DNA from: Corynespora cassiicola
Taxonomy: Eukaryota > Ascomycota > Dothideomycetes > Pleosporales > Corynesporascaceae
NCBI GenBank assembly: GCA_022059125.1
Contig: JAEUWY010000002.1
Span: 2,294,001 to 2,358,000, forward strand
Direction: 5' to 3'
DNA length: 64,000 nucleotides
Shown here: in pieces, positions 1-64,000 of the stretch
How positions within the stretch are numbered: the stretch's first letter is position 1
Layout: each line of letters starts with the position of its first letter
The notes under the pieces: model-generated
Told to the model about the DNA's origin: nothing
The model's input: only the letters and a program-made list of their open reading frames with translations
Databases searched by the model: none
Made by a program: the position numbers and the translations under genes

Positions 1-280
1 GGGTAGTGGCTTCTGATGCTAACTCCTGATACCCTTTTGATTAAATATATGCAAACTGCTGGTGATGAATAAGCTCGAAAAATATACGGACGTAGTGGAA
101 TATAACGGCCCGGAATCCCATTAAGCAATGTTTGGCAAGGTGTACTTACAACTAGCTCCGATACTTGTGTCTGTACATAAGCAAACTTTTAGCTTGATCA
201 TTCTATTAATGCCCCACGGATATCATATGCATATTTATACAGCCATTACAATTTTTTCCCCCACTCTCCAACCATTATTT

Positions 281-1886
281 TTACGCCTTGGTCATCAACC
301 CCCAACCCTTATGACACACCCTAGCCCCGACCAACAAGGCCGCACCCCCGATCAACATGCACCCGCCATAGATCCAAATGGCATCGAAGCCGCTGCGATC
401 CAAGATGGCGCCTCCAATGGGCGTCCCAATCAGCAGCCCGACGGCCACGACCGCAAAGCTCTGCCCGAGCCTGGTGCCAATCTTATCCCGCGCATTCAGG
501 CTGAGATGCACGATGATGGTCGGCGGCAGGCTGACAAAGGTGCCGGAGAAGAAGCCGTAGAAGGCGATGAGGACGATGAGTCCGGCCGAGGACGTGGCCG
601 AGATGAAGCAAAAGCACAGCACGCCGGACATGATTGTGCACGGGATGACGACGTTGAAGGGACCGAGGTAGTCAGCCGCCCAGTTGGGCAGGATGCGGCC
701 GAAGACGGAGGTCGAGTTCATGATGGCGAGGAGGTAAAAGGCCATGTCGTCGTTCGTGATGCGGCGCTGCAGGGCGTACACCTGGGAGTAGAAGAAGGGC
801 ATGTACAGGCCCATGAAGCCGACGAAGAAGCCGAGGACGTTGAGGGTGTAGGCCGGGATGCGGAAGGCGGGGAGGTCGAGCAGCGAGCGCGACTTTGCGG
901 GCAGGACGCGCACGCGCATGCAGACGTTGGGGACGAACATGGTGCCCAGGATGATGAAGCCGATTGTGCGCGTCGTCCATGCGAAGCCAATCTGCGGGAG
1001 CAGCTTGTGGAAGACGATGGGGTAGATGACGCCGCCGAGGGAGGACCCGGAGGCGGCGAGGCCAGTCGCGGTGGCGATGCGCGTGGTGAAGTAGGTCGAC
1101 AGGATGGCGACCGAGGGAATAAAGAGGGCGCCCGCGCCAATGCCGATGCAAAAAGCCTGCGCAAGGAGGACCTGCCAATACGTGCGGCAGAGGGAGAGCA
1201 TCATCTGGCCCAGGACCAGCATGAAGGAGCCGCCCAAAAGGAGGGCGCGGAAGTAACCCGCGTCGTAGATGGGACCGGAGATGGCGCCGACGACGAGCAG
1301 GAGGAAGGCCTGGATGCTGCCGATCCAGGAGATTGCCGAGGGGCTCGAGGATGTGAGGAGGTCGGTCTCATAGTAGGCCTGGTAGGATCCAAAGGTGTTG
1401 ATGATGCCCCTGTTTGGTGGTCAGCATTAGCACATTTCTTCATGTGCACGACCCAAGGTCCTGTGTATCGGATCGGCGCGTACAATGGGATTCTAGGGCA
1501 AAAGCAAAGGGGGCGCGGGCGGGAAAAAGAAAGTCGGATGCATACCATGAGTTGAAAAACAAAAAGAAGGCACCCATGACTTGCAGCCATGCCATGAGGC
1601 CTCCATTCGGTATACTTGACGTGTTGTTCACGCTGGGCTGCTTGCTCTTGACGGGCTCCAACGGCTGCTCTCGTGCATCTTCAATCTCATCGTCGTCCTG
1701 CGTCAGCTGCTGCCCCTTCTCTTGCGCCTCCTCATGCCCCGTTGCTGCCACTCCCCGCCCTGTATTCTCAATCGTCTCTCCAGACGACAGTGATGCCGGC
1801 GCGCTCTTCTTCTCATCGTACACGGCTGATGGCGCATCGTCAACCCTCAGCGTGCGACTGTCGTTGTCGTGCCCCGCACGGTCCAT
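281..1886 (-). CDS. MFS transporter, monocarboxylate-transporter-like
   Basis: Plasma- or vacuolar-membrane solute carrier of the major facilitator superfamily, nearest to the fungal MCT (monocarboxylate transporter) group; substrate unknown. Two exons: 1546-1886 and 281-1409, with an intron at 1410-1545 (donor GTATGC, acceptor CAG) that splits a Trp codon; 489 aa, normal for the family. An acidic, Ser-rich cytosolic tail of about 95 residues precedes TM1, which begins at GGLMAWLQVMGAF (residues 95-107). After the splice the frame reads GIINTFGSYQAYYE, the usual MCT sequence after TM1. About eleven further hydrophobic segments follow, including GAGALFIPS and LVVGAISGPIYDAG. The first in-frame ATG of exon 1 is at 1886; the frame is open further upstream but has no ATG there. 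MFS/MCT membership rests on sequence pattern; the substrate is not inferred. Confidence 0.87.
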
Positions 1887-3633
1887 ATCCTCGGCTGATG
1901 GACTGGCGATAGACTCACTCCAGCGCGCGTAGCCAGGCACTCGGCGCAAAGTCGGTGGTCCAGTAAGCAGTGCTCGCAGGGTACGAGGATTTGTAAGAGC
2001 CCGGCCAATGCACAGGCGCCGCCCACTCGGGTTGTGCAGCAGGGAGATTACACTGTGAAGGGGTTGGGCCGACTAGGCGCGGGCAGGTGTAATCCAGGGC
2101 AACGGAAAAGGGACAAGGAGGGCAGGCCAAGCGGCTTGCGAGCGAGGCAAAGCGATGGGATGGGATGGCATTGTCTTAAGGGTGCGGATGGGCGCTCCAT
2201 TATTAATAGAGGACTGGGGACCTCCGTGCCGCCCTTGCTCGCATGCGTTTCTCTTCTCCTCAACAGGAGAAGGCTGTGGCCTCGGACATAATCCAAGAGC
2301 GAGCTCCAGCGAGGCTAGGCCGGGGTGACCTCCTAAACCCACCACTCCCGTTTAGCCCAGGCGATCTGCCGTGGTACCGTGGCCCACTACCGGTAGAGTG
2401 CGCGCCGTTGCCTCGACGTTTCCGTTGGCCTGGCCGTCCTTCAGCCTCATGTTGCCCCTGCCATTGATTCGATGCCTGGCCGTTTGCCTCGACTACGCAT
2501 TGCTTGCCTGCTGCCCGTCCTCTTCCTCCACCGACATGACCAAGCCGACTCGACCAACCACCAGACGCATCGTCCAAAACGCACCAGCCTGCAACCAAGC
2601 CCCTCACCCGGCGCCCTTTGGTCACATTGTTGGCTCGAAACGGGCGCCTCGACCGCTCCACTGAATCTGTCAGCTTTGGCACTGTGCTCCCCAGACCTCG
2701 GCCTTTCTCCAACAGCGAGGAGCACCAGGCAATACAGGAAAAGTGGACACGAGGGGGGCCCAAAAGTAAGCTTTCGACTAAGATCTGCCGGCCAGAGCAC
2801 GCGATTCGGCTGTAGGTGCTCGATAATCCCGCTGTATTTCCGTATGACAACCTGCACAGCCGCTATAATTTCCCTGTAGAGTTGATCAATACTGAGCATT
2901 CAGCTTACAGGTGAGATTGTACACACCCATTGCTTGGAAATGCCCTTGCGCGGTATATCAAAACACGTCTCCGCGGAAAGGCGCGCGAATGATGACACCA
3001 ACATGTCGGTTAGTGAGACGCGGGATGGCCCGCCAAGCCGCAAGGCTGAAGTTTGGCCGCGCCCGGAGACACCATCGGCCATGAGCGCATGTCCGTCTTC
3101 TCCGAATGTATAACAAAAATCAGACCTTCTGGCCATCATATGAGATGCACAATTTTCTTGTTTGGCCTGTCGGGCCCTGCTATCTACGCAATAGCCCATG
3201 AAGAGCTCTTCAATCTCCGAGCCGAGTCACGCAAAAGTCCGAGCCACGTCGCCCTGAAGAACGAATCCAAACATTTTACCCAATCCCTATATTCCGCTCG
3301 GTGACGGATCTGGTAATCATAAGAAAGGAAAACGCCCCTGGTGACTGATATACAAAGTAAAATCCAAGTTCTCGTGCCGTCATTGCTTTAGTGCTGCTCG
3401 TATAGTCGTCTCATACTTTTTGCTGCCCGTCCATGCGGATGGGCCGCGCGTCGAAAAATCCTGGGGGAAACGCCTGAATAAAACGCCCGTGGCTCGCTAT
3501 GCTATACAACCGTCAAGAAATGTCCTACCTGGCCCATGAGAGCCGCCTGCCCGATGTCAAATGCTGAGATAGCCAATCCCTCCCACGATTTCTGCAAAAA
3601 TTTCAAACTGCTTTCATGTACTCTCAAAGGCCT
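1887..3633. other. intergenic, no gene seen
   Basis: 1.75 kb between the MFS gene start and the 3' end of the BTB gene. Several open frames of 100-200 codons exist on both strands, but they are low-complexity, mutually overlapping and carry no recognisable domain. GC content is balanced and no RIP signature is visible. The first part probably holds the MFS promoter. Confidence 0.6.
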
Positions 3634-5787
3634 CTAAGTTGAGTGATCCCCAAGAGGCCTGTCCACCAGCTTGAAACCGGATGGGTGGACAGAGGATGGC
3701 TCCATGTGCTCTTCTCGGTAGAGATTCTCTACAAGAGCACGTGGCGCCATGCCATCATGCGGATGCCTGGTCTGGCTTTTGAGAGACTTTTGGCGGCGGG
3801 CCTCGCGCTCCTCGATGAGGTCCCGCATCACGGTTGCGGCTCCAGTCCATCCAATCTGGTTGGCAGTGGCGTGATGGTTGAAGAGACGCTCAACAACGGA
3901 AAGCGGGAGGGATAGAAGGACACTGGACAGACATTGGGCTACCGGGTTGGGCTTGACTTCGTCCTCGGGAGGGGCATCGCCAAATCGAATCTTGCTTAGT
4001 CGAGGGTTGTGCGTAGGAGGTCGTGACTCTACAACGCTGGGCAAGCGCGGTGTCTGGTGCAATTCGGGTGCAATCTTGTGTAGACTGAAGTCGGCAGGAA
4101 AGTTGAAAGCCATGAAATCAATAACGTCATTGAGGAACGCTGCCTCGAAACTATCAGAGTGGTTGCGGTCCAAGCCATTGGCAGTTTTTGTAAGCGATGA
4201 GTTGTTGTTCTCGAGAGCGAAATAGATGGCCTGATCAATCGTGTCCCATCGGAGGAGGGCTTTGGCAACTTCCAATCCACGAGCTTGCATGATGGGAATC
4301 TGAAGAGCCCTGCCCGCAGCAGCATAGCTGATGGCCTGGCTCATGCGGGTTCGGGCGTCCTCACGAACGGAATCGGACTCTGTCTCATGGCCAAAAGGCC
4401 CCAGTCCGTAAAGGAAAGGCTGGATGGGCAGCAGCGGGGCACCGTAGAGCAGCTTGATGGCCTCATTGAGAGACTCTGGTGTCACAAATTTGTCGAGAAT
4501 CGAGACATCGGCTAGGCGGCGGTGATCTTTGGATCGAAAGTTGGGGGGATGGCTTCGGCGCATAGCTTCAGCGATGACTGGGCTCCGAGCTACGACTATT
4601 CCATGGGCCGGAACCGAGAGCATTAAGCCTTCACCACCGCGGATGTGCAAGACAAAGTCGGCAAACTCCGGATTGCCAAACTGAGAAGACAGATAAGAGG
4701 CGAGCTCGAATGGAGACTGCTCCAGTTTCTCGATGTTGGGCATGGAGTTGCCGTTTTGATAGGCCATTGCGCGTGGGTCTTCTTCAAAATCAGAGTTAGG
4801 CTTGCTGGGTGACTGCGAATGAGACCTGGTGTTACCATTCAAGCCAACAGGACCCCCGCGAGGGGAGAAGGGGGCTTGGAAAGGAGCCTGGAAAGGACCT
4901 GGGCCAGCCGGGAAGGTTGGCGGGTAGTCGGGGCCGGCTGGGTACATGGCATCTGGCGGGGCCATGGAATACGTGGGGAGCATCCATGGGGCGGCGGTCT
5001 CGGAGGGGTGGTGAGAGTGGCTGGGGAAGTAGGGAGGGGCGAACTGCGGGGGTGCAAAGCCGGGCGGTGGACGCGTGTGAGCCAACTGCGGGGCAGCAGC
5101 CTCAGGGTCCAGCTCGTGGGGGGTTGAGGGCACGGCGGGCGAGTCTTGAGAAGCGCCGCCGAAGACTATGCCTTCTACACTCGACTGCTGCATATGCGAG
5201 GGGGGTCGGAAGGGCGCCTCGTGGCCTTCAAAGGGCGTGCGCGAGGCGGGTTTTTCCGAGGGGTAGAATGGGGGCGGCAGCTCGGCGGGAATGTTGGGCG
5301 TGGACTGGCGGCGATTGACCGCGGGCCTAGAGGTGGCTGCAAGTTCCCATATCAGAAGACGTTCGCGGAGGGAGAGAGAATTAGTATAGAAGCTGGACAG
5401 ACCTCGAGGCTGGGCAGGATCGTCTGCTGGTGTTGGTGCAGCTGCGCCCGCCGGCGGCTTTGGCGGCGGCTCAATCTCTGAGCTACCATCGCCGTGGCCA
5501 GCGCCTGGGTCGCCTGCCGCGCGCGAGTCGGGCGTGGGCGGACCTCCGTTGAGCTGCTCGCCAGGCGTATCGACGACGGGCTTTGGCTGGGGCTCGGGGG
5601 CTGGCTTTGGCTGAGTCACCGTCTCGGTGGTGGACTCGACGGGCGTGATGGGCCTCGCAGCAGGCGGCGCGCGCGAGAGAGCGAGAGGCACGGCGGGCAC
5701 GATGCGACTGGGCGCACGGCGAGGCTGGCGCTGCGCAGAGGCAGAGGCAGCAGCGGCGGCAGCGGTATCGGCGCGACGAGGTGCCAT
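3634..5787 (-). CDS. BTB/POZ-domain protein with long disordered Pro-rich N-terminus
   Basis: Single-exon gene, 717 aa. Residues 1 to about 360 are Ala/Pro/Ser-rich and probably disordered (many PP, PAPAP and PSP motifs). A BTB/POZ-like fold begins near residue 370 (PEFADFVLHIRGGEG, then VPAHGIVVARSPVIAEAM), the segment where the BTB core gives its strand-helix signature. A helical region with a BACK-like look follows (SYAAAGRALQIPIMQARGLEVA at about 490-540), then a long C-terminal helical part. BTB proteins act as dimeric adaptors, for example in cullin-3 ligases or chromatin, but this fungal subfamily has no known role. The start chosen is the ATG at 5787, followed by APRRADTAAAA; the frame is open another 51 codons upstream but without ATG. 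It is divergent from the next gene across 1 kb. Confidence 0.8.
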   Translation of the reverse strand: MAPRRADTAAAAAASASAQRQPRRAPSRIVPAVPLALSRAPPAARPITPVESTTETVTQPKPAPEPQPKPVVDTPGEQLNGGPPTPDSRAAGDPGAGHGDGSSEIEPPPKPPAGAAAPTPADDPAQPRGLSSFYTNSLSLRERLLIWELAATSRPAVNRRQSTPNIPAELPPPFYPSEKPASRTPFEGHEAPFRPPSHMQQSSVEGIVFGGASQDSPAVPSTPHELDPEAAAPQLAHTRPPPGFAPPQFAPPYFPSHSHHPSETAAPWMLPTYSMAPPDAMYPAGPDYPPTFPAGPGPFQAPFQAPFSPRGGPVGLNGNTRSHSQSPSKPNSDFEEDPRAMAYQNGNSMPNIEKLEQSPFELASYLSSQFGNPEFADFVLHIRGGEGLMLSVPAHGIVVARSPVIAEAMRRSHPPNFRSKDHRRLADVSILDKFVTPESLNEAIKLLYGAPLLPIQPFLYGLGPFGHETESDSVREDARTRMSQAISYAAAGRALQIPIMQARGLEVAKALLRWDTIDQAIYFALENNNSSLTKTANGLDRNHSDSFEAAFLNDVIDFMAFNFPADFSLHKIAPELHQTPRLPSVVESRPPTHNPRLSKIRFGDAPPEDEVKPNPVAQCLSSVLLSLPLSVVERLFNHHATANQIGWTGAATVMRDLIEEREARRQKSLKSQTRHPHDGMAPRALVENLYREEHMEPSSVHPSGFKLVDRPLGDHST

Positions 5788-6796
5788 GGTGGAGGGCGGA
5801 GCGGGTGCGGAAGCGCGGGCGGGAGGTGAGAAAATTGAGAGTGGGTGGGCGCGGGGGACAGCAGCGGCTCCAAGATAATTGCGGCCGGCGACGAGTTTGC
5901 CAATTATCCTGGAGCGCCCTGGGGTGGGGTGAGGGAGCAAAGAGGACTGAGGAGCGCGACGTGGGCTGGCGGCGGTGGTGTTTGCGGTGGTGCCGTCGGA
6001 GGCTCCAAGTGGGGAGAAATTGACGCCTTGGCTGAGTCTGCCTGTGCGTGAACGTCATCGCCCTAACCCAATTCTGACCTCCACCCACGGCCACCCGCCC
6101 GCCCTCCCACCGCACACGCTGCCACCGCCCCGTCTTTTGCGCCAGAAACACTAGAAGCACTACCCGGGAGTCACGATGGTCTCTTTTCGTCACTGACCGC
6201 TGCGGCTTGGTTGGCCCAGCAGCCCGCTCTCGTGAGACGCCATAGGGCTGAAGCTCGTAGCTACACTGGCTACGCTACTAATTAGCACGCCGTCGGAACT
6301 CCAGACATCTTGTCATTCGCACTCACAGCATGATATAGCACTGGGTAGCGCAATAACAGCAATTCCATCGTCGACCGCTTCACCATGCCAACCGTGCATA
6401 CTTTGTCACAGATAGATGACTGCGCCTGGGTGGCCGAGTATCTCCCGATATTGACCAACATCCATGTCTGCAGTGCCATCACAGGGCTAGTCTACCCAGG
6501 TAGTCATGGTCGCCTCGTGCCCGGGTGACTCGCGCGCAAATCTGTCGACACAGCTCTTACTCGCCGCTCGCATCACAAGTCCCACACGTCACTTCCACAA
6601 TTGCACACTCTACATGATTCTTTCCGCTCGACGCATTCGTAAACACTCAGCGCCAGGCACGCTCTTCATGCACATCTTCCCTCCATGGCTCCCCACATTC
6701 CTCGTCGATTCTCTCCCACCACGCCGACCATACCCTTGAAGCCTCTGCATCCCTATACCCTAAGGTGTACCTCTTCGGAATCTTAGACAGACGACG
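5788..6796. promoter_or_regulatory. shared 1-kb intergenic region between divergent genes
   Basis: The BTB gene (-) and the unknown gene (+) point away from each other, so both promoters must lie here. I see no gene: open frames are short and compositionally biased. No specific motif is claimed. Confidence 0.45.
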
Positions 6797-9118
6797 ATGG
6801 TTCACGGACCACAGCTACGTCAAGTTTCTCACGACAGCTCCCTCAGGCACAGAATCCATACAGCACGCTCATTCAGGGACATTCGCCTGCGCAACCCGTC
6901 CTCCGGCTCCCACATTCGGGACACGCAGCCCCAGAAACGAGAGTTTGGTCATAGGTGTGAGTTTATCTCGGTACTTCTTGAACCCATTCTCATTTCTCTA
7001 GCAAACCGCTTCAGCCTCCGAGCCGAGCTGGACCAAACGGCAAGCCAGACAAAGTGGGCCTTTGACTTGATCCAGGGCTCTCATACGGGCATCAGACGGC
7101 GTGGGAAGCGCGGCGGAAAGACACGCAAGGTCAGGGTTAGCGGCCGGAACGCTCAAGAAGGGCGCAAAAGTGAGAGCCTGGGTGAATCGTGCAATCAGAT
7201 TGCAACACTGCATCTGGACGAGGACCTGGAGATTGGGGCCCGCCAACCAGAGTACATTCTTCCCAAGAGCGACTTCACGTTTGTTGCAGATTCTGTTGGG
7301 TCGTCGTGGAAACCACAGCTCCGGCCCAATTCCGAGTCACTTGCCTTGACATCGTTCGGCCAGCCAACCTCCCGGGCATCACTGCTCGAGCCGAGGAGCA
7401 CGTCGACTCAAACTGATCTGCCTCCTCCGCCTTCCTATGTTGAATTGATAGATATGAAGGATAGACGGCCGAGCTATCCAAGTAACGAGTCTCGATTTTT
7501 TCCATTGTCAGCCTTTCTCAATTCGCCAAGCTCAACAGACGTCCGTCAACCGAAGACGGGAGCCCAACAATCCGGCACCAAGCCACCAGATAAAAGACGA
7601 GGCAGGGCCACTTCACCTAGCCATGCGCAGGCGTCTGTCGCATGCAAAGGGGAACAGGATCTGGCATCCGAAAAGCCAGTCCCATCTCCCCTGACCATCT
7701 CCCTGGGGGAGTCCGACACCCCTGGGGCTCGATCCGCTGCTGCCCCTCGAGGTGGTCACTCACACCAGAGAGGGAACCCTCCTCTACGAGAACTTCTTCT
7801 CACCCTGGAGCGAGACTCTGCTGGTAGCCCGATGGCGCCCTTGCCCATCACACCGCCCTTGGCGGCGGCTCCCACCATCTCATCTCTATCGACCGCCCCA
7901 TCGATACTCTCGACGGAGCCCTTGGCAGCATCTGAGAAGATTACGCTTCCATCGCTATCCCCTCGCCCTGCGATCTTTCCTCAGCCAGGTTTTGGTATTG
8001 CGGCTGCTAAACCGTCACCAGACGCACTGATCACCGCCCCGGTCACGTCGCCCTACACCCTCATCCCAGCACCTCCAAGGAAGGCTCCGGCTATACAGAA
8101 GCAATGTGTCAGAAACCACTTGAACAAATTCGTCGTTCCTCACCCAACATCAAGGAAACCTGTCTCCTTCTCAGACCCTTTCGCAATGTCCGCAGAAGTC
8201 CAATCTACAATCGACGAGTTCATGGCCATGGGTCACGCAAAGGATTGCTGGTGTAGCGCCAAACGATCAAAGTCCCTCCCTACAACCAAACCACAAACCT
8301 GCAAGTTCAGCGCTCCAGACTCGAACACTACAGTCATTGGATACGAGGGCGGCCCAGCATCTGGACCCCGCGCGAAATGTAGCATACTCGACGCCACGTT
8401 CCTAGGGATGAATAGAAGCACGGCTCCCACCAACCCGCTCCCCCCGCCCCCGAAAGGCGTCCCTCCTCGCACCCAAGCGCCCCTCTCACCGCCGTCTGTC
8501 ATGGACTTGGAGATGAAGATGGACATGCCCCCGCCGTACGCGCTCCACACCTCGGACCCGGGCATCCACACCCCAGTCGCACTCACGCGCTCCGCCTTTT
8601 CGTCGACCCCTTCCCTGTCTTCGTACGAGGACTTGGGCGTCGGTTCACCCAGCGCTGAGGATGCGGCTAGCAAGGGTAGTGATGCGGAGTGGGAAGATGT
8701 TGAGACTGAGGCGGAGGCGGAGAAAGACGGTTTTGTCGACTGCGCACTGGCTCTTTCTCCGCTCCGCCGTTACGCTTCTTTGGCCTCGGAGGGAGGGGTG
8801 GAGTGTGCTACTCCGAACGAGCACCGCGCCAAGGATGAGGATGAGAGTGCGTGTCCGGATATGGACTGGGCGCTCGTATCTCCTCCCACGCCGTCGTCGC
8901 CCGTGACGCCAGTTCGCGGGCCTTTGCCCACGTCTGCTCCAGAAGGGGATGAAAGGTTGGGAGAGGGTGGGACGCGGTATCCCACGCCCCCACACACGCC
9001 TACCGCAAGCCGGACGTTCGACGGTGATGCTGCAGGAAATAAGCTAGACGGAAAGGTGGAGCAGGACCTGGAGCCGAAGCGGAGGGTGGGCGTGTGGATG
9101 AATGGGGTGTTGTTGTGA
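6797..9118 (+). CDS. unknown Ser/Pro-rich, probably disordered protein
   Basis: Open frame of 773 codons from an ATG in good context. I do not recognise a domain. The protein is basic near the N-terminus (RRRGKRGGKTRKVRVSGR), then rich in Ser, Pro and Thr, with polyproline runs (LPPPPSYVE, NPLPPPPKGVPP) and SP/TP sites in a long acidic C-terminal part, as in scaffold or signalling proteins. The best-ordered segment is about residues 430-520 (QKQCVRNHLNKFVVPHP, STIDEFMAMGHAKDCWCS), with several Cys. A possible 45-bp intron lies at 6957-7001 (GTGAGT donor, CTAG acceptor); splicing it keeps frame and removes 15 hydrophobic codons that look foreign to the protein. With the intron the product is 758 aa. 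The N-terminus is the least certain part; an internal start near residue 219 is possible. Confidence 0.6.
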   Translation: MVHGPQLRQVSHDSSLRHRIHTARSFRDIRLRNPSSGSHIRDTQPQKREFGHRCEFISVLLEPILISLANRFSLRAELDQTASQTKWAFDLIQGSHTGIRRRGKRGGKTRKVRVSGRNAQEGRKSESLGESCNQIATLHLDEDLEIGARQPEYILPKSDFTFVADSVGSSWKPQLRPNSESLALTSFGQPTSRASLLEPRSTSTQTDLPPPPSYVELIDMKDRRPSYPSNESRFFPLSAFLNSPSSTDVRQPKTGAQQSGTKPPDKRRGRATSPSHAQASVACKGEQDLASEKPVPSPLTISLGESDTPGARSAAAPRGGHSHQRGNPPLRELLLTLERDSAGSPMAPLPITPPLAAAPTISSLSTAPSILSTEPLAASEKITLPSLSPRPAIFPQPGFGIAAAKPSPDALITAPVTSPYTLIPAPPRKAPAIQKQCVRNHLNKFVVPHPTSRKPVSFSDPFAMSAEVQSTIDEFMAMGHAKDCWCSAKRSKSLPTTKPQTCKFSAPDSNTTVIGYEGGPASGPRAKCSILDATFLGMNRSTAPTNPLPPPPKGVPPRTQAPLSPPSVMDLEMKMDMPPPYALHTSDPGIHTPVALTRSAFSSTPSLSSYEDLGVGSPSAEDAASKGSDAEWEDVETEAEAEKDGFVDCALALSPLRRYASLASEGGVECATPNEHRAKDEDESACPDMDWALVSPPTPSSPVTPVRGPLPTSAPEGDERLGEGGTRYPTPPHTPTASRTFDGDAAGNKLDGKVEQDLEPKRRVGVWMNGVLL

Positions 9119-10066
9119 GGATCTGATTTGCACAGCCGAGTGGCCTTGTGAGGGAAGCGTGGGCTTTTGCTGTGGGTGGACTCGATATGGCTTGTACACT
9201 GTGACATGGTGTGTGCAGGTGTTGGATGGATTATCTTGTATACGACGACGGTGGCTGTGGGATCGATCCTATCTGCCGGCTGAAGAGCGGCGTGAGGTCT
9301 TTGTGTGGCAAGCTGGACTGGACTGCATCAAAGGTGCCGAATTGGTGATGTGCCTACCTACCTACCTAGCTGACTAGTCAAATAATCAATGTGCTTTTCC
9401 AGACTGAACTCGTACCCATTCAACTCGTGAAGCATGTGCAGATGCAAAACAAAATGTAGAAGAAGAAAGCCAGCGAAGTCGTTCCAATTATGCATAAACG
9501 TGGGAAGCTCCAGTCCAACCGGACCCTATAAAGAGGTACACGTACATACAACCAGCCAGTCAACCATGACCATATATTTGTACAAGGTGCCGAGGCCCAT
9601 GCCATGAGGGTGAAAAAGAAAGAGGACCAGGACTCCGATTTGTTCACACCCAGTCAATCCAATCCAAGCCAATCCAGTCGTTGCAACCCCCTCGTGTCAT
9701 CCGTCATTCAATCATGTACGTGGGACTAGGCGGACAATGAGTATGTCCACAATCATCAGTCCATCCATCAGTCCGTTCGTTCAATCCGATCCGATCTGAT
9801 CCGATCCAATACACCAAATCCAATCCCATCCCATCCGTCTTCCCTACCCTATCCAGATTCGGAACGAAGTGAAGAAAAACGTGAGACAGACAGGCAGATA
9901 TGCAATGAACGCCCACTGACGACTATGACAAGACCTCAGGTGCGTGCGCGACGCCGCCAAAACTCCAGCTGAGAACCAAACGCCCTGCCGCACAAAATAA
10001 CCACAAGCATCAACACACCTTCCAGTTACTTCCACTCGTCGCCCGTTTGCCGACGGGCCAGGCACT
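9119..10066. other. intergenic between convergent gene ends, with low-complexity tract
   Basis: Two genes end towards each other here (9118 + and 10067 -), so this is terminator/3'UTR space. No gene recognised. Confidence 0.5.
9656..9840. repeat. CCAAT / GATCC-like degenerate microsatellite
   Basis: Runs of near-repeats of CCAAT, ATCCA and GATCC (for example around 9786-9835). Degenerate 5-bp periodicity; no coding sense. Confidence 0.6.
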
Positions 10067-12701
10067 CTACTCCTGGGCTCCGTGCCCTCTCGAACCTCCC
10101 ATGCGCTCGATATTGCTCATGAGTCGGCTCTTGCTTCCACTCGTGCTACGTCCAAGCCCACTCGCACCGCCGTTGCCACCTGAGAACCCGAATCCACCGG
10201 GGGCACGAAGACCACTCGGTTTCGCAGGCCCAGCATTGCGCTCCGCCATGGCTGAGCCGGGTCTCGCGCCGCCGAGGGCAGATCCAGGGCGTGAGGGAGC
10301 AGGACCACCGGCCAGGAAGCCAGTGCTGCGCATAGCGTGGTCAGCTGGTGGAGGAGCGGATTGTTTGGCCGGTGCTGGCTTGGACGGTGGCGGTGCAGTG
10401 GCCATTTGCGACTTGCGGAGGTCTTCTTGCTGTTGCATTTCCTCCATCTTCTCGCCGCAGAGGGAGAGCATCTGCTCGGCGGCGGCGACGAGCTCACCCT
10501 TCTCGACGCGCTCAGCTTCGAGGTCTTGCTGGAGGGTCGCGTTGGATTGGCGGAGGGAGGAGAGCTCGGACTGGAGGCCAGCGATCTTGGCCTTGAGGCT
10601 CTGGATCTCGTTCTGTTGCTCCTCGAGACGCTTGAGGTCTTCGGGGTCGGAGGTGGGCATGACTGCTTCACCGCCCTCCTTGCACTTGGCACATTGGCCA
10701 TCCATATTCTCGGGAACAAACTTGCTAAAGGTGTCGTCGCGCTTCTTCTCGGCCTCCTCGACTTGGCGCTCGAGGCGGGTGATTTGCAGACGGAGCTCCT
10801 TGCAACGCTCATCAGCCTTCTTCTGGTAGTTCTCCTTGAGAGCCTTGATCTTCTTTTCGTGCTTCGCCTTGTACGCAGAGTGCAGGTCCCTAGCCACTTC
10901 GTTCACCTTCTCGGCGATGGCACTCTGGCACTCGGCCTCGGAGTAGATTTTGCGAGTCTCCTCCTCGTCGGGGTTGATAAAGGTGGTCATGTCTGTATTC
11001 TTAGACTCGGCTTCAATCAGCTTGGTCTCAAGGTCCGACGACCGTGCTTCTGACTCCTCGGCGCGCTTCTCGGCTTCGGCCAGGCGAGCAAGAAGCTGAT
11101 CGCGCTCTGAATCGTTGCGGGCCATCTCGGCTTGTACATCCTGGAGCAGCTTCTGGACTTCCTCGCCCTTCTTCTTCCAGTCCTCCATCTGTGCTTCGGC
11201 GTACTCGCGGGCTGAACGCTCGTCACGCAGAAACTCCTGGGACTCTCCGACACGGCGCTCCGCATCAGCGACAGCCTTGGCCAGCGAGTCGACTTCGGCC
11301 TCTTTTCCTGACAATGACGCCGTCAACGAGGAAATCTGGGATTGGAAGCCTGACTTCATTGACTCCAGCTCGCGGATTGTGACGGTCGGCACAGACCGGG
11401 GAGTTGGGGGTGGAGGAAGCTCAAAGTCGAGCAAGTTCAGAAGCTGGCGATTCTGACTCGGTGTCGAGGGAACCTGTGGTGCCCCCTTTCCAGGCGACCG
11501 CTGGTTCTGGTAATAGGCGAGGAGATTGGGTTCGGTTGTGGACTTGGTCGGCGATGTGCGGCTGCGAGGCGAAGTTCGACGGGATGACGAAAAGGCCTCA
11601 ATTTGTGCTGTAAAGTCAAGCAAGAGGTTCGTGGTGTCGTTCTCCTTACGAGACTGCCGGGGCGTAGGGGAAGGTGTCCGCGCGCTACGTCGAACAGTCG
11701 AGGGGGTTGCGGGGACTTTGGCGCGAGGTGTGGCCTGCTGGAGTTAGGTCATACACTCAGAGAAAGCATACATTCCGACATACCTGATCGAATTCGAAAC
11801 CTCCAGTCTTGGTGGGGCTCTTGCGGAGAACGGCAAACTTGGTCATGTCAAGCTGCGGCATCTCGGAAAAGTTGCTGAAGCCCGTGTCGTCAACGTCAAG
11901 CGACGTCGCCTCTGGCCCCTCCGGGTGGAAATCAGTGAAATCAAGCGCTGTATCGTCCAAGTCCATTGTCTGATGTGCAGGAACGCTTTCGCGAGACTCG
12001 GTCGGGGCGTCCTCCATGAGTTTCATGGCAACGGTAAGCCCCTCGTTCTCCCGCAGCTGGGTGTCTTTCTGTGGCGAGGGCGCAGAGGGGCGCTTCGAGG
12101 GCGTCGGGGCAACGCTGGAGACAGCGTCGTCAGATGTTTCAAGACGGAAGGGCGATTCGAGGGACGGCTTGCGGGTTGGCTTTGAGGGCGAGCGATTCTT
12201 GCGTGTGCTGCTGGGAACGACTGGGTCTGCGACTTCGTTGGGGGTTTGCTTCGAGGGAGAGGCCTTGGTGGGACTAGTGCGGTCGGCGGCGCTCTCAAAT
12301 TCCTTGATGGCAACGGTCAGACCCTCGTTATCGCGCAAGTCGTTCATGCGAGGCGGCGAAATGTCGAAGCCCTGCGACAGCCTCTTGTTGGAGCCCGCGC
12401 GCTCCTTGAGCGGCGAGGCGAATCTCTTCTCTGACCTCTTCTCTGGAGACACCTTGATGGCAGTCTTCTCCGGAGAGACCTTGAACGCCGACTGCGGCAC
12501 ATTCTCGTCGTCGAAGACGCTGGCGGGCTTGACTGGCGTATAATCGATAGGGCCGGGCGCGACATTCTCCTGGTCGAGCTGCTCGACAAAGGGAGACGAG
12601 GGCGGGTCGTGCCAGGTCATATCGATGTCGTCGTCGTTATGAATAGCGCTGGCGCTCGCATTGAGCTTCTCTGGCGAAAGTGCCGACATTGGATCGGCCA
12701 T
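10067..12701 (-). CDS. TACC-like coiled-coil protein with many CDK-type sites
   Basis: Two exons, 11784-12701 and 10067-11737, with a 46-bp intron (GTATGT donor, CAGCAG acceptor); 862 aa. Residues 1-345 are disordered and dense in SP/TP-K/R motifs (ALSPEK, KVSPEK twice, RTSPTKASPSK, RKSPTK), the minimal CDK-site pattern. About 420-735 is almost continuous coiled coil; its middle (SAIAEKVNEVARDLHSAYKAK, about 575-595) resembles the fungal TACC domain, which pairs with TOG/XMAP215 proteins at spindle poles and microtubule plus ends. The tail is Gly/Ser-rich and ends with SRLMSNIERMGG. A CxxC pair (GQCAKCKEG) breaks the coil. Microtubule/spindle function is an inference from this layout; a generic kinetochore or cytoskeletal coiled-coil protein is the alternative. 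The start ATG follows ACACACA and is a good initiation site. Confidence 0.72.
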
Positions 12702-12975
12702 TGTGTGTCGTGGTCGGGATAGGTGGTGAATGTGGGTGCAATGTTTTCGGGGACAGAGCGGATGGTCGCAGCTTTGTTGTTGTTGACGAAATTCCTGTTT
12801 GGGATTAGCGCCGTCGGCACGGGACCTCGCGCGGCCATGTTTTCACTGCTGTGGGGACGGCATGACTTGATTCGCTCTCACAAAACGCCCCTCGTTGCGC
12901 TATCGCCTGTCTATCTTACGCCGTGCTGTACATTGCAAATCTACATCTCCCCATCCGTAGTCAACCGTGCATACT

Positions 12976-15232
12976 TTAGTAGTTTATCGCATTCCGCAGC
13001 GCACCCGCCAGCCTTTGATACTCCTTCAGCAGCTCGTCCACCTCCTTCAGCTTCAGGTCCTGCGCGTCCTTTGCATCCAAGAAGCGCTTCACCGGGGGCG
13101 GCGTCTTCTTGAGCGCATCAAGCGCCGACACCGCCCTGGCGCCCTTTTCATCCACCTGCGGCACCTCGCCCGAGGCCGGACGGGATGGGGCGGGCGGCGG
13201 CAGTTGCTTGTTCTGCTCGGTGCTGGGCGTCGCCACAGCTGGCGTGCTCGTAGCACTGGTGGCTGCGCGGCCAAATCTAGGCAGCACGTTCATGCTGGCA
13301 AACCGGTTGAGCGGGTTGAGACTGTTGCCCATGTTGCGGATGGAGTCGACGGCCGACGTGTTGGGTGGGCTGGGTTGCGGCTCAGTCTTGGCTGAAATGA
13401 GTGCTGGCTTGCCATCCGTCGACGTTGCTGTGAAGGGTGCCCTTCTCCCACTGTTGCTGCCGCCAGACTTGTTCGAGTCCACACTGCGGTCGCGAATGGG
13501 CCGTCGGCCCGCGAACAGATCAGTCATTCTGGCTCCGAGCTCCCTCCGGTCGTCTGGCTTGTCCTCCTCCATGATTGAGCTTCCGGCGCCCACGCTGCTG
13601 TTGTCGTCATCCACGCCATCGGCATTGGGGGGCGAGCTCACGAGCTTCCGCGCATCCTCCAGCGTCTTGGGCAGACTTGGTTCTTGAGGCAGAGGACTGC
13701 TGGGGTCTCTCTCCTTGGCCTTCCCAAACAGGAACTTGAAACTGTTGTCTAACGTGTTGTTGATCCTATCCAAAGCTTGGTCTGCCGAGTCGAGAATGGA
13801 ATCGCGAACGGCATCGGAAGCAGCCTCGATCCGGGTCGTCTGTGCCTGGATCAGGTTGCTCAGGCGGCGCTGAGCTTTGGTCGTGGTAGGACTGGGTGGT
13901 TCTTTGCTTGCCCCAGATGTTGTAGGTGTAGCCGGAGTCTGCGTAAGATCCGGCGCCTGTGACAATCCCAAGGGCATGGGCGTCACCTCTGACCGCGGCG
14001 TCGAGGGTCGTGAGCTGGCCTTTTCAGGTGCTCGTTCTTCTGCTCGCAACGATGAAAGATCTACTGTTTCTAAAAAGGAGACAGCTGCTTCTAGATTAAC
14101 AAGACAGTAGGCCGTCTCCCCGTCCATGCGACTAGACCCGCGGAACCGCTGGATGAAGTTGAGGTTGCTGTTGACGTTGATGGTTTCGGGTGAAGAAGTG
14201 ATGAGTGTGTAGATCAGAGTAGGGAGGATCTCATCTGCAGAGGAAGATGCCGGGAAGATCTTTGACAGTGCCTCGACGATCGACTTGTGGGCGGCGGTCA
14301 AGTGACGAAGCTTGCCCAGCGGGTACTTTTCGTCGTTCATCTTCTGGATATCACCTCGAGCGACAGAGAGAAACTCCTTGATCTCGCCCTCTCTATCCTT
14401 TGTCTTCTGGCGCTCCTCTTCGGTCATCTCCTCGGCAGTCATCAGGAGTTCCTTCAAGCCGATCCCCACCAACGACAGGGCTGCCGTGCGGGAGCGAAGC
14501 TTGTGGTCTCGCTCCTCGTCGTCGGAGCTGCGGTGTCGGTAGATTTTGTGGTAGACCTTTTCGCACACGGCGCGCTCGACCGCCTCCTCGAGGGCCCCGC
14601 GCTTCACCTCGAGCTGGCGGCGGGCCTTTTTTCTGTCTTGCACCTCGGTCACAGTGAGCATCTGCTGCTCACCCGTGTTTTCGCTCCCCGTGCGGATGGA
14701 GCCCGTCCGGCTCGAGGCAGCCGAGCCTTTCTTTGGGGTTGTGTCGCTGCCTATCCGCGCCGACAGGGAGGCTATGTGGGTGTTGATCTTGGCTGACGCG
14801 CGTATGTAAAAGTCCTGGAAGAGTTCCGAGAGCGAGTCGGCAGAGAGCGGCTGGGGGTGGACTTTGGCATTGAGCGATTCGAGAAATCTGTGTAGACGGT
14901 CAATACGTGCCTGACGTGGATGGTGGGTGGTGAGGGGCATACCTCTCGGTCAAGCTCCGAATCTCGATCGGGAGCTCCTCAAAAGCGTCCGGCACTCCAG
15001 GCTCGGGGGCCTTGCCCTCGTCTGCATCTTCTTTTGTAGCGAATATGTCGCCCTCGGTGGTGCCGTCTTCGTTCTCGGGGATCAATCGCTCCTTGAGCGG
15101 GTCGAGGATGTTGGGGCCAGGAGGTCCCTGGAGGGTGCTTGCGCGGCTTCGCGACAGGGAGCTCTTCGAGGGGGCAGGCTCCAGGCGCGTAAAGGACTTG
15201 GACGTGTGTAAGTTCTTGGGTCGTTCAGCCAT
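12976..15232 (-). CDS. VPS9-domain protein, putative Rab5-family GEF (Muk1-like)
   Basis: Two exons, 14943-15232 and 12976-14887, with a 55-bp intron (GTATGC / ACACAG) splitting an Arg codon; 733 aa. The VPS9 domain lies at about residues 220-390: the helical lead-in (KLRHLTAAHKSIVEALSKIF), the hallmark ADEILPTLIYTLI (314-326) with the acidic Asp-Glu used in nucleotide exchange, and the end motif GETAYCLVNLEAAVSFLE. VPS9 proteins exchange GDP for GTP on Rab5/Vps21 at endosomes. A CUE ubiquitin-binding domain, present in Vps9 itself, is not visible; the C-terminus is disordered and ends in a short helix (KEVDELLKEYQRLAGAL). So it is nearer to Muk1-type GEFs. It lies head to head with ATG15, 625 bp apart, and both serve the endosome/vacuole route. 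Confidence 0.85.
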
Positions 15233-15857
15233 TGCGAGGAAGATAGTGCGGCGAGAGAGCGGCGGCGCGGAACGAGAGTCGGGAGCTGCGGGCCTGTGTC
15301 CTCATCGGGGACCGTCAGGGCTAAGTATGTGATACCTCAAGCTCGAGCCCGCAACGTCATGCGGATGGTGCGGCGGGCAAGGCGAGGCTGCACGAGTCCA
15401 GGCCGGGCGGAAGCTTAGCAGGACGCCCTGCGGAGGAGCAGTCGAATGGATGGCGGGCTTAGCAGCGGACAAGCAAACGCAGGAGCCGGGGTGCGCGCGA
15501 CGATGTGCAGCCTGTCCGATGTCTCTCGGGATGAGGTGGATAAGGATAGATAGAGCACGGGGGTACGTACAGGCCACCGCTACCCGTGATTAGCGCGCGG
15601 CTGTGCGGGGGGATTCTGCCGCTCTCGGCCCTGGCCCTGGCCCCCCTGGCCCTGGCCCTGGCCCTGAGTACTGAGAGTACCGCTGGGTCACGTCTCCGAG
15701 GCCGTCTCGTGGACGCTCGAGTCGTCATCGTCATCGCCGTCGCCGTCGCCATCGCCATCGCCATCGCCTACCGCCGCGAGGGTTCATCGCTGCTGCTCCC
15801 CTCCGCTCCCCTCCGCCCCCCTCCGCTGCACTCCTTTCCTTTGTCAACTCGCCCACC
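15233..15857. promoter_or_regulatory. divergent promoter region of the VPS9-domain gene and ATG15
   Basis: 625 bp between two divergent starts, GC-rich, containing two simple-sequence tracts listed separately. A shared regulatory region is inferred from geometry only. Confidence 0.45.
15628..15768. repeat. simple-sequence tracts upstream of ATG15
   Basis: 15628-15666 is a CTGGCC hexamer-like run. 15721-15768 is a GTC/ATC-GCC trinucleotide run. Both lie within 240 bp of the ATG15 start, so length changes could alter the leader or promoter. Confidence 0.75.
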
Positions 15858-17690
15858 ATGCGCCGCCGCCCAGCCTGCACGTCGACTACACGCGTCACAG
15901 CCGCCCTGCTGCTCTCGTTCCTCGCCGTCGCCAGCGCCGCAGACCTGCCTGTTCTCCCGCTGCCTCCGACATCGCCCCAAGCCCCATCCTCCGCCGACCG
16001 CGACTTCTCCCTCCGCCACATCTTCCACCACGGCACCTACGAGTATCCGAACCTGCATCGCCGCCTCGATGTGCCAGAAGATGCGCCAGTCTGGATGCTC
16101 GAGGACGATGAGGCGTCCGTCCGCACCCCTGTCCCCCGGCTGCGCGCAAAGGCCCAGGCCATGAACATCGAGCGCCTGGCCGACAGGAGCAAGGACACCA
16201 TCGATGGCATCCTGGACTGGGGGAGGATGACGGGCAAGGCGGTGCAGCTGGCCGCCGATGACTGGACCATCGACGAGATCGTCGGCCCCAACGTGACCGA
16301 CAAGGAAACTGTCCTGAGCTTCGCCCGCATGGCCTCGAATGCCTACATCTTGGAGCCAAACACTGGGGAGTGGGAAGACGTCGGTGGGGGCTTCAACTAC
16401 ACGGAAGACTTTGGATGGGAGTCGGACGGCCTGCGAGGGCACATCTTCGCCGACACGACGAACTCGACTGTCGTCATCGGCCTCAAGGGCACCTCGCCTG
16501 CGCTCTTCGACGGTTCCGAGACTACTACCAACGACAAAGTCAACGACAACCTGTTCTTCAGCTGCTGCTGCGGTCAGGGTGGGCACTATCTGTTTAGACA
16601 AGTGTGCGACTGCCAGACATCGGCCTATACGTGCAACTCGACCTGTCTGGTCACGGCGCTGCAGGACAAGAACAGGTACTACTACGCTGCCCGGGACTTG
16701 TACCACAATGTCACTGCACTCTACCCGGACTCCGAGGTCTGGTTCGCCGGTCACTCTCTTGGAGGCGCCGTCTCCTCGTTCCTGTCCCTCACCTACGGCC
16801 ACCCTGCCGTGACATTCGAGGCCGTCCCAGAGGCCATGCCCGCCGCTCGCCTTGGCCTCCCCGTCCCACCAGGCCACCAGATTGGCGCCTTGCAAGAGCG
16901 CAAGATGACTGGTGGCTTTCATTTTGGACACACAGCCGATCCCATCTTCATGGGCGTATGCAACAAAGCCAGCAGCGTCTGCACACTAGGTGGATATGCG
17001 CTGCAGAGCACCTGTCACACAGGCATGAAGTGCACCTACGACACCGTTGAAGACTTTGGGTGGCGCGTCGGTGTCGGCACGCACAAGATCGTCAACGTCA
17101 TCAAGGACGTCTTGGAAAAGTACGACGAGCCAGCCAAGTGCGAGCAGATGGTCAATTGTACAGACTGTTTCCCCTGGGAGTACTTTGAAAGCAATGGCAC
17201 CGAGCGGACGACCACTTCCTCGACTGCCTCCTCCACATCGTCCGTTAGCAGGACCCGAACGGAAACTTGCAAGACGCCCGGGTGGTGGGGATGTCTAGAC
17301 GAGTCGACAACCAGCGGTTCTACGACCTCCACGACCTCCACGTCGTCCAGCACGTCCACCTCGAGCACATCGACCTGCAAGACCCCCGGCTGGTTCGGCT
17401 GCAAGGACGAAACGACTACTACGTCCGCTACGCCTACCCCTGCGCCCGCGCCTAGCGTCACAACGACCTCGTCTCAGCCCACGCTCTCGTCGTCCTGCAA
17501 GTACCCGGGCTGGTTTGGAGGCTGCAACGATGGCACTGAGCCCCCTTCGACTTCCTCTTCACCGACGCCCACGGCGAGTGAGACGACCACTTGTACGGAT
17601 GAGGGGTGGTGGGGTCTGATTTGCTACGATGGGTCTGGGAAGAAGTCTAGCGGCGCTGAGGGGCCGGTCACGGAGAGGATGGAGATGTAG
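15858..17690 (+). CDS. ATG15: autophagic phospholipase Atg15
   Basis: Vacuolar lipase that opens autophagic and Cvt bodies; 610 aa, one exon. An N-terminal hydrophobic segment (residues 11-27, [17 protein letters not shown]) acts as signal anchor for transport through the ER and multivesicular bodies. The lipase nucleophile elbow is GHSLGG at 298-303, so Ser300 is the nucleophile. Likely partners are Asp361 (HTADPIF) and His409 (GVGTHKIVN). Cys-rich segments ([22 protein letters not shown]) and many N-x-S/T sites fit a luminal glycoprotein. From about residue 445 the tail is Ser/Thr-rich and carries four similar Cys-Trp modules beginning at Cys471, 507, 547 and 579 (CKTPGWWGC type). Such tails occur in filamentous-fungal Atg15 but not in yeast. 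The first ATG is used, after ACTCGCCCACC. Confidence 0.95.
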
Positions 17691-18405
17691 AAGATGCGAA
17701 AATGCGAGGATGCATACACGACGTCAATTTGCATGATATCCTGGCGTTGGTCTGGTTTTGGGTTTGAATTTGGGATGGGCGTTTTGGTATTGGTATTTGG
17801 GTACATGGATATAGCATTAAACTTTGTGTGTAGCATTCGTTCACTTCCATTTTGAAGGATGAGGGTTCAGAACGCTCTATGGTGGGCGGGATGTATATAG
17901 TAGAACTACTACTGGACGGTTTTGTAGAATCAAGGATGTGCGATGCTGTCAAACTGCTAAGGTACCCTGTAGACATGGGCTGACGCTAATATGAGTGGTG
18001 AATAGCTGGCTGATTGTGTTTCGATTTGGCTATGATGACGAGTGCGGGAGGAGTGGTGGGTGATCGGTGGTCTCAGGTACAACGATTCCTCGTAGGGTTT
18101 TCATGGTGGGTTCCAGACGAGCAAGAGCTGCAGGATCATGTGGAAACTTGGCACTGAGCTTCGAAGTATGTATACCCCTTTCCAACGCTTCCACTTTGGC
18201 CTCTATTGTTATTTATCTCTTTCATACTTAGATATCCTACCGTGCCTACTTCCCCTAACAAGACTCGGCGATGAGACATGCAAACTCACCCTTAGCTTAT
18301 AGCTCGTTGATTTGTAGCGAACGTTCGGGCCGGCCCGCTCCATAGCTTCTTGAATCAATCGCCATTCAGCAGAATCTGCTAGCTCCAGATTGGGGGACCA
18401 TCGCA
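17691..18405. other. intergenic downstream of ATG15
   Basis: Holds the ATG15 3' end. No coding sequence recognised. Base composition is still normal, and this is the last ordinary DNA before the accessory zone. Confidence 0.5.
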
Positions 18406-18816
18406 ATGGATCTATCAAATGGCATTCTTGACGATGACGCGAGGACCGGGCTCCCATCTGAATTTCAATCGTCAGTTCAGCTCGAGTCACGTAACACAAC
18501 AGCTCCCTCGGAACGCAGGGGCATGCCATTTATGTTTGAATTGGGCTCTATCGAGGATTTGGACAGTCTCCCAGACGTCAGTTATGCGGATGACGTAAGA
18601 CTGCCTACCTTTCTTGTAGATTATGACGCTTACAGCTACAGCATGAAGAGTTCGTTGAGTTTGCGTCGATATGGGCTGAAGAGCGCCGAAAAGATTATTG
18701 CTTCTTTGAGAAAACCTTTAAGGTGGATATCTATCTATGCCAGAAGGGGTATGCAAATTTTCTGTTGCTTAGTCCTTTTATTAGAGCGTGCTTTGTCTAC
18801 TCTGCTAAAAGAGTAG
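18406..18816 (+). CDS. short unknown ORF, probably a gene cut off by a transposon end
   Basis: Open frame of 136 codons from ATG at 18406. The product is unrecognised: acidic first half (MDLSNGILDDDARTG, MFELGSIEDLDSLPD), then basic (SLSLRRYGLKSAEKIIASLR). About the last 20-25 codons, from near 18755, run antisense through the decayed end of the neighbouring pogo-like transposase, so the native protein must have continued elsewhere or been lost. I read it as the 5' part of a truncated gene. It could be spurious; no domain supports it. Confidence 0.3.
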   Translation: MDLSNGILDDDARTGLPSEFQSSVQLESRNTTAPSERRGMPFMFELGSIEDLDSLPDVSYADDVRLPTFLVDYDAYSYSMKSSLSLRRYGLKSAEKIIASLRKPLRWISIYARRGMQIFCCLVLLLERALSTLLKE

Positions 18817-20257
18817 AACTCAGCCCCACCATAATAGCCCTCGCGAGGCTGGAACTCAAGAGCTTTACTCTTGTTCTTGTGCTTCTTCTAAGTCTTAAGA
18901 ACCTCTTTAAGGCTCTGATTCTCGTGGTAGAGGAGCTGGTTCTGGACTAAGATGTGGTGGAGTGAGCGGCTGATCTTCTTCAGCTCCTTGCTAGTCTCAT
19001 CCCTGACTACTTTTCGCAACAGAGTCTTAATTTTAAGCTAGTCCTTGCCAGAATAGACTAAAGAAGAGCTTCTGCTGCCGTCGGAGGCCTCAGAAGTACC
19101 TTCAGCAAAGCGCTGGAGGATAACGTTGGGCTGAAGAGGTGATATACCCATTGCCTTAAAGGATCTGAGTATTAGCCTCTAAGTAAACGTGCATGTCTAG
19201 GCCTTCCAGAACAGATAAAAAAATTCGCTTTTCTTAATTACTAACAGTTTTTAACTGCTGTAAAAATGTATTATAAACTTTTTTTAAGTACGCAGTTAAT
19301 AAAGACTTAAATATTGATTTATTAAACAGCTGCAGCGTGTAAATTAAGTAAAAGAAATATACCTAGAAGTATTTTATTCTGATCGCAGTAGTTAATAAAG
19401 TCTATCGTTACATAGGAGCTGTAGTTGTTAAGGATTAGTAGGCGGTACTTTCTTTAAGCTTTCTGCTTGGAGAAGCGATTAAAGACCTGTTTAAGCCAAG
19501 CAAGGCCTAATTTATTGTTCGTCCAGCCTGTAGGCGATGAGGAAACAAGCACAGAGTGTACCCCTGGCTTGATTTCCTCCACCCAGCGTGATTGGATGGT
19601 GTTGTTGGCGGACTCGTAGAGGAGGCCAGGGGGCAGATCTGATCCATCGCCGCAAACACACGCTACAAGCGTCACCCAGGCGCGATTGCCCTCTCGATGT
19701 GATGCCTTAACCTCCTTTTTCTCCCACATACACCTGCTAAACACGTGTTTTGTTCTTAAAGTAACTCCTATCATAAAGCCCTTCTCATCCATAGTGTACG
19801 TGTGCTCAGCGTTAATCTTATACTCAGTGACCTTACGCTGCATTAAGTTAAAGTACAGCTCATACTTTGCGTAGGAATCAGCGTTGTGGCGATCGGCGTC
19901 CATACCCGTTAAGTATTGAGAGATGAGATGAATGAAGTACTTGTTGATGAAGCGCGTAACCCAGCTCTCGCTCACTGGCTCCTGGGCGACTGCTGATGCG
20001 AAGTTGGCGATCATCTCTCTTGTAGGAGGTATATGACGAGCAGTAAGCTCCTCTATATACTTCACAAGCTCTGCCTCTTGTTGGGGGGTGAGCTTCTGGC
20101 GTGCAATACTCTCCTCCTCTCGCGAACGCGTCTGGCCCCTCCACGTGCGCGTTAACGTTGACCGTACAACACCATGCTTTTCTGCTATTTTAGACGACGG
20201 AATATGTTTTTCAGATGCATAAGTATCACACTCTACAAGCGCTTCTTTTAATTCCAT
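18760..20257 (-). pseudogene. pogo/Fot1-like transposase (CENP-B-type HTH + DDE_1), broken
   Basis: ATG at 20257 opens 267 intact codons: an N-terminal helix-turn-helix (HIPSSKIAEKHGVVRSTLTR, about residues 17-36), a Tc5/CENP-B second HTH (HIPPTREMIANFASAVAQEP), then the start of the DDE_1 core with the first catalytic Asp in TYTMDEKGFMIGV. A TAA stop at 19454-19456 interrupts the frame; it looks like CAA changed to TAA. Beyond it the same protein continues, decayed: RLLIL where the family has the second-Asp motif (D of LDGHGSH replaced by Asn), FINYCDQNKILL, and a Leu/Lys coil (LLYHENQSLKEVLK, then REGYYGGAEF) near 18.85-18.95 kb. Several further TAG/TAA and a loss of frame are present. It cannot make active transposase. 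Confidence 0.88.
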
Positions 20258-20307
20258 CTCGTTGTGTTGCTATAGGGTTGAGATAATTGTGGTGTTTTGG
20301 TGGTTCG

Positions 20308-20341
20308 GCGCATTGACTGAATCCGCGCATTGAGTGCACGG
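20308..20341. repeat. 17-bp tandem duplication in the pogo-like terminus
   Basis: 20308-20324 and 20325-20341 share GCGCATTGA at an exact 17-bp period. The CENP-B box bound by the related HTH domain is also 17 bp, so these may be transposase-binding sites. The same design recurs in the RIP-decayed elements at 42-45.8, 50.6-54.3 and 63.2 kb. Confidence 0.7.
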
Positions 20342-20549
20342 ACACGGTAATGGGGAGATGCGGGGTATCTTTGCCTTGGCGAAAACGGAGTACTATCGGA
20401 TGGTATCGATTCTCCATGGACAGCCACCTCCAGTATGTCTGCTTTTTCTCGTAGTTTGTAGCTACTGTGCTTGATTCCAAACAGAATACTTCCTTGGATT
20501 CCCAAATTTTCCGCTCTTGCAAAATCCGGCTCTTAGTTCGAAGTTAGCG

Positions 20550-23420
20550 ATGAGACTTCTTCACTATGACATGTTTGGAAAGCTCATTTTGAGAGACTTC
20601 AGCGGAAAAATTACCCCACCATACGCTATTCTTTCGCACAGATGGGGGGAATCTGAGGTTCTGTTCGAGGATATAGCGAACGAGAGCTACAAAGAGAAAA
20701 AAGGGCGTCGAAAAATTGAGTTCTGCGCCGAGCAGGCGGCTAAGGATCAGCTGCAGTATTTCTGGATCGACACTTGTTGCATTGACAGATGGAATCTCAG
20801 TGAGCTTTCAAGATCTATTAACTCGATGTTTTTTTGGTACAAGACTGCAAAGAAATGCTATGTGTTTCTGCCGGACGTTTCTGTACCTGCGAAAACGGCA
20901 GTAGACCAGCAAAAGGACTGGGAGGTATCATTGCGGGCGAGCGAGTGGTTCCGTCGAGGCTGGACACTTCAGGAGCTTATTGCCCCAAAATCAGTCGAGT
21001 TCTTTTCTTCGGAAGGACAATACGTAGGCACCAAACAATCTCTCGAGCAGCTGGTGCATGAAGTTACCGGCGTTCCGATTGAAGCGCTGCACAGCTGTTC
21101 TCTAGATAAGTTCACTATACCTCAGCGAATACAATGGGTAAAGAACCGCAAAACAACCGAAGAGGAGGATGTGGTATACTGCCTTCTTGGCATACTCGGT
21201 ATTTCTATGCCTACATCCTACGGTGAGGGGTCCGAGAAAGCATGGAAACGACTCGATGATGAAATAAACAGTAGCGCTCCCTTCATCATTCCGTTTTCCC
21301 AAAACGACAACTTTGTTGGCTACGAGTCGGAGCTCGCTGTACTAGAAGCGATGCTCTTTGGAAACAAGCAAGCCACGAGGATGGCGATAGTAGGGCCTGG
21401 AGGGACCGGAAAGTCACAGCTGGCACTCGAGTTTGCATACAGAACAAGGAAACGGAACAAGAGCTGTTCCATCTTCTGGATTGACGCGAGCAGCATAGGT
21501 GGCATCCATCAATCATACGCAAGCATCGCGCAAAAACTCAACATTTCTGGCTGGAACAACGGGAAGACAGATGTTACGCAGATATTGAAGTCACATCTAA
21601 ACAAGGCGGATGCAGGCCAGTTGTTGCTTATTTTTGACAATGCGGATGATGATCATCTAGCGTCTGCTGGGTTGTCCACGGAAGGAGTTGCCTCGTTGGC
21701 TGATCACCTACCACACTCCAGAATGTGTTCCATTCTCTTTACAACTACGAGCAGCGACGCTGCCAAGAGGCTAGCATTCCAAAATATCATACGGTTGCAA
21801 CAAATGACCCCAGATACGGCACAGAGCATGCTGAAGCGATGCTTGGATGCTCCACTGTCGAGAGAGGAATGGCTGGAGGCTGCGCTTTTGCTGCGAGAGC
21901 TGGGATATCTCCCGCTGGCGATTGTACAAGCCGCAGCCTATATCAACACCCAAGACATCACTCTCCAGGATTACCGATCGCAGCTCGCCAAGCAAAAAGA
22001 GGAAACTCTCTATAAAGATGACGACTTGAAGAAAAATATATCGCAGGGATATACCAAGAACAGCTTTTCGACTACTACGCTTCTCTCCGTAAGCCAGATA
22101 CACTATGAAAGTCCGCTGGCAGAAGAATACCTTTTCCTTATGGCCTGTGTCGATCGAAAGGACATCTCGATTGAGTTGCTAGATGCACCCTCGCCACGTG
22201 AAAGAGAAACGGCTATAAGAACAATCAACAGCTACAAACTTGTTACAAGACGGCCTGCTGAATCTGCGCTTGACCTCCACCGATTAGTACACCGTGTTCT
22301 CCGAGATCGGTTTCGGCATCAGGGGGTGTTGGATCGATGGATACAAACGGCTATTGCGAAGCTAGCTACGTTATTTCCAGACGATAGTCACAGCAATAGA
22401 AGCAAATGGAGACGGATGCTGCCACATGCTATGTATGCTCTCTCACACAGTCATGGTGGCCAAGAAGACACTGAGAGAATAGGCTTAGCATGGAAATGTG
22501 CAGAGGCACTGATGAGTGACGGACGGTACGGTGAATCAGAAGTTCTGTTCGTACAGGTGGCAAAACTGAGAGAGAGGGCACTTGGATTAGAACACCCTGA
22601 GACGCTCACTAGCATTAGCAACCTTGGGCTAGTGTTGTTAAGGCAGGGCAAGTACAAAGAAGCAGAGGCGATGCATCGACAAGCATTGCAAAGACATGAA
22701 AAAGTGTTTGGAGCAGAGCATCTAAATACGCTTATCAGCGTTAATAACCTTGGGTTAGTCTTATCAAGGCAGGGCAAATTTGGAGAAGCAGAAGTGATGC
22801 ATCGACGAGCACTGCAAGGGCGAGAGAAGGAGCTAAGAGAGGAGCACTTTGACGTACTCGCCAGTGCCAACAACCTTGGGCTAGTTTTGGAAAGGCAGGA
22901 AAAATACGAAGAGGCAGCAGTGATGTATCAACGAGCGCTGCGAGGGCGAGAGAAAGTGCTTGGAGTTGAGCACCCTGATACTCTCGCTAGCGTCAACAAT
23001 CTTGGGTCAGTGTTATCAAGGCAGGGCAGGTACGAGAAGGCAGAAGTGATGCATCGACGAGCACTCCGAGGGCGAGAAAAGGAACTTAGAGAGGAGCACC
23101 CTAATACGCTCGCTAGCGTTAATAACCTTGGGTTAGTGTTGGAAAAGCAGGGCAAGTGCAAAGAGGCAGAGGCGTTGTATCGACGAGCACTGCAAGGCCG
23201 AGAGAAGGTGCTTAGACCAGAGCACCCTGATACTCTTGCTAGTGTAAACAATCTTGGATCAGTGTTGTCGAGGCAGGGAGAGTACAAAGAGGCAGAGGCG
23301 ATGTATCGACGAGCTCTGAAAGGGCGAGAGAAGGAGCTTGGAGAGAAACACCCTCACACGCTGACCAGCATGGTTAACCTAGCATCTGTGTTAAAGGCAC
23401 AGGGCTCAGCAAGCAGATGA
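20550..23420 (+). CDS. HET / NB-ARC / TPR NOD-like receptor
   Basis: Fungal NLR-type immune or allorecognition receptor, 956 aa, intronless and intact. HET domain at about residues 10-210: PPYAILSHRW (23-32), WIDTCCIDR, and WFRRGWTLQELIAP, the signature of the domain that triggers heterokaryon-incompatibility cell death. NB-ARC at about 265-560: P-loop GPGGTGKS (282-289), Walker B LLLIFDNADD with Asp363, and a later helical segment ELGYLPLAIVQAAAYI that matches the GLPLAL motif. Seven 42-residue TPRs of the kinesin-light-chain type fill 659-952, each with a core like TLASVNNLG-VL-RQG; only four residues follow. The ATG at 20550 is the first in frame. A transposon terminus lies about 200 bp upstream and a broken PNP_UDP domain 270 bp downstream. 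The ligand is unknown. Confidence 0.95.
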   Translation: MRLLHYDMFGKLILRDFSGKITPPYAILSHRWGESEVLFEDIANESYKEKKGRRKIEFCAEQAAKDQLQYFWIDTCCIDRWNLSELSRSINSMFFWYKTAKKCYVFLPDVSVPAKTAVDQQKDWEVSLRASEWFRRGWTLQELIAPKSVEFFSSEGQYVGTKQSLEQLVHEVTGVPIEALHSCSLDKFTIPQRIQWVKNRKTTEEEDVVYCLLGILGISMPTSYGEGSEKAWKRLDDEINSSAPFIIPFSQNDNFVGYESELAVLEAMLFGNKQATRMAIVGPGGTGKSQLALEFAYRTRKRNKSCSIFWIDASSIGGIHQSYASIAQKLNISGWNNGKTDVTQILKSHLNKADAGQLLLIFDNADDDHLASAGLSTEGVASLADHLPHSRMCSILFTTTSSDAAKRLAFQNIIRLQQMTPDTAQSMLKRCLDAPLSREEWLEAALLLRELGYLPLAIVQAAAYINTQDITLQDYRSQLAKQKEETLYKDDDLKKNISQGYTKNSFSTTTLLSVSQIHYESPLAEEYLFLMACVDRKDISIELLDAPSPRERETAIRTINSYKLVTRRPAESALDLHRLVHRVLRDRFRHQGVLDRWIQTAIAKLATLFPDDSHSNRSKWRRMLPHAMYALSHSHGGQEDTERIGLAWKCAEALMSDGRYGESEVLFVQVAKLRERALGLEHPETLTSISNLGLVLLRQGKYKEAEAMHRQALQRHEKVFGAEHLNTLISVNNLGLVLSRQGKFGEAEVMHRRALQGREKELREEHFDVLASANNLGLVLERQEKYEEAAVMYQRALRGREKVLGVEHPDTLASVNNLGSVLSRQGRYEKAEVMHRRALRGREKELREEHPNTLASVNNLGLVLEKQGKCKEAEALYRRALQGREKVLRPEHPDTLASVNNLGSVLSRQGEYKEAEAMYRRALKGREKELGEKHPHTLTSMVNLASVLKAQGSASR
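22524..23405 (+). repeat. seven in-frame 126-bp TPR repeats
   Basis: Exact 126-bp period, units beginning at 22524, 22650, 22776, 22902, 23028, 23154 and 23280. Units 4-6 are the most alike, and alternating units share SVLSRQG or LVLE-Q endings, suggesting duplication of two-unit blocks. No unit has a frameshift or stop. Confidence 0.95.
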
Positions 23421-23689
23421 TCTTTTTGATAGCAACTTTCCATTATAAACCCCATTGACGAATAAGCATTAATGTCGAATTTGTTTCGGCATTATGTGTT
23501 GATTCGCTGCTACCTTTGATCGGAGTTTTTTGTCACACGTTTGGTATCCGCATTGTGGCCCGTTTCTTTTGTGATGATCTACGCTATCACTCGGTGCGTC
23601 GAGAAATGGAGCAGTATCACGCTCAGCATTAGCACCGATATGTAACCAGACAGAAGACAACTGCTATACTAACCAACTTTGTCTCGGGT

Positions 23690-24241
23690 CCATTCTTCCA
23701 CGGTATAAGCAGCAGCACCTCCCTTGCATAGGCCACCGCCACTCCTGGCCCGTACGCTTGCCACCTCGTGTTCTTGTGCGAGTCGACGTAGTCGCAGATG
23801 CCGCGGACAACAAGGCACGGAAACCTGTTCATCAGACCCGCTGCCTCCATTTCCAAGCAGAGCACCCCGCCGAGTAGCGTCTGCGGCGGAGTGTTCAGCG
23901 CCCCTGTCCGCCTAAAACCGTTCGCTGTCGCCTTGCCAGGGTCGTGCTGCACTACCCCGTTGAAGGCCTTGTCGGGCTAGCTGACCACCACGTCCCCCGA
24001 GTCGGACGTCCGCCTCCGCGCTGGGGACGCCTCCGCCATTGGCCACTATTAGGCCGAAGGGGATCCTCTGGAATGTCGCCCGCATCTGCGTTGCCACCGC
24101 CGCGGCCGGATTGTTGCCGATGCGGCTGGTTAGCAGGCACACGACGGCGACGTTGTGGCCGCCTATCGATCCCAGGACATACGCCTTCTCGTCGTTGTCG
24201 CCAGGCTCGTGCTGTAGGTCGGCATGCTCTTCATCGAGCAT
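23690..24241 (-). pseudogene. PNP_UDP (nucleoside-phosphorylase-like) domain, broken NLR N-terminus
   Basis: Reading minus from 24241, MLDEEHADL, YVLGSIGGHNVAVVCL and ADVRLG match the nucleoside-phosphorylase domain that heads many fungal NLRs (PNP_UDP-NACHT/NB-ARC-ankyrin or TPR). Three lesions are visible. First, an extra G in a G run near 23985 shifts the frame after DVRLG. Second, a TAG (CAG in the family) follows VVVS in the restored frame near 23975. Third, PPQTLL runs straight into [12 protein letters not shown], so about 70-90 residues of the domain centre are deleted. The end ([22 protein letters not shown]) is well kept. The usual N-terminal start of the domain (before the MLDEE segment) is missing, as is any downstream NTPase. 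Relationship to the adjacent NLR is unknown; it may be a remnant of a neighbour in a former NLR cluster. Confidence 0.85.
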
Positions 24242-25190
24242 CTCCTTGTTCGAGGAACAGAAACAAAAGAGAGAAGATCGTTACAGAGCTAGGCTTGTTG
24301 CCTGTTTTACGACGTGGCTGCAGCTGCCCGCTACCATATGGGCGTAGACGCTGTGGCTATACATGGCGCAGGCGCTGAGATAGCAATGCAAACGATGCTA
24401 ATAAATTGTCCATTTGTCGTGCATACTAGTCTGTCGCATATCTGAGAGTGCGGCGAGAACGAATAGCGACCCAAAGGATATTGATGGTTCGTAGTATAAA
24501 CTACTGCGGGGCTTGCAGTGTTGGTAGGGTAACCCCGCTTAGACCCAATTGCGCAACGAAACAGCCGCTGGCCCTGGAGCTTATTCTGATCCGTCCTTTG
24601 GCGCCCGCTGTGGGTCTGACAATGAGTCCTAATGTGGCTCCCTAGTACAAATCCTGCGCATGTCAGAGCCTGTACAAGCTCTTACCACACTTTGTACCAA
24701 CAACCACCATCCTTGCGTGTGAGCGTCAGCTCTCTTTGTCACTATTCGTCCTTCAATTCTTCATCAAACCCTCAAAATATCGCCTCCAGGACAAGGTCCG
24801 GGCAAGAAAGCCTCCGCCATCATCCCTGCCAGGTGGTGGCGATTTGCCACCCGCCCGCCCTGTAGCGCTTACAGCTTATGTAAACACTACATCTTTTGCG
24901 CGTATCTTTTGTGCATACAATCGCCACTTAACTAAAAAAGTGCTCTGTACTAGTTGTATTATTAATAACTATTAATATGTAAAAATGCATGTACTACGAG
25001 CTGGAGGAAACTATTGCTATAGCACTATATATTTATATTAGCTACTTAGCAGACCGCTAGCGTTACTTAGTTTTTACTCTACTTTATTTAGCTAATATTT
25101 TATTATTATGTTTATTTAAGCTGTTTTTAGCTAAAAGTATAGTATATATTTACTTTCTTTTCTACTTAACTAATATTACTAATAAAAAAA
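24242..25190. other. transition from GC-balanced DNA to the AT-rich block
   Basis: 24.25-24.88 kb has normal composition with only short open frames and no recognisable gene; a TTGGCGCCC-containing stretch near 24598 resembles retroelement leader sequence but has no LTR partner here. A small inverted repeat, GGTGGC/GCCACC, lies at about 24833-24849. From about 24880 the composition drops abruptly to very low GC with TpA-rich sequence. Confidence 0.45.
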
Positions 25191-25314
25191 TAAAATTAGA
25201 ATAGTTAACGTTTAGCTTACAGTAGCGTAATATTATATATATTATTATATAAAAGCTAAAATTTTAGTATGTTATTTCTAACGTTTCTACGTAAATATAA
25301 AGTTAGCTATATTA

Positions 25315-25497
25315 ATTAGCGTTAAAAAATAGTTATCTTTTAACTTTATTTTATTTATTTCTATTACTTATATAAACAGCTTTTTAGTTTAGTCTTACCG
25401 GCTTTAGTTCTAATACGTTAATACTAGGTTGTTTATACTAGTTAGCGTATCGAAATAGTTATTTTCTAGTTTTATTTTACTTATTTTTATTACTTAT
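25315..25497. repeat. about 125-bp satellite-like units, left of the LTR element
   Basis: Unit 1 starts at about 25315 and unit 2 at 25440, each beginning TTAGCG and containing a T-rich tract ending TATTACTTAT. Unit 2 is interrupted at 25497 by the LTR element and resumes after it at 32717; a third unit begins at about 32790. Confidence 0.7.
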
Positions 25498-25858
25498 TAT
25501 AAGAACACAGGGCGACTTATCTCTAATACGGCTTAGATACTACTTAGAATAAGAGTTTATAGAACTAGAAAATAATTATAAGTTAGAATTTATAGATTTT
25601 ATACGAAAGAATATTTCTAAACTACAGAACTATCTAGAACTATTATAATTTTTTATAGTTTCTTTCTAGCGCCTATTTTAAGTTTAATTTAGTTTTTTTT
25701 TTAGTTATTATAAAAAAGTATAAAAAAATAAAAAATTAAAGCTAAGTTAGAGCTATATTAAAAGTTAGAAACTAGAAATTAAATATAAAGTTTTAAATTA
25801 CGTGCGCGATACTTAAAAGTAAATATATTTAAACTTTATATAAATAAAATTTATTATA
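25498..25858 (-). repeat. 3' LTR of the 7.2-kb element
   Basis: Same 361-bp length as the right LTR, with many C/T and G/A differences in the RIP pattern. Confidence 0.88.
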
Positions 25859-28800
25859 TTACTCTTTTTCTAGTAAACAGATTGTTTTAATCTAATATAA
25901 TTTATAGTTTATTTAGAAAAAAATATAAATAGTTTTTATTAAAAGCAGAGTATTTTATTTTATTATTTACTTTTACTTCTGGTGTTTTACAGAAAAAAGC
26001 ATTACACATTTATATAATTAGTAAAATATTTTTATAAAGCTGCTGCCTAGCAGTTATAAATTTAGTTTTTTAATTTTTTTTTTTTTACTTTTTTAATTAT
26101 TATATTCTGTAAGTAGTTTATTTTAGATTTAGTATTTCTGCTAACTTTTTCTAAAGCCTCTTACTATTAAATTAGCTTTCTAATTTACTTTATAATATTT
26201 ATTTTAGTTTTATTTAGTATTTTATTAGCAGTTTATTATAAAATATATTTACGCGCCTATCGCGCATTAGCAAAAAAATATATAATTAACTTTAAATTTA
26301 AATTAACTTTAAATAAAAAGTATAAGTACTATACTGCTTAAAAAAATTTATATAAGCTAGTATATATCTAACTTAGTGCGTATTTAGAATAGTTAGCTAA
26401 TACTTTATTTTAAATTTTAGAGTACTGCGCTGCTAAGTATAAAATATTAATATAAACTATAAATAATTAAAAAAAATATTTAAATAATTTTATTTTAACT
26501 ACTATAGTAAAAATCGCGGCTAGAGCTATTTTAGTTATAGTTTAAATAACTAGAGTAGAGTCGGGACGCATACAGATAGAAAAAATATTACTAGCTATCT
26601 ATATAACTTTAAAAGTAATCTACTAAAGTATAGAAAAAATAAATTAAAAGCTAGCTAACTTAAAAATAATTTTTTTATATAGCTTAGTTCGCGTAAATAG
26701 AAAAAAAATAGCTAAATTTACTAAGTTTTTTTTAGCGAAGTAGTTTTAGCAGGTAGATAGATTAGATGAAATATTATTAAAATTTAAAAATAAGTTTAAG
26801 TTAAAAAAATCTAATAGTAATAGCGATCTGATTTTTAATAAAAATAAAAAAAACTAATAGTTAGTTCTAGAGAGTTTTAGAGTCAGGCCTAAAATAAGTT
26901 TTAAATAAAAAATTTAATAACTATTCTACTCTACTTTATTATTTTATAAATAATTTATATTTTTTATTCTCTGTTTTTATACTTAAAGCTATTAGTTTAA
27001 AAACTAAAAAAATTCTAGCTTATCAGAGTACTTATTATAAAAAGCTTTTAATTTATATAGAGCTTTTATAAAATTAGATATATTATACTATATAGAATTC
27101 GGGTTATATCTAACTTAGTTTATTTTATACTTTAGTAATAAGCGTATAAGTTTACTAGCAAAAATATTTTTAATTTTTTATTTTTTTACTTTATTAATTA
27201 GTACTTTAGTAAGTTTCGGAGCTTTTTATTCTAAACATAAATTACTTAAATTTTTATAAAAAATATTTAGTATAAATATATTATAAATTTTTAATTTAGA
27301 AGGTAGTTTAAAACAGTATAAATAATTTATTTTTTTTAATATTTTAAAAGGATCTGTCTACTGTTCAGACAGCTTTTAGCTTAGTTTTATAAATATTAAA
27401 TTTTTTATATTAAAATATACTTAATTTTTAATAGTTTAGTTTACTTAGTAACAGTAGAGGTTAACTTAAACTTATATTTATTTTTAAGTTTTTTTAAAGT
27501 TTTTTTTTATAAGCTTTTATATTTTATATATCTGTAAAGTAAATGCTAGAGCGTTTTAGTAATTTAGTTTTTTTTAAAGCTTAAAAAGTTTAAATTTTTT
27601 CTAATACTAATTTTAATAGAGTTTAGAACTAAACAAAACTTAATATAAAGTTATTTCTAAGCTTATATATAAAAAGATAAGTTAAGCGTAATCTATTAAT
27701 AGCAGAAATTTATTTTAGTTATTCTAATAGTAGCTTATAAATAGTCTTAGTCTCTAATTAATATATTAGTTTATAATTTTAATTTAGCTATTAGTTTTTT
27801 TATAGTAAGCAGTAAATAGCTTAATTTTAACGCTAATAATGTAACAGAATTTAAACTAAAAACTAAAAATAAACTGTAGTTTTCGGTCTGATATAATTAT
27901 CTCTAAAATATATTTAAATTAGTATATCTACTAAATAAATAAATAGGCTATACTATATATGTTAGTATTTTTATAATATAAAATTAACACAGCTTACTTA
28001 AAAAGTTAATTAATAATTACTAAAATCTAGTTATAGCTAGCTTTATTACAGAAAAATTTTTTAAAATCTATATAAAAGTATTATATAAAACAGTTTAGAA
28101 TAAAAAAAAAATAGATTTTTTTAGCAGAACAGATTTATTTTAAATATACTTATTAACAGATAAAGCAGTTTTGTATATATTACTTATATAAATTTTTTAT
28201 ACTTTTTTAGTAGTACTTTTAGACTAATAGCTAGTAAGTTTTTATAGCGCTAGGGTGTGCTAAAAAAACTTAGTTATAAGCTTTTTATATTAAGCGTGTA
28301 ATAAGCGTAGAGTTCTAAAAAATATATAGTTAATATTAGTATAATATAAGTTTGTTATATATTTAGTACTAGTTAAAAAAATTTTTGCGTTTTTTTATAC
28401 AGCTTAATTAATTTTTTTTTAAAAAAGTATTAATAAGTTTAAAAGAGTTAAAACTTATAAAGTTTTTTAAAAATATTATATATACGCGAGCTATATACTT
28501 AGTCTAAACTCTAATATATTTTTAAACTAATTTAGCGTTAATTTAAAAATTAAAATAATATAGTCTGATTAGCACGCGAGAACAGTTATTTTACTATATA
28601 ACTAAAAAAATTTTTATATTTTATTTATAACAGCTAAGAATATTAATTTTAGTATTATTTTTATTTAAAGTATATTTAATTTAGAAGTTAAAAAGCGCTA
28701 GTTTTTCTGCCTATTTTACTTATTTAGTATTTAAAACTTTAGTCGTTATAAAATATTCTAATAATTTATAATTAGAATATACTTAAATTTAATACTTTAT

Positions 28801-31800
28801 AAAAAAAAATTAGTTTACTATTTTTAAAAGGCGGTAATAATAGCGAAAAGTTTATTATTATATATTTTTTAGTTAAGCTTAGAACTGGATAGAGTTTTAC
28901 TATAAAAAGTATATAAATACTAATTTTTATTAGTATATTACTAAAACTGTACGCCTGCGATAGCGCTATTAAATATATTAGTTTTTAATTTTATAAGTAG
29001 TTTAGAGTTAAAATAACAAAAAGTTAAAATAGAAAGAAGAGAGTTTTTTAAAGCTTTAAATGCCTAGTTATATTTTTAAATCTATTTAAAAAATATAGCG
29101 AGGCTTTAAAGTATACTAATTAATAAAATAATATAGAAATATTCTAGTACGAATTATTAGTAGAAGCTAATAAATTTAAAAAAAAACTTTATTTTTATAA
29201 TAGTAGTAGATCAGATTTAGTTCTGTAAAATTTTAACTTTTTTTAAATTTATTTTTAGTTTTTAGTTAGTTAGAATATATTTTAAATATTAAATATATTT
29301 TATATAGAATTTAGATTTAGCTATGTTTACTTATAGTTTAGCTTAACATAGTTATTTTAAAACAGCTTTAATATACTAGATATAAGTTTATTTATTTTTA
29401 GAGTAGATAAAAATATTATCTAAATATATAATATAAAAGTTATTAAAGTAGTTAATTAGAACGTCGTTTATGTATTACTAGAAAATAGCTAGTCTATTAT
29501 ATAACTTAAATAGAAAAACTTTATATTTATATGTTCTGTATTATGTTTAAAAAGTAGTATATTTTTTACTATTAAAATTTATTTAAATTTTATTAAATAC
29601 AGCGTAAATATCTAACTTTATAAAAATTTTAGCTTTACTAAACTTTACTAAAAATTTATTTATTTTAAATATTAAATAAATATTTTTTCTAGTTAAAGCG
29701 TTTAGTTTATAATAGTTAACGTATATTTTAAGCTTTTTATTTATTTTACAAACACACAGAATAAGTAATATAAAAAAGCTTTAACTCTGCTTAATAAAAC
29801 TGTATTATAGTTAAATTATTATAAACTTTTAAATAGTTTTAAGTTTTTTAAAATTCTGCTTATACAGAAAACTATAGCTGTTTAAAAAAAATTTAATAAA
29901 AATAATTTTATAGTTATAAAGTTAGTAGAGCGGAAAATAGAGTGCGGTTTTAAAGTTAAATATATTTTAGTATATCTAATATATAGAAAAAAGTCGGGAC
30001 GGTGCTGGAACTACAGCATTCTAAATTTTAGAAAAAAAGTTTTTAATTAGTTAGTTAATTTTAAAAATAGTTATTATAAAAAATTTATTTTTAAATTATT
30101 TTATTTAAAAATAAAAAGTATTAGCTAAAATAGCAGCTATCTAAAAACTTTAACTAAACTTAGAATTTAGTTAGAAGTTAATTAGAAAAAAGCATTTAAG
30201 CTAAAAAAGTTTTAGTTTTTAAAATTAATATAAATAAGTTTCTAAACTTTAATAGTATTTAGTTTAGTTAATTTTTTAGAGAGCGTTTTTTTAGAGAATA
30301 TTTTACTCTGTACTTTAGCTAGTAGATAGTTAGTATAAACGTTAGAATATAGGTAGAGTAAATATATACGAAAATAGGTACTAAAAAAGCTAGATAATTT
30401 AGTTATATTCTGTGTCTAGTTTAAGTTTAAATTTTTTTATTTATTTTAGACTAATAATATAGTTCTAGAATCTAAAGTTAAAAATAATAAAAAAGTAATT
30501 TAGTATTATATATTTATTTAGGCGAAAATAGAAGCAGATATAATAAATAACTAAAAATTTAATTAAATTTTAGAAGCTGTGTATCTTAATCTAGTAGAGC
30601 AGTTTCTAAATAAAAATTTAAAAAGTATAAAATAATAAAGTTGCGATAGAAGTATTAATAAATAAAAAGTTTTATATACTAATATTAATAAAAAAATATA
30701 AATAAATTCTAAATCTGTTAGAATAAAAAACTAAAAGTACTTTAAAGTACTTTTTTTTTAGTAAGTTTAAAATTTTTATCTGTAATAAGTTGTACTTATT
30801 TAAATTTAAAATAAAAAATTTTTTTAGACGTTTTTATTTTCTAATTAGAATAGATTTAGGTTATAGAAGTTAATCGCGTTTTTAAATTAGTTATATAAAT
30901 TATTTTTTATATTAATTTAGTTTACTTGCGGAAAGTTGCAATCGCATATAAAATAGTTTTACTTACTATAATTATAGTAGTTTTTTTTTACAGTTTAAAC
31001 TAGTTTAAATAGCTTATTATTTTTATATTAGTATAGTAGTTATAACTCCGCGCAGGTAGTACGCTAGTAAATAGTTTTTTTTTTTTTTATAAGTGCTGTA
31101 GATAAACTAAATAGCTTTTAATTTTTTAAAACTTTAAGTATAGTAGAACTAGAGTTATTTTTTTTACTTCTGCTAATAGCAGATACAGAAATATTTCAGC
31201 ACTCTATATTATAAGCAGAGAAATATTTTACTATATTATTAAAAAAGTTATTTTATAGAGATTTAAATTTAAAATTTAGAACTCGCAGAGCTAAAGTAAT
31301 CTTTTTCTATAAATAAAAAAACTATTTTTTTTTTATACTCTATTTTTAATAGCAGCAGATAAAAATTAAACTTTAAAAATAAAAAAAAGTTTTTTTTATT
31401 CTATCTGCAGCTAGTAGAAAGCTACTTAATTTTCTACTTTTTTATTTTCTAAAATAAAGTATAATTTTAGAAAATTAAGCATTTTTTCTGCGTTAAAAAA
31501 CTGTTTCTAAAAATTATTAGCTAAATAATAAAGCTCTAAGTATTTTTAAACTAGTTCGAACGTATATTTCTAGACTTCCGCTATATAAACTTACTTAATA
31601 AAATAATAGTTCTAATTAATATTAAAATAATTTTAAATAAAAACTAGCTATTATAAAAAGGTAACAGTTTTTTTATTGCTAAAAAACTTAATCTTAAAAA
31701 TCTGCTTAAATAACTTTATTTAAACTAAAATTAAAAATAATTTAAATAGTTGTTAGATACGAGTTAATAGTAACAGTTTTAGTTATTTTTTATTTTAAAA

Positions 31801-32355
31801 AAAAAAGTCTGCAGCAGCAGCTTTAAGTTTTAGTATTCTAATTTATAACTATAGAATCTCTACTTCTATTAGTATAAAATAGAGATCGTCGTTATTAAGT
31901 TAGAGTTAGAATCTAGTAGATTCCGGATTATTGTCAGGGGGTTAGAATCTAGTAAGTTCTAAATTATTATTAGAAGGTTAGAGCTGTTTTCGCAGCTAGC
32001 TTAATTTTTAAACAGCTTTTTTTATAAAAATATTTAAAAAGTGTGTAGTACTAGATATTAATAGTTAAAATTAATTCTAGTAGATTTTTAGTAGTTATCT
32101 AGTTTTTATTTTAGCGTATAACGTGTTTTTTCTAAAAATAATCTAACTTATATAAAAACAGAAATTCTAAACCTAAAAGCTTTAGTTATTAAAAAATTTA
32201 AAAAATTTTAATTTTACTAAAAGTTAAAAATGTACGTAGTAACTTAAAACAGACTTAGTCTAATATATATACTATTTAGTTATACTTCTTTTTATAATAA
32301 ACAGAAAAATAATATTTTTAAGCTGTTACTAATAAAAAAAAGTCTAAAAATATAA

Positions 32356-32716
32356 TATAAAAATACAGAGTAACTTATCTCTAATACGGCTTAAATACTA
32401 CTTAAAATAAAAGTTTATAGAACTAAAAAACAATTATAAGTTAGAACCTATAAGTTTTATATAAAAGAATATTTCTAAACTATAAAACTATCTAGAACTA
32501 TTATAACTTTTTATAGTTTTCTTCCAGCGCCTATTCTAAGTCTAATCTAATTTTTTTTTTAGTTATTATAAAAAAGTATAAAAAAATAAAAAATTAGAGC
32601 TGAGTCAGAGCTATGTTGGAAGTTAGAGGCTAGAAATTAGATGTAAAGTTCTAAATCACGTGCGCGATGCTTAGAAGTAAATATATTCGAATTTTGTGCG
32701 AACGAGGTTCGTCATA
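32356..32716 (-). repeat. 5' LTR of the 7.2-kb element
   Basis: Less mutated than the left LTR: it keeps CACGTGCGCGATGC and GAACGAGGTTCGTC, which are largely changed to A/T in the left copy. Confidence 0.88.
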
Positions 32717-32860
32717 CTTATATTTCTAGTTTTTTAGTATTATTCTACTAGTTTTAGTTTTTATATATTAATACTAAGTTAGTTATACTTATTAGCGTGT
32801 TAAAATAGTTATTTTTTAGTTTTATTTTATAAGTTTTAATTACTTATATCTCTAGCTTCT
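32717..32860. repeat. continuation of the 125-bp satellite units
   Basis: Resumes unit 2 directly after the CTTAT target duplication, then a further unit from about 32790 (ATTAGCGTGTTAAAATAG). Confidence 0.65.
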
Positions 32861-32989
32861 CTATTTTACTTTACTAATTTTTTTAAAAAAAAAATATTTT
32901 TTAACTGTTTTTTTATAGTATTATACTATTTTTCGTTACTAAATTTTATTTTAAACTTTTTTTTATATCTAATATATATATTACTATAT

Positions 32990-33560
32990 ACTTTTAAAAC
33001 TTTTTATTTTTTTTTACTATTTCTATTTTAATTATTAAGAAGCAACGAGTATATTATTTTATTTCTATTTTATTTTAGCTAGTATATACTATCTGTTGCG
33101 TAATTTTATGTATTTTATAAAATTATTTTATTATATAATATAATATTAATACGTAATCTGCGTTTTTACTTTAAATAATAGTAAATATTTATTTTAATAA
33201 TTTTTTTATTTTTAATCTATAATAACTATAATTATAATTATATAACTTTTAAATATATTTTTAGTTTTTAATTTTTTAAATTTATATTATATTATTTATA
33301 TAATTACTGCTATTAATACACGTATATTTCTATTTCTACTTTACTTTTTAATAATATTTTTTTACTATTTTAATTATTTTATATATATTTTCTACTATTA
33401 TAGTTATATAAATGTTAGAGTAAAGTTATATATAGTATAATTATATATAATATAGCTTACAGTAGTTATAGTAAAAACTTTAAAAAAAATTAATTAATTA
33501 AATATATATAAAAAAACTGTTAATATTAAATATTATTTTTTAAAAATATTATTTTTTATA
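32990..33560. repeat. dispersed AT-rich repeat R, copy 1
   Basis: Matches 61330-61930 in the same orientation, for example around TTTTAGCTAGTATATACTA and AATATTAATACGTAA. No coding capacity can be read. Type unknown. Confidence 0.6.
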
Positions 33561-33716
33561 AATGTTACTTTTTATAAACACTATTACTTAGACGTTTTTT
33601 TCTACTTTAAAAAAGTACTTAGCTAAAAAACAGAAAGATATTACCCGCTATATAGAACGTATATTTAAATATAGTAATAAGTATACGGAAATAGTTAGCG
33701 TACGTAATTTTATATA

Positions 33717-34056
33717 GAATTAAATTCTATTTTTTATATATAGTATTTATAAATAAAGTATTTTTTTATAATATTTTTATTTAATAAATTAGAGTTTAAT
33801 TTTTTTAAAATTATTTTTAATATAGTTTAAACGTTTTTTAAAAGTACTAAATTTAAGCTATAAGCTAAATATTTAAATAGTTTTATTTATTTTTTTTAAA
33901 CTAGTTTAAAACTAGTTTAGCTATATAAATTTTTAAATTATTTTATTAAAATTTCTAATTTATAAACTAATTGATATTTATATAAATTTTATAATTCAAT
34001 ATTTAATTAAATAAATTTAATTAAATAGTTAAAAAAGATTTAAAGACTATTATATA
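33717..34056 (-). mobile_element. 3' half of an older Tc1-like element, disrupted by copy A
   Basis: Diverged homologue of the C-terminal transposase region of copy A (compare 34545-34870), read on the minus strand. It stops exactly at the TA beside copy A. Its missing 5' half is not on the other side of A but at 50445-55237. The 3' terminus beyond about 33717 is lost. Confidence 0.75.
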
Positions 34057-36184
34057 CAGAGGGGTGACATTAAAAAAAAACTAAAAAAAAGTTATACTTT
34101 TTAAACTAGTATAACTCTGTAACTAGACTAGCTATTAATATAAAAAAAAATTAATTTTAAAGAGATTTGAAGGCTCCTTTTCTGTATTAAAAATAATATA
34201 TAGCTTATATAATATTTATTGCTTAAAAATTTAAAGTAAAAGTATAGTAAAAAAAAATGCAAACTTAAAAGCTGATTTATTTTTTTTCTAGCGTAAAATT
34301 TTTATTTTTTATTTTCTTATTTTAAAGTTGTATACAGTATATACTTGTAATTTTTTTTAAAAAATATTTTTTTTATTTTTTAAAAAAAAAATTAATAGTA
34401 GAATTTTTTTTTTAAAAAATTAAATTATATAAATCAATTAATAATTAATTAAATTATTAATATTTTGTATAATACCCGTTAGCTTTATTAACTGCCTCCC
34501 AACGTCTAGGTAAAGATAATATATAATTATCTATTATTTTTTGTGGAATTAAATTCTATTTTTTATTTATAGCGTTTATAAATAAAGTATTATCTTTTTT
34601 ATTATTTTTTTTGCCTAATAAATTAGGATTTAATTTTTTTAAATTATTTTTTAATATAGCTTAGATATTTTCTATAGGTGCTAAGTCTGGGCTATAAGCT
34701 GGATGTTTAAATAATTTAATTTTATTTTTTTTAAACTATTTTAAAACTGGTTTAGCTGTATAAATTTTTGAATTATCTTGTTAAAATTTCCATTCTATAA
34801 AGTAATTAGTATTTATATTAATTTTATAATTTAATATTTAATTAAATAAATTTAATTAAATAATAAATTTAATAAAAAAATAAAAAAAAGGTATATAAAC
34901 TAACCGGGTTTTATTTATTTTTTAATAATAGATTTTAATACTTTTTATATATAATCCGTATTATTAAAGTTATTTTTAGAATTAGGTGTTTTAATAAACA
35001 CTAATTCTGATCTTTCTTCTATCTAAATAGCTCCCCATACTGATATAACAATATCTCGAGCTATAATTTAATTAGTACTAATTTTTTTAAAAAAGTAATT
35101 AAATTAAAAAATTACAATTAATTTTTAATTAATTTTAATTTTTTTAAATTTTCTTTTTATTTACAATTTGATTTTATAAAAGCTAATTCAGCTCCTACTC
35201 TTTTATTTCTCTTCTTTCTTATATATTCTTATCTAGAACCTAGGCCTTTTTCTATTACTAACTTATCAGAAAATATAATTTTATTTAAATTTATATTTTC
35301 TAAATTTTTTAATTATTTTTTTACGTATTTTAATCTTATTTCAGCTTTTTTTTTATTTTAATACGGCTTTTTAGTACTAATATTTTTACTATAATTTTCT
35401 TCTTTTAAATATCTTTGTAAGCTTCTTTTAAATATTTTTATATTATTTTCTAGTAATATTCTTTTATTTGTTTTTTTAGGGCTTTTAATTAAATCCCTAT
35501 TAATAATTCTTTTATCTCTTTTAAATAGCTTAATTTTATCTTAATTTCTTTCTTTTTTTAAGCTATTAAATAATTTATTTTTTTTATTTATTTTTTGTAT
35601 AGTATTTTTAATACTTGTTTTATTTTTATTTAATATATTAGAAATAGTTATAATAGGTGTATTGGCTTTTAATAAAAGATTAACTTTTTCTTTATAGTCT
35701 GAAAATTGAGGTTCCATCTTATCTTTGTTCAGAGGAAATAGAGATTCAGAATTTTTTTCTAAAATACTTATTTATATACTAATTTAACTAGTTTATTATT
35801 ATATAATTAGTGCTTATATAAGCAAAACTTTATTTTTTAAACTTTATTTTTTAAATATTAAATTAAATTTCTAGCTCCAGTTTTTTGCTTACGTAATATA
35901 GACTAAGCTTAATTAAGTTAGCGTAAAATAAAAAGTTTTAATCATTTTTCAAATAAAAAATAAATCAGCTTTTAAATTTATACTTTTTTTTACTATACTT
36001 TTACTTTAAATTTTTAAGTAATAAATATTATATAAGCTATATACCATTTTAAATACAGAGAACAAGCCTTTAAATCTCTTTAAAATTAATTTTTTTTTAT
36101 ATTAATAGCTAGTCTAGTAACAGAGTTATACTAGTTTAAAAAGTATAACTTTTTTTTTGGTTTTTTTTTAATGTCACCCCTCTG
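34057..36184 (-). mobile_element. Tc1-like transposon copy A
   Basis: 2,128 bp, TA on both sides. Termini begin CAGAGGGGTGACATT, and the inverted repeats continue for roughly 220 bp with scattered differences. Almost identical to copy B (55238-57364), which lies in opposite orientation. Confidence 0.92.
34457..35717 (-). pseudogene. Tc1-like transposase (DDE_3 type), copy A
   Basis: Minus-strand ATG at 35717 (MEPQFSDYKEKVNLLL), an HTH-like first part, and a C-terminal part with the family motifs HPAYSPDLAPIENI and LPRRWEAV, ending in GYYTKY. Many TAA/TAG interruptions (first near residue 60, KKERN-stop-DK) and a loss of frame (1,261 bp is not a multiple of three). Dead, but its lesions are the same as those of copy B. 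Confidence 0.88.
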
Positions 36185-39100
36185 TACTAATTTTAGTATA
36201 GTATAGTTATTTTTAAATAAATTTATTTTTACGTATTTTATAAATCTATTTATAACTACTAAAATAGTATTATAAAATATTTTAAAAACTAGGTTATAAA
36301 ATGTTAGTAGTTTAGTAATAAAATCTATAATAATATTTATTTAGAGTTTATTTAGTATTTTTATAGCTTATAGCTTTCTATACTAAGCGTGTGTATTATA
36401 CTTATTTTTTTAATATATTATACATTTCTTAATAAACTTTATTACTTTTTTTTTTAATCTAAAAATATTATACGTCCGTTATATTAATTTAATTATTTAT
36501 TTAATATTTAAATATTTGTATAATAGATTTTTATAATACTACTAAATAATAGTTTAGTAAAGTTTTTTTAGTACTTATTAATATACTATTATAATAAAAT
36601 TAATACTGTATATTAGTTTTAAAGTGCTGTTTAGCGCTTACTTAAAAATAGCAGCTTTATTTATTAACTTAGTTTTTGTAATATCTGTTTTTCGGCTTAA
36701 AATATTTACTTATCTATTTTTTTTATTTAATATATAAATAATTTTAAATTTATATTATCTTAGTTTTTTATTTTATCTAGTATATTGTTAGTTTAATAGT
36801 TTAATTATTATAAATATTATTAAGTTTTTGTAATCTGAATATACTGTAAATTCTAAATAATTTTTTATATAAATTTTTTAATATTTAAAAAAGTCTATAA
36901 TAGTAAGTAATTTTTTATTATAAATATTATAATTTTTTTTTAGCTCTGCTGAACTTTTTTAGATAATAGATAATTAAATACTATTTACTTTTTTTTTTTT
37001 TTAGTTAATATATATTTTTATTACTAAGTTTAATGTATCTGTTTCTATATATAAAAGTTTTCTACTAGTAAAAAATATAAAAACTAGTAGTAATATGTTT
37101 GCTTTTTTAAGTGTCTTAAAAACTTATTATTAGTCTATATTTTACTTAAATAGTATATTTTTTTTATTAACTTTATAAGTAGTAGTGCTTTTTTTAAATA
37201 GTAATTAATAAACTATTTATTAAAAGTACAGAATTTTAAAAAAAATTATATATTTTTAATATTTTTTAGCGTAAGCTAGTTTTTAACTACTTTAATTTTT
37301 TTTAAACTAATTTTAATTTTATATTTTTCTATAATATATTCTAAAAATTTAACTTTTTTTTTATAAAATTTATATTTTTCTAGTTTAAGTTGTAGTTTTG
37401 CTTTTTTTTTTAAATATTTTAGTACTATTTATACGTACTAGATATATTTTTTAAAGTTTTTAAAAAAGACTAAAATATTATCTAAATATACAATAATAAA
37501 TATATCTAAATATACTTTTAATATATTATTAATAAGTATTTAATATATTGCAGGTGCGTTAGTAAAACTAAATAGTATTATAAAATATTTATAGTATTTA
37601 TACCGCGTGTAGAATACTGTTTTTTATTTTTTATTTTTTTTTATATATATTAAGTTATACGCACTTCAGAAATCTAAAATTATAAATATCTATATTTTAA
37701 ATAGCTTATTTCTAAGCTTCTAAATATTTAGTAGTAAATATCTATTTTTAATTATAATATTATTAAGTTTTCTAAAATCTATATATAACTTTAAAAATCT
37801 ATTTTTTTTAGAAATAAAAATAATTAAATATTCTGCTTTTAACGTTAATTTATATATAAATTTTTTTTTAAAATTTTTATTAAAATATATTTATAATACT
37901 ATAAGTTTTTTTTTAATAAACTGTAAATAAGTTTAAAAGTTAAATTTTTTTTTTTTAAAAAGCTATTTTGCAGTTCTAAAACTAATATTTAAATAATATT
38001 TTATTATTTACTTTTTTTAAAAAAAAATAGTTTTTATTTACTATATTTTTTAGAAATTACAGAAGTTACATAAGTTATTTTTAAAATTTTTACTTTTTTA
38101 TTTAGTAGCTTTTTATTAAATTTAGTAAAATTAACTTTTTTTTTTAAAAGCGTTTTAGTTAATTTTTTACTGCCTATATTATTTAGCGTAGTTCTATCTA
38201 TTATTAAATATTATTAATATATAGATTTTAATACGATAGCGTAATTACATTCTATAAATAAAAACTTTTTTTTTACTTAGTTAATATATAAATTATACTT
38301 TTTAAACTATAGAAGTTTTAAAATAATATTATAAATAGCTGTATCTATAATATTAAAAAAAATCTTTTTTTAGTATTTTTAGATATCTATAATAGTTATA
38401 GCTTTCTAATCTATTAATACTTTTTTTAGTATTTTTTTTTTAGTTACTAAATAAAAAAAATAAAGTTATTTATAAGTATGCGTTTTTGCTTTACTACGCT
38501 TTATAATCTACTATAAAAAATAGTTACGCTAAGCCTTTATATTTAATAATATTTTTATTTAGTATTTATTAAGTTTAATAAATAGTTTAATTAATTTTTT
38601 TAAGTTAGTAGCGTATAATATTTTAAGTCTATTTTAAGTACTAAGTATTATTCTAAAAAAAACTTATTACTAAATTTATATAAACGTTTTTTATTTTAGT
38701 AACGTTTATAATTTTTATATAGGTATATTTACTAAAAATTTTGCGTATATTCTCTATTAACTAGTATATTTATTATAAGTTTTTTATTTTTATTTATTTT
38801 AAAAAAGTATTATATTTATTATTTATTTTATAAATAAATATTGTATACGTGTGTTTTGCAGTTAAACTACTATTATATATATTTATATAGTTTTTTTAAA
38901 AACTATTCTACTACTACTTTATTTAAGTAGTAAATTTAGTATTAGTTTTTTCTACAGAATGTCTATAAGTAGCTTATATACTTTAAATTTTTTAAATTTA
39001 AATAGTATTATAGTTTTTATATATTTTAGCTTTATAAAAAATTTAAAACTATATTTAGTTTGCTGTTAAAATTTAGTAAAACTTCTAATTTAATTTTTAA

Positions 39101-41020
39101 ATTTAGTTAATTAACTTATTTTTATATTTTAAAACTACGTTATTATTAGCGTTTTTTTAAATTTTAATTTTTTTTATTTAAGTTATTATATTTTTTTAAC
39201 TATTTACGTATTACAGGTAATTTTTTTTACTATATAAATATTTTTATTAAATTTTTTTTTTTTTTTTATAGATTTTAGCTAGTTTTAATTTTTAATCTAA
39301 ATTTTTATTAACTTAAAATTTAGTAAGTTTTTCTAATTTATATTTACAGCTATAGTTACTTAAATATTTTTTATAATTATATATATTGCGAAAAGCTTTT
39401 TTTTTTTTAAAGCTAGATTTTTTAAATTTAACTTTTTTTAAAATACTTCTAAGCTCTATTTAAATATTTTTATTTTAATACTAAATATAGTTAAAAAAAT
39501 TTTTTATTTTTCTGTATTGCAGTAGTTCGCTATTACAGATAAATTCTGTTTTATAAAATCTGTTTATAATAATTTTCTATTTATTATCTGCGTTAGATTT
39601 ATTACTTAAAGTAATTTATAATATATTTAGCTGTTAAATAACTTTATTTTTTAATTAATAGTTTTTTACAATATAATCTGTTTTTCTATATATATAGTAA
39701 GTTATAGCTTTACTTTTAAACTTATTTTTTTTTTATTATTTTTTTTTCTATTTTTTAAATATTACTAAAAACTATTAATTTATCGCTATAGGTGTCGCAA
39801 ATAAAATATATTATTTTATATTTAACTTATTTACTAGTATTAGCGTTATAGTACTTTTTACTATAGTTTAGTTTACTACGTTATTTATATTTTAAATTTT
39901 AGTTTTAGTATAATTTTATACGCAGTTCGTACAGTTTTTAATTAATATTAATAAATTTATTTATAAGTAATTTAAGTAAGTTAAGCTAAGCTTTAGAACG
40001 TATAAGTTCTTTTTTAATATTAAATTTAAGTTTTTAATAATATATTATTATAAATATTTTATTATTTTATTTAGTAAAAATTAACAGTTATTAAAATTTA
40101 TTAGTATAATTAGCAGCTAAAGCCTGTTGCTTAAAATATTAAATAGCTTATTTAGTAATTTTATTTTTATTAAAAACTTTAAAAACTTATTTAATTTTTT
40201 TTTTAAATTTATTAAAGTTTTTTATTTATTTGTTAACATTGTTATTAGTTTTACTATTTTTATACTTAATAAAAACTAGTTTAATTTATTAAAGTATTTT
40301 ACTTTTTATATATATAGCTGTAAATATAACGTGTTTTTTTTTTTAATATTTTTATTTTAGAAGTTAAAAAATAAGTTAAGCTGTAAAAGCTAGTTTTTAA
40401 GCTTATTTTACTTTTTATAATAAAAATTAAATATTACTATTTTAATAGAATTATTATCTGCTGTATTAAGTTATATAATTATATTAGTAATAGCTTTAGT
40501 ACTAATAGTATTACTAGTTAGAATTAAAAATACGCGTAATTCTAAAGTAGTACTTATTTTAAAAAGTATTTATAATATTAAAGCTGTGCTATAAGCTATA
40601 AGCAAAACTAAAAAGTAAATAGCTACTTAAATTAATTTTTAAAAATAAATACTAGTAAAGTTACGTAAGTAAAATAATGTGCAATATACTATATAGATTT
40701 TTATATTAGTAATAAAGTATAATAAATTAATAGTTAATTCTAAATAATAGATTTACTAATAAAGTAAATATAATTATAAAGTATAATTATATAAATTTAT
40801 ATATAAGTGCTTTATCTGCGTTTACCTGTATCTATTATAAATACTTACTATTAGTATTTATAAATATTTACTTTGCTAAAATATAAGCTTTAAATTATAT
40901 AGTTTTTTTAATTATGTAATATAGTACAGTAGTCTTTTTTTAGACGCGTAATTATGTATATAATTAGAGCTACGCTTTTAGTATTGCCTGCCCAAATTCT
41001 TTTAAAACTGTATTATAATA
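36185..41020 (-). mobile_element. chromodomain-type LTR retrotransposon, 5' portion
   Basis: Minus-strand element: 5' LTR at about 40680-41020, then gag, reverse transcriptase (IVYLDNILVF at about 37470-37500, YLDD with RIP-changed Asp), and the start of the integrase core near 36.2-36.3 kb (motifs DFITKL and ILVVINRF). The frame is cut at the TA next to copy A; the rest of the integrase is at 57367-58830 on the plus strand. Together these make about 6.6 kb, a normal size. Confidence 0.85.
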
Positions 41021-42080
41021 ATATATAGTAAATTATACTTTTATTTTTAAATTTATTATTATTTTTTTTAATTTCTAAATATTACTAAAAATTATTAGCT
41101 TATTACTATAAATATTGCGAGTAAAATACGTTACTTTATATTTAACTTATTTACTAGTGTTAGCGTTATAGTACTTTTTACTATAGCTTAGTTTAGTACG
41201 TTATTAGTATTATAAATTTTAATTTTAGTGTAATTTTATATGTAATATATATAGTTTTTAACTAATATTAATAAATTAATTTATAAGTTATTTAAATATA
41301 TTTAGCTAAGCTCCGAAATATAAATTTTTTTCTAATATTAAATTTAAGTCTTTAATAGTATATTATTATAAGTATTTTATTATTTTATTTAATAAAAATT
41401 AATAGTTATAAAAATTTATTAGTATAGTTAGCAGCTAAAACCTGTTACTTAAAATATTAAATATTTTATTAAGTAATTATATTCTTATTAGTAATTTTAA
41501 AAACTTATTTATTTATTTTTCTAAATTTATTAAAAAAAATTATTTATTTATTTAATAATAATAATATTAGCTTTGTTGTTTTTATACTTAATAAAAACTA
41601 GTTTAATTTATTAAAGTATTTTTTTTATATATAACTACAAATATAACGCGTTTTTTTTAATATTTTTATTTTAAAAGTTAAAAAATAAGTTAAGCTGTAA
41701 GAGCTAGTTTTTAAATTTAATTTATTTTCTATAATAAAAATTAAATATTATTACTTTAATAAAATTATTATTTATTATATTAAATTATATATTTATACTA
41801 GTAGTAGTTTTAGTATTAATAATACTATTAGTTAAAATTAAAAATACGCGTAATTCTAAAATAGTATTTATTTTAAAAAATATTTATAATATTAAAGATG
41901 TGCTATAAGCTATAAGTAAAACTAAGAAATAAATAACTGCTTAAGTTAATTTTTAAAAATAAATATTAATAAAATTATATAAGTAAAATAAAATATAATA
42001 TACTATATAAGTATCTGTATTAATAATAAAGTATAATAAACTAATAGTTAATTTTAAATAATAAATCTACTAATAAAGTA
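39690..42080 (-). repeat. 1.33-kb tandem duplication of gag plus LTR
   Basis: 39690-40770 and 41020-42080 are homologous at an offset of about 1.33 kb (compare 39778-39920 with 41090-41240). The second copy has gag joined almost directly to the LTR, so its pol region is deleted, and it is cut at 42080 by the nested DNA transposon. Confidence 0.8.
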
Positions 42081-45000
42081 TAATGTAAAGAATAAGCGAG
42101 CCGATCTAATAAGCAAGTTAATTAGCTTCTAACTGCTCTAGCACCTACGCAACTACCTACTTAACTACTTTAAAAAAATACTGTAATAATTTAATATAAA
42201 AAGTAACTATAGTAGTTATACTATTATTTTATATATATAAAAATTATATTTTTATTTTCTACAGCGCGTATAGCGCTTTTTTAACTACTAGCTGCTACTA
42301 AAATAAACTATTTTTTTATACTTTTTTTTATTTAATTACTTTTTAATATTCTTTTAAGTTATAATTTTAGCTTTTTTAGTTTTTATTAAAATCTTTTTAT
42401 GCTAAATCTGTTTTTTATTTTATTTTATACGCTGTATAGCAGCTTTATTAGCTTTTTTTAAGTTTTTATTTTAGCTTTTAAGTAATACAGCTGTTTAAAA
42501 TATTACTACAGCTTTTTTTTAAGCTAATTAATAGCTATAAAAATAAAACTAAATAATAAATTTTTATATTTTTTAATTCTATTATAAATTAATATTAATT
42601 AAGCCTCTAGCTTATATACGTTACTTAGTATTTTAGCTTTTTATTAAATAGTTTTAGAAAAAGCTAGCGTAAATATACGTAGCTTTATATTAAGCTTTAA
42701 TAGTACTATTTTTAAATTATAAAAAACTATTTCTGTTTTTTAAAAGCTTACACGTATATTACTTTTTATAAAAAATTATTTAAAAACTTTTTTAAAAGCT
42801 AGTAAAAAAGTAATTCTATTAATATAGTTAATATAATTATATATTAAGCTAGAAATTTTATTACTGTACGCGCGTTTTAAAAGCAAAAAATACTTTATAT
42901 TAATAAACTAAAAAAAAAAAAATATAAAAGTATATAAAAAATAATAATTTTACTTTTTATAATGTATTTTATAAGCGAGCGGCGCATATAAGCGAGCGGT
43001 GTATTTTCTAACTATTCTAGCACCTACGCAACTACCTACTTAACTACTTTAAAAAAATACTATAATAACTTAATACAAAAAGTAACTACAGTAGTTATAC
43101 TGTTATTTTATATATATAAAAATTATATTTTTACTTTCTGTAGTGTGTATAGCGTATTTTTAACTGCTAGCTACTACTAAAACAAGCTACTTTTTTATAC
43201 CTCTTTTTATTTAATTACTTTTTAACGTTTTTTTAAGCTATAATTTTAGCTTTTTTAGCTTTTATTAAAATTTTTTATTATTAAATTTATTTTTTATTTT
43301 GCTGTCTACGCTATATAGCAGCTTTATTAGCTTTTTTAAAATTTTTAATTTAGCTCTAGAGTAACACAGCTAAATAAGCTATTATTTTAGCTTTTTTCTT
43401 AAACTAACTTAAAGCTTTAATAATAAAAGCAGGTAATAAGTTTTTATAACTTCTAATTTTATTATAAATTAATATTAATTAAGCCTTTAGCTTGTACGCG
43501 TTACTTAATATTCTAGCTTTCTACTAAGTAGTTTTAGAAAAAACTAGTATAAACGTACGTAGCTTTATATTAAGCTTTAATAGTACTATTTTTAAATTAT
43601 ATAAAACTATTTTTACTTTTTAGAAGCTTACGCGTATATTATTTTTTATAAAAAATTATTTAAAAGCTTTTTTAAAAGTTAGCAGAAAAGTAATTTTATT
43701 AATATAGTTAATATAATTATATATTAAGCTAAAGATTTTATTACTGTACGCCCGCTTTAAAAGCGAAAAACACTCTATATTAAAAAACTAAAAAAAATAT
43801 AATAAATATAGAAATATATAGAGAGTAATAATTTTACTTATTTTGCAGAAGTTTTAAAAAGCTAAAAAATTATAGCTTTTATAGCTATTAATAATAAGTA
43901 GTTAGTACGTTTCTACTATACAGCTCTGTGTATAGATGTTAAAATACTTTAGCTAACTTATACTTAGCTTATTTATTATTTAGCCTGTCTCGCTAAGCAA
44001 TATATATTAACTAAATAAAATATTATTACTTTTATACTATATAAAAAAATAGTGTTTATTTATAAAAATAATAAAAAAAAAAATTATTTAGCTGCACGCG
44101 TTAATTTTTTAAATTACTATAATTTACTTATAATTATTTAGCTAAGTACTTTTAAATTAATTTTATTTTTTTAAAGCTGTAACTACTAATTAAGCTAAAA
44201 TTATATTTATTATAAAGTTTATTTTATTAAAGTTGTACGTGTTTTTATTAATAATACTATACTTTTTTTTTATATAATACAGTAATTTAAACTAAAAGCT
44301 AATAATTTTAGAATTTTTATATAGAACGCGCTAGTAATTCTACTAGTAAATTAATTAAACTTAAAAATCTAGCTAACGCTTAATAAAGTTGCTAAATTAG
44401 TTAATACTAATATAGTTTACTTTTTACGCAGTAAATAATTAATTAGCTATATTATATATAGTATTTAGTATAGGTGTAAATTTTTGCAAATCTAGCTTAA
44501 AAATACAAATAATAATTACTTTTTTTTAATTTTAGTTAGCTGTTTTAAATTAAGCTAGTAATTATATTACACAGGTTATCCAGCGCGTTAATAATAAATT
44601 ATAATTTTTAAAATTTTATAGACTTTAGCAGCGCGTTATACGCTTTAAATTAAGTAATTATTAATAGCTAAAAAAGTAAGAACTATAGAGGCCTTTTTAT
44701 AAGTTAATTAGAATTTTTTTAGTAATAGTATTATAAGTGTAAGTAGTATGTGCTGAGGTAGTTAGAAAGTGCGCCGCTCGCTTGTATACGCTGCTTACTT
44801 ATAGTTTATATTATAAAAGTTCTAAAAAGTAAAAAAGTTATAGTTTTTATAACTATTAATAAGTAGTAGTTAATATATATTTACTGTACAGCTCTGCGTA
44901 TAAATATTAAAATACTCTAACTAATATATTTTTAACTTATTTATTATTTAGCCTGTCTCGCTAAGTAATATATACTAACTAAATAAAATATTATTATTTT

Positions 45001-45780
45001 TAAACTATATATAAAAGTAGTATTTATTTATAAAAATAATAAAAAAAAAAATATCTAGCTACACGCGTTAATTTTCTAAATTACTATAATTTATTTATAA
45101 TTATTTAGCTAAATACTTTTAAATTAATTTTATTTTTTTAATACTGTAACTACTAACTAAGCTAATATTATATTTATTATAAAACCTGTTTTATTAAAGT
45201 TATATATATTTTTATTAATAATACTGTATTTTACTTTTATATAATATAGCAGCTTAAACTAAAAACTAATAACTTTAAAATTTTTCTATAAAATATATTA
45301 GTAATTCTGCTAATAGATTAATTAAATTTAAAAATTTAGCTAACGTTTAATAAAGTTATTAAGCTATTTAATACTAATAAAGCTTGCCTTTTATATTGTA
45401 AGTAACTAATTAGCTATATTATATATAATAGTTAGTATAGGCGTAAATTTTTATAAATTTAGCTTAAAAATATAAGTAATAATTACTTTTTTTAAGCTTA
45501 GTTAGCTGTTTTAAGTTAAGCTAGTAATTATATTTTACAGGTTATTTAGTATGTTAATTATATAATGTAGTAAATAGAATTTTATAGACTTTCGCAGCGT
45601 GTTTTATACTTAAAATTAAATTATTTTAAATTATTATAAAAGTTAAAATTATATAAACTTTATTATAAGTTAATTAAAAATTATTTAGTAAAAGTATTAT
45701 AGGTATAGATAGCTCGTGTTAGAGCAGTTAAAAGACTAATTAGCTCGCTTATTTAATCAGCTCACTTATTCTTTATATTA
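42081..45780. mobile_element. 1.85-kb TA-flanked DNA transposon F, interrupted by G
   Basis: Inverted termini: TAATGTAAAGAATAAGCGAG at 42081 and its RIP-altered mirror ending at 45780; similarity extends for at least 70 bp. A 17-bp tandem motif (AAGCGAG... at 42094, AAGCAAG... at 42111) follows each end. Without G the length is about 1.85 kb. It sits inside the retrotransposon LTR fragment, whose sequence partly resumes at 45781. No transposase can be read. By terminus design it is probably pogo/Fot1-like. Confidence 0.8.
42960..44813. mobile_element. 1.85-kb DNA transposon G, same family, nested in F
   Basis: 1,854 bp. Terminus TAATGTATTTTATAAGCGAG at 42960, mirror ending 44813, and tandem motif at 42973 and 42990 (17-bp period). 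Its body from CTCTAGCACC-like sequence inward is clearly homologous to F (43017 onward versus 42147 onward). The F sequence on both sides rejoins at a TA. Confidence 0.85.
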
Positions 45781-46994
45781 TATAATTATAAATATATATT
45801 TAAAACTTCTGCTTAGTACTACTTAGTAGACTAATTAACTAAGTATATTACGTAACCGGCTATAGCAGTATAACTTTATCAGCTCTATTATTAGTCTATA
45901 CTTATAGCTTATAATACTTTTATATACTATATATTTTTTTTAATTTTTTAATTTTACTAAATTCTCTGTTACTAAATTAAAATATTTTTAAATTATTTAA
46001 GTTTTAACTATTATTAATAATACAGCTTTTATTAAATTTTTTTTTTTTTACTATAACTAAACTAAAAATTAAAGTTTTACTAAGTATGTAATTTAAACTA
46101 AATAAAAAATAGTTAGTTTATTACTATTTAATATTAATTACGTACTAAAGTTTTTCTTAATAATAAGTTAGCTAATTATTTTATTAGTTTAAAAAAAAGC
46201 TGTATTACTAATAAAAAATTTTATAGCTATTTTTTAAAATTTTTAAAATTTTTACTAAATTTAATAAAAACTTTAAATAACTAAAAAAGTTAGCTATAAA
46301 ATCTAGCTATTATTTTATAAAGTTAGTAAAAAAAATTTAAAAACTAATATAAAAGCTGTAGATTTTAAAACTAAAATTTTAAAACTAAAAACCTAGCTAT
46401 ATTTAGACTTTAAAGCTTTTACTATTAAATTTAAATAAACTCTAATTTATAATTTATAGATATTAAAAATATTAAAACTATAATAAGCTAATTAGTAGTT
46501 TAGCCGGCTTAGCCGGTTTATTAAAATAATTATATATAATTTTTTTTTTATAAAATACTATAATAGCTACTATAAAAACTTTTAAATATATATATTTTAA
46601 TTAAAAAGTTTAGTAGTAATATATATATTTTTATAGTATAGCTTATTTTTTTAAAAATAAGTAGAACTAAAAAGTAAACAGAACTTTTATAGCCGAGCTT
46701 ATATAATTATTAATTATATATCTGTCGTAACAGAAAAATAACAGATTTTAATAAATCTAGATATTTATATTAGTCTAGTAATAGCATAGAACTAATAGAA
46801 ATAGTTAATAATTATAGAGCTATTACGGGCTTTTTACAGAATTACTTAATAATATATTTACTCTTTTATAAAGCTCTTCTATTAAGTAGTAAAAAAAAAA
46901 AAAAAAAATTTAGTAGTTAGCGTAAATCTACAGATTTTTTATTTTAGTTGCTTTACTAGTTATTAAATAGTAGTAAGTAGTATAAAATACGTAT
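45781..46994. other. RIP-decayed DNA, partly the far end of the 47-48 kb pseudogene
   Basis: Very AT-rich. The first about 40 bp resemble the interrupted retrotransposon LTR. Near 46.65-46.99 kb the minus strand shows a decayed frame (SRFIKICYFSV, then LQKF-like text with stops) that lines up as continuation of the gene broken by the solo LTR. The rest (45.83-46.6 kb) is unassigned. Confidence 0.4.
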
Positions 46995-47350
46995 TATAAA
47001 AATACAGAGCGACTTATTTCTAATATAGTTTAAATACTATTTAAAATAAAAGTTTACAGAACTAGAGAATAATTATAAATTAAAACTTATAAATTTTATA
47101 TAAATTTTTTTTAAACTATAAAACTATCTAAAAATATTATATTTTTTTATATTTTTTTTCTAAAATTTTTTATTTTTAGTTTAGTCTAATACTAACTTAA
47201 TTATAAAAATAAAAAAATTTAAATAGCTAAATATTTAAACTTAAATTAAAGTTAAATTAAAAATTAAAATTAAAGTTTAGTTAAAAGTTAAAATTACGTG
47301 CGTAATACTAGAAAGTAAATTTAAACTTTATGCGGACGAGGTTCGTTACA
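46995..47350 (-). mobile_element. solo LTR of the 7.2-kb Gypsy-like family
   Basis: 356 bp, homologous end to end to the LTRs at 25498 and 32356, and flanked by a perfect 5-bp duplication CGTAT (46990-46994, 47351-47355). No internal sequence is attached, so it formed by LTR-LTR recombination. The edge facing the gene island keeps TGTAACGAACCTCGTCCGCA nearly unmutated, while the other side is heavily A/T. Confidence 0.9.
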
Positions 47351-47995
47351 CGTATACCTATTTATTACATTTTTTTTCCCGATTATAAATAGCGCTATTA
47401 GTTTTACCAGTCTGGCCTTTTTTAATAAAAGATATCTATAGTAATAATCAGGCTGCGGCGTTTCTAACCGTATATTCTTAGCTGCAAAACTAGAGGCAAA
47501 AAGCAAAAATTAGGTATTAAGATTCGGCTTCGCCGCACGTTCAACAGCCGCTATACTGCCTTTACTAGCAGAAACTAAAAGTAATAATTCTTCTAATAAA
47601 TCTATGCTATTCTGTTCGGACCGCGACCGTGCTATAGGTGCCGTTTTTTAAAGCCTTTTTGTGTTTAGAAATGGAGCTTTCTGGGGCTTATAAAAGCTTA
47701 ATACGTGCTGCTTAAGTATACTTAGTATAGAGGCGCGTTCTTTGTAAAAGATATTAAAAAGCTGTAGCTTATCTTTCAGGTTTATTCTGTTAGCTAGACT
47801 GCTTTTTTCCGGCGACCGCGATCTCCGGGATGGTGATGAAGGTATTGGAGAATCTCTTTTGTGTAGATCATGTTGTAGCCGCTGGATATTTTCCCGCGTA
47901 AGTGGAAGCGAAGGAGGCTGGGTAAATTAGTCTGACTGCTTATCGTATTTATATTATATAACTGTTTCTATAGGCGGCGGGCGGAACAAATAGAA
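47351..47995 (-). pseudogene. unknown gene killed by CAA-to-TAA changes and an LTR insertion
   Basis: One minus-strand frame can be read for about 210 codons from 47995 (after a TTTTTCAG, perhaps an intron acceptor): FYLFRPPPIETVI, then LTRENIQRLQHDLHKRDSP, SRRSRSPEKSSLANRINLK, LDLLEELLLLVSASKG-like text and LLLKKARLVKLIALF. It is broken only by four TAA codons, each explicable as CAA changed to TAA, with no frameshift. It then runs into the solo LTR and seems to go on beyond it. I do not recognise the family. An upstream exon may lie at about 48030-48200 (KKRTRSEGDDHADGSPL, LLTTAATADYSTIDTLFR). Confidence 0.6.
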
Positions 47996-49062
47996 CTGAA
48001 AAATTAATTTAGAAGGCGAATAAGATGGACTAGTTGCCTCTGGAGGTGGCGAAGAGAGTTAATGCGGAACAGAGTGTCTATAGTACTATAGTCAGCAGTG
48101 GCAGCAGTAGTCAGGAGTTTGATGCTGTACTTGTGTCGGGCCTGTTGCTTGAGGGGCGATCCGTCGGCGTGATCGTCACCTTCCGAGCGCGTACGCTTTT
48201 TTGCATGAGTTAGAGAGGCCGTATTTTTAATGAGAGTGCAAGCGTAGAGAAGCGGGTGGGTGTTGGTCGCGAAAGGGATGACGCGACATGGATGGCTCAC
48301 TGTTGTGCAGGAAGGCGGTGATAGATGGCAGAACAACCCCACCATCCGAACTATCACGAGCTTGTTCCAATCACGTCTTCATTGTCACTTCAATCCAGCA
48401 AATACGAGTCTCAATTAATTTTTATTGTAATAGTACACTGCGAGCTCGTTAAAATGTTAACAACACCTAGTTACTACTTTTGCAGGAGCTTATTGGCCTT
48501 TTCTGGTTCCTGTTATGGAGCTATGTATTTTGATCGTGTTTCAGGACCCTTGCTACGGGCACTGTGAGATTTCTAACTATCACAGTCCATCACGTCTCGT
48601 GCGTGCTATATTGTACTTTATTCTTACACCAAAATTTTGCTAAATCGAACTTGCGCAAGAAATCTCAGCTCGTCGCATACGGTAGTATAGCACTTTCCTT
48701 TCTTTCCTTTGTTGAGCATGTCTCATGGCTGGCTTCTGAAGTGGAGTAGATGCAACGAATCAGGATAGACGGTGATAAGAGAGCGTATTTCAAAGACATC
48801 TAGTAACAGAGAACAATGTGAGTGGAGCAGCCGCCGAGTACGGCTAGCCTCGTTACTTGTGTTGCTTATACTCCGCGGCGGTCGTGGACCGTTTTTGCCG
48901 GTTAGTGATAACAGCTCGACTTCTCTTTCGTCGGCTCGCCAAAGCAGTGCTGGAACGCCAACGCGGAAGGAGCAGGTGGCTATGGCCTTGACCGTCGGTG
49001 CTTAAACCTACCTTCTCACCCTTCGTCCAACGATCTTTGCACAACTTCACATCTCAATCACA
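47996..49062. other. gene-island DNA, possible exon of the pseudogene and GNAT promoter
   Basis: GC-normal. A minus-strand open frame at 48004-48357 may contain an exon of the broken gene (basic, RS-rich). 48.4-49.06 kb shows no recognisable gene and should include the GNAT promoter. Confidence 0.4.
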
Positions 49063-49838
49063 ATGAAAATATACCGCGCTTTCACAGCCCTTTTTATTTT
49101 CTTTGTCAACGTCGCAAAATGCCAACAACAAATCATCGATGCGCAACCCCTCCTTCGCAATGCCCGCTTCGAGGATGCAGATGATATCGCTAGCGTTATA
49201 ATCGCCGCATTTTCTCCTGTTCCTTCTTGGCAATATATCCATCAGTTTCGCGATGAATATCCTAAAGAACACCATCGGTGTGTACGCTTTGGTGTCGTTC
49301 AGGCATTGATATCGGCGTCTTACCGTGTAGAAGTAGTCGAGGCGCCTGCAGAGAGCAGCCTCATGGTAGCCGCTGTGGCTATGTGGCGACAGAACACATC
49401 GCTGGATGGAATGGCCTTGCACCGATTCTCTGGTAAGGGAAACTCAATGGGAAATAGATATACGCTGATTGAAACCGAGAGGAATGCAAGCACAGAGACA
49501 TGAATCTCACTCGCGCACTTGATATAGAACATAAATCCACTGCTGCCAAGCAAAAGTATGTCGACGAGCCTTTCGGCTCGGATCAGTTATATCTCGATCT
49601 TCTGTGTACACATCCAGATTTCCAGTTACATGGGGCTGGGACAAGACTGGTGAGAAGAGGGGTTAGGATTGGCAAGAAAGACGATATCAACGTCACGTTG
49701 ATAGCACTGCCCACTTCTGAAAGCTTCTACGCTCACATTGGGTTTGACTCTATTACAAACTTCAGCGTCTCATCTGTTGATAAAGATGAATACTTTCGGT
49801 ACGATGTGATGGCGTACAACTTCACTTCTATGGAATAA
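49063..49838 (+). CDS. GNAT-family N-acetyltransferase with a predicted signal peptide
   Basis: Two exons, 49063-49432 and 49498-49838, with a 65-bp intron (GTAAGG donor, ACAGAG acceptor) splitting an Asp codon; 236 aa. The acceptor was chosen because only it restores the conserved frame into MNLTRALD. GNAT features: LLRNARFEDADDIASVIIAAF at the start of the fold; LYLDLLCTHPDFQLHGAGTRLV (strand 4 and the acetyl-CoA loop, with HGAG in place of the usual R/Q-xx-GxG/A); and the tail LPTSESFYAHIGFDS. GNATs move an acetyl group from acetyl-CoA to an amine; the substrate here is unknown. Residues 1-20 (MKIYRAFTALFIFFVNVAKC) look like a secretion signal, unusual for this family; translation from a later site would remove it, but there is no nearby ATG. 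It is the only intact gene between two RIP blocks. Confidence 0.8.
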
Positions 49839-50444
49839 TGGGTTTTAAAACTGAACCTCTTACAAGAATGGCTGTGGCCTGTAGAATGAATAATATATAT
49901 CAATACAACTACCAGGGCTAACTTACATGTGCATTTACTATCCTTTGTAGCGTTTACTGAAGTATCTGCTCCCTGCCACCTCGCAGAACTTGTACCGATA
50001 TACAGCCGGAAGCCGCCTTATTTTTTTTGCTAATTCTCTTACTTTGTTAAATTTATTCTTATAGTTCTGCTCTTTAATCGCTGTAGTATTATTATTAGTA
50101 TATTTACAGACTAGAGACGGAGAACCGAGAACGCTATGTAAATTGAAGGGGGGGAGCGATTAATGCCGGATGGGAGGGTGTGGACAATATAAACTAAGAT
50201 CTCAGTAGCTTCAAAAAGTGTTACAACACCGTGGGCTCTTTTTAAGCTGCAGAAACGCGCACGCCGCAGCCGCATCTTTATATTTCGCAGCCTTAAGCTT
50301 TCTGATATAGTATCTAGCAGGTGTATATCTGTAGTTAGATAAAAATAGTTTATAGAGACGCTTTAGGTCTAGTTAGAAACAAACTATACTCGCTCCGTCT
50401 ACTGTATTGCACCTAAATACTGTTAAAGAACTTAGAGGTTTATA
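49839..50444. other. end of the gene island, no gene seen
   Basis: GC-normal, falling towards the right. A pyrimidine/AT mixture without recognisable coding sequence. The RIP-type composition begins near 50.45 kb. Confidence 0.5.
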
Positions 50445-50611
50445 CAGTGGGGTGACATTCAAAAAGAGTCATCGAAAAAACAGTACCTTTTAAACTTATA
50501 TAACTTTTTAAATACACTAGCTATTTTAAAAAAAAAAAATTAAGTTATTTAAAGATTTAATAGATTTTTATTTATAAAAAAATAGAGTAGCTTATATAAT
50601 GTTTATAGCTT

Positions 50612-53600
50612 TAACGTGTTCGGTAAGCGAGTAAAACAGATAAGTAAATAAAACAGCTTTACCGCGCGTCGCGTATATAAATAACTCTAATAAATTATAA
50701 AATAAAAAAATAAAAGCTAATAAAATTACTATTAAGATTTTACGCGTTTTACGTACGTATAAATAGTATATTTAAATAACTAGTATATACTATACTTAAA
50801 TAGTATACGCTTTTAAAGTTAAATATATATTATATAAATTTTACTTTACAGAGCTTTTTTTAAATTTATTTTACTACTATACTATTTTATACTATTTTCT
50901 AACTTTTTTAAATAGTTAATATATTTTCTTTTAATAGTTATATAACGTGCTGTCTGCTTACGTTTTTAATATATATTTTTAATTTAAAATATAGTATTTT
51001 TAACTTTAAAAATTATTTTTTTATATATAATTTTTTTAATGTTTTTTAATAACTGTTAAAATACGTAATCTGTTAGTAACTAAAAAAATTTATATAAAAT
51101 TTTTATTATTTTTAAATATATTTTATTTAACGTTTTATTTTAATAAAAATATAAAATATTTTTAATTTTTACTTAAGTTTTTCTATATATATAAAACTTA
51201 GTATTTGTATAATAGAATTTAAATACTAAAAAATTTATTTTAAATTATATAAAACTAGCTTAATAGCTTAAAAATTATTTTTAATATTTTTTATTATAAT
51301 AGCTGCTGTATACGCTGTATAGTATACTTTAAAAAACTTTTTTTTTATAATATAGTTTATACTAAGCTTTATTTTGTTTTAATTTTTTTATTATATAACG
51401 CTGTTAAAAAGCTAAAATAGCTTATATTTAACAGCTAAAATAAACAAATAAAAAGTAAAAAAAATAGATAAAAAGTAAAAATACTGTTCTGTTTACAAAA
51501 CTTTTTAAACTAACTAAAATAATAACTTTTATACTTATTTATAATAAAAAAAATTATTTTTTTTATATAAGCTTTTATATACTTATTAAAGTATTATGTT
51601 TATTTATATTTAATCTAATTATCTGTTTAGCTGTTTTTACTAACTATAATTACTTAATTATATAATAAATTATAGTTTATATATTAAATTATTTAGTAAA
51701 GCTTTACTATAAAAATAATAAAAAATAAAACTTTCTACTTTTAAGTATTAACTTTATATATAATAGTAATTTATTTATAGTTTTTAAGCTAAATAGTTTT
51801 AATATAGCTTTTTTATTTTATTTTTATAATAACTTTTAAAGTTATAATAGTATTTATTTAAAAGCTAGTTTTATTAAAGTTATATATATTATTTTTAAGT
51901 ATTTTATATTTTATAATTATATTTTATATAAAGTTAAACTATATTTAAATAATAGTAAAATTTTCGCATGCTGTTTGCTAATAATTATACTTATAATTAT
52001 AAATTATAAAAAGTATTTTTTAGTAATTAATAAAGTTTTTAATTTATTTTTAGCTAATAATTTAAAATTTAAAACTATTTTATATTTAAAAAATAAAATT
52101 AGCAGTTTTTTATATAACTAAAATTAAAAAAAATTATTTTACGTAATAAAGTTAAAAATATATTTAAAAAAAAATTTTTAGTAGCTATAAGTTTATATAT
52201 TACTAAATAAAAATTATATTTTAAAAAAATACTATAATAGCAGCGCGTAAAAGTTATATAAAATATATTATATAATTAAACTGCTTAATAAAGGCTTTTA
52301 AATTAATTTAAATTATATACTTAAATAGCTAAAGTAAGTCTGCTTTCTTTTATAAACTAAAAAAATTAAAATCTATTAATATATACTACGGGCGAGTTGG
52401 TTAACAGGCGAATTAGTTACTTTTACTAAAACTATACTAAAATCTAACTTATTATAGCTTAAAATACTATATTTTAGCTTTTTATAGCAGACTACAGCAC
52501 GTAATATTATTTAAAAAAAAAATTTATATTAACTTTATACGTTCGCGCGTTATATTTAGTTTAATTATATTTTTTACAGCGTTTTTAAAATAGCTTACTT
52601 TTTTAAATATATATTTGCTTTTTTACTTTTTTTTTTATTACTACGTACTTTAAACTTTTTTAAAACTACTAGTTACTGTCTATTTTTAACTATTAATTTT
52701 TTTTTAAATTTACTTTTTTTATATAATTTTTATTATATAGTAGTTTTATTAGCTGCTTAAAGCTTTCTAATTTTTTATTAAACTAAAATTAGTTTATATT
52801 TAATAATTGCGGCTTTTTTTAATACTTTTTTAAACGCTTTAACTATAAATATAAAAAAACTATTTATATATTTTTAAATTTTTAATTTTATAAGCGTTAA
52901 TTATAATTTAAAATTTAAAGTATTACTAGAAGTTTGTAACTGCTAGAGTATATTATTTATAATAAATAATAATAATAAAGTTTAAAGCTTTATATTAAAA
53001 ACTAATATAATTTATCTTAGGTTAAAAAGAACTAATTTAGTATTTTAAAAAAAATTTTAAATATTACTAAAAGTAAATACTATATTATAAGCTGTTTTAA
53101 AATATAGTAGAAACATAAATTTTATAAAGTAAGTAATTTAGTTATATATAAGTATTTTAGTTTAGCGTCTGTACGCAGTTTTTAAAAAAATAAAATAATT
53201 TATATTAAATAGTTATAAAAAATATAATAAATACAGAGATATATATAGAGTAATAATTTTATTATTTTTATAGTATTACTAGAAAAGAAGCGATTTATAG
53301 CTTTTATAACTATTAATAACTAATAATTAGTAAATACTAATAGTATATTTCTTTATATACTTATTAAAGTACTTTAACTATTTAAAACTAAGCTTATTAG
53401 TTATCTAGTTATTACTAGAGATTTTAATAACTTAGTTTTAAAACAGATTTTTTTTATACTAGCTAGTAAAGTAGTAGCGCGTTTTAAAAATAATAAAAAA
53501 TAAAATAGTTTATTTTTTAGTATTAATATTTTATATAACTATTATCTACTTATAGTTACTTAGCTAAACTATTTTTAACTTTTTTTATTATTTTAAAGCT

Positions 53601-54324
53601 GTAATAACTACTTCTATTAATATTTAGTTTATTATAAAATTTATTTTATTAAAGTTATACGTATTGTTATTTTAAATATTATACTTAGTTTTAATACTAG
53701 CTATTAAACTAAATTAGCTTTAAATTACTTTAAAGTTTTTATATTTAGCTTTTTTATAGTTATATTTTCAATTAAATTTTACTTTAAACTTTAGTTAATA
53801 CTTTATAAACGTACTAAGCTAGTTTATATTAATAAAATTTAAATTATATTTAGCGCGTAGAAAATTAGCTATAGTAGCTATATTTACTAGCTAAAAGCTA
53901 AATTTTTACGCGTTTAGCTTAAATATATAATTAATAATTACTTACTTTTTATTATTATTTAATTTTTATAAATTAAATATAGTATTAGTTTATAAAAGTC
54001 GTTCTGCGCGTTAGTTACTTAGTATATTTTAAAATACTTTATAAATAGCTGCAGCACGTTGCTAAAAAAAATTTATATTTTATTTAAAAACTTAAAATAT
54101 AAACTATACTTAAGTTTTCTAAAACGTGTTAATAATAAATTATTATTAAAGCATTAGTGTAAAAAAAGTATTTTAGTATAGTTTTAGTAAAAGTAACTAA
54201 CTTGCCTGTTAACTGACTCGCCCGTAGTATATATTATATTATTATAGTTAAAAAATACTTATACGCGACGCGCGGTAAAACTTATTATTTATTTATTTAT
54301 TTTACTTACTTACTAAATATATTA
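50612..54324. mobile_element. 1.85-kb TA-flanked DNA transposon D, interrupted by E
   Basis: Terminus TAACGTGTTCGGTAAGCGAG at 50612, with a RIP-altered mirror ending at 54324; tandem motif at 50625 and 50642 (17-bp period). Both ends then share CCGCGCGTCGCGTATA. Without E it is 1,853 bp. The same terminus, nearly unmutated, recurs at 63214. Confidence 0.82.
52377..54236. mobile_element. 1.85-kb DNA transposon E, nested in D
   Basis: 1,860 bp. Ends TAATATATACTACGGGCGAG (52377) and mirror (to 54236). The subterminal motif repeats at 52391 and 52407 (16 bp here). The outer CG-containing ends are well preserved compared with the body. No coding frame remains. Confidence 0.82.
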
Positions 54325-55237
54325 TATATTAAAAAAAATATACTAGAAAAATAAAAAAATTAAAAGCTGTAATACTTTTTTTTTATTAAGTTATTTTAAC
54401 TTTTTTATATATTAATTAAATATAGTTTAGTTTCTATTATATAAGTAAAAAAATTAGAGCTAGAAATCTAATTTAATAAAAAAATAATTAAATTTAAAAT
54501 ATAAAGTTTTGCTTATATAAGCACTGATTATATAATAATAAAGTAGTTATATTAGTATATAATTTTTCTTTTTAGAAATAGAAATCTAAATCTCTATTTT
54601 TTTAAAATAAAAATAAAATAGAACTTTGACTTTTAACTTATAAAAAAAAGTTAATATTTTATATAAAGCTAATATATTTATTATAACTATTTTTAATGTA
54701 TTAAATAAATCTAAAAAGTATTTATAATATTATATAACGTATTAAAAAAATTATTAATAGAGACTTAATTAAAAGCTCTTAAAATAATAAAAAGATATTA
54801 TTAGAAAATAATATAAAAATATTTTAAAAAAACTATAGTATTAATATTAGTGCTAAAAAGCTTTATTAAAAATAAGGAAAAGTTAAAATAAAGTTAGAAT
54901 ATATACAAAATTAATTAAATAATATAAAAAATATAAATTTAAAAAAAATAGTATTTTCTAATATATTAGTAATAGAAAACAACCTAAGTTTTAAGCAGAA
55001 ATAAATAAAAAAAATATAAAAATAGAAGCTGAATTAGCTTTTACAAAATTAAATTATAAGTAAAAAAAAAAATTAATACTAATTTAATTATAACTTAAGA
55101 TATTGTTTTATTAGTATAAAAAGCTATTTAAATTAAAAAAATTACTATTTATTAGAATATTAAATTCTAAAAATAACTTTAATGATACAAATCGTATATA
55201 AAAAGTATTAAAAATTTATTATTAAAAAATATATATA

Positions 55238-57364
55238 CAGAGGGGTGACATTAAAAAAAAACCAAAAAAAAAGTTATACTTTTTAAACTAGTATAACTCT
55301 GTAACTAGACTAGCTATTAATATAAAAAAAAATTAATTTTAAAGAGATTTAAAGGCTCCTTTTCTGTATTTAAAATAATATATAGCTTATATAATATTTA
55401 TTACTTAAAAATTTAAAGTAAAAGTATAGTAAAAAAAAGTATAAATTTAAAAGCTGATTTATTTTTTATTTGAAAAATGATTAAAACTTTTTATTTTACG
55501 CTAACTTAATTAAGCTTAGTCTATATTACGTAAGCAAAAAACTGGAGCTAGAAATTTAATTTAATATTTAAAAAATAAAGTTTAAAAAATAAAGTTTTGC
55601 TTATATAAGCACTAATTATATAATAATAAACTAGTTAAATTAGTATATAAATAAGTATTTTAGAAAAAAATTCTGAATCTCTATTTCCTCTGAACAAAGA
55701 TAAGATGGAACCTCAATTTTCAGACTATAAAGAAAAAGTTAATCTTTTATTAAAAGCCAATACACCTATTATAACTATTTCTAATATATTAAATAAAAAT
55801 AAAACAAGTATTAAAAATACTATACAAAAAATAAATAAAAAAAATAAATTATTTAATAGCTTAAAAAAAGAAAGAAATTAAGATAAAATTAAGCTATTTA
55901 AAAGAGATAAAAGAATTATTAATAGGGATTTAATTAAAAGCCCTAAAAAAACAAATAAAAGAATATTACTAGAAAATAATATAAAAATATTTAAAAGAAG
56001 CTTACAAAGATATTTAAAAGAAGAAAATTATAGTAAAAATATTAGTACTAAAAAGCCGTATTAAAATAAAAAAAAAGCTGAAATAAGATTAAAATACGTA
56101 AAAAAATAATTAAAAAATTTAGAAAATATAAATTTAAATAAAATTATATTTTCTGATAAGTTAGTAATAGAAAAAGGCCTAGGTTCTAGATAAGAATATA
56201 TAAGAAAGAAGAGAAATAAAAGAGTAGGAGCTGAATTAGCTTTTATAAAATCAAATTGTAAATAAAAAGAAAATTTAAAAAAATTAAAATTAATTAAAAA
56301 TTAATTGTAATTTTTTAATTTAATTACTTTTTTAAAAAAATTAGTACTAATTAAATTATAGCTCGAGATATTGTTATATCAGTATGGGGAGCTATTTAGA
56401 TAGAAGAAAGATCAGAATTAGTGTTTATTAAAACACCTAATTCTAAAAATAACTTTAATAATACGGATTATATATAAAAAGTATTAAAATCTATTATTAA
56501 AAAATAAATAAAACCCGGTTAGTTTATATACCTTTTTTTTATTTTTTTATTAAATTTATTATTTAATTAAATTTATTTAATTAAATATTAAATTATAAAA
56601 TTAATATAAATACTAATTACTTTATAGAATGGAAATTTTAACAAGATAATTCAAAAATTTATACAGCTAAACCAGTTTTAAAATAGTTTAAAAAAAATAA
56701 AATTAAATTATTTAAACATCCAGCTTATAGCCCAGACTTAGCACCTATAGAAAATATCTAAGCTATATTAAAAAATAATTTAAAAAAATTAAATCCTAAT
56801 TTATTAGGCAAAAAAAATAATAAAAAAGATAATACTTTATTTATAAACGCTATAAATAAAAAATAGAATTTAATTCCACAAAAAATAATAGATAATTATA
56901 TATTATCTTTACCTAGACGTTGGGAGGCAGTTAATAAAGCTAACGGGTATTATACAAAATATTAATAATTTAATTAATTATTAATTGATTTATATAATTT
57001 AATTTTTTAAAAAAAAAATTCTACTATTAATTTTTTTTTTAAAAAATAAAAAAAATATTTTTTAAAAAAAATTACAAGTATATACTGTATACAACTTTAA
57101 AATAAGAAAATAAAAAATAAAAATTTTACGCTAGAAAAAAAATAAATCAGCTTTTAAGTTTGCATTTTTTTTTACTATACTTTTACTTTAAATTTTTAAG
57201 CAATAAATATTATATAAGCTATATATTTTTTTAATACAAATTTAAAACCTCTAAATTTCTTTAAAATTAATTTTTTTTTATTTTAATAGCTGATCTAGTT
57301 ACAGAGTTATAATAGTTTAAAAAGTATAACTTTTTTTTGGTTTTTTTTTAATGTCACCCCTCTG
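55238..57364 (+). mobile_element. Tc1-like transposon copy B
   Basis: 2,127 bp, TA on both sides, same termini as copy A and opposite orientation. In the segments compared, it differs from A by single bases only (for example near 55305 and 55358). Confidence 0.92.
55705..56965 (+). pseudogene. Tc1-like transposase (DDE_3 type), copy B
   Basis: Same 1,261-bp length as in copy A, same first stop (KKERN-stop-DK) and same loss of frame. Readable motifs include MEPQFSDYKEKV at the start, and near the end the DDE_3 sequence HPAYSPDLAPIENI partly masked by changed codons, then LPRRWEAVNKANGYY. Non-functional. Confidence 0.88.
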
Positions 57365-59160
57365 TATAAATTATTTTAAATTGCGTAGTTAGATACTACA
57401 GATTACTTTAATTAGTTATTAGTAACAGAAATAAACCTTTTATATTAAACTATTAGATAATACTAATATTAGCTATTAAAATTAAAAAAAAATTATCAAT
57501 AGTATATTATTTATAGACAGACAGTTAAACAGAGAAAATAAATTAAACTATAAAAATATATTTACAGATATATAGTAACTAAAAATAAAATAATTAAGTA
57601 TTATTACTACTTATAGTATAACTAGTATTTAATAACAGAGAATTAGTAATAATAAAATAATTTTTTTATTACGCATTATACGGGATATATTTAAATCTTT
57701 TATTACTAAAAAAAAAAAAAAAAAACGAATTAAGCTAGTTGTAAGTTAAGTAATAGATAAATTAAAAAAACTATAAAAATTTTATAAATAACTATAAAAA
57801 AATATTAAAACAGCACAACGTAAAACTATTTCTTATATTAACTAAAAATAAAAAATAGTATCTTAGCTAAAGAAAAAAAATAAAGTATATTTTTTTATAA
57901 AAGACTTTTAAATAATATAATTAAGTAAAAAATTAGATTACGTTAAAGTCGGACTATTTTTAATTCTAGAATAAAAAAAACTAGTTAACTATAAACTCTA
58001 ATTTTTTACTAATACTAAAATATATTTAGTATTTTACGTATTACTATTAGAATCTACTAATACCGAAATATTAGTTTAAAAATACTTTTACTATAAAACA
58101 GAGAAAAAAGTTAAATTTAAAATTAAAAAAGTAAAAGTATATTAATAATTACTTAAAAGACGAGAATATTTAGTTAAATAGAAAAGTTACTCTAAGTCTG
58201 AAAATATATAAAAACTAAAAACTAACTTTAGAAATTACTTAATACTATTAAAATATTATTAAAAAAAAAAACAGCAGAATTAATAAAGTTTATTATAAAC
58301 TATATTGCAGGTAAAAATCTAACTAAAGTATTAGTAGTAGAATAGTTTATAAATTAAGCAGCGTCTAACTTACTATTTTTTTTATTTCTAATACTAAATA
58401 AAGCGTATTTTTCTTCGCACGCTCTTTAGTCTATTTTAATATTTTTTTATTTTATATTAACTAAAATATTACTTACGCTAATAACTTTTTTTTTTTTTTT
58501 TTAATACTTATTATAAGTATAGTTAAGTAACTTTTATAATAAGCTTACGTAAAAATAACTAAATTTAATATACTTAGCACACTTTAAGCGAGAATTAAAT
58601 ATAATAAAATAATCTTAGCTAAAAGCAAAATACTTATTATAAAAAAAAAAAAAAATTTACGCGATAGATTTTAGATATAAAATAAATATAATATACTTAA
58701 AAGTTAAAAAATATAATATACTAGTTATACTTATAAAACGCGGGGTAACGGCGTTTATAAGTAAAACTACTAATTAATTCTATAATTTAAAAATAAATTT
58801 AAAAAAAAAAATAGTATTATAATATAGTTTTAAAAGAATTTAGGTAGGCAACACTAAAAGCGCGGCTTTAATTATATATATAATTACATACTTAAAAAAA
58901 ACTGCTATACTATATTACGTAATTAAAAAAACTATATAATTTAAAGTTTATATTTTAGTAAAGTAAGTATTTATAAATATTAATAGTAAGCGATTATAAC
59001 AGATATAGATAAGCGTAAATAAAATATTTATATATAAGTTCGTATAATTATACTTTATAATTATATTTACTTTATTAGTAAATTTATTATTTAGAATTAA
59101 CTATTAACTTATTATACTCTATTACTAATATAGAAATCTGTATAGTATATTACACATTAT
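57365..59160 (+). mobile_element. chromodomain-type LTR retrotransposon, 3' portion with LTR
   Basis: Begins inside the integrase core at the TA beside copy B and contains the conserved QTDSQTEKINQ segment (about 57515-57550), the GPY/F-type C-terminus (KLDYVKVG and INYKL-like text, about 57930-58000) and a chromodomain (EYLVK-stop-KSYSKSEN, about 58160-58240), which in such elements reads histone marks to direct insertion. An LTR follows at about 58830-59160, homologous (reversed) to 40680-41020. The 5' part of the same element is 36185-41020. Confidence 0.85.
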
Positions 59161-61080
59161 TTTACTTATATAACTTTACTAGTATTTATTTCTAAAAATT
59201 AACTTAAGTAGCTACTTACTTTTTAGTCTTGCTTATAGCCTATAGCACAGCTTTAATATATATATAGAAAAACAGACTATATTTATAAAAAATCTAGCTT
59301 TAAATAATAGTATTTACTTTATACTAAAATTAATAGCAGAAAAATAGCTTAAGTAATATATTAATAGTAGTTTTAAAAATAATATTTATTATTTTTAAAG
59401 TATATATTAGACGCAGATTTTTTGCAGTTTACTTATTTTATATACTAATATAAATACTAAATATCTAAAGTTTTACAATATTTATTATAATATTATAAAA
59501 AACAGTTAATTAAAAAATTAAGTCATTTAATCGCTAAATATATTATAAACTATTTTATATAATAAATTTAACGTAAATAATAAATAAAAAGTTATTATAA
59601 ATAGATTTTAAAAAATAGAATTTATCTGTAACAGCAAACTACTATAAAATAAAAAAATAATTTTTTTTAATTATATTTAATATTAAAATAAAAGTATTTA
59701 AATAGAGTTTAGAAATATTTTTAAAAAAAGTTAATATTAAAAAAAATTAATTTAAAAACAAGCTTTTTATAGTATATATAATTATAAAAAGTATTTAAGT
59801 AACTACAGCTGTAAGTATAAATTAAAAATATTTATTTAATTTTAAATTAATAAAAATTAGTAAAAATTTATTAAAAAAATATAAAAAATTTAATAAAAAC
59901 GCCTGTATAGTAAAAAAACTTTATAATATATAAATAGTTAAAAAAAACTATAACTTAAATAAAAAAAATAAAATTTAGAGAAACGTTAATAATTACGCAG
60001 TTCTAAAATATAAAAATAAATTAATTAACTAAATTTAAAAATTAAACTAAAAGTTAAACTAGATTTAAATAATAAACTAAATTTAAATAATAAACTAAAT
60101 TTAAATAATAAACTAAATTTAAATAATAAAATAAATATAAATTTAAGTTTTTTATAGAACTAAAGCACACAAAAACTATAATACTACTTAAATTTAAAAA
60201 ATTTAAAATATATAAGCTACTTATAAATTTTTTATAAAAAAAATTAATACTAAATTTACTATTTAAATAAAGTAGTAGTAAAATAGTTTTTAAAAAAACT
60301 ATGTAAATATAAATATTAATAGTTTAACTATAAAATATACGTATATAATACTTATCTGTAAAATAAATAATAATTATAATATTTTTTTAAAAATAAAAAT
60401 AAAAAACTTATAATAAATATACTAGTTAATAAAAAATATATATAAAACTTTTAGTAAATATACTTATATAAATATAGTAATAAGTTTTTTTCAAAACAGT
60501 ATTTAGTATTTAAAATTAGTTTAAAATATTATACGCTATTAACTTAAAAAACTTAATTAAACTATCTATAAAATTTAATAAATACTAAATAAAAATACTA
60601 TTAAATATAAAAATTTAGTATAACTATTTTTTATAGCAGACTATAAAGCGTAGTAAAATAAAAATATATATTTATAAATAATTCTATTTTTTTTGTATAG
60701 TAATAGAAAAAAATACTAAAAAAAGTATTAGTAGATTAAAAGCTATAGCTACTATAAATATTTAAAAATACTAGAAAATTTTTTTTTTAATATTATAAAC
60801 ACAGCTATTTATAATATTATTTTAGAATTTCTATAGTTTAAAAAGTATAATTTATGTATTAACTAAGTAAAAAAAAAGCTTTTATTTATAAAATACGATT
60901 ACGCTATTATATTAAAATATATATATTAATAGTATTTAATAGTAGATAAAATTATACTAAATTTATTAAAAAAGCTATAAAAGTCTTTTTCTATTAGCTG
61001 TACTAAGCTAGAACTAAACAGTAAATATCAATTAATAAAAAAAACAGAAATAATACTAGTTAGATATCTAATAAAATAGT
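59160..61080 (+). mobile_element. truncated second retrotransposon unit (gag and start of pol)
   Basis: After the shared LTR the sequence continues as gag again, matching the reverse complement of about 38150-40680. It ends before the reverse transcriptase at about 61080, so this is a tandem unit cut short. Confidence 0.72.
60061..60130 (+). repeat. 18-bp minisatellite inside gag
   Basis: Four near-perfect tandem copies of an 18-bp unit (AAATTTAAATAATAAACT), equal to six codons. The homologous place in the other copy (about 39085-39115) lacks the expansion. Confidence 0.8.
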
Positions 61081-61329
61081 AACTAAAAATAATAAAAAAT
61101 AATTAGGTTATTAATAAGCAAGTAAGTAATTTTATTTTATAAGCTTACTAGTTTATTAGTCTCTAAATCTATAACTACGTAAATTATAAATTATAAATTA
61201 TAAATAATAAAGGTAATAAAAAAATACTATTTTAAAGTTTTAAGCTACTTTTATTATATATTATTTAAGCTATTTTTCTACTATTAATTTTGGTATAAAA
61301 TAAATACTTTTATTTAAAACTAGATTTTT

Positions 61330-61930
61330 TATAATTACTTTTATCTCTATTTATTTTTACTGTTTCTATTTTATTATTAATAAGTAGTAAGTATATTATT
61401 CTATTTCTATTTTATTTTAGTTGGTATATACTAACTGTTACGTAATTTTATATATTTTATAATATTATTTTATTATATAACGTAATATTAATACGTAACT
61501 TATACTTTAATTTTAAATAATAATAGTATTTTAATAATATTTTTTACTTTTAACTCATAATAATTATAACTATAATATTTTCTTAGCGTATATCTTTTAA
61601 ATATATTTTTAACTTTTAATTTTTTATATTTATATTATATAGTTTATATAATCGCCGCCGTTTATATACTCGCTGTTTAATATTATTATTTTTTACTATT
61701 TTAATTATTTTATATAGTTATATAAATATTATAGTAGAGTTATATATAGTATAGTTACGTATAGTATAGTTTATAGTAGTTATAGTAAAAGCTTAAAAAA
61801 AGAGATCAAATTAATATATATTTTAGTTATAGTAAAAATTTAAAAAAATAAATATAATTAATTAAGTAAAAAAACTGTTAACGCTAAAAGTTATTTATAA
61901 ATACTATTTTTTATAACTACTATTATTTTA
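61330..61930. repeat. dispersed AT-rich repeat R, copy 2
   Basis: Same orientation as copy 1 at 32990-33560. Both copies lie just outside the inverted interval. 61080-61330 between gag and R is unassigned. Confidence 0.6.
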
Positions 61931-62690
61931 TAATTACTATTACACGTTAGTAGTTATTTAAATATAAAGTATATATAATATATAAATTACTGCTGCTGCT
62001 GTTACTACTTAAATTACTATTTTTTTTTAATATTTTTAAAAACTTTTAAAAAAAACTATTTACTAAATAAAATATTTAAATAAAAATACTATATAATAAA
62101 GTTAAAGTTTAAATTTTAATTTATTATTAGTACTAAAAACTTTAGCTAAAGTTTCAGCTAAAATTTTAAATAAAATTTTAAAAAAAAATATTTTTATTAT
62201 AAATTAAAACTATTAAAATAATATTAATTACGTTAAATATAGCTGTAGAACTTAAAATTTTATAAACTCTTATAGCTATTATAGCTATTATAGTTATATT
62301 ACTACGCTATATTAGCTATAAGCTATTTTAGTTCTATAAAACAGCTTATTTATAATAAAAAGTTTTAATTAAAATAATTTTTTTTTTATAATTTAGAAAA
62401 GCTATAATTTAAAGTTTTAGTTAAAAACTATAAATTTATTTTATACAGTTTTAGTATAGTAGATAGTATTTTTATATATTAAAATTAAAATTTACAGCTT
62501 AACAATTTATTAAAAAAAATAAAATTTTACTAGTTTATAAATTATAATAATTTTAAATAAACTTTTATAAATATTACTATTTTAAAATAATATTTTATTT
62601 TAAGTTACTGCAACTCTCGCGACTTATATACTTATAAAATAAAATTTATTTATATATTATAAATTAAAGCTGTTTTAGTAACTGAGTATA
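61931..62690. other. unassigned RIP-decayed DNA
   Basis: AT-rich, no frames or repeats that I can tie to the named elements. It could be the interior of the element whose end is at 63214. Confidence 0.35.
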
Positions 62691-63214
62691 TATACTACTA
62701 ACTATATACTAATATTAATAACTTAAATATTTTTTATTATTTTTAGTTTGTATTTTATTAAACACCTAATTAGCATTATTACTATTTATACTTATTATTT
62801 ATATTTATTATTTAGTTTTAGTTTAGTAAAGCTAAAAAAAAATATTTTTTTACAGCTTTTTAAATAATTATTTTTATTTATTAATTTATATTTACTATTT
62901 AGTTTTAGTCTAGTATAGCTAAAAAAAAAAAAAACTTCTATAGCTCTTCTAATTAGTTTTTATTTTTTATTTTAGAAATAATTAGAGCTGTTTATATACG
63001 CGACGTGAGACCTGAATGTTTTTTATTATCTTTAGTTACTGTTTTGTCAAACGCCTGACCAGCGTTATTACTGTTTATACTTATTGTCCGTACTTATTGT
63101 TTAGTCCTGGCCCAGCAAAGCTGAGAGAAAAGGACTCCTACAGCTCTTCAGATACGCGACGTGTAGTAGAGCTGTTCTACTTACTTATCTGTTTCACTTG
63201 CTTGCCGAACACGT
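62690..63214. mobile_element. right end of a D-family element with internal tandem repeats
   Basis: The right terminus ends at 63214; read on the minus strand it starts TAACGTGTTCGGCAAGCAAG with a 17-bp tandem motif, and agrees with element D for about 65 bp including the GTCGCGTAT block. Inside are about 150-bp tandem units: one at about 62997-63150 (GC-normal, starting TACGCGACGTG) and one or two decayed versions at about 62690-62990. The left terminus was not found. Confidence 0.65.
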
Positions 63215-63481
63215 TATTCCTAATTTGGTTAGTAAGCTCCTGCAGACCTCCAAGGTCACGCTCGGACCCCTTGGCGCGCGCAGTGTTCCGTGCCGGCTGG
63301 AGCTAATTTCCACCCCACACAATCGACCCTCATAGCTTCACCGCCACGAACCCTTCTCCATCGTTCCAATTTCCGTGGAAGATTAGTGCATTCAGATAAG
63401 CAAGCACCAGTCATACTGAGTGTCGAAATTCCGATTGACCGCCCGTACTTTCATTCATTCCCCGTCGCCCACGCTTCCAAA
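63215..63481. promoter_or_regulatory. upstream region of the F-box gene
   Basis: GC-normal DNA directly after the transposon end, leading to the start codon at 63482. The transposon terminus is thus about 270 bp from the gene. Confidence 0.4.
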
Positions 63482-64000
63482 ATGGCCGCGCAATCCGATA
63501 CGTTGTTTAACTTGCCAGCAGAGCTAGTCCAAAAGGTCTTTTCCTATCTAGATCCTGAAAGCTTCTACCTGTGTCTACGAACGAGTGAACTGTTCCGACT
63601 TCACGCATTGTACCCAGGTCTTCTGCGTGAGCAGTTGTCGCGAGTTCCTGGACACCGAGATTTGTCTGCACCCGAATTCCAAGATGCGGAGAGCCTCCTC
63701 ACAGAGTTTATGCGACGCTGTGAAGCCCATCTGTACAACGGATCGTCACGGATCGCAGACGTGTGTACCTGGAACGTCAATCCGCAAGCAAGCAGGAAAA
63801 TCAGCCGCATTATCAACCTGAACCGAACCCATGATGACGAAAAAGACTATGAGCCTATCAAGAAATCGGGCATGGAACCCCAGACTCAATTGAATGATTT
63901 CAACCCATTGATATTTGTCGAAGTATTATCCAAGCATACTACAGTCAACGTGTATGAGATTATGGAGGAGCAATCGAGATGGACTCCCAAGCTCAGGCAC
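63482..64000 (+). CDS. F-box protein, 5' part (runs off the window)
   Basis: ATG at 63482 opens 173 codons without stop up to the window edge. The N-terminus is an F-box: LFNLPAELVQKVFSYLDPES (residues 8-27) followed by YLCLRTSELFRLHALYP. F-box proteins bind Skp1 and present substrates to SCF ubiquitin ligase. The rest (AEFQDAESLL-like helix, CEAHLYNGSSRIADVCTW) is not recognised and shows no repeat domain yet. Composition is normal, in contrast to the RIP block 300 bp upstream. Confidence 0.75.
   Translation, partial: MAAQSDTLFNLPAELVQKVFSYLDPESFYLCLRTSELFRLHALYPGLLREQLSRVPGHRDLSAPEFQDAESLLTEFMRRCEAHLYNGSSRIADVCTWNVNPQASRKISRIINLNRTHDDEKDYEPIKKSGMEPQTQLNDFNPLIFVEVLSKHTTVNVYEIMEEQSRWTPKLRH

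Follow-up and report, generated by a model that had tools for sequence, protein, structure and literature searches.

Sequence Setting of the Locus

The window analysed here is a stretch of 64,000 nucleotides of the Corynespora cassiicola genome (G000:C2:2294001-2358000), which is assembled as 44.35 Mb in 23 contigs. Positions 1-24000 have a GC content of 56%, and the genes of this part carry Fungal_TACC, VPS9, HET, NB-ARC, and TPR domains. From approximately 25 to 63 kb, GC content is for the most part 11-22% and dinucleotide ratios are of the RIP type. This AT-rich DNA is broken at about 47.5-50.5 kb by a GC-rich island, inside which lies a GNAT-type acetyltransferase gene whose N-terminus resembles, by eye, a signal peptide. 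At the edge of the island, approximately 170 bp (window 50445-50614) match the ends of the Tc1-like family described below in both directions. Rfam and ARAGORN searches over the window gave no match.

The telomere repeats of the genome are TTAGGG; together with the composition and gene content above, they point to a filamentous fungus affected by RIP, probably an ascomycete. Interstitial arrays of this repeat occur in two megabase contigs (C2:2190800-2190925 and C1:3554575-3554670; loci L076 and L077). The C2 array lies about 103 kb before the window and is perhaps a misjoin, and the C1 array, judged by eye, directly follows Tc1-like-end sequence; such arrays would represent real fusions, healing sites, or misjoins.

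The features on which the analysis rests are as follows.

33707-34056, minus strand: older Tc1-like element, left half, more degraded, with its TA target at 34055-34056 (84% identity to copy A 480-806)
34057-36184, minus strand: Tc1-like copy A, transposase reading broken
34057-34194: outer end of copy A, a right-type terminal repeat, with a private 19-mer at 34170-34188
34195-36043 of copy A, equal to 55379-57227 of copy B: identity tract of 1849 bp, the presumed conversion tract
36185-38184, minus strand: 5' side of an LTR-type retrotransposon, broken at 36185 (extent as used for the query; the element may run further)
36185-55237: probable inverted segment, in what would be the derived orientation, including the GNAT island (from flank tests on both split elements)
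49063-49838, plus strand: GNAT-type acetyltransferase gene of the island, read in two frames with an apparent intron or frameshift near 49500
54329-55237, plus strand: second half of the older Tc1-like element, with its TA target at 55236-55237 (contiguous, as the reverse complement, with 33707-34056 in other copies)
55238-57364, plus strand: Tc1-like copy B
55352-55370, plus strand: second match of the 19-mer, at the inner end of copy B
57365-59256, plus strand: 3' side of the retrotransposon, starting with the TA target (from a separate genome search and frame reading)

Tc1-like Copies at the Two Joints

Copies A and B have CAGAGGGGTGACATT ends, lie in inverted orientation, and are RIP-type sequences of 16% GC. 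The terminal inverted repeats of A extend over about 259 bp at 89.7% identity, and those of B are found as two pieces of 85 and 87%. A translated piece of the putative transposase, with X at the stops, resembled the Pfam family HTH_Tnp_Tc3_2 with an E-value of 0.00057, its score of 20.6 bits lying below the cut-off of 31.5. The family is multicopy, with 264 matches in the genome, the best of which after A and B, among the matches listed, is 96% identical. TA flanks A and B on either side, as it does all 23 other full-length copies (those matching A 1-2128; three of 26 fetched copies, L039, L041, and L050, fall short of this and were left out). With TA at every copy, an exchange of target site duplications would leave no trace.

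Aligned with the reverse complement of B, A differs in 24 columns (23 in the MAFFT alignment), all within 141 bp of an end: 17 columns out of 138 differ at the outer end of A, and 6 out of 141 at the inner. The tract between, which begins 137-141 bp from each copy end, contains no difference. The next closest copy, L003, differs from A by 43 transitions, 8 transversions, and 3 indel columns; at its rate of 53 differences in 1849 positions (54 by another count), a tract without any has a chance of about 10^-23.

Among the closest pairs compared, the combination of identical interior and divergent ends is peculiar to A and B. Interiors and ends were compared in 26 aligned copies, giving 325 pairs (two of the 26 fetched copies, L039 and L050, were too short and were dropped). 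Among the closest 14 of the 325 pairs, three have no interior difference, and the ends diverge in A/B alone; the other two, L008/L033 and L003/L004, show 0 and 1 end differences, and the rest, in which as many as 26 interior columns differ, show 0-3 at either end. That B is a recent transposition product of A, or A of B, does not suffice as an explanation, because such a copy would be expected to agree with its source at the ends as well, in the manner of the other near-identical pairs. Parallel saturating RIP as the source of the identical interior is disfavored both by the transversions and indels that separate A from other copies and by the differing ends of A and B.

L003 (C5:3227071-3229196) and L004 (C5:3242113-3244237) are RIP-degraded and occupy different TA sites, with identical interiors and ends one column apart, a likeness that suggests either mobilization in trans or a conversion that followed RIP. 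Matches in C5:3871876-3882325 and C2:5451287-5461736 stay at the same offset for about 10 kb, so that the two regions resemble a segmental duplication with a Tc1-like copy inside it (L008 and L033).

Two Elements Split Across the Interval

The halves of the retrotransposon were searched separately in the genome, using 38 of 56 and 41 of 68 matches, the window's own included (the omitted matches miss the joint). In at least 15 cases both halves were matched on one strand of one contig, no more than 3 kb apart, and all 15 pairs overlap by exactly 2 bp, some of their ends being extrapolated by a few bases; matches outside these pairs have no partner among those listed. A second search, in which flanks of 280 bp were run against 77 loci plus the window, found 20 distinct sites, 12 of them new, and again a 2-bp overlap at every one (20/20). 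Taken together, the two tests find the halves contiguous at no fewer than 27 distinct sites, the overlap being the 2-bp TA target in each case; neither test gave any other gap. As the halves share a TA at these intact sites, they are one element cut at a TA. Read by eye, the presumed integrase frame continues across the joint through one TA. The element gave Pfam matches to RVT_1 (E-value 1.6e-13) and to Integrase_H2C2 (E-value 0.0048, below the cut-off of that family), while the integrase-core pieces matched no Pfam family; the core is read as an apparent integrase by eye, and the element is presumably Ty3/Gypsy-like.

The older Tc1-like element is a degraded member of the family of A and B themselves. 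At 36 distinct sites, A and B among them and 34 others, its two halves come together at the same internal point. The gap there measures +17 to +21 bp at 31 sites (14, 10, 8, 0, and -23 at the remaining five), so that the older element seems to be without about 20 bp at this point. As evidence this is weaker than the retrotransposon test, given that flank identities are 73-89% and that any intact family member would show the joint; what it does show is that the halves are complementary at one point.

The initial annotation had placed a 19-kb interval at 36185-55237, coordinates that are correct, between two near-identical inverted Tc1-like copies and two split elements. All of this is borne out: the retrotransposon halves at 36185 (minus) and 57365 (plus) are contiguous elsewhere in the genome and, by eye, join as one reading with one TA removed, the older halves at 55237 and 34056 make up one element at the 34 sites besides A and B, and the copies do sit at the joints, the confinement of their differences to the ends being an addition to that description.

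The flanks as now placed behave differently. Against the 77 loci and the window, the present flanks of A are contiguous at a single site (left flank at 67.9% identity, gap -5), judged to be spurious, and those of B at none. The same test was applied as a control to the 23 full-length copies, against the 77 loci and the window rather than the whole genome. For thirteen copies, one or more counterparts are contiguous and overlap by 2 bp, in some cases at a single locus; three are ambiguous (L034, L045, and L052), and seven (L004, L035, L036, L038, L046, L048, and L051) have no counterpart in this database. A missing counterpart for the flanks as placed therefore proves little by itself, and it is the positive crosswise matches that carry the case for an inversion. 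Nested insertions elsewhere show the ordinary arrangement: at L005 and L037 (hosts of the same family) and at L007 (host of the retrotransposon family), the host halves lie directly on both sides of the copy, with a 2-bp overlap.

Crosswise Ends of the Copies

In the Tc1-like family, left-type ends can be told from right-type ends. Both ends of A are right-type; B has one of each. The 19-mer in the outer end of A has exactly two matches in the genome at up to one mismatch, A itself and the inner end of B. Ends were compared among A, B, and 11 other copies. Paired as in the flipped order, the two ends of a copy differ at 5 and 19 positions, which can be set against two classes in the other copies: a homogenized class with 1-6 end-to-end differences (L008, L034, L036, and L037) and a class with distinct left and right ends, with 16-22 (L003-L007, L035, and L038). 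As placed, A has 11 differences and belongs to neither class; B has 17, in the ordinary class, which weakens the crosswise reading.

In trees of the separate zones (14 copies), the outer end of B and the inner end of A each cluster with L003, L005, and L006 (support 0.978 and 0.912). The picture for the outer end of A is less clean, as it shows 5 differences to the inner end of B and nearly as few, 6, to the right end of L035, and in a tree of all ends it pairs with the right end of L007 (0.909), the inner end of B standing beside that pair (0.789). The interior tree gives the tract no clear place (support 0.669). Taken with the private 19-mer, the crosswise ends point to the two ends of one original element now lying at the outer end of A and the inner end of B. 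On balance, by this comparison of ends, each present copy looks to have been assembled from parts of two original copies. Such chimeric copies fit a crossover, since a crossover inside both copies predicts these parts.

Origin of the Arrangement

Two different elements are thus split reciprocally, with exact joints, and the copies at those joints combine an identical interior with divergent ends. The best explanation, to which we give a probability of roughly 80%, is a 19-kb inversion by ectopic homologous recombination between two opposite-facing Tc1-like copies. The flipped order is supported as the ancestral one by the halves of both split elements, which are contiguous in the flipped pairing; as placed, the flanks of A are contiguous at one poor site and those of B at none. 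The initial annotation had proposed both the crossing-over between A and B and this polarity; the reciprocal splits with joints at the Tc1-like copies support the former, and the restoration of both elements on flipping the latter.

Before the inversion, a copy P would have been nested in an older member of the Tc1-like family, and a copy Q in the apparent integrase of the retrotransposon. A break in one copy would have been repaired from the other via strand invasion between the inverted copies, with about 1.85 kb of interior copied by conversion during the repair. Resolution as a crossover, in or at the edge of the identity tract, would then have turned round everything between. We infer that conversion and crossover were one event, and that the inversion arose in the organism rather than in assembly; the perfect identity of the interior would make it recent relative to mutation. 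The ends, taken alone, suggest Q as the conversion donor, a point that the interior tree does not decide.

The main rival, already raised in the initial annotation, is an error of assembly, in which the true order is the flipped one and the assembler crossed between the identical Tc1-like interiors. The same exchange of flanks and the same chimeric ends would be expected. The symmetric position of the tract edges, 137-141 bp from the ends, weakens the inversion reading, as it could also come from a read-length artefact, the identical interior with divergent ends then being a collapsed repeat; misjoins may likewise underlie the interstitial telomere arrays of C1 and C2. Against this, the 44.35 Mb lie in 23 contigs, those seen being up to 6.7 Mb, C1 and C4 carry telomere repeats at both ends (among the first 100 of 368 matches listed), and the window contains no N despite about 35 kb of AT-rich sequence. 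The assembly looks like one made from long reads, which would span 2.1 kb, and copies that differed throughout as much as they do at their ends would presumably not have been collapsed, so that the likeness of the interiors probably existed in the organism beforehand. An artefact is accordingly regarded as unlikely, though it deserves to be taken seriously.

Less probable again is that the segment with the GNAT gene flips reversibly, its copies being kept identical by repeated conversion. If this were so, the segment would be met in either orientation in different isolates or nuclei, and the RIP-degraded transposons would be a lasting switch for inversion.

Aberrant transposition, in which a hybrid element using the ends of two copies is inserted, draws some plausibility from the near-identical L003 and L004 at different TA sites, which may reflect fairly recent movement of the family. 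The model as set out in the relevant part of PMC2775673 predicts identical breakpoint copies, whereas A and B differ in 23-24 columns and their ends match crosswise, and we see very little chance that it applies. The least credible reading is a composite transposon, with A, the interval, and B arriving as one unit: two like inverted copies do surround a GC-rich island, but the outer flanks should then be halves of one site, and instead they belong to two different elements, each with its other half inside the interval.

Relation to Known Inversions

The probable inversion between Tc1-like copies resembles several known cases. The transposon Galileo made inversions in Drosophila buzzatii, for which ectopic recombination has been argued on the criterion of chimeric copies with exchanged flanks (PMC2775673). 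As in the part of that account drawn on here, opposite-facing copies of one DNA transposon lie at both breakpoints, are chimeric, and have exchanged flanks. The present case differs in that the target is just TA, so that the exchange is read from split host elements rather than from target duplications, in that the copies are RIP-degraded, and in that the event is known from the inverted chromosome alone (compared with PMC2775673). In Leptosphaeria maculans, 30 inversions of 1.3-355 kb have been described, 70% of them bordered by transposable elements (PMC4210507); these too, in the portion of the report used for comparison, are small, intrachromosomal, and set in an AT-rich, RIP-affected fungal genome, and were found through synteny between lineages, whereas here breakpoint anatomy in one genome was used. 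A Cladosporium fulvum segment with Avr4E is missing in some isolates and has near-identical Tc1/mariner copies on its flanks (PMC10823647). The likeness to the passages of that study considered here is a rearranged segment between near-identical Tc1/mariner copies; there it was lost between the copies, here it would be inverted. The kind of event is already known, and the present locus is a clear further example, here between RIP-degraded copies.

The breakpoints are resolved finely enough to reveal chimeric copies, and an inversion can be polarized inside a single genome by taking as outgroup those copies of the split elements that are uninterrupted. Because it makes repeats diverge, RIP is usually held to reduce recombination among them. 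Here, RIP-type copies with 1.85 kb of perfect identity seem to have rearranged a chromosome, and dead repeats of this kind may thus still reshape AT-rich compartments.
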